Shown: positions 1 to 64,000 of the stretch, one piece after another | How positions within the stretch are numbered: the stretch's first letter is position 1 | Layout of the letters: every line of letters begins with the position of its first letter | Assembly (NCBI RefSeq): GCF_003473485.1 | Contig: NC_053046.1 | Location: 37,285,832 to 37,349,831, forward strand | Source: Medicago truncatula | Lineage: Eukaryota > Streptophyta > Magnoliopsida > Fabales > Fabaceae | Direction: 5' to 3' | DNA length: 64,000 bases | Program-made: the position numbers and the translations under genes | The notes under the pieces: generated by a model | What the model saw: only the letters and a program-made list of their open reading frames with translations | Databases searched by the model: none | Told to the model about the DNA's origin: nothing

Positions 1-313
1 TTTTTCACATGGATCGATGACTCAATTAATGAATACCGTTGATTCTTTCTAAATGGATGGTTGGATTCATATTAATGAAAAGGCATGTAATTCGGAGGGT
101 ACAAAACTACAGATATCGCAAGGTTGTACTTTCTCCCTTTTTTATAATAAAAAATATATAAACTACTTTCTCCTTTTTTTTTCTCCCTAATTTATTTAGA
201 TTGAAAAATATTGTTTTATCCCCCTAAAATATATATCTTGTTGCAACTAACTTTAAAAGTTCAAAAAGAAAAAACTTGTCCATACTTACCGTCCCTTACT
301 AACACGCAATTAG

Positions 314-1405
314 GGTACCGTTTGACCTGATTTTTTTCCAGCTTCTCTACGTTTTTAAGAAAAGTTAGGTCAAACATAATATCAATAAAATACTTTTGAA
401 AAAACATACTCTTTTTAGAATGCATAAAATTGAATGAAATGAGCTTTAACCAAAAGCTGTTGAATGTTACTTCAAAAAACTACTTCTCCCCAATTTATTT
501 CACAAGCACATCTCTTTAACTCACGCTGACAACCTTTTCTTTTATTTTTTAAATATGCTTTTTTCTTCCATTTTATTTTTTGAACCGATCCATTTAATTG
601 TTTTTAATGACGGTCCATTTAAATTTATTATCTATTTTTTAAGGAATTTTATTATCTTTTTATCACTTATATATTAATTTCAATATCTTTTGATTATCAC
701 AACCTCGCAAATATTTTTATTCACGCTATCAATGAATGAAGTTAGAAATCAGTTCATATAATTCAGGAAGAGTACAAGATGGAGGCTACATGAAAGAAGT
801 TAGAAATTAAATAGGAGTTGCGTTGATGGAGAGTAGAAATGTTTGAGTTTGTGATGATTTGTGTTTTTTTTAAAAAAAAAAAAAGATAATTATTGTTTTT
901 TAATTTTCCAAACTACTTTGATATTATTTATGTTATTATTTGAGCCTCCTTAAATTATTTTTCCTATTCAAATATTTAACAAGTTCTTTATATATGATGA
1001 TACAAATTTGTATTCATGTTACACAAAATAAACGTCATTGAGTAAATATAGTATTTGTAAAAATATATCTTTTATATTTTAAACATTTTTTCCCTTCAAA
1101 AAATATTTTAGACATTTTTTTATTTATTATGTTAATTCGAAATGAATTCAAAGTTTTTTTTTATTTATAGACAATGCATAAATATATGCAAGGTTTCAGG
1201 TTCGAACCTTAGACACCACCAAAAAAATAATAAATTCAAAGTTTTGAACAATATTTTGTCAAACAGCTTTTTACTTAAAAATAACTTTAGAAATAAAAAA
1301 AAATAAAGAAACCAAACGACTTTAGCCTTCTTTCTTAAAGGGCTTTATTTTAACTTTGTTTTAAAGTAGCTTTTAGACCGAAAAAAAGCCTGACCAAACG
1401 ATACC
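314..1405. mobile_element. Non-autonomous terminal-inverted-repeat element
   Basis: The ends are imperfect inverted repeats of about 30 bases: GGTACCGTTTGACCTGATTT on the left and, read from the other strand, GGTATCGTTTGGTCAGGCTT on the right. The two other units of the array lack this block at the same place (near 3775 and 6420), so they act as empty sites. No transposase reading frame is seen inside. A SINE piece (1158-1232) is nested in it. Superfamily is not resolved because no clear target duplication was found. Confidence 0.7.
1158..1232 (+). mobile_element. tRNA-derived SINE, 5'-truncated
   Basis: It contains a pol III B-box-like GGTTCGAACC and an ending CACCACC plus an A-run that match the SINE at 17808-17899. 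It is flanked by a 13-base direct repeat AATTCAAAGTTTT (1145-1157 and 1233-1245), the expected target duplication. Confidence 0.65.
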
Positions 1406-1639
1406 TGAAATTTTATTTTTTTTCAATTAACATAGTGGCTAAAAAAAACAACGTCATATACCAATAAAAACGAAACAAAGAATTTCACCCACACATACAT
1501 ACACATTTATTAACAATTTTATTTAATTAAATTTGTTTTTGTAGGAAAACTTGGGGTAAAAAGTGTTTTCCGACTAGAAATTCACTTTTATAGTGAATAA
1601 ATGGGAAATCCGTAGCTTGAATCCCAACATCTGCATATA

Positions 1640-1730
1640 TTATGTGATTTACAAGTCAATGAAATTGATCCCTATCTCTTCAAAACAAACGGGAAAACAT
1701 ACTTCACTATTTCTCAACTATGACTTTTAT
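1640..1730 (+). pseudogene. LINE RNase H scrap (array unit 1)
   Basis: Matches the end of the RNase H-like stretches at 4045-4290 and 6625-6860 (cf. the stretch around residues KSMKL and the NYDFYG motif). Only the last part is present. The following 1736-2160 region (gggcc-rich, then a long AT tract) resembles the end of a hAT-like element repeated in all units, but this is weak. Confidence 0.4.
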
Positions 1731-3061
1731 GGTCACAGGGCCATACCATTGCCAGTCAAGGCTAGGATAAACAACTTAACCTAAAAATTTTAGGGGCCCA
1801 TAATATTATTTTTTTTGTAAATAAGGCCGAAAAATATTCATTATATGCTGTCAAAGTTAAATCATTTCAAACAAGTAGCACCAATCTAATATAGTGTTTG
1901 TAGGCGCCTAGTCCTCGGTTTCAAGACTATGGTAGTGTGCTTTTTAGTCTTTTTTTTTTTAAATTATGTGTTCAATGTTTGTTTTATTAAGGGCCCGATT
2001 TATAAGTTTAAAAGGAGGTCTTCGATTCGTCTAAGACGGACCGGATGGTCACTCATATATACAGAGAGGGGAAAAATCATTGTGCTACAAGTTAGCCAAC
2101 TTAGGCCTATCTTTAACTTCTTTTGTTTTGGTGGAATGAGATGCATATTCAAATTAGGGAAGATTTTAATTACTTGAAATAGATTCGGTCTTCCTTATTT
2201 TAGATTTTGTTTATCTTTTTGAATGTTTGGTTCTATGTCCCTCGTCTTACTCTTATACTTCATTTCGTTTATGAATATATTTTAGGGGTTTGTTTTTCCT
2301 TAGGCCACAAGTTTCTCTTGTTATATATGCTCCACAATTCAATGATAATACAGTCCATTTTAAGGATAAGAAAAAAAATATATAAATTTTCAAGTTCATA
2401 AATTTTTTGCACATAAGTGCAAAACTTCGGGGGGGTATTTGCAAAACGTCATGTTGACTAACAAAAGAATTTGACCGATGGGGTAAATTGATTAACGTTG
2501 TGCAATTTTAGGGGGTAATTGAAGTTTTGTTGATTTCAGAGGGTAATAGATGAAACTTACAATTTCAAAGGGGTAATTGCATATTTACTTGATATTGGAA
2601 CGATCAATTCGTACATCTAAGTTAAAAGAAAATAAGCAAACAGAGAGATATATGGTGTACATAATTTCACATAGGGCTTAAGATTTTTTTTCTTTTAACT
2701 AAAAATTAGAGTACAAACATAACGGTATATCAACTATATTGGCAACTCACCCAAGGCCATCATCTATCATATGGAGAACCCTAATAAATTATTGAAATAA
2801 AAAGATGAATAGAAGGCTTAGAAAACTTGGCCAAACCCTAAGAAAACAAACAACAACTGCATCGATAAAAACTTAATAGGACAAAGTAAAACCATAATGA
2901 ATAGAAGAAGAGTGTAGTGCAAGAAAACAGCAATTAATTAGTACAAATATCATGACAAACAAAGCCTAAACTCAATATTCAATTCCACAATCTTTGAAAC
3001 AACCTTATTTGAAACGGAAAATCAGGAATACAACATCTATTAAAAAAAAAAAGTATTCTCT

Positions 3062-3439
3062 CTAATAACAACAAATGAAGGAAACTCCCATGAGCTTGTG
3101 AATATCATGCATAGAATCCATGTTTTCACTAAAACAAGCAGTGTTTTTAATTTGCTCAAGTTTGAGTCGAGCGGCTTCTCTTTCAATTTGTGTATTCTTC
3201 ATTCGTCTCCGATTAGCCAAAATCTTCTTAGCTTCATGATGATCAATAAAAGTGTCAGCTGATTTTTTATAATTCGTTTGCTCTGATGAAGTTTCTCTTT
3301 CTTCTTCTTCTGGCCTTGCGATTCTTTTTGGAACCGCACTAATTAAAACAACTTTTCTCTTTTTGAAACATGTTCTTTCTAGAGAAAATAATTTGCCCTT
3401 GAGTGCACATCGAACCTCTTTTCGTCGCAGTAATTCCAT
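3062..3439 (-). CDS. Small basic protein, array copy 1
   Basis: A single 125-codon reading frame with no intron needed, starting ATG GAA TTA CTG. I do not recognise the full protein. The N-terminal half is very basic (RRKEVRC, KKRKVV) with an acidic patch PEEEER. The C-terminal third is a likely helix, EREAARLKLEQIKNT, followed by FSENMDSM. That C-terminal motif resembles the conserved C-terminal helix of plant GTE-type bromodomain proteins (EAAR..L..ME.TV), but there is no bromodomain here, so this may be a fragment-derived gene. The paralogue at 5516-5902 keeps an open frame with many substitutions and a four-residue indel, which suggests that both are or were under selection. Expression is not shown by the sequence. 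Confidence 0.55.
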   Translation of the reverse strand: MELLRRKEVRCALKGKLFSLERTCFKKRKVVLISAVPKRIARPEEEERETSSEQTNYKKSADTFIDHHEAKKILANRRRMKNTQIEREAARLKLEQIKNTACFSENMDSMHDIHKLMGVSFICCY

Positions 3440-4044
3440 CTAGGGTTTTTGGTAGCCGATTGTAATGATATTTCCATCCATATCATTTGGTTATATATAT
3501 ATATTTCCATGACACTACTTTCTTCACATGGATCGATGACTCAATTAATGAATACCGTTGATTATTTCTAAATGGATGGTTGGATTCATATTGATGATAA
3601 TGCATGTAATTCGGAGGTGCAGATTGGATTTCTTAATTTTTTAAATGCAGATATCTCGCGGTTATACTTTCTCCCTTTTTTATAATTAATTAAAAAAATT
3701 ACTTTCTCCTTTTTATTCTCTATAATTTATTTAGATTGAAAAATTCTTTCTTGACGGTCGCTTGTTAACACCCAATAAGAATCTTTTTTCTTTTTTTTTC
3801 AATTAACATAGTGATTAAAAAAAACAACAACGCATATACCACGAAAAACCAAACAAAGAATTTCACCACCCACACACACACATTCATTAACAATTTTTTT
3901 AATTAAATTAAATTTGTTTTTAGAGGAAAACTTGGGGTAAAAAGTGATTTCCGGCTAGAAATGCACTTTTAAAGTGAATAAGTGGAAAATTCGTAGTTTG
4001 AACCCCCAACATCTGCATATATCATGTGATTTACAAAAAAATTT

Positions 4045-4290
4045 CAAAGATATTAGTTGAGAGTTTCTTGGTGTTTTTTCTGATAACCTTGATTATTCAA
4101 ACTCTTTGAATGTTGGGCTTATTGGAGCTATGTATGCAGTAGAGATTGCTTTCCTTAAAGGGTGGACTTACCTTTGACTTGAAACTGACTCTATGCTAGT
4201 TACCGTCGCATACAAGTCAATGAAATTGTTCCCGGCCTCTTCAAAAGAGATGGGAAAACATGCTTCACTATTTCTGAACTATGACTTTTA
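4045..4290 (+). pseudogene. LINE (L1-type) RNase H remnant
   Basis: Conceptual translation in pieces gives NSLNVGLIGAMYAVEIA, KGWTYL and ETDSMLVTVAYKSMKL. This is the RNase H pattern of plant L1-type LINEs (aelmGa..Aie.A...gw..lwlE.DS..v). A stop interrupts it before ETDSM. It is part of the tandem unit and recurs at 6625-6860. Confidence 0.6.
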
Positions 4291-5515
4291 CGGTCACCAT
4301 GGTCGGTCCACTGCCCGTCGATGCTGGGCTAGAGCACTGGGCCTCAAAATTTTAGGAGCCCATAATATTATTTTTGTAAATAAGGCCGAAAAATATTTAT
4401 TATATACCGTCAAAGTTAAAAAATTCAAACAAGTAGCAACACTCTAGCATAGTGGTGTGTTTTTTGGTCATTTTTTTAAATTATGTTTTCGGTGTTTGTT
4501 TTATTAAGGGCCCACTTCATAAGTTTAAAACGAGGCCTTCGAATCGTCTAATACGAACCTAATGGTCACTCATATATAAAGAGAGGGGAAAATCGTTGTG
4601 CTACAAATTAGCCAAACTTGGCTTATCTTTAACTTCTTCGGTTTGGCGTGGAATGAGATGCATACTCAAATTAGGGAAGACTTTACTATAAATAGATTAA
4701 GTCTTCCTTATTTTAGATTTTGTTTATCTTTTTGAGTGTTTGTTTTATGTCCCTCGTATTTCTCTTATACTTCTTTTCTTTTATGAATACCAGTGAAAAG
4801 ACGGACACTCGTGTGTCTGTCTTTTCGCTCTTTTTTAATGCGTTAACGTTTGAAAATTATAAACGGTGTTTTTTTAGGAAATTTTAATTTGGATTAAAAG
4901 TAAAAATATAAATGTCTTTTGCTTTCAAATTATAACAAATCAAATTAACCATGATTATCTATTTCAATGAAACCAACAATATAACAAAAAGTTGTTGCAT
5001 TCAGAATAAAGTTATTGGTGGTTAACTGAAGATGTATTAGTGCTTTCAAAATAAGATGGACATTTTTTTTTATTTGAAAGATATATAAGATGGATATTGG
5101 AACGATCAATTCATACATCTAAGTTAAAAGAAAATAAGCAAACAGGGAGATATACAGTGTACATAATTGCACATAGGGCTTAAGACTTTTTTCTTTTAAC
5201 TAAAAATTAGAGTACAAAGACGTCATATGATAGTAACTACATCTCAACTATATTGACATCCCAAGACCATTACCTATCATTTGAAGAACCCTAATAAATA
5301 CATTGAAATAAAAAAGATGAATAGAAAGCTTAGAAAACTTGGCCAAAACCTAAGAAAACAAACAACAACTACATCGATAAAAACTTAACATGACAAAATT
5401 AAACCATATTGAAGATGAAAATAGTGTAGTGCAATAAAACAAGAGTTAATTACAAATATCATGACAAACAAAGCCTAAACTCAATAAGGTAGTATCTATT
5501 AAGAAAAAGTATTAT

Positions 5516-5902
5516 CTAATAACAATTGAAGGAAACTCCAATGAGCTTGTGAAAATCATACATAGAATCTATGTTCTCACTAAAACGAGCAGTGTTTTGA
5601 ATTTGCTCAAGTTTGAGTCGAGCGACTTCTCTTTCACTTTGTATATTCTTCCTTTGTCTCCAATTAGCCAAAATCTTCTTCACTTCTTGATGATCGATAA
5701 GAGAGTCAACTGATTTTTTATAATTTGTTTGCTCTAAGGAAGTTTCATGATCAGTAACTCTTTCTTCTTCTTCCGGCGTTACGATTTTGTTCGCAACCAC
5801 ACTAATTGAAACAACTTTTCTCTTTTTGCAGAATTTTCTTTCTAGAGAAAAATATTTGCCCTTGAATGCACATCGAACCTCTTTTCGTCGCAGTAATTCC
5901 AT
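5516..5902 (-). CDS. Small basic protein, array copy 2
   Basis: A 128-codon intronless frame, paralogous to 3062-3439: same start MELLRRKEVRC, same basic KKRKVV block, acidic PEEEER, and C-terminal helix EREVARLKLEQIQNT then ARFSENIDSM. It has four extra residues (TDHE region) relative to copy 1. The upstream (right) side carries a (TA)n tract 50 bases before the start, where copy 1 has only a short TA run, so the promoters differ. Function is unknown; the C-terminal resemblance to GTE bromodomain proteins is the only lead. Confidence 0.55.
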   Translation of the reverse strand: MELLRRKEVRCAFKGKYFSLERKFCKKRKVVSISVVANKIVTPEEEERVTDHETSLEQTNYKKSVDSLIDHQEVKKILANWRQRKNIQSEREVARLKLEQIQNTARFSENIDSMYDFHKLIGVSFNCY

Positions 5903-5953
5903 CTAGGGTTTTTGGTAGTTGATATTAATGATATTTCCTTTCATATCATTAGG

Positions 5954-6027
<74 letters not shown>
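5954..6027. repeat. (TA)n microsatellite
   Basis: About 36 uninterrupted TA dinucleotides. It lies immediately upstream of the 5516-5902 gene and is expanded from the short TATATATATA seen at the same site of copy 1 (about 3492-3503). Confidence 0.95.
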
Positions 6028-6029
<2 letters not shown>

Positions 6030-6624
6030 ATGACACTACTTTCTTCACATGGATCGATGACTTAATTAATGGATACCGTTGATTATTTCTAAATGGATGG
6101 TTAGATTCATATTGATGAAAATGCATGTAATTCTTAATTTTTGGAATCCAGATATCGCGCGGGTATACTTTCTCCCTTTTTTATTAATTAAAAAAATAAT
6201 ATTACTTTCTCCTTTTTTTTCTCCATAATTTATTTAGATTGAAAAATTATTACTTTCTTTTCATCAATATTGTTTTATCCCCTGTAACGAAAAAAATATA
6301 TATATATTGTTTTATACCCCTAAAATATATATCTTGTTGCAACTAACTTTATAAGTTCATTAGTTAAAAAAAAAAAAAAAAAAACGTGTCCATACTTGAC
6401 GGTCCCTTGCTAACACCCAATTAGATTTTTTTTTCTTCAAAAAAAAACAAGGCCATATAACACGAAAAACCAAACAAATAATTTCACCACACAAATATTA
6501 ACAATTTTTTTAATTTAATTAAAAATAAATAAAATTTGTTTTAGGAGGAAAACTTGGATAATAAGTGGAAAATATGTAGTTTGAACCCCTCAACATCTAC
6601 ATATATTATGCGATTTACAATTTT

Positions 6625-6860
6625 TTTTCAAAGACATTAGTTGAGTTTCTTGATGCTCTTTCTCATAACCTTGGTTATTCAAACTCTTTGAATATTGATC
6701 TTATTGGAGCTACGTATGCAGTAGAGATTGCTTTCCATAAAGGGTGGACTTAGCTTTGACTTGAAAGAGACTCTATGCTAGTTACCTTTGCATACATGTC
6801 AATGAAATTGTTCCTTGACTCTTCAAAACAGATGGGAAAATATGCTTCACTATTTCTCAA
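6625..6860 (+). pseudogene. LINE (L1-type) RNase H remnant (array unit 3)
   Basis: Same remnant as at 4045-4290, with NSLNIDLIGATYAVEIA visible before a stop and then ETDSMLVTFAYMSMKL in another frame. It is decayed. Confidence 0.55.
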
Positions 6861-7060
6861 CTATGACTTTTATGGTTGTCAGGGTTGGCCCATTGCCCGT
6901 CGATGCTGGGCTAGACCACTGGGCCTCAAAATTTTAGGGGCCCATATATTTGTAAATAAGGCTGAAAAATATTAATTATAGTCTTTGTAGGCACCTGGTC
7001 CTAGGTTCAAGGCCCTGGTAGTGTGTTTTTTAGTCATTTTTTTAAAATTATGTTTGCGGT

Positions 7061-7730
7061 GTTTCTTCAACAATATTTTTTCAAAAATATATGATAATAT
7101 TATTTAAAAGGTTTATAAAAATAATAGAAACTATATAAGTTTTTCATAAATTAAGAATTTAGTTTGTAAATAAAATTAAAAAGTAAACTAAAAATTAAAA
7201 TATACCATATAATGCATTGTTCCTATTAATTGAACTATTCTCATAGTGATCGTCTTGACGATAGTATTTAAAATCTGTCAGACCGACTAACTTAATAAGA
7301 ACATATTTTATTTTGGGACATATTACACAAACCTCTATTTTTGTTTGAAATTTCCTTATATATTTAAAATAGTGTGGTCCACCTTCCTGTTTAAAAAAGA
7401 AGTGGTTCACCTCTGAATCGGGTCCGTATTTGAAGAACGGAAATTTATTATTTGTGTTTTAAGACAATACATACTCTCGTCATCATAGTTCACTATTAGG
7501 AGGCACACTTTTAATTTTTTTTTTTTTTTGTATAGGCACACTTTTAATTTAATATATGAATTAAAATAGTTTTTTCTAGAGTAAATCGTTCATTAGCTAG
7601 TTGTTATTAGTATGTTTAAACAATGGTATAAAGCAAAGAAGTTTAAAAAAGTTGGAGAAATCGACGTAATAATAACTTAAAATTGTGAATAATAAGTCTA
7701 AAATGTTAACAAGAAAAATAAAAATTCATA
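7061..7730. other. Intergenic, no gene seen
   Basis: AT-rich sequence with only short spurious frames. It may contain the downstream part of the broken gene to the right (see 7775-11507), but I could not identify further exons. Confidence 0.5.
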
Positions 7731-10644
7731 CTTGTTTACTAATATTTTTTGGTAATACATAACTTTAATTGTACCTTGATTGTAATATGATATTGCGTCA
7801 TTAGGTGTGGTGTCGGAGACGACATTTGATGTTGGAGTCTCTGAAAAAATATAGTGAATTCTTATTAGGAGAATGTGGCTAAATATTAGTAATTATAAAG
7901 ATAAATAATTACTAAATTTTGTTGGAACAAAATGTGTTTTTACAATAAACCTTAATGAGTTTTGATGATAACAAGGTATTAAAAATTGTCAATTGGTTAT
8001 TGCTAATATTTGTTCAAGTGTACAGGATCATAGGCAAAGTTAATCAATTTCAATAGGTCTTGGAAGAACAAAAGAGAGCAAAGGAACCATCAAGAAGAGG
8101 AACCTAAAGCATATGAAGAAAACTGCGTTTGAAGCTATGAAGTGCTTCTGAAGTTTCGAGTGCCTCTGAAGTAATGACGTCATCAGAAGCAGAAGTCATC
8201 AGAAGCAAAGTTCATCAGAAGCAAGATTTCATCAGAAGCTATATCATCACCGGAAGCTACAGTTGATCAGAAGATTCAATCTGAAATCTCAAAAGAGCTG
8301 TCTCTTGAAGTTAACCTCGTCTAAGAGAGCGAAAGATCGAAAGGGAGTTGCCAACGTTCTTTTGAAAAGCACTGCGTGCTTGTCCTTTATTGAAGAGTTG
8401 ACAAAGTACAAGTGTACAACCACTACCTCCACGACCCTGAGTGTGTCCTCGCTACAAGACAAGATAACAGCTCTGCCTGCAAAATTGTTCCTTCAAGATA
8501 GGAATGAATTTGAAGTTAATCCTTCATAGGACTACATCCAAATCAGGCAAAAGATTACTGGTGGATGATCAAAGGTCTCAACGAATCTTTAGACGTGCTT
8601 AAGATCTCAACGTCTCTCTACACACCTCTATATAAGGAAGTGAAGACTTGAAGATCAGCAGAGACATTACTACAAGGTTAAAGCGTCCAAACTCTGCCAA
8701 ATTTGTTTCTCAAAATCACTTTGAATTTCTGCACTGATTTGATATATCTTAGAAATTCTTAAGTCTAGAGTCTTTTATTGCATTGTATTGTGAACACCAC
8801 TGATTGTATATCAAGTGTTCAAAGTCAAACAATTTTCTGTGTAATTTTGTTTGATTAGAAGTCTCTTGCTTTAGTGCTTGAGCATAGGAAGTCTCTCGCC
8901 TGCGTGCTTGAGCATTTGGGAAGTCTCATACTAGGTAGTATTGAGCAGTTGTAATCTGTGTGATTATTTCTTAGTGGAAATCTCCTTGGAAGTGCAAGGG
9001 GGACTGAACTACTTCCGATTTGTGGAAGGAACCAGGATAATTGCTTGTGTCTCTGTTTCTTTTCTCTACTCTGTTTTTATTCCGCTGCGTATCCAATTCT
9101 GAACATCACATCAGAAGCACTCTTAACCAGCTTCTGAAGTGATATCAGAAGAAGAATTTTCCGAGAAAAAGAAAACACAATTCAACCCTTGTTTACTAAT
9201 ATTTTTTGGTAATACATAACTTTAATTGTACCTTGATTGTAATATGATATTGCGTCATTAGGTGTGGTGTCGGAGACGACATTTGATGTTGGAGTCTCTG
9301 AAAAAATATAGTGAATTCTTATTAGGAGAATGTGGCTAAATATTAGTAATTATAAAGATAAATAATTACTAAATTTTGTTGGAACAAAATGTGTTTTTAC
9401 AATAAACCTTAATGAGTTTTGATGATAACAAGGTATTAAAAATTGTCAATTGGTTATTGCTAATATTTGTTCAAGTGTACAGGATCATAGGCAAAGTTAA
9501 TCAATTTCAATAGGTCTTGGAAGAACAAAAGAGAGCAAAGGAACCATCAAGAAGAGGAACCTAAAGCATATGAAGAAAACTGCGTCTGAAGCTATGAAGT
9601 GCTTCTGAAGTTTCGAGTGCCTCTGAAGTAATGACGTCATCAGAAGCAGAAGTCATCAGAAGCAAAGTTCATCAGAAGCAAGATTTCATCAGAAGCTATA
9701 TCATCACCGGAAGCTACAGTTGATCAGAAGATTCAATCTGAAATCTCAAAAGAGCTGTCTCTTGAAGTTAACCTCGTCTAAGAGAGCGAAAGATCGAAAG
9801 GGAGTTGCCAACGTTCTTTTGAAAAGCACTGCGTGCTTGTCCTTTATTGAAGAGTTGACAAAGTACAAGTGTACAACCACTACCTCCACGACCCTGAGTG
9901 TGTCCTCGCTACAAGACAAGATAACAGCTCTGCCTGCAAAATTGTTCCTTCAAGATAGGAATGAATTTGAAGTTAATCCTTCATAGGACTACATCCAAAT
10001 CAGGCAAAAGATTACTGGTGGATGATCAAAGGTCTCAACGAATCTTTAGACGTGCTTAAGATCTCAACGTCTCTCTACACACCTCTATATAAGGAAGTGA
10101 AGACTTGAAGATCAGCAGAGACATTACTACAAGGTTAAAGCGTCCAAACTCTGCCAAATTTGTTTCTCAAAATCACTTTGAATTTCTGCACTGATTTGAT
10201 ATATCTTAGAAATTCTTAAGTCTAGAGTCTTTTATTGCATTGTATTGTGAACACCACTGATTGTATATCAAGTGTTCAAAGTCAAACAATTTTCTGTGTA
10301 ATTTTGTTTGATTAGAAGTCTCTTGCTTTAGTGCTTGAGCATAGGAAGTCTCTCGCCTGCGTGCTTGAGCATTTGGGAAGTCTCATACTAGGTAGTATTG
10401 AGCAGTTGTAATCTGTGTGATTATTTCTTAGTGGAAATCTCCTTGGAAGTGCAAGGGGGACTGAACTACTTCCGATTTGTGGAAGGAACCAGGATAATTG
10501 CTTGTGTCTCTGTTTCTTTTCTCTACTCTGTTTTTATTCCGCTGCGTATCCAATTCTGAACATCACATCAGAAGCACTCTTAACCAGCTTCTGAAGTGAT
10601 ATCAGAAGAAGAATTTTCCGAGAAAAAGAAAACACAATTCAACC
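7731..10644. repeat. Near-perfect 1,457-bp tandem duplication
   Basis: Sequence 7731-9187 is repeated at 9188-10644 with an exact offset of 1,457 bases and essentially no divergence. The unit consists of about 190 bases of flanking DNA followed by most of an LTR. The junction falls at a C-run: copy 1 stops after CAACC(C), whereas copy 2 continues into a 15-C tract. Either a very young tandem duplication or an assembly error caused by the C tract. Confidence 0.9.
7920..9187 (+). mobile_element. Partial LTR, product of tandem duplication
   Basis: Begins TGTTGGAACAAAATGTG and carries a TATATAAGG promoter motif at 8629-8637. It is the left copy of the LTR at 9377-10680 and lacks its last bases because the tandem-duplication junction lies in the C tract. 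Treated as a fossil; there is no internal retroelement region on either side. Confidence 0.85.
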
Positions 10645-10680
10645 CCCCCCCCCCCCCTTCTTGTGTTTTTCTCACCTTCA
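9377..10680 (+). mobile_element. Solo LTR, Ty1/copia (SIRE/Maximus-like)
   Basis: About 1.3 kb, starting TGTTGG and ending CACCTTCA, flanked by a perfect 5-base target duplication AATTT (9372-9376 and 10681-10685). A TATA motif lies at 10086-10094. The TTTTGATGATAACAAG start region and the C-tract plus TTCTTGTG end are typical of legume SIRE-type copia LTRs as I remember them. No gag-pol region is present, so this is a recombination relic. It interrupts the minus-strand gene 7775-11507. Confidence 0.8.
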
Positions 10681-11509
10681 AATTTAACTAAGTAATTGTT
10701 AGAAAATATCGTTTTTACCACTTGTAGTGTCATCACTATTTCTTCTACTTGGTCCCGCTTCATTGTCATTAGTTCCTTGAAAATATCCTGAATCAATATG
10801 ACGATATATAAGTTGTAGTAGAAAGCACAAAGGTTAATTTATAAAAAATGAGTAATATAATGTATATTCTTATATAAGTATTTGTAATTGAAGTAAGCTT
10901 GAAATAAATTAAGAAACAATTATATTATATCACTAACCAGATGTGGTGTGATAGAATTATCGACTACTACTTGATCCAACCTCATTATCATGAGTTCCTT
11001 GAAAATATGCTGAAACAAAATGGTGGTATGTAAGTTTTAATAGAAAGTACAAAGATTATTTTATTAAAAATGATTAATATATTGTAAATTGTTATAAGTA
11101 TTTATAATTTGAAGTAAGCTTGAAATAAATTAAGAAACAATAATTTTTTATCACTAACCAGATGTGGTGTGATTGATTCGTCGACGACTACTTGTTCCAG
11201 CCTCATTGTCATGTGTTCCTTGAACACGTGACGATGTGAAATTTAAATTTGTCAAATCATTAAATAGCATCATGTGATCTCTGTTTGTTTCACTTGTTGT
11301 CTGAGGTTGTTTCCCCCTTTCTTTTGATTGTCTATAATTTGTTCGCCTTCTAGACAATTCTTGTTGTCTTTGCTCGGTGCTCATATTTTCCCTCCAATTT
11401 CTTGCATTTTGAGTTCGTCTTACCCTTTGCAGATCCCTTGATTGTTGCCCGCGATTATTTTCCATCTTATTTTGATGTTTGTTGATCTGTGCAATTGAAA
11501 GAAGCATTT

Positions 11510-12692
11510 ACAAATTTACTATCAAAACCAAAAATGAACTATGGTAGAAGGAAAAATTATTAAAAAAGTGCCGGCAAGGAAAAAAAAGGAAAAATTATGA
11601 ATGTGGACTATGTTCTAAAATAGTATGAAAATGAGATTGATATTTTTTATCACAAACTCGATTATATTCTAAAATCTTCAAACTGATACATGTTATTTTT
11701 TTAAATAAAATAATCATTTAAACATGTGACAAATTTTGTTTCAATTGAAAAATAAAAGAATGAATAAAGGAAACAAACACAAATAGATACAAAAAGGATT
11801 AAGGAAAAAAAGGATGAAAAAGTAGGACAGTATATTTATCTTAAAAAATGTTTAATTTAAAAAAAATTATTAAAAAAGGATACAAATCTTCTTAAATAAT
11901 TAATTAGTTTCTTTTTTTATGCAGATCCAGCTTTTTAAAAAGACAATTATTTGTTCCCACATAAACCAATTTAAACTAAAGATTGTAAGCATATTCTAAA
12001 ATAATTTATTTGAAATAAAAAAAGTAGAAAACTATATTCTTTCTTGAATTAACATAGCAATAAGAGATACTGTGACTTACGCAAACTCAATCAGCAAAGA
12101 AGTCTGAATTGTCAAAAAATGAGAGGATTAGAAGTCCCTTAAATCCAGATCGCTCCTTCTGTGCATCTCTCTAAAAATTACATTAAGCATAACCAAAAGA
12201 GTCACAACCTCAAAATTGAGAATACATTTTTTTTGCATAACAATTAGTCCAGTTATTAAAAAATAAATAGTTTGTTGAATAATTATCAAGGCAATGGTAT
12301 AAGTTTTTGCATCGGTAGTTATATTAGTATCAATATTTAGTAGTTCTGAGTAGGTTTAGTGGAGGCACTTACAAAATGTAGGCATTGCCATACAGATTCT
12401 CATTGAAGGACAAAATTGATAGAAAAATTAGTGTTCCTTTTCATTGATGGAGGCTTTGTCATTCATATGATGTGGTTAAATATTGATCTTCAAGTAATGA
12501 AGACATGTTCTTTAAAAAAATAAAAATAACGAAGACATGTAGTATATTTACAACCTACTGCCTATATCTCTAGTAATCAAAACCGTAATAATTATCCAAA
12601 TGACTTAAAAGGAGCATACAGATAAAACTATTCAAAGCCATCATATTAGAATTAAAGTTAAAACATCCAAATTTATGATGAGAAAATATGAG
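11510..12692. other. Intergenic, no gene seen
   Basis: AT-rich, with no credible exon, RNA gene or recognisable repeat end. Confidence 0.5.
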
Positions 12693-12697
12693 TTATC

Positions 12698-14324
12698 TGA
12701 AGTAAAAATAGTGTTCATAACACATGCAACGGAATAAAGTTTGGATCTATTTTGCGCATAAATTATAAATTATAAATTAAATACTAAAAGTGTACCTTTG
12801 TATCAATTCTTGAAGCATGAAAATTCTTCAATGATATGAAGACTCTACATGTATCCACACCGAGACCAATTCTTACCCTCAACCTTTGAGTAGTGGAACT
12901 AGAAAACTAGAACATATTTCTATTTTGTATTCTTGTTGTTGTGTTGTGTGTTGTGCCCAAATCACTTAAGGTCTATTTATAGATCACACACTACTATCAA
13001 ATAGAATGTGTTGACTCATCTTAATGACCTTTTATTTCATATGGTCAATCAATAAAAATAATTAACACATATTAATGCTAATTTATTTGAAAAATATTTT
13101 TTCTACTAAGGAGATCATTGACCAATATGATTCCACATAACTATATATAATTGTGTATATATAATGTTGTACGATTTCCTTTTCTTTCTAAATGATCAAC
13201 CATTGACCATTGTTATATTCCTATATATAGATTATATATATAATTAGTAAAGATAATGCAACTTACAACAACATTTCTTATTTATTTATTTTTCAATAAA
13301 TAAATAACATGCTCAATTTAATTATATATTATTTGTATTCTTTGTACTAGCAAAAAATACAATAATATTCCACTTAGAAAATTTATATTTTGATTAATTA
13401 AATTCTTCAATTTAATCATCAAATAATAAAATAATTCTTTAGTAAGAATTAGAACACTCGTTTATGTGTGATCCTGTAGGTTCAATACTAAACTGGTAAT
13501 AGATTAATCAAATTAATATATTAATCAAGGTAGGCGTCTAGTAACACTCCTTAACGTCCAGGTAGTATGAAGTATTATTTTACTTTCAAGAACCAAATAG
13601 AATGACATAATATTTTTCTTCCGTCGTTACAACTCTTGTTAACTCTAGAGCATGGTACAATTGTCAAACTCTAATAAGTTAACATATATGACTTAATAAA
13701 CTCATTTCTTCTTTCATTTAGTTTCCCTGGCTAGGGTTTTGATTTTATCATAGAGTTCAAACTCATTACCAAGAGTTGACGGATCCCATCTTGATTAGTC
13801 ATTAATTATACAAACATTTAATCGTATCCAATATCCTTTCAACTAACACCCTAAGGTTAGGTGTTCAGAATCAAAATACAATAAATAACATGTTAATTAC
13901 TATGACAATCTCAGGTCAAAGAAAATTATTATATTCTTTCTTGAGAACTTTTCTATTGACAATTTGAGGTAATATCGACCATTAGAAATTCTCAGTTGAG
14001 TCAGTTCAATGATCACATCTCTATATGCATCATCTATATATGTAATTTAATAAATGAGACTTATTAATCTTTATCCAATAAAGACTATCACATATATATT
14101 GATCTATCCGAATTATTGATGTCCTCGATCAAGAACAATTTAGATTAAAAAATAATAAAAGACTTGTTTCTCATTATCATAATCTCTATCATGATAACAA
14201 GTCTATAGTTTTAATCAAGGACATTATCAAATGAACTATTTCACTAAACAGTAAACAAGATAATGAATATTTATTAATTTTAAAATTGGTTACATAATTG
14301 ATTGGATCTTGGGCATCTCCAACA
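12698..14324 (-). mobile_element. Solo LTR (second family, probably copia)
   Basis: Read on the minus strand it starts TGTTGGAGATGCCC at 14324 and ends TTCA at 12698. The 5-base target duplication TTATC is present on both sides (12693-12697 and 14325-14329). A CTATAAATAG promoter motif on the minus strand lies at 12973-12982, as expected near the U3/R boundary. About 1.6 kb, with no internal coding region. A relic left by LTR-LTR recombination. Confidence 0.75.
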
Positions 14325-14393
14325 TTATCCAAATTTAAATATTATTACACAACTAGAATATTAAAATGTTATTAACAATGGAAATATTAATTA

Positions 14394-14614
14394 CTCGTCA
14401 TCCTGCTCTTCCTCCTCCTCCTCAATGTAGTGATCCTTAAACTCACGTGAAGAGATCATCTCGAGTTGGTGTTGGTCGTATATATTAGTTCATGGAAGCA
14501 AATTGTTGCATAACGCTTTCTTGAATTACTCATCTCTCCTTAGGTTTCCGGTCTAACCTTTCCCTCAACTCCTTCTTCACCTCAGTACTCATCTTCAATT
14601 GTTGGCTTTGTGAC
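14394..14614 (-). pseudogene. CACTA (En/Spm)-like transposase C-terminal scrap
   Basis: On the minus strand, fragments such as SQSQQLKMSTEVKKELRE and RLDRKPKER, then FKDHYIEEEEEEQDDE before a stop, match the tail of plant Ptta/En-Spm transposase proteins. It is interrupted by stops and has no neighbouring transposon ends that I could find. Confidence 0.5.
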
Positions 14615-14619
14615 TGCAA

Positions 14620-15741
14620 TTGATTAGTATTTTTTAATTAATTATAACCTACCTCCGTAACAAAATATAAACACAATGAGTCAATAAAAATTGATATATT
14701 TAATTTAAATTTAGTACCAAATACATCAACTTCCTTTAACGCAATTTTTATTATATCATATTAGGGAGGGGGTATGACTAATGAAATATATACAAATTAA
14801 ACATATATTTTTCCTCTAATAAAATATATATTTTTATCGTATGTCTAGTCAAATTCTGAATACTAAGAAAACTTGTGTGTAGATTTCCTTCCTTGATGCT
14901 CGATTCTTTCTATTTGTCTAAAATCGCTTTCTAAATCTCTCATTTTAAGTCCAAATATTTTTCGGCAAAATACCTCTTTCGATTCTTTAAGTTTGACAAA
15001 AATACTGAGTTAGTTTTTAAGTTTTTTTAAGTTTTAAACAGGTCTTTTAAATTTTTTTAGGTTTCAAATATGTCATTTAAATTGTTAATTTAATGCACCT
15101 ATTTTAAAATTTTTAAAATTTTTATGTTTTAAATAAATCCTTAAAAAGATAATAAGAACTTATTTAAAACTTGAAAAACTTACAAGATTAATCTTATACC
15201 TTTGTCAACCTTAAAGGATCAAAAAGATATATTTAACCTATTTTCGCCAATCCATGTAGTACTTTGAGCATTGTCACTGCGATAAGCGTTTTGTTCATCG
15301 TATAACATACGTGACAAACATTTTTTAGCTAAAGGATGAAAAAAAAAAAAGTGTGTATCTACCTCAGCAAAGATTTCTTAACTCCAAAAATGCACCATTA
15401 GATTTTGTGTGTATTTAAATTTCACTATTATATTTTTTGTAAGTTGCACAAAAAGAGGTGGAATAATTATGATGTATTGATAAAAAATAATAATCAATAT
15501 AATTAGAAATTTAAAAAGGATCTTATAAAAAGGTGACAACAAATTTCTTAAAAACTATATTTAGAAACGGAGGTGGGTGGTATTTTCTTCAAGAAGTAAG
15601 TTAATTTTATTTTTTCTATAAATAAATCAAATCTCATTTTGTTTCATATATTAAAGTGAGTTTTTAATACATAGCATAACTATAAATGTCGATGTTGCCA
15701 AGTTGTATACTTTTACTCAAAATTGAACTAAGATCTCAAAG
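14620..15741. other. Intergenic, no gene seen
   Basis: AT-rich sequence without credible exons. The 15,000-15,200 part has repeated GTTTTAAAT-like words, typical of decayed non-coding repeats. Confidence 0.5.
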
Positions 15742-15749
15742 GTTTATAT

Positions 15750-16390
15750 TAGGGGTGTTCAAAACCGAACCAACCTAATAAAAAAATCGTAAATCAAACC
15801 ACTTGGTTCGGATGAATTCAGATGACTTTTGCACTGAACCGCGCGGTTCGTTTTGGTTTGTAGTTTGCATCTCAGCAACCGAACCAAACCAAACCAAACC
15901 GCAAGAATAATGAATATTACTTGAACATGTACTAGCCCAACTACATAGCTCAAGAATAATCGTTTTTGATTCGATTTTTCCATTGTTGCACCATCAAGTT
16001 CGATTCTAATTCCTTTCCATCTCTTTCAATTCATTTACAGTGATGAATTTGTTTCATTTACTTTCCAATAATTTGTTTGATGCTTATGTTTCTTCTTAAT
16101 TTTACCTATTTTGATATAAGTTTTACCTAATATATTATCATATAAACAGCAAAATAAAATATTATATGTTTATTTTGTAACAAGTTGGCAATATTAGAGT
16201 TAATGTAATATTTTTACATCTCGCGGTAAACCGCACAAACCGAACGAATCCAAACTGCATTGATTTGGTTTGGTTTGGATGACTTTTTAAAAATCAACTG
16301 AACCAAACCAAACCGCATATTTTTTTTATCTCACACTTTGGATGTATTTTATGCTCAAAACCGAACCAAACCGCACCGCGAACACCCTTA
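15750..16390. mobile_element. hAT-type non-autonomous element
   Basis: Terminal inverted repeats TAGGGGTGTTC and (reverse) TAAGGGTGTTC, flanked by a perfect 8-base target duplication GTTTATAT (15742-15749 and 16391-16398). The subterminal regions are full of AACCGAACC and AACCAAACC motifs in opposite orientation at the two ends. No transposase. The 8-base duplication and the TIR type point to hAT. Confidence 0.85.
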
Positions 16391-16398
16391 GTTTATAT

Positions 16399-17400
16399 TA
16401 CTTTATAAAAAAAGAGTCATATTAACTTATTTTCTAAGAACATAAATTAAAGAGCTTAAAATAAAATTATTATAAATGTTATATTGAGAATGATAACTTT
16501 TAAAACTTTTAAGTTACTATTAAATATACAATTTCTAAGAAAAAACTTCCACATTTAATTTCTTAATTTATGGTCTAAAATAGTTATCGATTTTTTACTT
16601 GTATATTCGATTTTGTTCCTTAATCAAACAAGTGAGTAAGCAATGTTTCCTGAATGGACGGAAGGAAAAAGTGGTGTCATCAACTATACCAATTTAAGAT
16701 CTTCTCCTACTAAGTACTATATTTTTGTTTAGAGTGACTAGGATTAGGAAAGAGACAAAAAATGACGTGTAATAACTTTGTATGTATAGCAAATGTAATA
16801 ATGTAATGATTAAGGATGAGGATAAGAATGATGGAATGCTATCTCAATCATGAGTCATGACTATAAACACGTTACGGTCTACGCAGCACGCCCGCCCATA
16901 GGCTGAATCCGAAAACCGTGTTCTATATACAGTGTACTTCGCCTCTATAGAGTCTAGCCACAGCCCACAGCACACGCATCTCACGTGGTGTAATAGAATA
17001 TTCTTTACAACTTTTCTGTCCTTTTCCTTCTCACTTGTCCATTCACACACTTTTATTTTTATTTTACTACACTTTTATCATTAGTCAATTCTATCTTAAG
17101 AAAAATTTAATTTGTAATTGGATTCTTAAGTCTAACTTTCTAAAAAGAAGGTTAATAAAATTTTCATCCCTATAAATATAGTAAATAATAAATTTAGTCT
17201 TCAAAAAATAAAATTGGATATTCATCCTCGCAATTTTTTATTTCAATTTTGATACTTAATAATCAATTTATGTTCATATTAATGTTAATTTTATGACATT
17301 TTACAAATTAATATGCATTCAAGTTATGTTAATCTATCATATCAAACATTTCTATTTTTGTATTATTATGTTTAAAAAATATTAAAATTATATTCATTAG
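16399..17400. other. Intergenic, no gene seen
   Basis: Nothing recognisable, apart from a locally GC-richer patch at about 16860-16990 that includes CACGTGG (G-box core). No linked gene was found. Confidence 0.4.
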
Positions 17401-17407
17401 AGACCAA

Positions 17408-17520
17408 TGACAGAGATATTGCATATTAGATGCAGAGGTCGGAGTTCCAACTCCAGACATCCCACTTCACCACATTTAATTGTGTGAGTTCTAACCACTG
17501 GACTACTTGACAAAAAAAAA
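17408..17520 (+). mobile_element. tRNA-derived SINE (5'-truncated)
   Basis: The body (GATATTGCATATTAGATGCA, then a decayed B box, then CCACTGGACTACTTGAC and an A-run) matches the full copy at 37033-37165. Flanked by AGACCAA on both sides (17401-17407, 17521-17527). Confidence 0.75.
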
Positions 17521-17760
17521 AGACCAAAAACAAAACAAAAGTTTCTCTTAAAAAAAAATAACAAAACAAAAAATATTAGGAGGACGAAATCATCACATTT
17601 TATTTTGTAGGGGTTAAATCAAATCGCTATTCTTTAGAGATAGATAATTTATTTAACCTTAAAAAATTAACTAAAATTAATTTTTTGAAAGTTAACCAAA
17701 ATTAATTCTTTTTTTTAGGGAAGGGGTAGGTTTAACCAAAATTAATTGTAAAATACTTTT

Positions 17761-18003
17761 TTTTAGATAGATGAAATGGTAAAGCTATTATAAACTCACA
17801 CACATAAGTCTTCGTGAGCTTAACTCAGTTGGTAGAGACAAAGTATAATACATGCAAGGTCTGGGGTTTGAATCCCAACCACCACAAAAAAAAAAAAAAA
17901 AACTCACACACATAAATGGAAATATTGGGGTTCGAATCCCGATCGCGACATCCGACCTCACAATTTTGGCATTTTGCTATTTGAGCTAAGACTTCTGAAT
18001 AAT
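17761..18003 (-). mobile_element. tRNA-derived SINE, split by another SINE
   Basis: Same family as 49488-49627. On the minus strand the A-box-like part (TTAGCTCAAATAGCAAAATG) is followed by a B box GGGATTCGAACCCC and then the tail region GATGAAATGG... near 17770. It is interrupted at about 17808-17899 by the second SINE. Confidence 0.8.
17808..17899 (+). mobile_element. tRNA-derived SINE nested in a SINE
   Basis: Has an A box (GAGCTTAACTCAGTTGGTAG), a B box (GGGGTTTGAATCCC) and an A-tail. The 16-base host sequence AAACTCACACACATAA is duplicated on both sides (17792-17807 and 17900-17915), showing insertion into the older minus-strand SINE. Confidence 0.85.
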
Positions 18004-18128
18004 TGTAAAATACTTTATATAGACAAAAATAAAACATCTAACATTTTTTTTCTCTAAGTAAAAAAAGAACTGAATTTTCCTCAAAATATCTAGCTCTATC
18101 TTTTACAAGCGTTAGTGTCAAATTGGCC

Positions 18129-18137
18129 TATAAATAG
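18129..18137 (+). promoter_or_regulatory. TATA box of the ERD15-like gene
   Basis: TATAAATAG 123 bases before the start codon at 18260. It excludes the in-frame ATG at 18137 as a translation start, because transcription should begin about 30 bases downstream of it. Confidence 0.7.
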
Positions 18138-18259
18138 TGACCCATGGATTTGTAGATAAGCATCAACTTTTCAACATAAATAGACACTTTACTCTTTTCT
18201 CTATCACTCACCGCTTCATTCTTATCTTCTTTTCTTCATCACCAACAACAAACACAGCT

Positions 18260-18805
18260 ATGGAAGTTCTTTCTGCTACAAGAACATCCTCCTCTTCGTT
18301 GAATCCCAACGCTCCGATGTTCGTTCCTCTTGCTTATCGTACGGTGGAGGATTTCTCTGATGAATGGTGGAACCTCGTTCATTCCTCCCCTTGGTTTCGT
18401 GATTACTGGCTCCGTGAACGCTTCCAAGATCCACAAAACTACCAAAATGACTCGTTTTCTGATTTTGAAATGATGGATGAAGACGATCTTTTTCATGTTC
18501 ATGAAATTGAACCCCGTAAGCTATTTTACTTAATTGAGTCAACAAAATAAATATTTTTATGAGAGAAAGTTACGTCGTTTTAGAAACATCGATTTTGTTT
18601 TAGGTAACAAAACTTTATGTGATTAATGGATCTGATTTCTTTTTTGGCGCGTGTAGAACACGAAGATGGGAAAGAGTTGATGAAATTGGGATCATTGAAA
18701 TGGAGAGGATCTGATGGATGGGCTGAAGTTCCAAGGTATGCTGAGAAGGCTCCGAAGATTGTGAAGCCCAGAGTGAGCCCACGGGCTATTCATCAGCCCA
18801 GGTAG
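18260..18805 (+). CDS. ERD15: ERD15-like PAM2-motif protein (CID1/2 type)
   Basis: Two exons, 18260-18515 and 18657-18805, joined in frame, give 134 residues. The N-terminal PAM2 motif [16 protein letters not shown] (about residues 12-27) is the peptide that binds the MLLE domain of poly(A)-binding protein. The adjoining block [18 protein letters not shown] and RDYWLRERF is the conserved second element of the ERD15 family. An acidic stretch MMDEDDL follows, and the C-terminus has the family QPR box ([10 protein letters not shown]). The family comprises small acidic stress- and ABA-related regulators named after Arabidopsis early-responsive-to-dehydration 15. Length (about 130-165 aa) and a single intron are normal. 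Preceded by a TATA box and a roughly 95-base leader. The 3' flank to 19,070 has no other gene. Confidence 0.9.
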
Positions 18806-19692
18806 ATTTGGTGGCAAAATGGAAACTGGAAACGGTGTATGTGTTTGTAGATAAAACGAAGAGTAGCTTGACCGGTAAAAAAATAACTAGAGTTATGATT
18901 TGATTTCAGGGTTTTCTTTTAATTTTCAGTTTGTTTGTTGTTTTAGTTTCAGTGTAACACAAACTCTACAAAATTAAAAAATAAGAATTTCTTTCTACTT
19001 GACATTACTCCTGTTTTTTTCTTTCTGTTATTGTTGTTGTGAATTGTGATGTTACTTGGTAAATTGTGTGGGCGTTGTAGATCTCAATGACCAAGGTTAA
19101 ATATTTGTTAAGGATGCGAAAGAAATTTTAAGTGTGAACTGTCAAGTGAACCCCCTCAATGTTATAAATTATACCCAATATTCTACATTATTTGAGTCTT
19201 GAATCCCCTGGAATTTAATGTGTGCACCTCTTTTGCATCCACCAACTATCTCTCTCGTAATTACTCGTCGAATTTAGAATCCATTTGTATTGACTTATTT
19301 TTTGACTTATGAAAAATAGTTTAAATAAATAAATAATCTTTTATGTTAATTCATAAGTTTTTATTTATAAAAATTGTATCTCAGTAAACGTTTTTTTTTC
19401 TCATAAACTACCTTAACAAATTTATGAATCATACATAAAAACTTATTTATTTGCGTAAGTTATTTTATTATATAAGATAAAAAATAAGATAATTTAAAAA
19501 TAAATGAACGTATGAATGATAAATAAATGGACTTTTAAAATAATTTTGCAAAGTAATAACATTGATAAATAAATTTATTAGTCAACAATTTTAAGATATG
19601 GAACCGCGTAGAAGTATGTATATAATATTTTGAGTACTTGATTTTTTGAATATATATTATAATAATTATTAATTAAAATTTAAAAGTTTATC

Positions 19693-19800
19693 CGATCTAG
19701 GGTCTTGGCAACGCCATTGCTGATATTTATAGTGTTAATGTGATCTAGGGTCTTGGTAACGCGCCATTACTGATATTTATAGTGTTAATGTGATCTAAGG
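19693..19800. repeat. About 49-bp direct repeat, two copies plus a stub
   Basis: The words GATCTAGGGTCTTGG and TGATATTTATAGTGTTAATG recur with periods of 48 and 50 bases, with a third partial start GATCTAAGG at 19792. The copies differ by a few bases. It lies between the ERD15-like gene and the tRNA; no function is evident. Confidence 0.8.
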
Positions 19801-20034
19801 CCATGGAAAATATCTTTTTGATACATTCCTTCAAAATAATTTTTTTTTTATACATATAAACAGTAAACTCAAATATATCAAGCATTAGATATCTACTTTT
19901 CTGAAATATATCTAGCATTAAGGATAAGGTTTTTTTTTAATCATCATATAACACTGACTTTTGCAACATTAAATTAATTTTGCAATTCCAATAAAATACG
20001 TTAAGCATTTGTAATTTGAGAGTGTTATCAAATG

Positions 20035-20118
20035 GTCAGGATGGCCGAGTGGTCTAAGGCGCCAGACTCAAGTTCTGGTCTTCGAGAGAGGGCGTGGGTT
20101 CAAATCCCACTTCTGACA
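20035..20118 (+). tRNA. tRNA-Leu (anticodon CAA)
   Basis: The acceptor stem GTCAGGA pairs with TTCTGAC. The A box TGGCCGAGTGG and B box GGGTTCAAATCCC are present. The anticodon arm CCAGA CT CAA GT TCTGG gives anticodon CAA, reading UUG leucine codons. A long variable arm (GTCTTCGAGAGAGGGC) is typical of class II tRNA-Leu. No intron. CCA is not encoded, as usual in plants, and a T-run follows within 15 bases as a pol III terminator. It looks functional. Confidence 0.95.
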
Positions 20119-21499
20119 ATTTTTATTTATTTTTTTGTTTTGTTTTTATTTGGTAGATTAAACAAAAACATTGTACGCTATACACTTGTTCCGTTAGTTA
20201 TTTCTACGATAATTTTGAGATGATTGTGTCTAGTAGACATTCAAAAACTGAAAAAATTTATGAAACTTTTGAGTAAAATATTTTGTAAAGAGAAAAATGG
20301 CTAGATATTCAACAAGCACAAACCTAAAACATCACCATCAAATATTAACCATGTCTAGCAATGATCAATGCACCACATATACTAGTTTAGATTTTAATTA
20401 CATCATACAACTAAACAGAAATTGAAAAGTGACAAATACATTTGTTCTTATCTTGTTCTCCCTCATTAATCTAAAATACCCCAAACCATCTTCCAATGTC
20501 CATTTTAAGTGCTACAACAAGTGACGGCGTCTCTATCAACCATTTCCATATAATATATTCCCCACAACATTAATACATTCGTTTCTCACCAAACCAATCA
20601 ACATGGAGTTACACGTAACAACATTCCTCCAAAGAGTGTCTTTTCAAAATTGCTGGAAGATTAAGAATACTCACAATATAAATGAGTCAACATTAATTAT
20701 GTCCAGTTAATTGCAGAAGCAAGCAAGTAGCTATTAGAGTTTACAAATTAAGGATTGAGAGTCACCAATAAACAATGACTGCACTTGGGTGTTTAACGAG
20801 AATGACAAATTTTATGTACTAATCTAGTGGTTAAATTTATATGACTTTTTTAAGAATAAATTCAAAATAAAATAATCTACATAGATAAAATTGGTCTTTT
20901 TTTAGATGGATCCAACTGGTAACAGGGGAAAACACATATCTAACTCAAGGAAATAAAATGGAATGACCTAACTTTCTCATACATATAATATAAACCATTT
21001 CCTTTTTTAGACATTCCAAAACATTCTAGTCAGTTTTAGTCCATCATAACTTGGTCCATACTAAATGTAATCTTTGTAAATACTTGGATTTTATTGAATT
21101 TACTATGGTAATATAGATACTAATTTCAACATAGATCAACCAATACTATCATGACCAAAAGCAAAAAATGAGGAAAAAAAACTCTAAATAACTCTACAAG
21201 ATTTTCAAGGGCATAATTCCTGCAAAAGATTTGAGGGACAAAATCAAGACAAGATGATAATAGGCGAAAATGGTGTCATAAATGAAATTTTGATATATAA
21301 CTCTCATTTCATCGATTGCTTCCTATCAAATATGTGTTTTATTCAAAGGACAATATTACAAAACTGAGTTTATATATAACTATGCTTCTACAAACTCTAC
21401 ATAAATGATAAGACATGGCATCATTCATGGTTCTATATGTTTCTTTTATGGTAAAGAAATCTTAATAGACGTATAGTTACTTGTAATGGAATTGTGACT
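20119..21499. other. Intergenic, no gene seen
   Basis: No credible exon or RNA gene. The right part (about 21,480) is the 3' side of the HMA gene. Confidence 0.5.
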
Positions 21500-22073
21500 T
21501 CAACATTGAACATTTTCTTGAACATTTTCCCACACAGTTGCATTCTTGCCAATCTTATGAAGAACTCCAATCACTTCTTCATTGGTGACGTTTCCGGTAA
21601 CGATGACCTTGTTCAATTGTTTGTCGACATTATATGTCTCGATATCTACAAAACCACAAATGAGTCAAAAATCATTCAATGGTAGCAAAAATCGTAAATC
21701 AAATTCATTTTATCTTTCTTATTAAGAGATGTATTTCTCTAATAACGCATGTCCGAATTTCACACCTCTATTTTATTTTGTAATTCTTTTATATTCGTCC
21801 AAGAGTGCGAAATCACACGAAATCTATATTTGCCACACATTATAGACAAATTATAGTAGAGTTTTGTATTGGCTTTGAAAATTAGTTAGTTACCTTCAAT
21901 TTTCTTGATGGCCTTGAGAATTTTCTTGATACACTCATCGCAATGTAAACCAACCTTCACTTCCACCACCTAATGACACATAACAAGAAAACTTTGATCA
22001 TTTCCATATATGAAAAGTAAAATGATCAGATAGCTAGCAAGTACTTTTTTTTATTGACTCTTACATTGGCCAT
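21500..22073 (-). CDS. Small heavy-metal-associated (HMA) domain protein
   Basis: Three exons (22073-22065, 21969-21894, 21645-21500) join in frame to 76 residues: MAN, then VVEVKVGLHCDECIKKILKA, ending in ...VWENVQENVQC. The whole protein is one ferredoxin-like HMA domain with the metal-binding CxxC motif HCDEC at about residues 12-16, as in ATX1-type and heavy-metal-associated plant proteins (HPP/HIPP relatives). The first exon is only nine coding bases (Met-Ala-Asn), common in this family. There is no proline-rich linker and no canonical CaaX prenylation box, so it is an HPP-like rather than HIPP-like protein. Likely binds Cu or Zn, or acts as a chaperone. The substrate cannot be read from sequence. 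Confidence 0.88.
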
Positions 22074-24555
22074 TCTGATTGAATATTATATATTGATCAA
22101 TAATTTCTATTTTATGCTATTATAGGCCTTGAGAATGTGAGGATCAAGTAGGAAGAAAAGGGTTGTATGAATATAATTTCTTGGGAAGAGCAATAGAGAG
22201 AAAAATATTTGTATAAATAAGCTACATTGTACCCATTAATTAAGATGGAATAGGATTCTATACTTTGACAAGACAAAAAAAAAAGGATTCTATACTTTGA
22301 AATATGGAATTCCTCTACTTTTTATGTGTAAATAAAAGGTGAAAAATTTATTCCTAACATCCTCCACTCATTTTATACGGTTGGCAACCACAAAAAATTG
22401 CTCACAAAACAAGTGAATAAAGATGCAGAGGAAGCAAGCTAGCAATGAGCCAATTCCTTAAGCTTTTATTAGATTTGTGACACTTGTCTATAATCTATGT
22501 TGACGAAAAAGGCTAAATACACCTCCACAATTGATAGACACATACCGTTAAAAAGTATTTAACCTCAATTTTTTTTTTTTTAAGAAGCTAAACTAAACCC
22601 CGATATCTTTAACACATAATTATTTAATTTGATTTTCATTTTTTAATGAACTATCCTCGAATTTAGATGAAATCTAAGTGTATGTTCTTGTCTGACCTTA
22701 AGTAATTTGTTTTTCACCAAATTACTTATAGATTAGTAAAACAGTAAAACTTTAAAGTAAAAATGCTAAACTTTTAGACTATATTTATAGATAAGTAAAA
22801 AAGTAATTGATAGTTTTGTCAACGTACAAAGAAAATTAAATAGTAGTCCCATTTTGAAATTGACATTTTCGGGTACACAATCATTTGATGAGTGAACTAC
22901 AAGGAAACATAAAAAATAAAGCAAAATTTAATTTGTCAAATTAAGGCATAATAAAACGAAAAAAAGACATCAAATTTGAATCCTCATCAAACATTTTTCA
23001 TTCCCCGTTAAGTTTTTAAAAAAGAGACTATAAATTTCTTAGGGTAGTTTGTTAAAGAGAAAAGAGATAAAGAGGAGAAAAGAATGAATTGTGAAGATTT
23101 ATTTAGATTTTTTATAATGCTTCTTCTGTGTGGAGTAACAATTCCTAAAGCAGCTCGTTTGACGAGGTAAGAAATATCGAAGGAGTTTTAAGCTAGGATA
23201 TATAATATAACTTTAAAATCTAGGTAAAATTACTCGGGACATCATTTATTTTATTTATTTGTAATATTAGAGTCTTTTATTTTTTTTTTGTTCCGTTCAA
23301 GTCAATCATCTTATTTATTTATAACATTTGAGTTTTTTTTTTTTTTTATCTTTTTTTCGTCCCGTTCAAATCATTTATCTCTTAAAACATGTACAAGTTA
23401 GTCCATATTTTTTATTAAAAAAAACGTTGAGATGAATTGCCGCGTATATATGATTATTAGTAATAGTTATAATGATAAATAACGTTTATCATTAAAAAAA
23501 ACTCAGAAAAAAATAAATATTCATCTTCTTACGTTCATCATCTTCACCATCATCATCAATCTTTTTCATCAAACTCATAAAATTCAAATCAAAACACAAA
23601 GTCTTAGTGTCTCAAATCAAAACTTAGAAATCACCAATCTTAATAATCGTATGTGGCTTGTCAGTTGCCACATCAATGTTTTTTAAATGAAAATGAGAAA
23701 AAAGGACTAACTTGCCAAAATTCCATGAGATAAAAGATTTGAATGAGTAATGATTTATAGTAGTTGTTAAATATGTAATGATTTAAGTATTTACACTAAC
23801 TTTTTAGTCAAACTCCGTACTTAATGTTTATTATAATTTAAATTTATGTTTATATATTATAAATAATTTTATTGGTCCACCCAAATTTAATTTTTTTTTG
23901 GCTCCGGAACTGCCGCCACTCCGTCACCGGCTTCAAATCACTAGAGATGCACGGTTTTTTTTTTTCTATAGGTTTTTTTAGTAAAGACATCTCTTTTCGC
24001 CAAAATTTGATCATGATTAGTAGAGTTATGAAAATTTAACTCCTCAACGCTCTTTTGATCTAGATATTCAAATTTTAACCAACGAACAAAATACGTCTAT
24101 ATCTTTTTGGTATTTAAAAACTTAAATAGGCTCATTAGTGTCATTTTCTTAAGCAATAATAGATCATCTTTCAAACTAACTACCGCCCAAATTGCCTGTA
24201 GGGAATGCTGTATATAAATATTTCATGAGAGATTATATTAATGTTGATCAAGGTCCAAGCTAGCCAAAATATATTTTTTCTTAGATAAACAATGACAATA
24301 TCTATTAAAAACTCACATATATAAGAGGATAAACCATTATAACAGCCGACATAGAAATTTAGCCATTTTTATCGATTGATTAAGATTTGTGGACAAAATA
24401 TATATAATATTGAATCTCTCATATAAGAATTTCTTTTGACTCAATTAAATCTCATCTCATAAGATAGAAACTAGAAAGTGGAAAGAAGCACATTGTACGT
24501 GATATTTGAACATGAACACATGCGTCATTGCGTAGATATTTATAAGGATACATCA
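22074..24555. other. Intergenic, no gene seen
   Basis: Low-complexity AT-rich DNA with T-runs and decayed repeats. Repeated phrases of the type TCATTTATTTTATTTATTTG near 23,240-23,400 look like diverged tandem words. No exon could be supported. Confidence 0.5.
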
Positions 24556-24559
<4 letters not shown>

Positions 24560-24594
<35 letters not shown>

Positions 24595-24726
24595 TAGATG
24601 AAATGACAAAGTCATTATAAACTCATACATACACATAAGTAGAGATACTAGAGTTCGAACCCCAGTCATGACATCTGACCTAACAATTTCGACACATTTT
24701 TGTCGGTTGAACTATCACTTCTAGAT
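24560..24726 (-). mobile_element. tRNA-derived SINE with long T-run (A-tail)
   Basis: A 32-base T-run (24560-24591) is the A-tail on the other strand. The body matches 49488-49627, with a B-box GGGGTTCGAACTC on the minus strand and an A-box-like region near 24,700. The long tail suggests a younger copy than its neighbours. Confidence 0.75.
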
Positions 24727-25096
24727 GATTATTTCTTTATTTATTCGTACCCAATAGCAACGTTACATTCCATTGTCGACATACATACATACATAAAGGT
24801 ACGTGATTAAACTGAGAACCGTTAACACGCAAAGTATAGTTGCCCATTATTCACGTTAAACCGTTGACAAAGAGATGTCACCATTTCACACCTCTCTAAT
24901 ACTATATTATTATTTCCAAAAAAAGTTAACTTTATTACACTTGTAAAATCCATAACATCCAATCAAAACTAAACACGTGTGACTCTGTTCTTTTTTTAGG
25001 TGATTTTTTATCTATCCGATCCCAATACAAATATTACTTGTCTTGTCACACCTAGATTCTCTCTCTCTTTCCAAAGTTTCAACCTTAATTTCATCA

Positions 25097-28000
25097 ATGG
25101 GAAATGCTTTGAGATTTCTCTATGCCAATTGCTGCAAACCAACAACATCTGATGATCATCAACAATCCACCGTTGGTGTTTCAGCTCTTTCCCATGATCT
25201 CTTTCACTTTGAAAACACCTCCCAGGTAACCTATTTTGTTCCTCATAAATATCTTCAATTTTGTGTTTCACCTCAAATTTGCCAAAATTCTACTCTTTTT
25301 TCTAACCCCACAATTTTGTAACATGTATACATGCTTTTTTTAATGTTTTTAGGTTCCTGAAGGACTAAGCAGACATGTTGTGTCTTCCAAAAAGGCTCAA
25401 GCCAACTGGTACACTCAATTTCAACACATTGTTCCTTTGTTAAATTGATTACTGTTATAAAATCCTTTGTTAAATTGATTACTGTTATAAAATTAGAAAT
25501 TTTCATGAAATTAATTTCTATACACTGTCAGTGTATTTTTTACTCCTTCATCTAATCAAATTACATCATGGTGTCAAGCTATCTTGTCGGTTATTAATAT
25601 ATCAAATGTGATCTGATATGTGGAAAAGAAAATTACACTGACAGTGTATACAAATTGAAACCAATTTAATTACTGTTAAAAAATTATAAATTTTCATGAG
25701 ATTAATTTCTCTGCACTGTCAGTGTAAAACTTGTTTACTCGGTCATGTAATCAAATTACATCATGATGTCAGGTAGGGTTGAGAATAGGCCAGGCTTTGA
25801 TAGACCTGAGCCTGGCCTACGAAATAAATCACAAGCCTGAGCCTGGCCTATGGCCTATCATAGGCCGTTTTTCTAGGCCTGGCCTGACCTATTTAAAAGC
25901 CTGGACTAGCTTGAAAGCCTACTTCACATTAAGGCCATCAAATAGTTCATTTGGCCTACTAAATAGGTTAAACTTGTCTTAAAGTCTACTTAAAAGCCTA
26001 TTTCACTACAAGTAAATTTCAACTAGATTATAGCCTACATAAAAGTCTATAACAACAAAGCCTATTAAGGGACTAATAGATAGAGAAAAAGATGTTTATA
26101 TTTTTAATATATGCAATTATTTTAATATAAAAAAAATATTTTTTAATAAATAAGTATTAATAGGCCGGCCTATTAGGCTTAACAGTCTTTTTTTGAAGCC
26201 TAAGCTTGGCCTATTTAACTAAACAGGCTTTCTAAAAAGCCTAAGCCTAGGTCTATCTACTAAACAGTCCAGGCCAGGCCAGGCCAAAACAGGCCAGGCC
26301 GTAGGCCCCTGTAGGCCGGCCTGGCCTATTCCCAACCCTAATGTTAGGCTATCATGTCGGCTATTAATATATTGAAATGTGTAAAAGAAAATTACACTGA
26401 CGGTGTATACAAATTGAATACAATTTTTATACCATTTTCTGTTTCTTATACTGTTTTGAATATGAAGGTATAGAAAGTTAATAGATGCTTGGAAAGAGGC
26501 AAGGCCAGCACCTAGGACACCTGAAGAAGCAGCTGGACTTGTTATTCTGACATTGAAAGGCCATAAAAAAGCAGATGTTGAGGTTTTCATGTACTTCCTT
26601 CCAAACTTCAATTCTACTTATAATTAATTTGTTTATCAGTGTCTCTGTGTGATGATATAACAGAAACATATTTGTTAATCCAATTCAAATATGTGTTTTG
26701 TTGTTTGATTTATAGGGATTGTTGACTTTCTATGGTCTTCCACTGTCACATACTCCAGTTGAAGTACCTGTTCAACCTCCTCCTACATCTTTACCTCATG
26801 GAGTACAATATGAAATACACACCTTGCCGGTAAGAATCAAATTACTATCATGTCGAGCAGTACTGTTAAATGGCGGCTATAACGTAGCAGAATTTGAACA
26901 GACAACTTTTCGGTGATATGATATTTAGTACAAATAGTTATCAAATAACGGCTATAGCACTGTTGCGTAATGAAATTTGAACAAACAACTATTTTTTCGC
27001 AAACTGCAATTGATAACACGAATGTAGAGTAGATCACCTATTTAGTCTCAAAAACTGCATAAATTGAGCAATTTGGTTTCTAAGATTCATAAAATTCTAA
27101 AATGATTTAGGAAATTTTGAGCTCTTTGATAGCATTAGCTCTTCTACGACAATTTCAGAGACAAAATTGATTGATATAAACGAGTTTGTGATCAATGGTT
27201 TTCAATCTCAAGTTTTGTTGGCTTCAAAGACCAAATTATCCTTAAATTTCAGATACTAAAATGGCGATCCCCTCTTGTTAAATTATAAACATACTATGAT
27301 TATGAACATGTGGTAGTTGAAATGATTCATCGATTTTGCAATTGGACTAGGTTGATGAAAAAGCAGTGGCAGATGGGGATACTGTAACAGTTTATGTTAG
27401 CACAGCAGACCCTAGAGAATCATCACGTGTCCCTAGCAACCTGCACACTGTAGCCGCGCATAGAGCAGAAGCCCGTTCTAGAAGGAACTATGAAGAGGCA
27501 GATGCATTGCACAAACAGATTATTGACGCAGGATACCGGTTGGTTTATAGTTTTTCCTTATTCTCAATGTCTTTGTTTCTATGTTAAATTCTACATGTTT
27601 TACTTCAATGTTGTTTTCTTGATTAGGATGATTCCATTTGAAAACGGGGAAATCCTAGCTAAAAAGTATCGAATTCGACTAAGGTAATCATCAAACAAAC
27701 ACTAGTATTGAACAATTCTTGCATACATTTTAAGTCTTAAGTATTGATGATCTTTAGACACAAAACAGGGGAATTGATGCGCCAGAAAGCAAAATGCCGT
27801 ACGGAAAAGAAGCTAAAACTGAACTGACCAAGATTGTTCAAGGGAAATCTTTGAGAGTCCTTATTTATGGAGAAGATCGGTATCAACGTTGTGTAGGTGA
27901 TATCTATTGTAATAACGTTTTTGTACAGGTATCCATTTCATACATTTTAAGTTCATTGAACTCTTTACATTTTATGAATGTCAAGTTTTCTCATGCTGAT

Positions 28001-28296
28001 TTCTTTTTATGATAAGGAATTGATGCTAAAGAAGGGTTTAGCATGGCACTATGCAGCCTATGACAAACGACCGGAACTAGAAACCGTAAGTGCTAATGAT
28101 GTGTATGAAAATGCATTTGCGACTTTAAAACGTATGAATTGTGTATTTGGTTTCATGGCAGAAAACGTACTAAGATCCTAACTTTCTTATGTTCTTACAC
28201 TAGTGGGAGAAAGAAGCCAGAGCGAAGCGAGTTGGATTATGGGCTTCGAAAAATCCCGAGAAGCCATGGGATTGGAGAAAGGACAGACGAAACTAA
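25097..28296 (+). CDS. CAN: Ca2+-dependent staphylococcal-type nuclease, copy 1
   Basis: Nine exons (25097-25225, 25353-25408, 26468-26582, 26716-26829, 27351-27538, 27627-27683, 27769-27928, 28017-28085, 28204-28296) join in frame to 326 residues. The start [13 protein letters not shown] is an N-myristoylation signal plus palmitoylatable cysteines, as in Arabidopsis CAN1/CAN2, which are anchored to the plasma membrane. The SNase domain (about residues 150-320) shows [13 protein letters not shown] (the catalytic Arg and Glu region of staphylococcal nuclease) and [12 protein letters not shown] with the second arginine. The family degrades DNA and RNA in a calcium-dependent way. Intron 2 is swollen to about 1.06 kb by mobile elements, against about 210 bases in copy 2. 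All key residues are kept. Confidence 0.92.
25521..25650. mobile_element. Palindrome-ended small MITE in CAN intron 2
   Basis: Starts TACACTGTCAGTGTA and ends TACACTGACAGTGTA, each nearly self-complementary. A second copy starts at about 25713 and ends at about 26408, interrupted by the element 25774-26340. The homologous intron of copy 2 has a single, damaged copy (about 30491-30618). Confidence 0.7.
25774..26340. mobile_element. Inverted-repeat element in CAN intron 2 (hAT-like)
   Basis: Ends TAGGGTTGAGAATAGGCCAG and (reverse) TAGGGTTGGGAATAGGCCAG. It is packed with GGCCTGGCCTA-type motifs. Flanked by ATGTCAGG (25766-25773) and ATGTTAGG (26341-26348), an 8-base duplication with one change. 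The paralogous intron at about 30540 reads straight through (AATGTCAGACTATC) and is the empty site. Confidence 0.85.
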
Positions 28297-28299
28297 TTA

Positions 28300-30090
28300 A
28301 CATCGCCTCGAATCACACCAGCAGAAATGATGATGAAGTAATTGCAGCATTGATGAGCACAAATTGAAATGATGTTTAAGAAATTGCATGATTGAAAGAA
28401 TATGCAAATGCCTTGTACATCCTCATTCTTAAATATGTTTGATTATTTAAAGAATCAGTACTTCAAGTTGATATTTTATAGAGAGGAAGAATGCAAAAAA
28501 TTGTTAGGGTGTGAAGGTGTTGGCTTCTATGGTGATTGTCTTATGTATAAGTCAAATATTATTTTTATTCATGTGCAAAACACAACAAAGGATCACAAAA
28601 TTTGTCTTCTAAGTCTATAATATTGAAGTTAATAGATACAAAATAAAACTAAATTTACTGTTTTTGCTAGCTTCATGATGTTCATCAACTGGGCTATACA
28701 ACATTGCAAATTTTATGGTTTGGTTACACAACAAAATATTCCTTTCAATTGGAGTTTTTCTATGACGTAGTGCTACACAAAAAACTTTGAATGAGTATGA
28801 ATCATATATGCTTAACAACTCATTTCAGTTATCCATTATTTTGTATGATTTATCCAGAATACTTAAATAATGAACTTGCAATATGAATTTGACACTAGTT
28901 GAAATCGTTGAGAAAGATTTGAACGTAAACCTTAGTCTCTTTTAAACTTAATGTAAGAAGTTTTCTGTTTTGAAATGATAATAAATACTAGAAATAAGTT
29001 GTTAAAAATGTTGGTGGAAGAGGTGAACCCAGAATCCCTTACCCCTTTAACTATTGGTAATTGCTCTACGCGCCCGTTGAATTGCTCTACGTGCGACAAG
29101 TGAGTACTCAGTAGGCATGGATGGAGTTGGTTATTCATTGTGTTAACTTCAGAAATCAGAACAAAGAAGAGAGAAGCACATGATATGTGCTTTGATGCAC
29201 ATTACGCAACACTAGCAGAACTCAAGATATTTTATATTTTCAGAACCACACTACATCATGAACTCTCAGTACTTTAGTCTCATCAGAATTTATATAAAAA
29301 TTAAAAATCAGACTATAGTTGTTGTGCATGCTATATATATATATATATATATATATGTGCACAAATTATTTTCATGCTCGATTCCCTCAGTAGTGTGTAA
29401 CAGTGGAATTGCGATGAAGGAGAAGAAGAATAATGGAGTTCAAAGATTCAGATCATACAATATACTCACTATGTTTCACAATACATCGTTTTTGGTCAAG
29501 TAGCCTAGTGCTAGAATTCACATTTTTGAAGATGAATAAGTGGGGTGTTTGGTTCAAACTCTGGCTCCTGCATATAGCAATACATGTCCCTGCCAATTGA
29601 GTTATGCTCACTTGGACATTTTTTAATTACTTTATTTGTTATTTAAATTATGTATTTGTTTATTTAATCTTTCATTGTGAGACTTTAAGATTTCCAAGTA
29701 AAACACCTTCCGTTTCCATGCTCTTTCTCAATACACTTGACCACACCAATTTCTTCTCACTTCCCACTACTTTGAATATTTAAAAAATCACGCCCTTCCT
29801 TCCTCATTCTTTCTTAAAAAAAATCAGCAAATTTTGTTTTTATCAAGTCATAATGCATATTTTCATACATATTTTGGTTTCTATATCATTATTTTTCTTT
29901 TCATTTCTTTATTAGCAACAAACAAGATTATATGCTCATTGGCTTTCCATAGTCTTAAACTTTTGAGTCAATGTTATTTTTGCAGGGTCCATCTCTGTAA
30001 AGTTGGTACTTTAGCCAAGAAAATCTCCCTTTAGTTGTCAGTTGTCACAACTAGACTTTCTATCTTTCTCTTTCTTCAATTATTCTTTCA
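28300..30090. other. 3' flank of CAN copy 1 and promoter of copy 2
   Basis: No gene. About 28,600-29,350 is shared with the 3' flank of copy 2. A short (TA)n tract lies at about 29,332-29,356. 29,800-30,090 is the copy-2 promoter and leader. Confidence 0.6.
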
Positions 30091-30100
30091 ACCAACAACC

Positions 30101-32372
30101 ATGGGAAATGCTTTGAGATTCCTCTATGCCAATTGCTGCAAACCAAAAACATCTGATGATGATCATCCACAATCCACCGTTAGTGTTTCAGCTCTTGCTC
30201 ATGATCTCTTTAACTTTGAAAACACCTCCCAGGTAACCTATTTTGTTCCTTAAAAACTTCTTCAATTTTGTTTTTCATCTTAAATTTACTATAATTCTAC
30301 TCTTTTTACCAACCCCACAATTTTGTAACATTGTATATATGTTTTATTTTTTTATTTTTTAATCTTTTTCAGGTTCCAGAAGGACTAAGCAGACATGTTG
30401 TGTCTTCCAAAAAAGCTCAAGCTAAGTGGTACACTCAATTTCAACACACTGTTCCTTTGTTAAATTGATTACTATTAAAAATAAATTTCAACAGTGTAAA
30501 ACTTTTTTACTTGTTTATCTGATCAAATTACATCATAATGTCAGACTATCATGTCTGCTATTAATGTATCAAAATGTGATCTGATATGTGTACAAGAAAA
30601 TTACACTGACGGTGTATACAAATTGAATCCACCTTGAAGGTATAGAAAGTTAATAGATGGTTGGAAAGAGGCAAGACCACCACCTAAGACACCTGAAGAA
30701 GCAGCTAGACTTGTTATTCTGACATTGAAAGGCCATAAAAAAGAAGATGTTGAGGTTTTCATGTACTTCCAAACTTCAATTCTACTTAATTTGTTTAATA
30801 GTACTGTCACTGTGTGATATTAACAGAAACATATCTCATTACAGATGAATTTTGTGTTTTGTTGTTTGATTTATAGGGATTGTTGACTTTCTATGGTCTT
30901 CCACTGTCACATACTCCAGTTGAAGTACCTGTTCAGCGACCTACATCTTTACCTCATGGAGTACAATATGAAATACACACCTTGCCGGTAAGAATCAAAT
31001 TACTATCTTGTCGAGCACTGTTGCGTAGTGGAATTTGAACTAACAACTATTTTTCGCAAACTGCAATTGATAACACAAATGTAGAGTAGATGACCTATTT
31101 AGTCTCTAAAACTGCATAAATTGAACAATTTCGTTTCTAAGATTCACCAAATTCTAAAATGATTTCTGAAATTTTGAGCTCTTTGATAGCATTAGATCCT
31201 CTACAACAATTTCAGAGATAAAATTGATTGATATAAACGAGTTTGTGATCAATGGTTTTCAATCTCAAGAGTTTTGTTTGCTTCAAAGACCAAATTATCC
31301 TTATATTTCAAATGCTAAAACGGCGATTCCCTCTTGTTAAATTATAAGCATATTATGATGATCTGATGATGAACATGTGGTAGTTGAAATGATTCATTGA
31401 TTTTGCAATTGGACTAGGTTGATGCAAAAGCAGTGGCAGATGGTGATGGTTTAACAGTTTATGTTAGCACAGCAGACCCTAGAGAATCATCACAGGTCCC
31501 TAGCAATGTGCACATTGCAGCCGTGCATAGAGCAGAAGCCCGTTCTAGAAGGAACTATCAAGAGGCAGATGCATTGCACAAACAGATTATTGACGCGGGA
31601 TACCGGTTGGTTTATAGTTTTACTTAATTTTCAATGTATTTGTTTCAAAGTTAAATTCTACATATTTTACTCCAATGTTGTTTTCTTGATTAGGATGATT
31701 TCATTTGAAAACGGGGAAATCCTAGCTAAAAAGTATCGGATCCGACTAAGGTACTCATCAAACAAACACACAAGTATTGATTGATTCTTGCGTACATTTT
31801 AAGTCTTCAGTATTGAACTATTGACGAACTCTAGAATAAAAACAGGGGAATTGATGCGCCAGAAAACGCAATGCCGTACGGAAAAGAAGCTAAAACTGAA
31901 CTGACCAAGATTGTTCAAGGGAAATCTTTGAGAGTCCTTATTTATGGAGAAGATCAGTATCAACGTTTAGTAGGCGATATCTATTGTAATAACATTTTTG
32001 TACAGGTATTCATTTCACACATTTTAAGTTAATTTAACTCTTTACATTTTATGACTGTCAAGTTTTCTCATGTTGATTTCTTTTTATGATAAGGAATTGA
32101 TGCTAAAGAAGGGTTTAGCATGGCATTATGCAGCCTACGACAAACGACCAGAACTAGAAACCGTAAGTGCTAATGATGTGTATGAAAATGCATTTGGGGC
32201 TTTAAAACGCATGAATTGTGTATTTGGTTTAACGGGGAAAACATAATAGGATCCTAACTTTCTTATGTTCTTACACTAGTGGGAGAAAGAAGCCAGAGCG
32301 AAGCGAGTTGGATTATGGGCTTCGAAAAATCCCGAGAAGCCATGGGATTGGAGAAAGGACAGAAGAAACTAA
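30101..32372 (+). CDS. CAN: Ca2+-dependent staphylococcal-type nuclease, copy 2
   Basis: Nine exons (30101-30232, 30373-30428, 30640-30754, 30877-30987, 31418-31605, 31694-31750, 31846-32005, 32094-32162, 32280-32372) join in frame to 326 residues. The N-terminal [13 protein letters not shown] lipid-anchor signal is identical to copy 1. RIRLRGIDAPE and [13 protein letters not shown] keep the catalytic Arg/Glu/Arg pattern. Differences from copy 1 are mostly conservative (e.g. one extra residue in exon 1, one fewer in the proline-rich stretch of exon 4). Exon borders are identical, so it arose by segmental duplication. Both copies look functional; promoters diverge upstream of about 30,050. The same membrane-anchored nuclease role is inferred. 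Confidence 0.92.
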
Positions 32373-33960
32373 TTAACACCGTCTTGAATCACACCAGCAG
32401 ACATGATGTTGAAGTAAATGCAGCATTGATTAACACAAACTGAAATGATGCGGAAGTGATTGCCTGATTGAAAGAAAAAATGCATATGCTTTGTATATAT
32501 TCATTCTTCAATATGTTTAATTATTTGAAAAACCAGTACTTGAAGTTGATATTTTATAGAGCACAAAACAAAATATTGTACCTGCTTGCTGCCCACCGGA
32601 GGCCATAATTAATATTTCTAGCTGTGATCTATCATAGAATAAATGAGGATTAGACGAAATGAAAGCCACATCACAATAACTGCTCTCAAACACGGGATGA
32701 AACCAGACAAAACAAAAATGCAGTGTGTGTGTGTGTGTGTGTGGTGTATTTGGTGCATTAAAAAGAAAATGTTATAAGTTCAAAATCACAAGAATTTTGA
32801 TCATAAAGTTTGTTATTGTTAATACCACATTTTGAAAGGTCTAAACACTCGTCAAACCATTTAAGACTAAACAGTATCATCTGTTTTACAACAGAAGGTA
32901 CTTTCTCTCTTTTCATTCATAATTTTGTGTGACTACACATCCAACATAAAACTAAATTTACTGTTTTTGCTAGTTTCATGATGTTCATCAACCAGGCTAT
33001 ACAACACTGCAAATTTAATGGTTATACAATAAAATATTCCTTTCGATTTGAGTTTTTGTATGAAGTAGTAGTATACTACACAAATACATTCAATGACTAT
33101 GAATCATATATGATTAACAACTCAGTTCACTTATCCTTTATTTTGTATGATTTATCCAAAATACTTAAACAATGAACTTGCAATATGAATTTGACACTAG
33201 TTGTAATTCGTTGAGAAAGACCAAACCCTATTGCGGTGGAATCCTTCCATTATGATAAAACACAAAGCACATGTTATGTGCTTGTTCATAAAAGAAGAGA
33301 GAAGCACATGTTCTGTGCTTTAATGCACATTACATAGCACTAGCAGAACTCAGCATATTTTATATTTTCAGAATCACACTACATCATGAAATCTCGGTAC
33401 ATATTAGTCTCATCAGAATTTATATCAAAAATCAGACTATAGTTGTGGTGTATGCTATATATACGTGCACAAATCATAAAATGATGTATTAACTTTCCAT
33501 AAACCAGGTGAATCAACAAATTCATGCATGTGTCTTTCATACAAACTATGCAGCCTGTTTCTTGGATAGAACCAGAAAAGCTGTGCAAGCAAGAATTCAT
33601 CCAATATAAACAAATTGGAAACAAAACCTGGTTGCATATCCAGTCATAAATTGTACTCACAAGAAGGAACACACACTTAAGAATGTACTGTACAATGCTC
33701 TCTACAATCATTTCAATGGATGTAAAGAAAGCCTCAAACAAGAAAGTACTTTGATTTCAATTACATGCAGCTGATAGTCAGCCAGCTAAAACGTGCCTCC
33801 TCAAATACACGGTCCATATACATGAGTAGGAGCATACCGAATGAGTAAAACCATGAGTTCAGAGGCACAGAACTCAAAATTGAATAGACCATCACATAAA
33901 ATGCCATATATAAATAGCAATTGGCAAGTAGAAAGGATTTCGAGCTTCTATCTTTAGGGA
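32373..33960. other. 3' flank of CAN copy 2, between it and PLAC8
   Basis: Contains a (GT)n tract at about 32,722-32,742, the duplicated flank shared with copy 1 (about 32,940-33,470) and the 3' untranslated side of the PLAC8 gene. No WI12-like (wound-inducible) reading frame was found here, although WI12 is the neighbour in soybean Rhg1. Confidence 0.55.
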
Positions 33961-35645
33961 CTAAGGAGATTCTCTTTGTATCACCGGCGGAGTTGGTGGA
34001 ATCATTGTTACATCTTTATCTTTTTCAGAAAGCTCTTCTTTTACGGAAGATAGTGGACCATCTGGACTATGATATTCCATAAAGAAACTGTTAGAACTTA
34101 GAGGACTTGACGGTTTGAAAGTAGAAGGAGACGAGTTGACACCAAGAGGAGAACTTGTCCCAGATTTGGTTGATGACACACCTTCGCGGCGCAGAGGTGA
34201 AATCGGCGGTTGGTCAACAGTGTTAATTTCTTTGCTGAAGAATTTATCATCTACGATATGATAGGCATCCCCCGTTCGCATTTCTTGAGCAAGAGAGCAC
34301 CAACAACAGAATAGCCAAAGTATGCAATCCGAAACCGCAGGCTTGCCGAAACAGAAGTCATAAGTAGGCAAATTATACCTCTTTCTCATTTGGATCCTCC
34401 AAAAACCACCATAGAGCATACCGAAAAAACATAGAACAATCCCAGCACCTACTAGACATTGCCTAACAGTGTCATCCTCAATATTAACAGCAGCCAAGAT
34501 GAAAATCCAAAGGGGGCCATACAGAAAAGCATAAAAGTGGCAATGTGAACATACATGTTTCCAAAGCCAAGTCTCTCCATATTCCAACCAAATGCACAAA
34601 AAGTACAGAAAAGTGATAAATATGCTTGAGAGATATCGTCCCAAATGTCAAGTATTCCACCACTCCACTTTGGTCTATTTTCGACTGTTCTTAGTTGATT
34701 TTTTGTTGCAAATGAATATTTCCTCTCAAATGATTTCAATCTCATCTGCTCTTTCTTTTGAGCAGCAGCAATTTCAACCTGCGATTCTTCATCTGATCCA
34801 GAATCATAATCTTTACCTAGAGGACTAAGGATTGTATATAGACCAGCAATTGCAGGTGCACCGATCGCAAAAGTTATACATATTCCAACACCAATGGCCG
34901 GGCGCTCAGATCTTTTATAACCTAAGTTTAGACCGCAAAGTGCATACTGAGCGAAACAGTTCACATGACCGAGAATTACCACTACCATTATGTGTTTCCA
35001 TTCATGAGGCTTATAAGTTCCATTCTTGCAGTACTCCTTTCTAAGTTTGGCGATATCTTTTGAATTCCATCGGCACAGAAGTACAAGGTGGTAGAATAAC
35101 TTCGGATGCTTGTACAAACACATCAGTGTAAACAGAGCATTGAGTATTTGATTGTTTACTTCAAACCACGCATTCCTTGCCGACTTCTTTGGAATCACAG
35201 CATTCAACATACCAGTCATGACAAGGAACAGGATTCCACCTGAAACAGCAACACATAAGATCCACGCAAAAAGGGCCATGTTCATTGGATTCCTAATCCA
35301 TTCTATTGTCATCTTCTTCATCGAATCCCAGTCGAGTTTCTTTGAAAACATGTGCTTGAAGCGTTCTCTTAAGCTATGTGAACTCGGAGAAGGCACAGAT
35401 TGTGAAGCCTGGTCCATCTGAGTGGCAAGACGCTTGAATTTGGCAGACGCAGAACCGATTTTGAAGAAGTTGATCCTATTAGGAATAGCACTCAATGTGC
35501 TCGGGAACTTTCTACCAGGATTTTCATCCGTCACCATAGCTCTTCGAGAACTTGAAATATCTATGGAAGTAAACTCATTGGCTTTACTTCCATTATTGTT
35601 ACATTCCTCGATTTCATCTTTACCATTATTATCAGCCGAAACCAT
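33961..35645 (-). CDS. PLAC8/DUF2985 membrane protein, apparent frameshift
   Basis: The start is ATG at 35645 (MVSADNNGKDEIEE); the longer frame to 35672 begins at a non-ATG codon. The N-terminal part (about 375 codons) is intronless and holds a hydrophobic segment MALFAWILCVAVSGGILFLV at about residues 122-141, the DUF2985 region (CRWNSKDIAKLRKEYC), and NCFAQYALCGLNLGY. The C-terminal part (from about 34,508) holds the PLAC8 signature (WLFCCWCSLAQEMRTGDAY) and a Ser/Pro-rich tail ending IQRESP. The two halves are in different frames. The switch is needed at about 34509-34516, in an AAA-GGGGG homopolymer pair inside the conserved FCMAP/WIFILAAVN stretch, and equals one missing base. The intact product would be about 560 aa, normal for the family. 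Its counterpart in soybean is the PLAC8 gene of Rhg1. Role: membrane protein of unknown transport or signalling function. Confidence 0.82.
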
Positions 35646-35715
35646 TCTGTTATGAAGTTTAAGCTTTCTCAATCAAAATCAGAACCTTACAAATCAATAG
35701 TACGGGTACGAACAA

Positions 35716-36527
35716 ATACTGCAAGGACAAAAACGTAACAAGTTGTGCTAAGTATTCAAATCAAAAACAAATTTCATGTCAATCTATAAAGACAAAGAAA
35801 ATATCAGACGACGATGACAACAACAACAACCAAGTCTTATCCCACTAAGTGGGACCGATTACATGGATCAAACGCCACCATAATGTTCTATCATATATCA
35901 TACCCCTACATAACTCATTAATCTCTAGATCCTTCTTGATGGTTTCCCTTATAGCTTTTCTAAGTCTTCCTTTACCTCTAGTGATTCGACTACTCTCCGA
36001 TCTCCCTCTGATATATTATTCTCCTTGCTACAAAATCAACACGTCTTCTCTCTACATGCCCAAATCACCTAAGTCGAGTTTCTACCATTTTTCTACAATA
36101 GGTGTGGTGTTACCCCAACTCTCACTCTCTAATATTGTCATTTTTAATTCCATCATGTTTAGTTTTACAACACATCCAACACAACATCTTCATCTCTGCT
36201 ACGCTTATTTTACTAGCAAAAATGAAAGACTTGTACAAGTTAATGATAACCTAGTTAGTAAATAGATCTTAATAAAACTTTACCAATTAAATTCACAATT
36301 CTCATACTACAAATCATAACATAACTAAAAAATAAAAACCCAATACCCAATTCTAATAATAGCAACATATTCATCTCATAAAACAGCTAAATAAAAGAAA
36401 AACACCCTCGTACAAAACCCTAGTAATCAAATATGCTGATAAGAGAAAGCAAAACAAAAATGACCCAGATGAAAAAAAATAAAAAATTGAAGGCATATGA
36501 AGAAATGGGTTGAATAGAAACGTACCT
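35716..36527 (-). other. Probable 5'-UTR intron of the PLAC8 gene
   Basis: On the minus strand a good donor (CTTAG then GTACGT) lies at about 36527 and a good acceptor (CCTTGCAG) at about 35717-35722, upstream of the ATG at 35645. The leader exon would be the purine-rich stretch at about 36,530-36,770. The intron would enclose the LINE fragment below. Inferred from splice signals only. Confidence 0.45.
35815..36250 (-). mobile_element. RTE-type LINE 3' end fragment
   Basis: On the minus strand it ends CCACTTAGTGGGATAAGACT, then TGG and a (TTG)n tail (35816-35830 on the plus strand). That is the characteristic 3' end of plant RTE LINEs. The preceding sequence matches the end of the reverse-transcriptase frame only loosely and has stops. 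5'-truncated. Confidence 0.7.
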
Positions 36528-37032
36528 AAGAACTGAAGAAGAAGAAGAAGAAAGCGTTGAAACCAAGTAAGAGTTATATTCAAAGCAAAACAGAGAAACA
36601 AGAAATGGAATATGAACAACTGTCAGAAACTATGTAAAACAAAATAATAATCGAATGAAAGGAAACAAAAATGGTTTTACTTGTATTCGCAGATTTTAGC
36701 ATGTGGTCAAAAAGATTTTCTCAGAAGAGCAACAAGAAGAAGAAGAAAAGGAAAATGAGATAAAAAAATAAAAAAATAATTTATATTTCATGAGTGGATG
36801 GAGAATATCTTTCTTTTTTCGGAAAAATAAAGACAACTTTAATAAAGGAAAAAACATTGAAAATTCAAATTTATTTAGAATTTTCTTACTCTAGAAGAAA
36901 AAGCGTAGTTAAATAAAAAATTATTTGGTATTTTTTAAATTAAAAATCTATATAATTAAATCTTGAAATTTTTACAAAAAAATACATTAGTAAAATTTAA
37001 GTTAGAAATGACATGTTTAAATATATGAATTT

Positions 37033-37165
37033 TATCTCCGTGAGCTTAGCTCAGTTGATAGGAATATTGCATATTATATGCAGGGGTCGGGGTTCGAATC
37101 CCGGACACTCCACTTCTCCACAATTTAACTGTGTGAGCTCTAACCACTAGACTACTTGACAAAAA
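37033..37165 (+). mobile_element. Full-length tRNA-derived SINE
   Basis: A box (GAGCTTAGCTCAGTTGATAG), perfect B box (GGGGTTCGAATCCCGG), body, and a short A-tail. A 14-base target duplication AAATATATGAATTT flanks it (37019-37032 and 37166-37179). Confidence 0.9.
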
Positions 37166-37179
37166 AAATATATGAATTT

Positions 37180-38213
37180 AATTTGTATGTTATGTAAGCA
37201 GTTTTTTGTATGTTATGTAAGCTGTCCAATTGATTATGTTTAATTTGCGGCGTCGATGTTTTATTGGATGAAGCTGGCATCATTGACTATTCAAGACTTC
37301 CTTCCTTGAACGGTTTGTAATTTGTACTAGTTGAGCTATTTTCAATTAAAAAATATTCTGACATGACATCATTATCAAGAATAAGTGTTTCTTTTTTTAT
37401 TCTCATTACCTGCTTCACAATACTATTAATCATTACTTAATTAACACTATTAATATAGAAATAAGTGGTTATTTTTTTAAAGAAGAAATATCTAGTTATA
37501 GTTTTGAGATTCATTGTGGTCCGTTGGATATACTATACTAGTAATTGTCCCTTTTCTCACATTATTATTATTATTAAGCGTATTAATTCATGCATCAATT
37601 TGACTTTGTTTTCAATAATCAAATTGAAAACCGCATTGTAAAGCAAAGATTTTTGCTCTGAGTAAGATGAGTTTAACTTAAAAAATTATGATGTTATCTA
37701 TTGGTATGTACATTATTAAGATTTTTGTTCTCTTCGTTTTGCAGTGAATTTTTAGGTAAGGTCAATATTTTGTTTTTAATATTAAAGAGTTTAAATAAGT
37801 TTGATTGCAAGGAGTTAGCACAGACCTCAAAACTTACAAATCATTCACTTAAGAAATCAACTTTTTACTGATTAATTTGACCTCCATTGATAGTAAAATC
37901 AATATTCTACTTTCATATAAAAAAAAAAAAAAAACTAACCTATAATAAAAACTTATGGCAAGAGTGTGACATGTTCTATGATCCATCAATACTAGCAATT
38001 TTTTCATCCTTCCAAACAAGCTACTGTACCAATTAGCAACCTCACAACAAAACTCATCTCAAGTATTCAAGCATACCCCTCCAATCGATTCACAAAGCAA
38101 GTACACTTCAATTCACAGTAGTAATATGTAAGATGAACAACTACATAGACAATCATAACACATGACAAATATAATCAAACATTGAAGTCCAACCGACACA
38201 ATACTCGGACAAT
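37180..38213. other. Intergenic between alpha-SNAP 3' end and PLAC8 promoter
   Basis: No gene or recognisable repeat end. About 37,990-38,210 is probably the alpha-SNAP 3' UTR. Confidence 0.5.
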
Positions 38214-41200
38214 TCAAGTAAGATCATCCTCTTCAAGTTCTTTGGCTTTCAGTTTCTCCTTCACCCTCAGAAAAAGTGTTGTTTTCCAAGAATCCTACAT
38301 AATATTAATGCAAAAATAGAATATGAATTAACTAGATTATAACTATTTATGGAATGCAGAAGAGGAATGGTTGAAACAAGTGAAGTTTTAAGTCAATAAT
38401 TCAATACTCAGTTGAGGATATACATAGAAAAACACCGATAATAATTTTTCTTTGATTTATTTCGCATATAAAACAGTGGAATTTGATTAATTGTCGATGT
38501 CTATAGTATCTTATCCATATTTCACAACCGCTAAAGATGATCTTAAGATAATTTTGAATCGAAGGAAGAAGAATATTTTCTTGGACAATGGAATCATAAC
38601 AATATAGCGTCTGAAAAACATTGTCCTGCTATACCTATCTTTCGTACTAGTCTAGTTAAATTCAAAAGTTCAATAAAACAACTACGTGTGAACGAAAATT
38701 ACGGTGAAATTTGAAGCAGATGCAAAGTGGTAAAAACATATTTTTCAAATTGCTGTAAAATTGAGCAATTTAATTATGATGTTTATTCTAGTATAAGATT
38801 ATGTCTAAAAACAGTGATGTCTTTTCGTAATTTAGAGCTTACCAAAGGAGACATGCTATCAAACTCCTTGACAACTTCAGTAAACTTTCCAACATCTTCT
38901 TCATCAATTGCAGCAGCAACATCCTGACCAATTTTTTTTGAAAAAAAACAAGTTAGCTATTCATTTGGCGAATACCAATCATCACCGTTATAAAGGAGGT
39001 GGCTATTGAAAAAGTATATGTTTTCTAATGTCCTTGTATAATTTACTAAGTTGTGAAAAGTTAATGACGAAATTTCAATATAAGCAATATACCGCCAGAA
39101 GTCTATATTCACGCGTTCCTGAAAATGTTGGATCCAACTCCTGTAAAAACAAATACACATCGAAATAATAATTTAGTAACTGGTGAGTGGTGATATTCCT
39201 AGTCTTTAGACGTAAATTCTTGAAAGATATTAGACCTGATATCGCTCTAATGCATTGGTAATTGCAACAACATCCCCTTTACAAAGTTGGCAAATCCCCG
39301 CATTAAGAAGATGTCCTTTAACTCCATACTTCAACAAATTATTGTTGAGAGACTGGCGAGCTATCTCTTCGTAAATTTCAATCGATTTCTGATATCTAGA
39401 GAATATTAAAAAAAAAAAAAAAAAAAAGATGAAGCAATTAACATTAAATATACCATAAAAGAAGGATATGATAAAGTTCCTTCCAATTCACATTATTCTA
39501 GCTAATTCACAAATGTCATACACATCAACTTATGAGTAAGAACAAACAGCAATAAACTAATGTTGTTTGAAAATTATATAAAATGGAAGTTTCTTTAAGA
39601 TTATATATCAAACTAGTATATTCTTTGACCTTGGCTGATCTCAACATTGGAGGAGGTGGGGGAGAGAAGGTGAAATAAAGGAAAATCGGCTTGTTAGACT
39701 AAAAAACACGGTAAGCAACCAGCATAGAATGAGAGATAACCTTGTTTAACCATTATTATTGAGGCATTCTCGGCAATGAAAAAGATGAAATAAGTAGAAA
39801 ATAGAAATTCATACTGTTCTAACTGAGCAGAATATTGAGCAACTTTTTGCTTGCACTGATTTGCAGATGTTGTCACTTCTTCACTTTCATAAAAATCAGC
39901 TGATTTTTCATAATAAACAAGAGCCCTTTCAATATTTTGTTCAGACTCACACATTTCAGCGATTTCCTGTGCAAACCAAAAGCAAAAGCCAATTAATGGC
40001 ACGTTTACGACGATTCCTATAAGAGTGCCTAAAAAGGATTGTCAAAAAGAAGAATAACATTTACAATTGAATATGAATCTCAATAATTAAAATTTAGATT
40101 ATTGCACAAACAAAAAAAAATACCGAAGTAGTAGTGATATACTGGTATATACCTTCAAATACCTAGCAGCCATAGAAATTCTTCCAATATCACAGAACAT
40201 GTTTACTGCATTATCCAAGCAGGATATAGCTTCTGCATAAAAGAGAGTAAAGGAAGATTAACATTGAAAGTATAGAAAGTTCTACTTTTTTAATCATAAT
40301 GCAAGTTATGCCATGTTAAAAAATGCTTTGTGGCTATATAATGACTTCCAGTTCCACATCAAAAGTTATCGATCTCAACGACATTATGCCCATACAACTT
40401 AAGTTTTTAGGATAATGCTTGTTGATGTGAAGAACCAATTCATAATTTTTGCTTGAATTCTTCAATTGTGAAGGGAGTTTTTACTTGCTATCTCTCTTTC
40501 ATTTTCTCTCACTCCTAGATTTCTGTTTTTCTCTTGTGATACGACCCTTTTCGAGCAAGGATCAAGCTCCAGAAATTTAGAGAGCAATAGATAAAAAAGA
40601 TGATAATACCGATTAATTACTTCTTGATTCATTTCACTATTGCCAACTCTTTATATAGAGGACATGTGTAACAAACTCCGGGAATCAAGGTGATTATATG
40701 AAAGAGGGGAAACTATTTTGTTTCCCCTTCTACAACCTTCTCATTCTAAATATTAACTTCTGCATAATGGGTTGTGCTGCATATTATTTGGAGTCCATAA
40801 GACCATAACTCTCGGAGGAATCCCACGTATCTATATCATCTCACTTCTTATGTATTTGCACGATTCATCTCATACTTAGCACAGCTCTAATTTAGTATCT
40901 GATTACAGTCATATAAAGGTATGAAATGCATCCCTAACTACAACGTGAGGCACCCTCTAACATTAATATATAGGTAACTAAGTTAATAAAGTACTTAGTG
41001 AAAAGTGTTTTCCATAAAATCGCCTATGCATAAGTCATATCCATAATAAAGAGGGAATGTGGTTACACTGTTTCCATATAAGTCGTAAGCTACTTTCATG
41101 AACTGTCCTGAAAAGCTTATTGAATTAAGCTGAACAAAATATAGGCATGTCATAAGTTATTTCATAATTTCTCCCAAACTCTTATGCAACAGTTTATGTC

Positions 41201-42584
41201 GTAAATTCAAATAAGTTGTAAGTAGTTTCTTCTAAACACATCCTGAACATATGAGGAAGCAAATTATCTGATTTTGTGAAAACGGAAAGCTTGAAAAAGA
41301 AGACAGGAAGTTACTTTAATATAATCCAATAATGGACAATGGCATGCGATTTTGAATATTAGAGCTGATACATAGAAGTAAAATACTAACCCTACAAGGA
41401 ATTCTTCCTGCTGCAAGGTGACACTAGCATGATTCATAGCAGTAATCATAATTCATAAACAAGTAGAAGAACATAGCTAGCATGAAAATATTCAATATTC
41501 TGCTAATATATGCAAGAAGAGATTCTATGTACATAGGATATCAATAACACAGTAAGAATTTTAGACATATATCGGCATTGCTTAGCAAATTACTCGGATA
41601 CATACCATTCATATTGGTTTTTTTATAGCAATGTGCAGCATCAACATAAGCTGAGGCAGCTTCATGCTTGCTTTCCAACTTGAATCACAAGACAACAACG
41701 ATCATTTCAGGGTTAAGAGATAATTAGAAACAAAGTAGCTAACTTCAAAGAAAGCTAAACTGAGTCACCTTCACATGGCAATTTGCCAACTTAATGTAGG
41801 TTGATCCCGCTTTATCCCCTGAAATGGCATCACCACCACCAACAACAACAATTTCAGCCTGATTTTACTACACCTAAAATGTTATTAACAACTAGAAAGC
41901 ATGTTTAAAAACCAATACACCATACACTATACGAACACCATAGACTATACATATATGATATAAGATAAATGAATTTGGACCCTTGTTTTAATATTAGTTG
42001 ATATCTAAATCATAATTGATGAGGCAATGACACAATGCGACACGCGGGCAGTTACACGCATATACATGCATCAATTTAATAAAATGGAAGTGTCTTAATG
42101 TGACTACATATATCCGTCGAACATCAAGACGTGTCTGACTTTAGACATGTATTTAATCTGAAGTGTCGGTGCTACATAAATAGATAGTTATATTAAAACA
42201 AAAAATTATGATGTTGTCAAAGAACTTTCATCTATATGGATTGATATAATAATAATTTAAAATAACAAAGTCATGTAACGAAACACAAATAAATATATAC
42301 ATGAATTGTACGACATAAGCATTGTCCTTAACAACCTCATCCAACAAAATGCAGTTTCCATTGCATCACAATTTCACAATTAATTAACCTTATAAATCAT
42401 ATGATCAATCATCAATTAAAAAATAACTGAAAACGTTACATGATTTGGCAAGCTTGTAACAATTGGCAGATTTATCAAATAAATCAGCAGCATCCTCAAA
42501 TTTGGAACCAAACATGCCCCAACCACCCAGCTTTTTTTCTGCCTTATTCTCAAAATCTTCTGCTCTTGCTAATTGATCTCCCAT
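38214..42584 (-). CDS. ASNAP: Alpha-SNAP (soluble NSF attachment protein)
   Basis: Nine exons (42584-42440, 41818-41769, 41678-41606, 40232-40153, 39966-39815, 39395-39236, 39140-39093, 38923-38843, 38294-38214) join in frame to 289 residues, the exact family length. N-terminus [23 protein letters not shown]-like helical repeats throughout (e.g. [34 protein letters not shown]); C-terminus KELEEDDLT. Alpha-SNAP binds SNARE complexes and recruits and stimulates the ATPase NSF to disassemble them, so vesicle traffic can continue. The acidic tail with penultimate Leu is the NSF-stimulating end. The ordinary EEDDLT end is present, not the altered ends of soybean cyst-nematode resistance alleles. 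Divergent from the transporter at 44436 with a 1.85 kb gap. Confidence 0.96.
40980..41250. mobile_element. Decayed MITE in alpha-SNAP intron 3
   Basis: Words such as AAGCTTATTGAATTAAGCTG and ATAAGTCGTAAGCTACTTTC match the element family in NOP53 intron 1 (57771-58406). No clean ends. Confidence 0.45.
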
Positions 42585-43039
42585 GTTATCAACAAAATGG
42601 AATATCGATCAAATTCAATTTTCCTATGCTTTCATGCAAATTGGATTGTTATTTACAGAGATGAAAATAGTTATGCAAATAGAAAGTATTCACCACCAAA
42701 ATCAGAGAACATAAAGAAGAAAAATACAAGAGAATTGTTAATTTCGCTTTACGCAACGTGCTTTCAATGGGCTTGATTTTTTGGGCTTTTGTGGTTATAA
42801 GGCTATTTTAATGGGCTAAGCCCAACAAGCTTGTGAAAAACCTCGAATGTTTCTTTTTAGGCCCCTCCATATCTCTTTAGCTCCCTAAAATTACGAAATT
42901 CCCTTTAATAACATGTATGGTATGTAACAACAGGCATCATCAGGTACTTTCCTTAAAAAAAAAAAAAAAAAAACATCGGGTACTTAATTATTAGATGTTC
43001 ATTTTAAAAATTTCTATTTTGTGCCCTCGGTAGATAACT

Positions 43040-43525
43040 ACCGGGTGTTCATTTTAAAATTTCAATTTTCTACCTCCGATAGATTACTACTGAATGTTCA
43101 TCCGGTAACTCAAACCAATCGAACTACCGATGTCCACATAAGTGAGGGACCAAAATGAATGATACTTTGGTAATTCAAAGGGCTGGTAAAAGCTAAGAAG
43201 CATAATACATTGTTGCTGTACATTCAACTTCTTTGGTCATTATGCATCAATATCAATATGTAATAGATATTTATAATCTTCTCATTTACTGAACCATGGA
43301 CATAAGTTTTCTAGAAGTAAGGTTATCATGGACAAAATACGTCGACTTCTCATATAAGTTTATTAAAAATTGTCGCATTTAAAGAACCCTTTGGGTTACC
43401 AAAATATCAATCATTTTGGCCCCTCACATATGTAGACATCTGTAGCTCGACTGATTTAAGTTACGGGATGAACATCCGAAATACACATACCAATCCTTCA
43501 AATCGGATAGAACCGCGGCTGACCC
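43040..43525. mobile_element. Fold-back element between alpha-SNAP and transporter 1
   Basis: Arms of about 90 bases are inverted copies: 43091-43180 (GATGTTCATCC-like start, ACCAAAATGAATGATACTTT, AATTCAAAGGG) and 43388-43479 (CCCTTTGGGTTACCAAAATA, CAATCATTTTGG, GATGAACATCC). It sits in the shared divergent promoter region. A 19-A run at 42,955-42,973 lies just outside it. Confidence 0.65.
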
Positions 43526-43599
43526 CAATTTTCTTTTATAATTTTTTTTACATCGAGGAAATTACAAAGTTACCCCATTTTAAACAAAAAAAAAAAAAT

Positions 43600-43755
43600 C
43601 AAATTGGCCCATCCATCCTATTCATCTCCTTCCGATTCCCTTAACGCAAAAAGGCTTCTCAGATTCTCAAACACTCTTCTCACTCTCTGTCTCGCTCTCA
43701 CGAACACTTTTCTCTTCTCACTTGTTGTCTTTGTTTTTTCCAATTGGGAGTTAAA
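43600..43755 (+). other. Possible leader exon of transporter 1
   Basis: A CT-rich stretch ending GAGTTAAAG followed by GTAAATATG (donor-like). A matching acceptor TATATATCAG lies at about 44,100. It could be a 5'-UTR exon of the gene starting at 44436; no coding content. Low certainty. Confidence 0.3.
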
Positions 43756-44435
43756 GGTAAATATGTTGAGTACTAAGTTTGATTGTTATTAATTTTCTGT
43801 TATTGTAATCTTGTTTGTTGATTGATGGTAATTGAAATTTAAAACTATAATCCTATTGAATTGGCTTATAATAGAGTTAATTGAATACGATTGATTGATC
43901 TTTGTTCCACTTCTTAGTTTGTATTTTGCCTACCGTAATTGATTGAAAATATGTAATACTACTGATTGTAAGCTGTTGTTACTATATGCATTCACTTTTT
44001 CCTTTTTGTATTTGTTTTCTATACTTGTTTTTTTGGATTAATTAATCTATATTCTTGTTTAAAAAACTTTTTGCTAACATAAATTTTTGTTTATATATCA
44101 GAGTTTAATTTTCTGGTCCACCCAAGATATGTTTTCTGGCTGTGCCACTATGGATTTCAACACGAGACATTTGATTAAACTAGAAGATAGATAAAGACAT
44201 CTAATAATTTTGTCAATGATGAAGCTGTAAAAAAGTAAATAAATATAACTTACCAATAATGATGTAGGAAGAAGCAAAAGATAAAGACACCCACCAAATT
44301 TATCTCCTAAAAGAAAAAGATAGAGACCAACCAACCAGATTATATTGTTTGTCGTTTCAATCGACAAAACCCACAAATCATATCATTTCATCAACCAAAT
44401 CAAAAAACAAAAACATAACAAAACAATTCCCCCTC

Positions 44436-47365
44436 ATGTCTAATTCCACTACAGAATCTATCACCCCTCTTCTACCACAAAACAACAACCACCTTCAAGA
44501 AAACCCAATCCCAGACCCAATTCCACAAAATGGAACAGTTTCTGGAGCAGTATTCAACATATCAACAACCATGGTGGGTGCTGGAATCATGTCCATTCCG
44601 GCAACGATAAAAGTTCTTGGTATAATTCCGGGGCTATTGGTGATCGTGTTGGTGGCAGTTATAACTGATTTAACTGTTGAGTTTATGTTGAGGTGTACAA
44701 GTTCTGGTAAAGCTGTTACGTATGCTGGTATGGTGGGAGAGAGTTTTGGTTCTGTTGGATCTCTTGCTGTTAAGATTTGTGTTATTACCACTAATCTTGG
44801 TGTTCTTATCGTCTATTTCATTATTCTTGGTACGTTTTTCTTCGACTTTAGTCTAAATTAAATTAGCATAAAGTTTGTCATCATTCTTCATTTGTTTATA
44901 TAGTTTTTTCATATAATTGTAAAGTACATGAATATATGTTAGTTTAAGTTTTGCACCTTAATTTTAACTGGTTAGGATTTTCCAATTATATATACTTTGA
45001 GTAAACCACTAAACTACTCTAAACATGGTAGAACATTCTCAAATGGGTTGTTAATTATATTAAACTATTAAATACTTAACTTGATTCTCATATTTAACTA
45101 CTAATCAATTAAGTCCTATATTTTAAGGACACCGGATTCACTGTCATAGGTAGTTCACACAATTTCATGTTGTAATGAATCTCAGCCGTTGATTTGAGAA
45201 CCAATGATTCAGATTTTAAATTTGATGTTACGCAGTAATACGATCCCAGCCACCGATTTAAGAACAAACAGTCCTAATCTTTTACAACGTTCTTCTGTTT
45301 TCAATTCAATAATTTAACCATTTACTATCAATTTAGTACCAATATTTAAGGACGTACTACCAATTTAGCCCATGTCATCAAAAATATTTTTTTTTTTAGG
45401 GGTTCTAGATCATCAATTATATAAGTTATTTATATGCTTGTTGATGTTATAGACAAACATGTGATTATAATGTAAAATATGACAAATGGATTCTTGGCAT
45501 TAGTTGTCAGGATAGGCTGGGCCAATCTATTCTTGTTCAAAAAAAATAATTGGTACAAGTCCATTATTGTACCTGTTATTATAGACTTATTTTAAGTACA
45601 ATATGACATTTTTAAAGTTTGGTAAAACATATATTGGATTAGTTAAAGGTCTATTCTGTATTTATATTTTTAATATAATATTTGGACTGAACCAGTGACT
45701 TTGCTTTAATAGGAGATGTGCTATGTGGAAATGAGTTCAATGGTGACACACATTTAGGTATTCTACAGCAATGGTTTGGTATCCACTGGTGGACATGTCG
45801 TGCTTTTGCTCTTCTTACAGTTGCACTTTTCATAATGCTTCCCCTAGTTATGTTACGCCGTGTAGGTACAGGCATTTAATTAATTTTCCAAGTTATTAAA
45901 CTCTTCATCTTATCTTAATCAAGTAGCATTAATTCAGAGCAATTCTTTTTTTAACAGATTCACTCAAGTATAGTTCTGCTTTATCAATCCTACTAGCATT
46001 GGTTTTTGTTGTAATATGCTCCTCAATGGCATTACATGCATTATGGTCCGGGAAAACTCAGTCTGTGAGAATACTACCCGATTTCTCTCAAGTCACTGCC
46101 CTCGATCTTTTCACCACTGTCCCCATTTTTGTCACAGGGTTTGGATTTCATGTCAATGGTTAGTTTCATGACATCAATATTATCACACTACATGTGCCAT
46201 ATGATTATAGCATAAAAATATACCATTTAACATCAATGTTTAAATATAATTTTAGTCCTATAAACATATCAATTTTTGTTTTTGTCCCTAAAATAATTTC
46301 CTTTAAACTTTTAACTCTACATATTTCCGGTTACCCTCATCGCTTAACTATTGTTACATCTGTTTAACAGAAGAAGAGTGAAAGAATGTGCAGTAAAAAA
46401 TTTCTTTATAATTTTAAACTTACAAATGATTTATTATTGCAGTTCATCCCATTAGAGCAGAGCTTGTAAAACCAACAGACATGAGTATTGCCGTTCGACT
46501 TTCATTGTTAATATGCGTAGCCATTTACTTTGCTATCGGGTTCTTTGGATACCTATTGTTCGGGGAGTCGATCATGCCAGATGTATTGATAAACTTCGAC
46601 CAAAACTCCGATTCAAGCATCGGTCGATTGCTTGACGATGTTGTTCGGCTAAGCTACGCGCTCCATCTTGCACTTGTGTTCCCTATCATGAACTATTCCT
46701 TGAGGGCCAACATAGACGAACTATTATTCTCAAAGAAAAATAAGCCTCCTTTGGCCTTGGATACCCCTAGATTTGTGTCACTCACTCTTGTTTTGCTAGC
46801 ATTCACATATTTGTTAGCTGTGGCCATTCCAAATGTTTGGTACTTTTTTCAGTTTTTGGGATCCACTACCATTCCTTGCCTCTCATTCCTCTTCCCTGCT
46901 GCAATCATTCTAAGGTATTTTATCAATTCGTCACCTCTTTTATATGAATTTGATTAATTGATCTAGAAATATTGAGCAAATGATCGAAATGGTTCTCGAC
47001 TTTGCAAGAATGTGACAAGTCAATCGCTAAGACAAATTAATATTTGAAAGATCGTTAGGTATTGCCGTTTATCATCATTTCAGTCATATAGATTATATTG
47101 AAAAAAAATCTAACTTGTCACACGATTTGCAAAAACGGGGATTCTTAATAATATTTAGTCTTAGTTTTAAACCAAGATAATTTTGATGATTTATTTTATA
47201 AATATTTGATTTCTAACTCTTGTCCTAATATTTTTTGGGCACAGGGATAGGCATGACATATCAAAAACAAAAGATCAAGTAATAGCAATAGTGGTGATCA
47301 TTTTGGCTGTTGGGACAAGTGGAATTGCTATATGGACCAATTTGTATGGTTCTTCTAGTGCTTGA
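44436..47365 (+). CDS. AVT6: AVT6-type amino-acid transporter, copy 1
   Basis: Five exons (44436-44829, 45713-45865, 45958-46158, 46443-46914, 47245-47365) join in frame to 446 residues. The hallmark GTVSGAVFNISTTMVGAGIM (first transmembrane segment of the amino acid/auxin permease AVT/SLC38 group) is near residue 35. LGILQQWFGIHWW in exon 2, VHPIRAELVKPTDM at the exon 3-4 join and GYLLFGESIMPDVLINFD in exon 4 are family blocks. About ten to eleven hydrophobic segments are visible. AVT6 members are proton-coupled exporters of neutral and acidic amino acids on vacuolar or endomembranes in Arabidopsis. The orthologue in soybean Rhg1 is the amino-acid transporter gene of that block. Its paralogue lies 3 kb downstream. 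No frame defect. Confidence 0.93.
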
Positions 47366-49487
47366 CTACAAGGGTTTTGAGGGCATCCTGATTCAGTTCT
47401 CACCAAAAGAGTGATTCTGCTTCTACAAGAGTCCATGATCTGAATAATACTTGTGTATATGAAGTTATGCAAATAGTGTATCACTTGATTTGATGTCCTT
47501 GAATTCTCTTATTCTTTCCATCTATTACAATGTTATATATTACTGGCATTGGTCATTGTTCAGGACCCGTTATGGATCTATAAACTAAATTGAAAAATTA
47601 GATGAAAAGGAATATATAGAAAAAGGAGTTGAAGAATCTTAAAAGAGGATTAAAAGTCAACAATTCACATGAAAATTAGGAACTTACCTTGACAAGCAAG
47701 TAACGCCATAGAATTTGGCTCCTCCTGAGTAACTAAAGTGAGTAGACTAATGATTATTACTTCAAAAAATGTATGATTTGTTATTATATACTTGCGATAT
47801 TTTTCTTTGATTTTAAATAAATCGTTGATAGTACTCTACCTTCTAAAGTGGCGAAATGGATTGTTTCTGCTATGAGATTCTATGTTGTGTTTTTTAGGAG
47901 CCATATACATAACAATAACATTTAATTTCCATGTCTCGAATAGAACTACCTCCAATAGAGAGAACTATCGCAAGTGTACATATCCTTTGTGGAGATTCTC
48001 ATGCTCGCTTGCATCTGAATTGTTATCAAGAATTCGAATCGGAAACATAAATGAACATGTCCTTTGTGGAGAACGAAAGAAGAAATTAAGAACGATATCA
48101 ATTCATATGCACAGATCGAACATATCAAGATCAAAATTAAAAACATCTTTATTAATAGAGAAACTCATGTTAGTATTCACCAAAAAAAAAAACTCATGTT
48201 AGTTAGCAAAGGGAAACAACTTTTCACGTGTTTTTTTTTATTAGGCTCGTATCTAATAGTGAGTGGACTTTGTTTGCAAAGGTACCCACTAAGACAATGT
48301 GTTGCATTGTACACAAGTGTACCTTGTCAACAATCAATTATTGAATGATCAGCATCACACGACGTTCCGTGAATTACGTTGAGAATCTCTCGATGACTAT
48401 GATGTAATTTATTCTAATTCACGTGAAATCTTGGATATGCAGCTACACACCCAGGGCTCAACGTGGGTCCGCCCTTGGTCCAAAACCTACACAATTATTG
48501 CATTTTAAACCTTTTATCCGTTAAAAATAACTAATAAAGGTTCCAAAAAACAGGACACGAATATGAACCCCATGTAGCGAGGTTTCACCTAAGTAAACAA
48601 TCATCGGCCATCTGACGTCTTCTTTCAAATTTAATTCTTATTACATATTTAAATTAACTAAATATTTCTTCTAAACAATATTTTGGAAATATCTCACAGA
48701 AATGGCACAGCAAAAATCGTGATGGATTACATCATGATTTTGATATTGTATTATAAATCAAAACAAAAGTAACAAAAAAAATAAAATAGAATATGTAGGA
48801 ACTCAAGCATTGAAATGGTAGTAAAACAATCAAGATAATACAAGTACAACGAGACTTTTATAGCAAATGATAATAACTATACCTTTCGGTCACTATTTTA
48901 AACAAAAATTAATATTTTAGATTCATTCATTATATATGTAATCTATAATAAAGACCATATACATCATTTTATTTTTGGTTCATAGTAATTAAATTCAAAT
49001 ATTTAATTATTATTTTTTTGGCAGTGAATGTTTAATTATTTTAGGCATACATTCAATGATGTGTTGTTACATCATTTAATAAATATGAGTTATCACATTC
49101 ATTAATTAATATGACAATATATCATTGAATTCTTGTGTAAAATAACTTTACAGTTCTAGAAATTAAACTCATATTTGTCTATACACATTTATTAATTAAA
49201 AAATAATTACTATTCATTAAAAGAACGATTCAATTTAATTAAAAGGCATTATTGAAATGGATGAACATTTTATCTTGTTGGTTTGAATAATATTTATTTT
49301 CCTAAAGATGTGATGCTTTAAAGTATAGTGAAGACTCAATTTGGTCTTTTAAATTTATAGCTGCCAAATTTGATATTTAACAAAAAATAATAGTACTCAA
49401 ATTAGTCCATACCTTTTCCATCTACTATAATTAGTTTTTTTTAAGGACATCTACTATAATTAGTTAAAGACTAATTTGTTAAAGACA
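47366..49487. other. Intergenic between the two transporters
   Basis: 3' UTR of copy 1, then AT-rich DNA. 48,470-48,620 has a slightly GC-richer decayed repeat. Around 48,890-48,990 is a decayed copy of the palindromic element seen at 49649-49796. No exon is credible. Confidence 0.5.
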
Positions 49488-49627
49488 AATTTTTTTTTGG
49501 TAGATAGACGAAATGACAAAATTATTATAAACTCACACACACAAGTGGAGGTACCGGGGTTCGAACCCCGGTCATAGCATTCGGCCTAACAATTTCGGCA
49601 TTTTGCTAGTTGAGCTAGGACTTCTGG
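49488..49627 (-). mobile_element. tRNA-derived SINE
   Basis: On the minus strand: A-box region (CCTAGCTCAACTAGCAAAAT), perfect B box GGGGTTCGAACCCCGG, tail. The plus-strand T-run at 49488-49498 is the A-tail. Flanks share TTAAAGACTAATTT-like sequence (with one difference), the probable target duplication. Confidence 0.8.
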
Positions 49628-49648
49628 ATCAATTAAAGACTAATTTAA

Positions 49649-49796
49649 TACTCACTCCGTTGTTGATTATAAACAAATTTAACTTTTTAGATTCATTCAA
49701 TTAATGATGTATGTAGTCCATAATTTAAATCACATACATCATTAATTGAATGAACCTAAAGAGTCAAATTACTTATAATTGGTAACAGAGGGAGTA
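49649..49796. mobile_element. Stowaway-like MITE (Tc1/mariner)
   Basis: About 148 bases, nearly palindromic. It starts TACTCACTCCGTTG and (reverse) TACTCCCTCTGTTACC and has TA at both borders. The centre arms contain ATTCATTCAATTAATGATG and its inverse. No coding capacity. It lies in the promoter region of transporter copy 2. Confidence 0.8.
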
Positions 49797-50390
49797 TTTT
49801 TTTTCCATTTAATAAGTTGAGCCGCAAGAAAATTACAAAGATGAAATTTATTCTTCACTTTTAAAAATATAATGAAAGACATTTTAAAAGAAAAAACATT
49901 AATATAGTTTTCAAATTTATAGCAATTGGTCAAAACATGATAAATATAGTTTGCTAAGAATATATATATCTACTATCAAGAGAATGACATACCACAAATG
50001 AGAGAAAGGCAACAACATTAGATGACTCATCCCTAGAACCCACTTTTCCATCCACATACATTGAGATTTGAGTGTGTTCCAAATCGTCACATTTTCACTT
50101 TTTGTCTTCATGCATCCAATCCAACCTGTCACAAAATCACACCATTTTTTTCATAACAACAAAATCACCTGTCACAAACCGCACTTGAATTTACAAAACA
50201 ACCCTCAACAATTCTTCCCTCGCACACCCTCACACTCCTATTCATCAATGGCATTATTGTCTTTCAACAACTCCAATAACTCAAAACAAAAGTCTTATAA
50301 AACCCAACCTTCGCACGTTGTTGTAAAAAACAACAAAAAACTACAAAACTTTCTCAAACTTTTTCCTCCATTTTTGCCGCGATATCTCCG

Positions 50391-52858
50391 ATGACCGGAG
50401 CAAATACACCTCTCTTATCAAGTTCCAAGGTTTCTACCGAGCCGGCAACTGTCTCCGGTGCGGTGTTTAATGTCGCCACGAGCATAATTGGCGCTGGAAT
50501 TATGTCACTTCCAGCAACTCTAAAGGTTCTTGGTGTGATTCCAGGGTTTGTTTTGATTCTGGTGATTGCTTTATTGGCTGAAATATCGGTGGAGTTTTTG
50601 ATGAGGTTTACAAATTCCGGTGAAACGACGACGTATTCTGGTGTTATGAGAGAAGCTTTTGGACCCTTAGGAGCTGTGGCAACTCAACTTAGCGTTGTGA
50701 TTACTAATCTTGGGTGTTTAATTATGTACTTGATTATTATTGGTAAGTAAGAATCAATATTATAATGAGTTTATATCAGCACTTTAATCATTAAAACTAA
50801 GTGCAATAAAAAACATGAAAAAAAAAGTCTAAAATTCAGATTTTGAGTTTGATGAATGAAATCTGCAAAGTAAAATAAAGTACTTAAAATCTGAGTTCTT
50901 TAATTATCGGTCAAGATCTATAACTGCGTGTTTACACAAATTTCATGGATGCACAGAATTTGATACTCAGTTAGTGATATTGATGGTCCCATCTAGATTA
51001 CAGGTCACTATTAAGTAAAAATTGACATTTTAAATTCATTCAATAAATGATGTATGTGGTCTTAAACATAGACCATGTACATCATTTATTGAATGAACTT
51101 ATAAATGTGCATATAATTTTGGCTAAATGTGTGATAAGTTTGTTTTTTATTTTTTGCTATGTACCAAAAGTTCTGAATCTACGTGTTATTTGATGTACTT
51201 TACAGCGGATGTACTTTCTGGAAATCAACCTGAAGGAGAAGTACATTTGGGTATTTTGCAACAATGGTTTGGAATTCATTGGTGGAATTCACGTGAATTT
51301 GCTTTGCTCATTACCTTAATCTTCATTTTGCTTCCATTGGTATTGTACCGTCGTGTAGGTTAGTACCAAGAACTTAATTATTATATGAGCTTAAATTTGA
51401 TCTTATTTAGGGTCATTAAAAATGTTACACTCTTTTACTATGGTTACAATACTAAAATTTGATGTTATTTATTGTTTATTACAGAGTCATTGAAATTTAG
51501 TTCTGCAGTATCAACTCTTCTAGCTGTGGCATTTGTTACAACATGTTCTGTCTTGGCAATTGTTGCACTTGTGGAAGGAAAAACACAATCACCAAGATTG
51601 GTTCCTCGTTTGGACCATCAAACATCTTTCTTTGATCTTTTCACTGCAGTTCCTGTCATAGTCACTGCCTACACATTTCATTTTAATGGTAATTTTGATT
51701 AGTTAATTAGCATTAGTGATTTAGGGATGAAAATTAGACAGGGGCGAGGGGTGAGTAGTAATCTCTCAGTGTCCGCCTTGTCCGATTTGTATCCCTAAAT
51801 TAGATTTGATGAATAGTTGATAAAAATTTGTGGATTAGGAATATTACGCATTCACGCGGTTAGTACATTGGTGACCATTAGATCAAGATTGGATGATCCA
51901 TATTGAAAGCTTGATATTTAATATTTTTTTTAAAAACTAAATTCTAAATTTAAATTGGTCCGTCACCGATGTACAGATACATAAATGTGTGGGATCCTGA
52001 CCGAACAAATTCAAATTTGTTAATTTTACTCTAGTACCTATGGAATTAGAAATTTTGAATTTTGATTGCAACTTCTTTGAAAGCAACCTTGATTAGAATT
52101 TATAATTCAGAAGATTAATTTGTTTTCGAATAATTGATTCTACATGCAGTACATCCAATTGGGTTTGAACTTGGAAAACCATCAGATATGAAAAAAGCAG
52201 TGAGAATAGCATTAATCCTATGTGCACTCATATACTTTTCAATAGGCCTATTTGGTTACCTATTATTTGGTGATGCAACTCAATCAGACATTCTAATAAA
52301 TTTTGACCACAATGCTGATTCTTCATTTGGTTCATTGCTCAATACTTTGGTCCGTTTAAGCTATGCTTTTCATGTTATGCTAGCATTTCCTCTTCTCAAT
52401 TTCTCTTTGAGAACCAATATTGATGAATTCTTCTTCCCTAAAAAACCTTTGTTAGCCACAGATAACAAGAGATTTGTGTTCCTCACTTTGGTGCTGTTGG
52501 TTTTTAGTTACATTGCTGCTGTTGCAATTCCAGATATTTGGTTCATTTTTCAGTTTATGGGATCAACTTCTGCAGTTTGTCTTGCATTTGTGTTTCCTGG
52601 TTCTATTGTTCTAAGGTAATTAATCTTGTTCTATTCTTTTTACTATTAATCTTACAACACTTATAAACATGTCTGTGCTTATACTCATAATTAAACCATT
52701 AATCATGCTTGTCTAATTTTTTTTTGTTGTCCAAAAATAACAGGGATATTCATGGTATATCAACAAGAAAAGACAAGATTATAGCACTGGCTATGGTTAT
52801 ACTAGCTCTAGTAACAAGTGTGATTGCTATCTCCAACAACATATATAAGCTGTTTTAG
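50391..52858 (+). CDS. AVT6: AVT6-type amino-acid transporter, copy 2
   Basis: Five exons (50391-50742, 51206-51358, 51485-51688, 52150-52615, 52744-52858) join in frame to 429 residues. The same blocks as copy 1 appear: TVSGAVFNVATSIIGAGIMS near residue 20, LGILQQWFGIHWW, VHPIGFELGKPSDM and GYLLFGDATQSDILINFD. Intron positions are identical to copy 1. Differences are spread over the protein, so this tandem pair is much older than the CAN pair. A TATA-like TTATAAAA lies at 50294. An upstream frame (ATG at 50248) ends with a TGA overlapping the start (ATGA), but it would be excluded from the transcript if that TATA is used. Proton-coupled amino-acid export is inferred. Confidence 0.93.
51031..51100. 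mobile_element. Palindromic MITE core in transporter 2, intron 1
   Basis: Inverted arms AAATTCATTCAATAAATGAT and ATCATTTATTGAATGAACTT surround a short loop. The same core as the element at 49649-49796, without recognisable CTCCGT ends. Confidence 0.65.
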
Positions 52859-53770
52859 TACCATAGGTCACAAATTATGTATTCGATTTTGCCCAGTATC
52901 TAGAAATTATATGATTAGATAGATAGAGAGAGAAAGAGAAAAGGAGAGAAAATTCTAGACGTATGTATGATAGTTGAGGAGCTTGTGTCTCTACATTGTT
53001 CTAGTTGTAGATGATGTCATTGATATGTGTATTATAAAAGTCGTATATCAAAAACATTATAGCCATTTAAAATGTAAAATATAAAACATGAATGTATATT
53101 AGATTTTAATGGTTATTGTCATTTTGTCTATCTTAAAAAGAATAAAAAATATAAGATTCAAGGTGACCAAGTAACAAATGGAGATGGGTTTAACATAAGG
53201 AACAATTCTCTTTTCTATTAAAATTGTTTTTAGTTGAAACTATCATGGGGTTGAAAAAATGGTTGACAAACCATGTTTTGCAAAAATAATTAATAAAAAA
53301 AATTTAAAAGAGAAATAAATTAATCACATAATTTTTTTTTATAGAAACTATCGGTCAATAAGGTGGTTCATGTTTCATGTGCTTAAATGGTACATGTCAA
53401 ATAATGAAAAAGAGAACACATGATGCTTGTTAGTCCACGTCTTGCTACTTATCTATTTATTTATTTGTATCATAACAATGTTAATGATTTCACATTAACA
53501 ATATGGGGTGCCTGCTCGTTTTCTGGTCAATTATTTAGATTTGATGTTTTGCTTCTTTCTAAATGAGTCGAGTTATTAGTAAAATATTTTAGTTCAAAAC
53601 TTGATAAATGTTGGATGAAACTCGTTTTTGTGTTGGTTTGACGTTTTAAATATTCAATCAAACTTGTTCGTTTTATTAAATTTGTGTGTTGAGACAAATC
53701 GAGAATTTGGTGATTGAAATCGAGCAAGGGATTCATATTGTTTGAAGAAGGGGTGGCCCCACGATTCATT
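52859..53770. other. Intergenic, no gene seen
   Basis: 3' UTR of transporter copy 2 followed by AT-rich sequence. No gene. Confidence 0.5.
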
Positions 53771-53772
53771 GT

Positions 53773-54024
53773 TCATGCAACTTGTTGGGACGTAACATGA
53801 GCATCAATAGGACCATTCAAATATTCTCGATTTTGCTCTACATTAAACTTTCTACAATTGGCTTGAATGTCCAATCTGCAAGATGTACAAAATAAAGGCA
53901 ATGTTTCATACTCAATTGCGACAAAGAATGCATAATCCATCTCGTTCCACCAAATAATCCTATTGAGAAGAGAAAAAGAATTCATAGAATCTTCTACCAG
54001 ACGGAACCGCCCTTCGCTTTGCAA
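53773..54024 (-). pseudogene. L1-type LINE ORF1 zinc-knuckle fragment
   Basis: The minus-strand frame contains FVAIEYETLPLFCTSC followed by ...ANCRKFN. It matches the DUF4283/zinc-knuckle region (V.VEYE.LP.FC..C...GH....C) found in plant LINE ORF1 proteins. The knuckle is imperfect, and no reverse transcriptase is present nearby. Confidence 0.55.
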
Positions 54025-54029
54025 GAAAC

Positions 54030-55204
54030 TTCCAGAGTTTCAATTACTTCTCATGAAGAATAGGTCGCGTGATAGGCGTGTCTCTTTTAGGCACAGAAAC
54101 CTGACCATGAAGGTTGTTTTTGCAACTGGTCAGACTTTGTTGATATGCTTCTTCTAATACATTGATGGCAAGGGCATATTCCTTTAAGCAAGGTGTAACT
54201 GGCTTGAAGGGTTATCACAAACTTCCTTAGGGCTTCGCAAACAATTTTGAGGATGTAAAGAAACAGAAATAGTCAAAGCAGAAGGATCTTTAGGGAGGAT
54301 GATCAACCTATTTAAAGAGTACTTTTTAATCTACCATCAACTTCAAGCAATAGACTAACTACTGTTGGTGACGAGCACTTCGTTTCGTTAGTTTAAGAAT
54401 GGTTCAAGACAGTTATTTCGGTTGGGTGAGCGGCACAAAAGCTATCATTTATTTACAACACTATGGAAACTCCATTCGACATTGCAAATGCCAATTCAGA
54501 ATCTCTAACCTCCATTAAAATTTGACTCAAGCAACATCAGAAAACAGTTTTGTTCATAATTCGTTGTTTGGAGTGGAAATAATGATTTTCTATAATTGTT
54601 TCATCGATCAATGCCCTAAAGACATTCTTTAACATTTTCCAATAGTATATTAAGCTGAAGCAGCTCACTGTCATATTTCATGGTAGATAATTTCATTGAA
54701 AATTTACCCGTAAGCCAAGGTATCATTATTCTGTTGTATAAATTTATGAATTGAATAACTGAACTTAGAATGAAGCAAATAAACTATACGCATACATTCA
54801 ATTAAGTTTCACTACATTGTGAACTAGGAAAATAGTGTGATGAACCTCCAATCCAAATCTTATTCTATAATAACTTCAACTTTTCTATTTCGTACCCTCG
54901 AAGTACACAGGTAAACCAATTCTCCAGGATCTTTGTTAATCATGTCACTATGAGAACACAGCTTCTAATTCTCGGTGAAAATAGCAATGCAGAAATAAGT
55001 GAGGCATCCATCATATGTATAAAAAGAACATAATATTCTTACAACTTGAAAATCGTAAAAATTTGAGACAAAACAAGACAAGACAAACAAAATTTCATTT
55101 AAAGAAGTTGGTGTAGTCATTCATCCATCACATGTCTTCTTGCCACATATCGAGCCATGAATGTGGAGCGACTTAAGTTAGGGAAGAAAACAAGGAAGAG
55201 GACT
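54030..55204. other. Intergenic, no gene seen
   Basis: Contains possible further LINE-derived debris up to about 54,560 and the 3' UTR of NOP53 near 55,100-55,200. Confidence 0.45.
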
Positions 55205-58200
55205 CTACCTGTATAATGCATAATCATAATGCAATCAGTACTATAAAATTACAAAATAAAATCCACTGAAATATACAATATGGAAGGAGATGAGTTGGTT
55301 AATCTTGCTAAAAAAATGTATTATCCTCAAATTCTAAATCGAAGATAACACAAATCCTGATTTGAACAAATATGGCAGCAAAACTGAGACGATAACAACA
55401 ACAACAACAACAATAGCAGTTTAAACTAACCTGTTCCTCCTGGGTTTTGGAACAACCAACCCTCTCTTCTCTATGCTTTTATACCGATCTTTTAGAAGTG
55501 TGCAACAACCCTAATTATGTACACCAACATAAGTAGGAAAATTAGTGTAAAAAAAGTAGGGAAACTTACTGCATGTTTAAATAAACTTGGTCAACAAAAT
55601 TATCAAAATATAATTTACAAGTCTACCTTAAGCTTTCGGATGGATCCATTTATCTCTTCGCTTAATAAAACTTGAACAGGAGCAGGCTGAAACCTGTTAC
55701 AATAATGGAATTGGTATTAACATAAACGTAATTGTTATAGAAATGGTGTAACTCACTAGAACATTAAACTGAAAACTAAACAACTGCACCCATTAACACA
55801 AGTATGATAAGGGAAGCACAAAAGACTGCTTACTTGTGCTTTCCTAAGCGAGGAGGACATGCCTTTAACCTCTCTTGTTTAGCAACTTGTCGCCTCAGAT
55901 GTCTTCTCGATTGTTCCTCATCTTCATGCTTAATTTCTTCAGCAATTTTTGAGATGCTGCATCCAAAAGAACCAGAGATGCTTAAAAATCATCTTTTATT
56001 TTAGTAGAAAGATAAACGAGGGAGGATGAGAGAATGGTCATATTACCTATCAATTTCTTTTGAGAAATTCTTCTTCTTTTTTGATTCGGCTTCTTTTTTC
56101 AATTGTTCTCTGCGCCGAATTCTCTTATTCAACTCAACTCTAGTCACTTTCTTTGTTTTAATGGGCCTGTCAAATAGTGATTCAAACAATACAAATACAT
56201 CAGATATTTAGACATTATTGGGTATAGAAAAAAATAGGCTGCAGAATACCGGCCATGTGGTCTCCATAAAAATAAAAATTTATACATCTAAGAAGCTTAA
56301 TTTAGCCTTCATTAGCTATCAACGTGCATTTGCATGTCTGAATTCAAATTATACATGAAAACTTGAGCAGGAAAGAAATGGAATGTAATTTATATGACCT
56401 GATTGGTAATGTACACTGGCAAAAAAGAAAGTATTTTAACTAAAAGAAGCTAACTAAGTTAATGATAGCTTACTTTTTCTCTGACGCATCATCTTCATTT
56501 TCACCATCATCTTCGTGATTACTTTCATCATCGTCACTCTTCTCCACATCAAGAAAATACATCTGGCCAAAAAAGCAAGGTTATTGAATAAGCACGAATA
56601 GAGACTCAAGACGTATAAATTAACATATCAAAAGCTTCATAAATATGGAAACAAATTCATAGTTACAGTAGCTACATATCACATATATGAAAACAATGAA
56701 ACTCACATCTTCTTCAGAAATAGCTTCTCCAGCAGGAACAGTTAAAGGCACTGGTTCAGGGCCCAATTCATTTCTGTAGACTTTAATCATTTCTTCCGCA
56801 ACAGCAGTAGCTAGTGTATCCTGGTTAAACAATAAAGTTCTTAAAATTCTTCATCATAAATCATAACATGAACAACATCGCTAACAGCAGAGGAACACGT
56901 AATATCTCCAAAAACTACCTGATGACTTTCATGTGTGGGATTAAATGAGCATCCTGGAGGATCAACCTCGACAGCTGGAATATGAGTAGGCTTGGACAAC
57001 TGTGAAGCAGTCAGCAATCATATTATCAATATCAACTGAAATACTGAATGTGCAGCAACAATAAAATGGAAGAAGAAACACTAGATAGAAACCGCTATGC
57101 AAAAAAAATTGTACCTTTTTCACTTTCTTGTTGCCTTCATCTGCGTCTGCATGACAATATAAAAGAATCCTAATGTTAACATCCCATTAAATTATAATAA
57201 CCAAAATGGATACTAAATGCTTTAGAGTAAGTACCTTTATCACCCCACATATCAAACACGTCCGAATCTAACACAGAACCCTCCTGATATAGATTATTAC
57301 AGAAAACATCAATAAAACAAATATGTTTGCAACTAAGCATATTATTATTTAGGTTTATGCATTGAATAACAATTTACTGACCTTGTGACTATTTTCATTG
57401 GCAACTAAACTTTTGGACACCACTTTACGGTTTTTCGCATGTTTCTTTAGAGTGGAAGAAGGCACTGGCTTAACAAACTGGTTTTTCTGTAGTATGCTAT
57501 CAACATGAAGCACTTTTTCTCTATGTTTTTCAATCTTCTTCTTTACCGCAAGATCTAGCCACATCAAATTTAAAGTAAATTCAATTCCAAGGATGAATTA
57601 AAAAGTGAATTGTGGATGATATTTCTCTACCAATACAGTACTCTTCAACCAACAAATCAACCATATACTAGAAACATAGATAATTATAATTCACCATCTT
57701 CAACATAAACTAAAATAAAAAACCTTTTCTCATACAAGTTTATGTAATTCATGGAAAAAACATAAATTATAATAGGGCTGCTACCACATAATGAGACAGT
57801 TTGGATAAACAACTTAACTAAGTGCTTATAGAAATGAGCCTGTTTGTATAAACAGCTTATTTGCAGCTTATAGCATAAGCAATTGTCATATAAGCACTTC
57901 GTATAAGCTCATTCCTATAAGTTGTTTTCATAAGCTATCTTGGAGAACTAATGGGAATAAGATCAAGGGTGTGTTTGTTTTAGCTTAAAAACAAAAGATT
58001 GTGTTAAAAAAAATCTAGAGATTTTATAAAAAATAAAATATGAACCTATTTTTGTTTGTTTACTACCAAAAAATATGAATTTTAACTAGTTCATCTGTTA
58101 CCTCCAAGATTAAAAATAAAATAGATTTTGTGAGAAGCTAATCCTAATAGCTTTTCATTATAAAGTCAAAAATGATTTATTTTTTTTGATAAAATCCAAA

Positions 58201-58902
58201 ACAAACACTTCAAAAATGACAAGTGTTTTTTTAATTAAAAAAAAAAAGAGAGAGCTTTATCTAGAAAAATGTTAAGCAAACGCACCCTAAAACTAGAACA
58301 ACTTATGATGAACATGTCGTAAGTTGTTTTCATAAATTCTCCCAATCAATCTCACAGGTACTTATAGTCGTAGATAAGCTCGAATGATCCAATCCAAATA
58401 GGCCCTATGTGCAAGTCATTTCTATAACAAAGGTTAAAATAAAGTCAAACTACTTTTCTATCAGTTAAGTTGATCTCATAAGCTATCATTGATAGCTTCG
58501 AGAAATAAGCTGAAAACAGCTTGTGTACATATCATATGTTATTTTTATAAGCTCTAAGACAGTCTCATAAGGGTAAAATGTCATAGGACAAGCTCAAATA
58601 ATTCAATCCAAACAACCCTAAATCTAAAAACCCTTTTCATATACAAGCTGACGTAATTCATAATTAAAAACATCATTTTCATATAATCTAAAAATAATTA
58701 ATCAAAATTAAATAAATAAAAATGGGTACGTACCTTTTGATTTGTCTTCGAAAAAGAGAGAATCACTTGAAACAGCTTGAAGAGAACCACCAGAAAGAGC
58801 ATCCTTTGTTGATTTCTCAAAGAAATCTTCGATTTCTTCTGTGCTTATGTTAGCTCTCCATGCTTTCTTCCCCTTCCTTGAACTTTTCGATTTCTTCCCC
58901 AT
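55205..58902 (-). CDS. SMO4: NOP53 / SMO4 ribosome-biogenesis protein
   Basis: Twelve exons (58902-58734, 57554-57382, 57283-57235, 57146-57115, 56999-56919, 56820-56707, 56562-56474, 56166-56047, 55956-55834, 55693-55627, 55510-55431, 55208-55205) join in frame to 366 residues. Start MGKKSKSSRKGKKAWRANIS; then DLAVKKKIEKHREKVLHVDS; VDPPGCSFNPTHESHQDT; NELGPEPVPLTVPAGEAISE; an acidic stretch (DDDESNHEDDGENEDD); a basic coiled region; PPRLGKHKF near the C-terminus; end PRRNR. These are the conserved blocks of NOP53 (human GLTSCR2/PICT1), a nucleolar factor for 60S subunit maturation that recruits the exosome helicase Mtr4. The Arabidopsis homologue is SMALL ORGAN 4. The last exon carries only one coding base before the stop. 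Intron 1 (1.2 kb) is filled with MITEs. Confidence 0.92.
57771..58406. mobile_element. Nested MITEs in NOP53 intron 1
   Basis: Outer element: ends ATAGGGCTGCTACC and (reverse) ATAGGGCCTATTTGG, with AAGCTTAT/ATAAGC-rich arms. Inner element 57966-58288: ends AGGGTGTGTTTGTTTTAGCT and (reverse) AGGGTGCGTTTGCTTAAC. A further truncated relative of the outer family follows at about 58,430-58,620. Target duplications were not resolved. Confidence 0.6.
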
Positions 58903-60890
58903 TTTCTAACAATACACTTTTTCAATTTTCAGGAACAAGGGTTTTTTTTCAGAACAGAACATTAGCGGCAGAGTGTAAACAGGGTTTGGTTTATATATGT
59001 TGTCGTTGTTGCAGAGATGGAGCATTTTGTTGGGTTTTGTCAATGGGCCTATTAAAATAAACTTCTTGACCCACTTTTTAATTTCATTTCCTTTAGATGA
59101 TTGCTTAATACACACTCAAAATTGATCATTTGAGGAAATTTAAAAACATTGCAATTTTTTGGGGAAATTTAATAATATTAGAAAATTTTATTTGGTTTAT
59201 TCACTACTAGACACTTAACAATATTTTCAAGCACCAGTTTAGTGTAGTATAAGTTATCAGATATTTGGATCCCTCGCCTATTTGATTAAGGGGTTGATCG
59301 CTAATTAGTTCGTATTGAAAGAATTCTATTTGAAAGGATTAGTTTATGCAGTGGTCGAAATATGCCTTTTTTTTTTACCTAAAAATAAGCAACAATAAAC
59401 ATGATATCATGTTTTTGCTCTAGTTTTTTATTCTAGAGCAAAAACTTTGGCACAAATTATGTACATGGATGTTTTCGCTCTAGTTGTAACTAATAAGTTG
59501 GAAAGAAAATGATGTATGAAGGTAACTAAGATTTGGTGGAGGACAAAATGACGTTGATAATTTTGATGAAGACACTTTGGCATGGTGAAATGAACTTCAA
59601 AAGGCATCATTGAAATGAGATATTTGTGGTTGTAAGGTCAAGATAATGAGATACTCCCTCCGTCCCATGATATAAGCAAGCAAAGTAGGAGTAAAGTTTA
59701 AAAAGTGAGGTGTGCTCTATTTTTTTTTAGCTGAGGAGTGTTCAAATTGAATATAACCAATGAGAGATTTTGGAACTATAGGACTTGATGGATAAGAAAT
59801 ATCGCAGTGGATTTGATTCATCTGATAAAATAAAGATGTTGACCCTTTTGATGGCCAGATAAAATAAAGTTTAACATAAACATGATAAACTTTTACTTTC
59901 ATTCTCATTGAAAATCCTATCTTGTTGGCCTCAAACTCTCTCCATTAAAAACTTCAACTCAACAAAAAAAAAAACATTAAAAAAAAAAATGCAATCCGTA
60001 GAGTAAGATATAAGGAGGAGATCAAATTTTGAGTATAGGTCATTGCAATAATGAACTGATTGCCTGCAGTATCATATGAAAAGGTGGTTGACTCACTTCA
60101 TGGCTTAACTAAATTATCAGTTAGTCGTCTTTGTCCAGTAAAAAAATTTGAAGTTTCACAATCCAAAAAAAAAAAAAAAAGTTTTAACAAATTTAAATAG
60201 GCTTAGAATTATCAATTGACTGCACTGATGTTATTGTAGCTTAAACAATATTGGAAAACAGTGACTACAACGATATACCAGCACAGTAGTAAAAATTAAT
60301 GCTATCATTTCAACCTTGAGGGAAAATCATTTGCATTATACAATATCCATCAATTCCCACCCTCCCACCCATAAGCATGGTATAGATAAAGCAAAACCTC
60401 GACAAAATGGTAAAGACCGTGGTAAAAAGAAAAGAATGTGGTATTAAAACAACATTAACATTCTTAGATGATTAGTTACACTTTTCTATGAATATTCTGT
60501 GTACACATCAGTTGAGAAAAGCAGAACAGTCAATTCAAAGATTTTTATTAAAGATAAACAGACAAAAATCAATATGTTCTTATCAGCTCAACTCATCAAA
60601 TCAGTAACCAAAGCATGATAGAATATTAAGAAGCAAAAAAATAAGAAAGAAGTGAAGAGTAAGAATACTATCAAATGATAATTAATTGGGATGAAGTAAC
60701 AATGGTTGAGAACAATATACTTCAATTTTAACTCAGGTAATTTCTCAATAATAGGTCTCTTAATGAGCAAACCAGAAAACAACTTCCATGACTAACATAT
60801 CTAGTGTCCAACAACATATAGAACTAAACATAGAGTTCAACAGAATATGGTTTAAAAACAAAATTTCCAGATGCTACCAAAGCAGCCTAT
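58903..60890. other. Intergenic between NOP53 promoter and L13a 3' end
   Basis: No gene. One end of a Stowaway-like element (ACTCCCTCCGTCCCATGATA) is at about 59,652; its partner end was not found. Short A-runs at 59,960-59,990 and 60,165-60,180. Confidence 0.5.
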
Positions 60891-62812
60891 TCAGTACTTG
60901 ACAGGAGCAAGTACTTGTAGTTCGGACCCGAGCTTTTCGTCCACAATTTTCTCAGCTTTCACCCTTAATTTATTGATCTGCTTCTTTTTCTCATAAGCCA
61001 ATTGTGATCTTTCCTTTCTCTTGTTTTCCAATTCCTGTCATCAAAAAAGGATTTACAAAGTTAAGTGCACCGTTCAAAAGATCAAAATTCTAATACAAAA
61101 ATATACAAAAAAAGAAAAAGAAAAACTCACCTTTATGATATCATAGTAGTTCCATCCAACCTCAGCTGACAATTGTCCAAGCAGGCAGAATTTGTGTCCC
61201 TTTTGAAGCCTCAATACCCTAAATTCATTTACACATTCAGCATTCACAATAAAATCATGATTCAACAAAAAAATGTTTCGACGATTTAAATCACAGCCTT
61301 TTAAGTTTAGTCCCTACATATACTTTATGTAATTTGATGCATGGAGTGAATTTGAAATTTCGTGAATTTATAGAGACTAAAACAAACCTAACCATAAAAA
61401 ACTAAAAACTTAGAATGTAAACAAGACAGAACTTACTTGAGAGCATCAGGAACAACCATCCTCTTAATCTTGTCATATGGAGGTGGAATACCTTCATAGA
61501 CTTTCAACCTAGCAAGAGCAGCTTCCCCACGCTTTGTCTTGTGTGGAATCATTCTACAAAAAGGAAAGAAAACATTTTAAAAAAAAATAAAAAATACAAG
61601 CATTCTTAACACCAGTGTTGTGAAACGCAGAAAATAACAGCTTGCTCAAATTCAACCAACTATGGCAAGTGTCTCTGACAACCCATTCTACTAAATAGCA
61701 GCTTCCACTTGTTTTTTCTCAAGCGGTAACATTCTGCAAAATACACATTTTTCACAAATAACACAAACATTCTCAACACCAGTGTTGTCAATCGTGGAAA
61801 GTAACAGTTTGTTCCAATTCAGCTATGCTATAGAAGAACTATGGCACCGCAAGAGTGACAAGCCATTATACTAAATAGAAGCTTTCAACAAGTAACACAA
61901 ACAATCTTAACACTAATGTTGTCAATCACGAAAAGTAGTAGTTTATTCAAATTCAGCTACACTACTATGGCACGGCTATAGTCTCCATTTGACAAACCAT
62001 TGTACTAAATATTGTCGCAAACAATAACCATTAGTTCAAATTCCTCTCAGATATAGCGTTGTAGCCGCTATTTGACAACACTGTTTAAATTAACATACAT
62101 ATTCACCATTTCATAACTTCACATTATACACATAGTTTCAGCAACTAAATAACTACCCTAAAAAACACAATTTCATACTTTTATTAAAAAAAAACATACA
62201 ATGTAATAATAAACAAAAAGTTAACACTTTATTTTCTCACAATCTTAACAGCATAACAATTAAAATCCATGTCAAAAACACACATTTTATCTTATGCAGG
62301 ATCATTCTACAGAACACACATTTTTCAGATATAACACTAATATCCTTAAAATCAATGTTCTCAATTGGGGAAAAATTGAAGTTTTTCAAATTCAGCTAAC
62401 CTACAAGGCTATAACACTGTTATAACCTCTATTTGATAACACATTATACTAAAACATGGTATCACATCAATTCATGACAAAACAAATCAACACCCTAATT
62501 GAAATGTAGCTGAAAAATCTTCGAGTGAAAAAGAACTAACCCACGAAGAGTTCTCCAGAAAATCTTTGAAGGAGCCCTAAAATGAATAGGACCATGACTG
62601 GGTTTGGTATTCATCCTCTTCCTAAGAAACCTCATGTACTTCATTTTCTGCCTAACGAGTCCACCTGACATACAAATCTCTTCACATCTTACAACCACAA
62701 CTTTCTGTCCGTTTAGGAGCTCTTTTGCGACAATCGACGCTAAACGACCTAGCATGTGGTGGCGAGCGTCAATGACGACTCTCTTTGCACATGCTCCGGA
62801 ACCTGACACCAT
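60891..62812 (-). CDS. RPL13A: 60S ribosomal protein L13a (uL13)
   Basis: Four exons (62812-62541, 61553-61437, 61218-61131, 61034-60891) join in frame to 206 residues, the usual plant length. Blocks: [89 protein letters not shown], and ending QVLAPVKY. uL13 is a core protein of the large subunit. The 5' flank up to about 62,890 is GC-richer than the surroundings. Intron 1 (about 1 kb) holds four diverged copies of a MITE-like repeat. In animals introns of this gene host box C/D snoRNAs; none was recognised here. Confidence 0.97.
61608..62460. repeat. Diverged MITE repeats in L13a intron 1
   Basis: Four diverged blocks begin with CAGTGTTGT-like words and contain CAAATTCAGCTA and CATT(A/G)TACTAAAT (about 61,608-61,700; 61,775-61,880; 61,908-62,010; 62,345-62,460). 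The end GCCGCTATTTGACAACACTG at 62,064-62,083 is the inverse terminus of the same family. Related sequence (GGCGGCTATAAC, AACGGCTATAGCACTGTTGC) is in CAN copy 1 intron 4, about 26,870-26,970. Confidence 0.65.
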
Positions 62813-63006
62813 TTTCGACTGGAGTTTCTGTAGGGTTTTCTTGGTGTTTTAGGTTTTGCAGTGACGGCGAAAATTTTGTAGTATATGAAGTCTGGGTTTT
62901 TATGGGTTTGAATAATGTGTCGGATCTTGGGGGATGGATCCGTTAGCCCGTTTTCTTAATGGGCTGCTTTCTATTTTATTTTTAAATTAAGGTAATTGAT
63001 TGATAT

Positions 63007-63360
63007 TTTTTTTTTGAACAAGCAAAAAATTCAATAAAAGATCTGGAGAGGGCCAGAACCCTTAACAACAAAAGTGCTTACAACAAAACAAAAAGAAGGA
63101 GCAAAACATTACATCACAGATGAATTAAACTAACAAAGCAACTGCTAAAACAACAACAACAGAGAAATGACAGAAGCTACTAGCTAAACACCAAAGTTCA
63201 ATCATCAGTATCATAGAACAGGTCTTGTTGTCTGAACAATGTGTTGCAAATAACACTTCCCATGTATTGTTTTACCATTGAGCCAACTATTTGGTATATG
63301 CCGAGGTAGCTTTGGAGGTATCCTTTTGGGCACGAGTCCTCATTCCGGCTGAGTTGAAAT
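63007..63360 (-). mobile_element. Probable LINE 3' end with A-tail
   Basis: On the minus strand the sequence runs GGCCCTCTCCAGATCTTTTA, then TTGAATTTTTTGCTTGTTC, then an A-run (T-run 63007-63015 on plus). Plant L1 LINE 3' ends have this form. No coding part could be confirmed. Confidence 0.4.
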
Positions 63361-63368
63361 TTGATATC

Positions 63369-63736
63369 AAGTAAATCACCAAATTGGTCCCTATCTATGT
63401 ACTAAATTCTCAAATTGGTCCCTAACTCTATGAATAACTCAAAATGGTTCATGTCTTTTGTCAAATGTTTCTCAGATTTGTCACTGGCTCTATTAGTGTT
63501 TTGTATTTGAGTGTTATTGACTCAATGTCTTTTGGATATTATTTAGTGGTTAATGGCATAATGCTTTTTGGATCTTATTTGGTACATTAATGACTTAAAA
63601 TACAAAACAACTAAGAGAGTCGGGGATCAATTTGAGAAACGTTTGACAAAGACAGAGACCATTTTGAGTTATTCATAGAGTTAGGAACCAATTTGAGAAT
63701 TTGGTACAAATACAAGGACCAATATGGTGATTTACT
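63369..63736. mobile_element. Fold-back MITE with long inverted arms
   Basis: Left end AGTAAATCACCAAATTGGTC and right end (reverse) AGTAAATCACCATATTGGTC. The arms remain complementary for about 150 bases (TCTCAAATTGGTCCCTAACT, GAATAACTCAAAATGG and their inverses). No coding capacity. A target duplication is not clear. Confidence 0.8.
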
Positions 63737-64000
63737 CTTTGATGCACCGCGCCGGAAAATCACAACAACAACGACGAATTTTGGAAATCTTAATCCAATC
63801 CATTCAACCCAAAGTTGCAGAAAACAACATTCATTAAACTCAAATTTCATTTAAAATTCACCTGAAAACAAAATTGCAGAAAATATTGATTTCTAAATTA
63901 TTCAATTCATTCAACCCAAAGTTCACATATTCATCACAGGCCAAATATTACACAACAAAACAATCAAAATCGGAATGGAAAATCTCATAGAACTCAGATC
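63737..64000. other. Right edge, no gene seen
   Basis: A phrase ATTCAACCCAAAGTT occurs twice (about 63,798 and 63,907). It may belong to a gene or repeat beyond the window. Confidence 0.4.

Follow-up and report, generated by a model that had tools for sequence, protein, structure and literature searches.

The window analysed here is a 64,000-nucleotide stretch of the Medicago truncatula genome (G000:C5:37285832-37349831), and positions given without a contig are counted from its first base. Between 33961 and 52858 it carries a DUF2985/PLAC8 gene and an alpha-SNAP gene on the minus strand and two amino-acid transporter genes, AVT1 and AVT2, on the plus strand, all mutually adjacent (Table 1). 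A preliminary description of this DNA had placed PLAC8/DUF2985, alpha-SNAP and transporter side by side; this adjacency was borne out, and its order and coordinates are correct. To the left lie two SNase-domain nuclease genes, presumably of the CAN type, the second of which matches the first at 90.8% over 1550 bases, and further out an HMA-like gene, a name given by eye from the translation; the single exon scanned had no Pfam match. The right neighbour is a Nop53-like gene with matches to PF07767 (E 1.7e-12 at 58711-58905, and 0.005, under the cut-off, at 57358-57597); a ribosomal L13 gene also lies on this side of the cluster.

Table 1. Genes of the cluster and its flanks, in window positions
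Feature	Position	Strand	Evidence and remarks
HMA-like gene, two exons	21536..21989	-	left neighbour common to C3; blastn 79.8%/104 bases and 76.7%/116 bases to C3
SNase-domain nuclease gene, copy 1	25034..28483	+	PF00565 E 2.1e-11 at 27758-28009; tandem partner
SNase-domain nuclease gene, copy 2	30031..32561	+	PF00565 E 3.6e-11 at 31838-32032
DUF2985/PLAC8 gene, two overlapping frames	33961..35672	-	PF11204, PF04749
alpha-SNAP, 9 exons, 289 aa, end KELEEDDLT	38214..42584	-	spliced model; phmmer
AVT1, amino-acid transporter, 5 exons	~44436..47365	+	PF01490; model; start/stop by eye
AVT2, amino-acid transporter, 5 exons, 429 aa, stop TAG	50391..52858	+	PF01490; model
Nop53-like gene, exons only	57358..58905	-	PF07767; ends approximate; right neighbour

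No repeat of at least 40 bases was found within 30000-56000 at the settings used, and therefore the block is not amplified; the window holds one alpha-SNAP gene, and the block as a whole has not been copied in tandem. WI12 was not found in the window by a genome-wide search with PF07107, which matched 8 places, the nearest on the same contig being C5:32948000, 4.3 Mb away (genome-wide searches spanned 42 contigs and 429.9 Mb). The earlier claims that the block is unamplified and that WI12 is missing from it both hold.

A second block lies on contig C3 near 35.86 Mb and was found both from window DNA carrying an alpha-SNAP exon and from the WI12 search. The interval C3:35.85-35.89 Mb contains WI12, PLAC8 (twice), alpha-SNAP and a transporter, that is, all four gene types of soybean Rhg1 in the Rhg1 order (AAT, alpha-SNAP, PLAC8, WI12), a full set that is absent from the window. 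Across C3:35.80-35.94 Mb, the minus strand reads HMA-like, WI12, PLAC8, PLAC8 and alpha-SNAP, and beyond alpha-SNAP the plus strand has a fragment of a transporter first exon and then an apparently whole transporter, whose ends are approximate. The order and strands of PLAC8, SNAP and transporter agree between the two blocks, as does the HMA-like flank, whereas the C3 block differs in having WI12, a tandem PLAC8 gene and one transporter plus the first-exon fragment; the nuclease pair had no match in C3:35.80-35.94 Mb. The DUF2985 profile matches 3 places genome-wide, one in the window and two on C3, and because the best AVT2-exon matches are also limited to these loci, no further block of this kind was found in the genome. 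Contig C7 was considered as a third block and rejected: it has five WI12 copies, the closest of them 22 kb from a diverged SNAP gene at C7:33465766, yet neither DUF2985 nor the AVT2 exon has a match there.

The alpha-SNAP gene of the window is complete, its spliced model running from 42584 to 38217 on the minus strand and closing with a TGA stop, and phmmer against solved alpha-SNAPs gives a best E of 3e-71. The wild-type soybean alpha-SNAP ends in EEDDLT, and the proteins of the window and of C3 both end in KELEEDDLT. An atypical end of the C3 protein was dropped, since it came from a first model with a wrong last exon, and a wider search gave the EEDDLT exon at C3:35873379-35873302. According to PMC6712407, the C-terminal region of soybean alpha-SNAP recruits NSF and is altered in resistance alleles; the rhg1-a reverse primer printed there, translated by hand, gives the tail LEEYEVIT, and compared with this rhg1-a tail no resistance-type C-terminus was found in the window. 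Elsewhere in the genome, part of the window alpha-SNAP is repeated on C6, with a match of 80% over 1375 bases, introns included, and C8 has two weak SNAP-profile matches.

The PLAC8 gene is covered by two open frames on the minus strand, 34452-35672, with PF11204 at E 9.7e-29, and 33961-34647; PF04749 matches both, under the cut-off on the former and over it on the latter. Relative to C3 copy a, the window gene has one base fewer at a single place, and therefore it is not single-frame but frame-shifted or mis-assembled, whereas both C3 copies keep a single frame through the break position. Beyond the break, the second frame continues without a stop for 182 codons, and the cause is either a frameshift of very recent date or a mistake in the assembly. 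The window copy may be decaying.

PF01490 was found on all three transporter exons scanned. The soybean Rhg1 transporter shares 58.7% with AtAVT6C in the figures given by PMC6637870, and by way of this published value for the soybean gene the window transporters would be AVT6-like. The best 3 of 15 places matched by the AVT2 exon are AVT2 itself, AVT1 and the C3 gene (100, 61 and 76%), the other 12 reaching at most 49%. AVT1 is separated from AVT2 by a Ks of 1.78 and from the C3 transporter by one of 2.47 (near saturation). A tree built on 12 exon fragments pairs AVT2 with the C3 gene (86/86) and leaves AVT1 outside within a trio held at 99/98, under a long-branch warning that counts AVT1 among the long branches. 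As the Ks of 1.78 exceeds the 0.945 of the C3/C5 comparison and the tree agrees, the transporter pair looks, with moderate support, older than the block duplication. The earlier statement that only the transporter is duplicated here needs qualifying, as the two transporters seem to predate the C3/C5 split and the nuclease gene is also in tandem.

The correspondence of the two Medicago blocks to soybean was approached through gene content. Table 1 of PMC5364553 gives 23 chr18 genes with chr11 partners, of which, by our count, 12 are matched on chr02 as well and 7 on chr14. Between BTB and carboxylase it has seven genes without a chr02/14 partner: BTB, ARM, WI12 (SnoaL-like, 022700), 022800, Na/H exchanger, Tiki and carboxylase. 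Four of these were checked, namely BTB, WI12, Na/H exchanger and Tiki; all four families are present on C3, and whole-genome searches placed none of them beside the window. The Tiki search matched C3 only. The matches on C3, including those to BTB and the Na/H exchanger, are at the level of the family; the next genome-wide matches of the C3 genes stand at 30-39% for BTB and at no more than 36% for the Na/H exchanger, with none of the latter at C5:37.2-37.4 Mb. Six genes with a chr02 partner were also sought. C3 and C5 each have AAT, SNAP, PLAC8 and HMA, while the RLK lies on C5 and C4 but not near the C3 block. The sixth, arogenate dehydrogenase (PF02153), which soybean retains on 18, 02 and 14 in PMC5364553, has no match at either locus, its sole match in the genome being C4:56065524.

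Since four chr18/11-only gene types lie on C3 and none beside the window, we infer that soybean chr02/14 is the most likely counterpart of the window. With good confidence, it can be proposed that the window is one of two homoeologous copies from an old legume whole-genome duplication, most likely corresponding to soybean chr02/14 (GmSNAP02/14) and bean Pv08, and C3 to chr18/11 (Rhg1) and bean Pv01; one shared set of losses then suffices. Most likely, WI12 was lost from the window copy and not absent in the ancestor. The preliminary description had taken the window for the orthologous Rhg1 locus in an ancestral form without WI12; homology to the block stands, but the window is most likely not the ortholog, as C3 holds the fuller four-gene copy, and the ancestral form most likely did not lack WI12, which the C3 copy has.

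The bean pattern mostly agrees with this assignment. According to PMC6312554, Pv01 gives the best hits to the Rhg1 transporter (91%), SNAP (94%) and WI12 (88%), with one transporter, a SNAP and the WI12 best hit. The rhg1-like cluster on Pv08 described in PMC6366866 resembles the window in having two amino-acid transporters, a SNAP and one further gene, and differs from it in lying within a nematode-resistance association. That further gene is labelled gamma-bisabolene-synthase-related and tied to Glyma18g02610 (WI12) in PMC6366866, while Table 1 of PMC5364553 gives the same label to 18G022600, at the PLAC8 position, and it would thus occupy the PLAC8 slot. This conflict between the two papers makes the bean support weaker than it appears.

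It could be argued instead that the true ortholog of Rhg1 is the window, with C3 as the sister of chr02/14, but this is unlikely, as WI12, BTB, Na/H exchanger and Tiki would each have to be lost twice, on C5 and on soybean chr02/14. The evidence from the soybean gene itself is divided, since the printed GmSNAP18 primer pieces (rhg1-a design, PMC6712407) lean to the window (89 vs 84 of 105 bases for C3, five pieces summed, and 19 vs 18 of 20 for a nested primer outside that sum), and the GmSNAP18 protein is closer to C3 (258 vs 249 of 289); both comparisons took in only the window and C3 genes, and neither decides. An RLK probe of uncertain origin matches best at C5:37222247-37223183 (90-92%), about 97 kb from the window PLAC8, then at C4:4169985-4171474 (79-85%); of 2160 candidates 140 were scored, and none of these is a close match on C3. 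An rhg1-type RLK on C5 and not on C3 speaks for the window as the ortholog, and under the assignment of the window to chr02/14, a probe that was the chr18 protein would not be expected to fit C5 better. However, the RLK is kept on soybean chr18, 11, 02 and 14 according to PMC5364553, and therefore its location does not separate the two readings. Mudge 2005 (PMC1201151) reports chr3 (and chr4) segments as orthologous to the soybean rhg1 region, the chr3 segments in 16/16 phylogenies for block 1b, which speaks against the window as the ortholog, and leaves undecided whether the chr5 rhg1-RLK homolog was translocated or lies in a paralogous region. An RLK near the sister block favours the paralogous region over translocation, if the BAC of Mudge is the C5 place.

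The age of the duplication was estimated from Ka and Ks by NG86. Between C5 and C3, alpha-SNAP shows 86.2% amino-acid identity, Ka 0.07 and Ks 0.98; AVT2 and the C3 transporter 73.2%, 0.161 and 0.945; the N part of PLAC8 against C3 copy a 74.0%, 0.166 and 1.056, and its C part 64.3%, 0.226 and 0.792. Values against copy b are similar, copies a and b being recent (Ks 0.09). The window thus has a collinear second copy with similar Ks for several genes, and the range of 0.79-1.06 over the three shared genes is what would be expected for one old duplication. The Ka values (0.07, 0.161, 0.166 and 0.226) are close to those published for soybean chr18/chr02 (0.07, 0.16 and 0.14; PMC5364553 Table 1). 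Median Ks values given by Mudge 2005, obtained by other methods, are 0.79 for one Medicago duplicate pair and 0.61 for soybean-Medicago orthologs of block 1b (PMC1201151). An independent duplication of the segment within the Medicago lineage, which would leave both blocks equally akin to Rhg1, would fit the presence of only two such blocks in the genome, but it is very unlikely, because the C5/C3 Ks values exceed the published soybean-Medicago median of 0.61, albeit by differing methods, and soybean shows the same two-way split in PMC5364553. That common gene families came together here by chance, with no tie to Rhg1, is practically excluded, because every one of the DUF2985 places, confined to two loci genome-wide, adjoins an alpha-SNAP and a transporter of the AVT2 subfamily, and identical order and strands on C3, in soybean and in bean already refute it through a collinear copy.

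Like soybean Rhg1 (chr18, Glyma.18G022400-022700), the window has the gene order AAT, alpha-SNAP, PLAC8 slot and an alpha-SNAP of 289 aa; unlike it, the window has no WI12, no tandem block copies, an EEDDLT C-terminus, a second transporter and a broken PLAC8 frame. Soybean chr02 (GmSNAP02), as tabulated in PMC5364553, is like the window in keeping AAT, SNAP, the PLAC8 slot and HMA and in having no WI12, Tiki, Na/H exchanger or BTB partner, whereas for chr14 (GmSNAP14) that table lists neither an AAT nor a PLAC8 partner. As neither amplification nor an altered C-terminus was seen, no resistance of the Rhg1 type is expected from the window, and its locus should not act by that mechanism. The alpha-SNAP would recruit NSF for SNARE recycling via its unaltered C-terminus, and AVT6-like proteins would move amino acids across endomembranes. 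Given the EEDDLT end and the transporter likeness to AtAVT6C, normal roles in vesicle fusion and amino-acid transport are most likely to be expected for the window genes.

Among the titles and abstract beginnings listed by a literature search, none dealt with this Medicago alpha-SNAP cluster. The cluster is real, but a duplicate of a known arrangement, and its value is the pairing with C3. Its proposed use as an outgroup was confirmed, although the choice shifts: C3, with WI12, is the one to set against the four-gene block, and the GmSNAP02/14 side is to be compared with the window. The four-gene linkage is indicated to be older than the soybean-Medicago split, with the loss of WI12 confined to one duplicate. 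Null alleles of GmSNAP02 lead to nematode resistance, as reported in PMC10665432, and because this loss of function is a published resistance mechanism, the window alpha-SNAP is a relevant comparator. It is conceivable, if rather doubtful, that the transporter/alpha-SNAP/PLAC8 core was kept on both duplicates in the soybean and Medicago lineages because the linkage itself matters, in which case the chr5 rhg1-RLK homolog would belong to a sister segment and not to a translocation. If so, comparing the two Medicago copies would offer a convenient test of which parts of Rhg1 are ancient.

Two pairs of duplicated sequences lie to the left of the PLAC8/DUF2985 gene of the window. In the first, about 1.48 kb is repeated head-to-tail, the copies being 99.4% identical and each containing one open frame of 119 aa. 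A Pfam search returned no match for these frames, nor for the two related frames further left. The second pair consists of SNase-domain nuclease genes in tandem, which share 90.8% identity across 1550 bases and for which no counterpart was matched in the C3 segment, the second Rhg1-type block of this genome. The open frame with a PAM2 motif resembles ERD15-type proteins.

Further features of the window
Feature	Position	Strand	Detail
Related open frame	3062-3439	minus	125 aa
Related open frame	5516-5902	minus	128 aa
Head-to-tail duplication	7712-10645
Open frame with PAM2 motif	18134-18550
tRNA gene	20035-20118		Rfam, 59.2 bits
SNase-domain nuclease gene	25034-28483
SNase-domain nuclease gene	30031-32561
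PLAC8/DUF2985 gene	33961-35672

Elsewhere in the genome, the window alpha-SNAP is partly copied, introns included, about 19-20 kb from the start of contig C6 (80% across 1375 bases). At C7:33.34-33.47 Mb, five copies of WI12, the Rhg1 gene type absent from the window, are found inside about 103 kb, the nearest of them 22 kb from a diverged alpha-SNAP, a proximity that reflects either old linkage or coincidence.

The PLAC8/DUF2985 gene of the window is split into two overlapping frames and is 1 base shorter than the C3 copy, a state due to either a recent frameshift or an assembly error. On C3, PLAC8 has been duplicated in tandem (C3:35858223-35871491), and this duplication is recent, as Ks between the copies is 0.09. 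Open frames that appear copia-like, as judged by eye, lie between them. Of the two loci, the C3 block is the more Rhg1-like.
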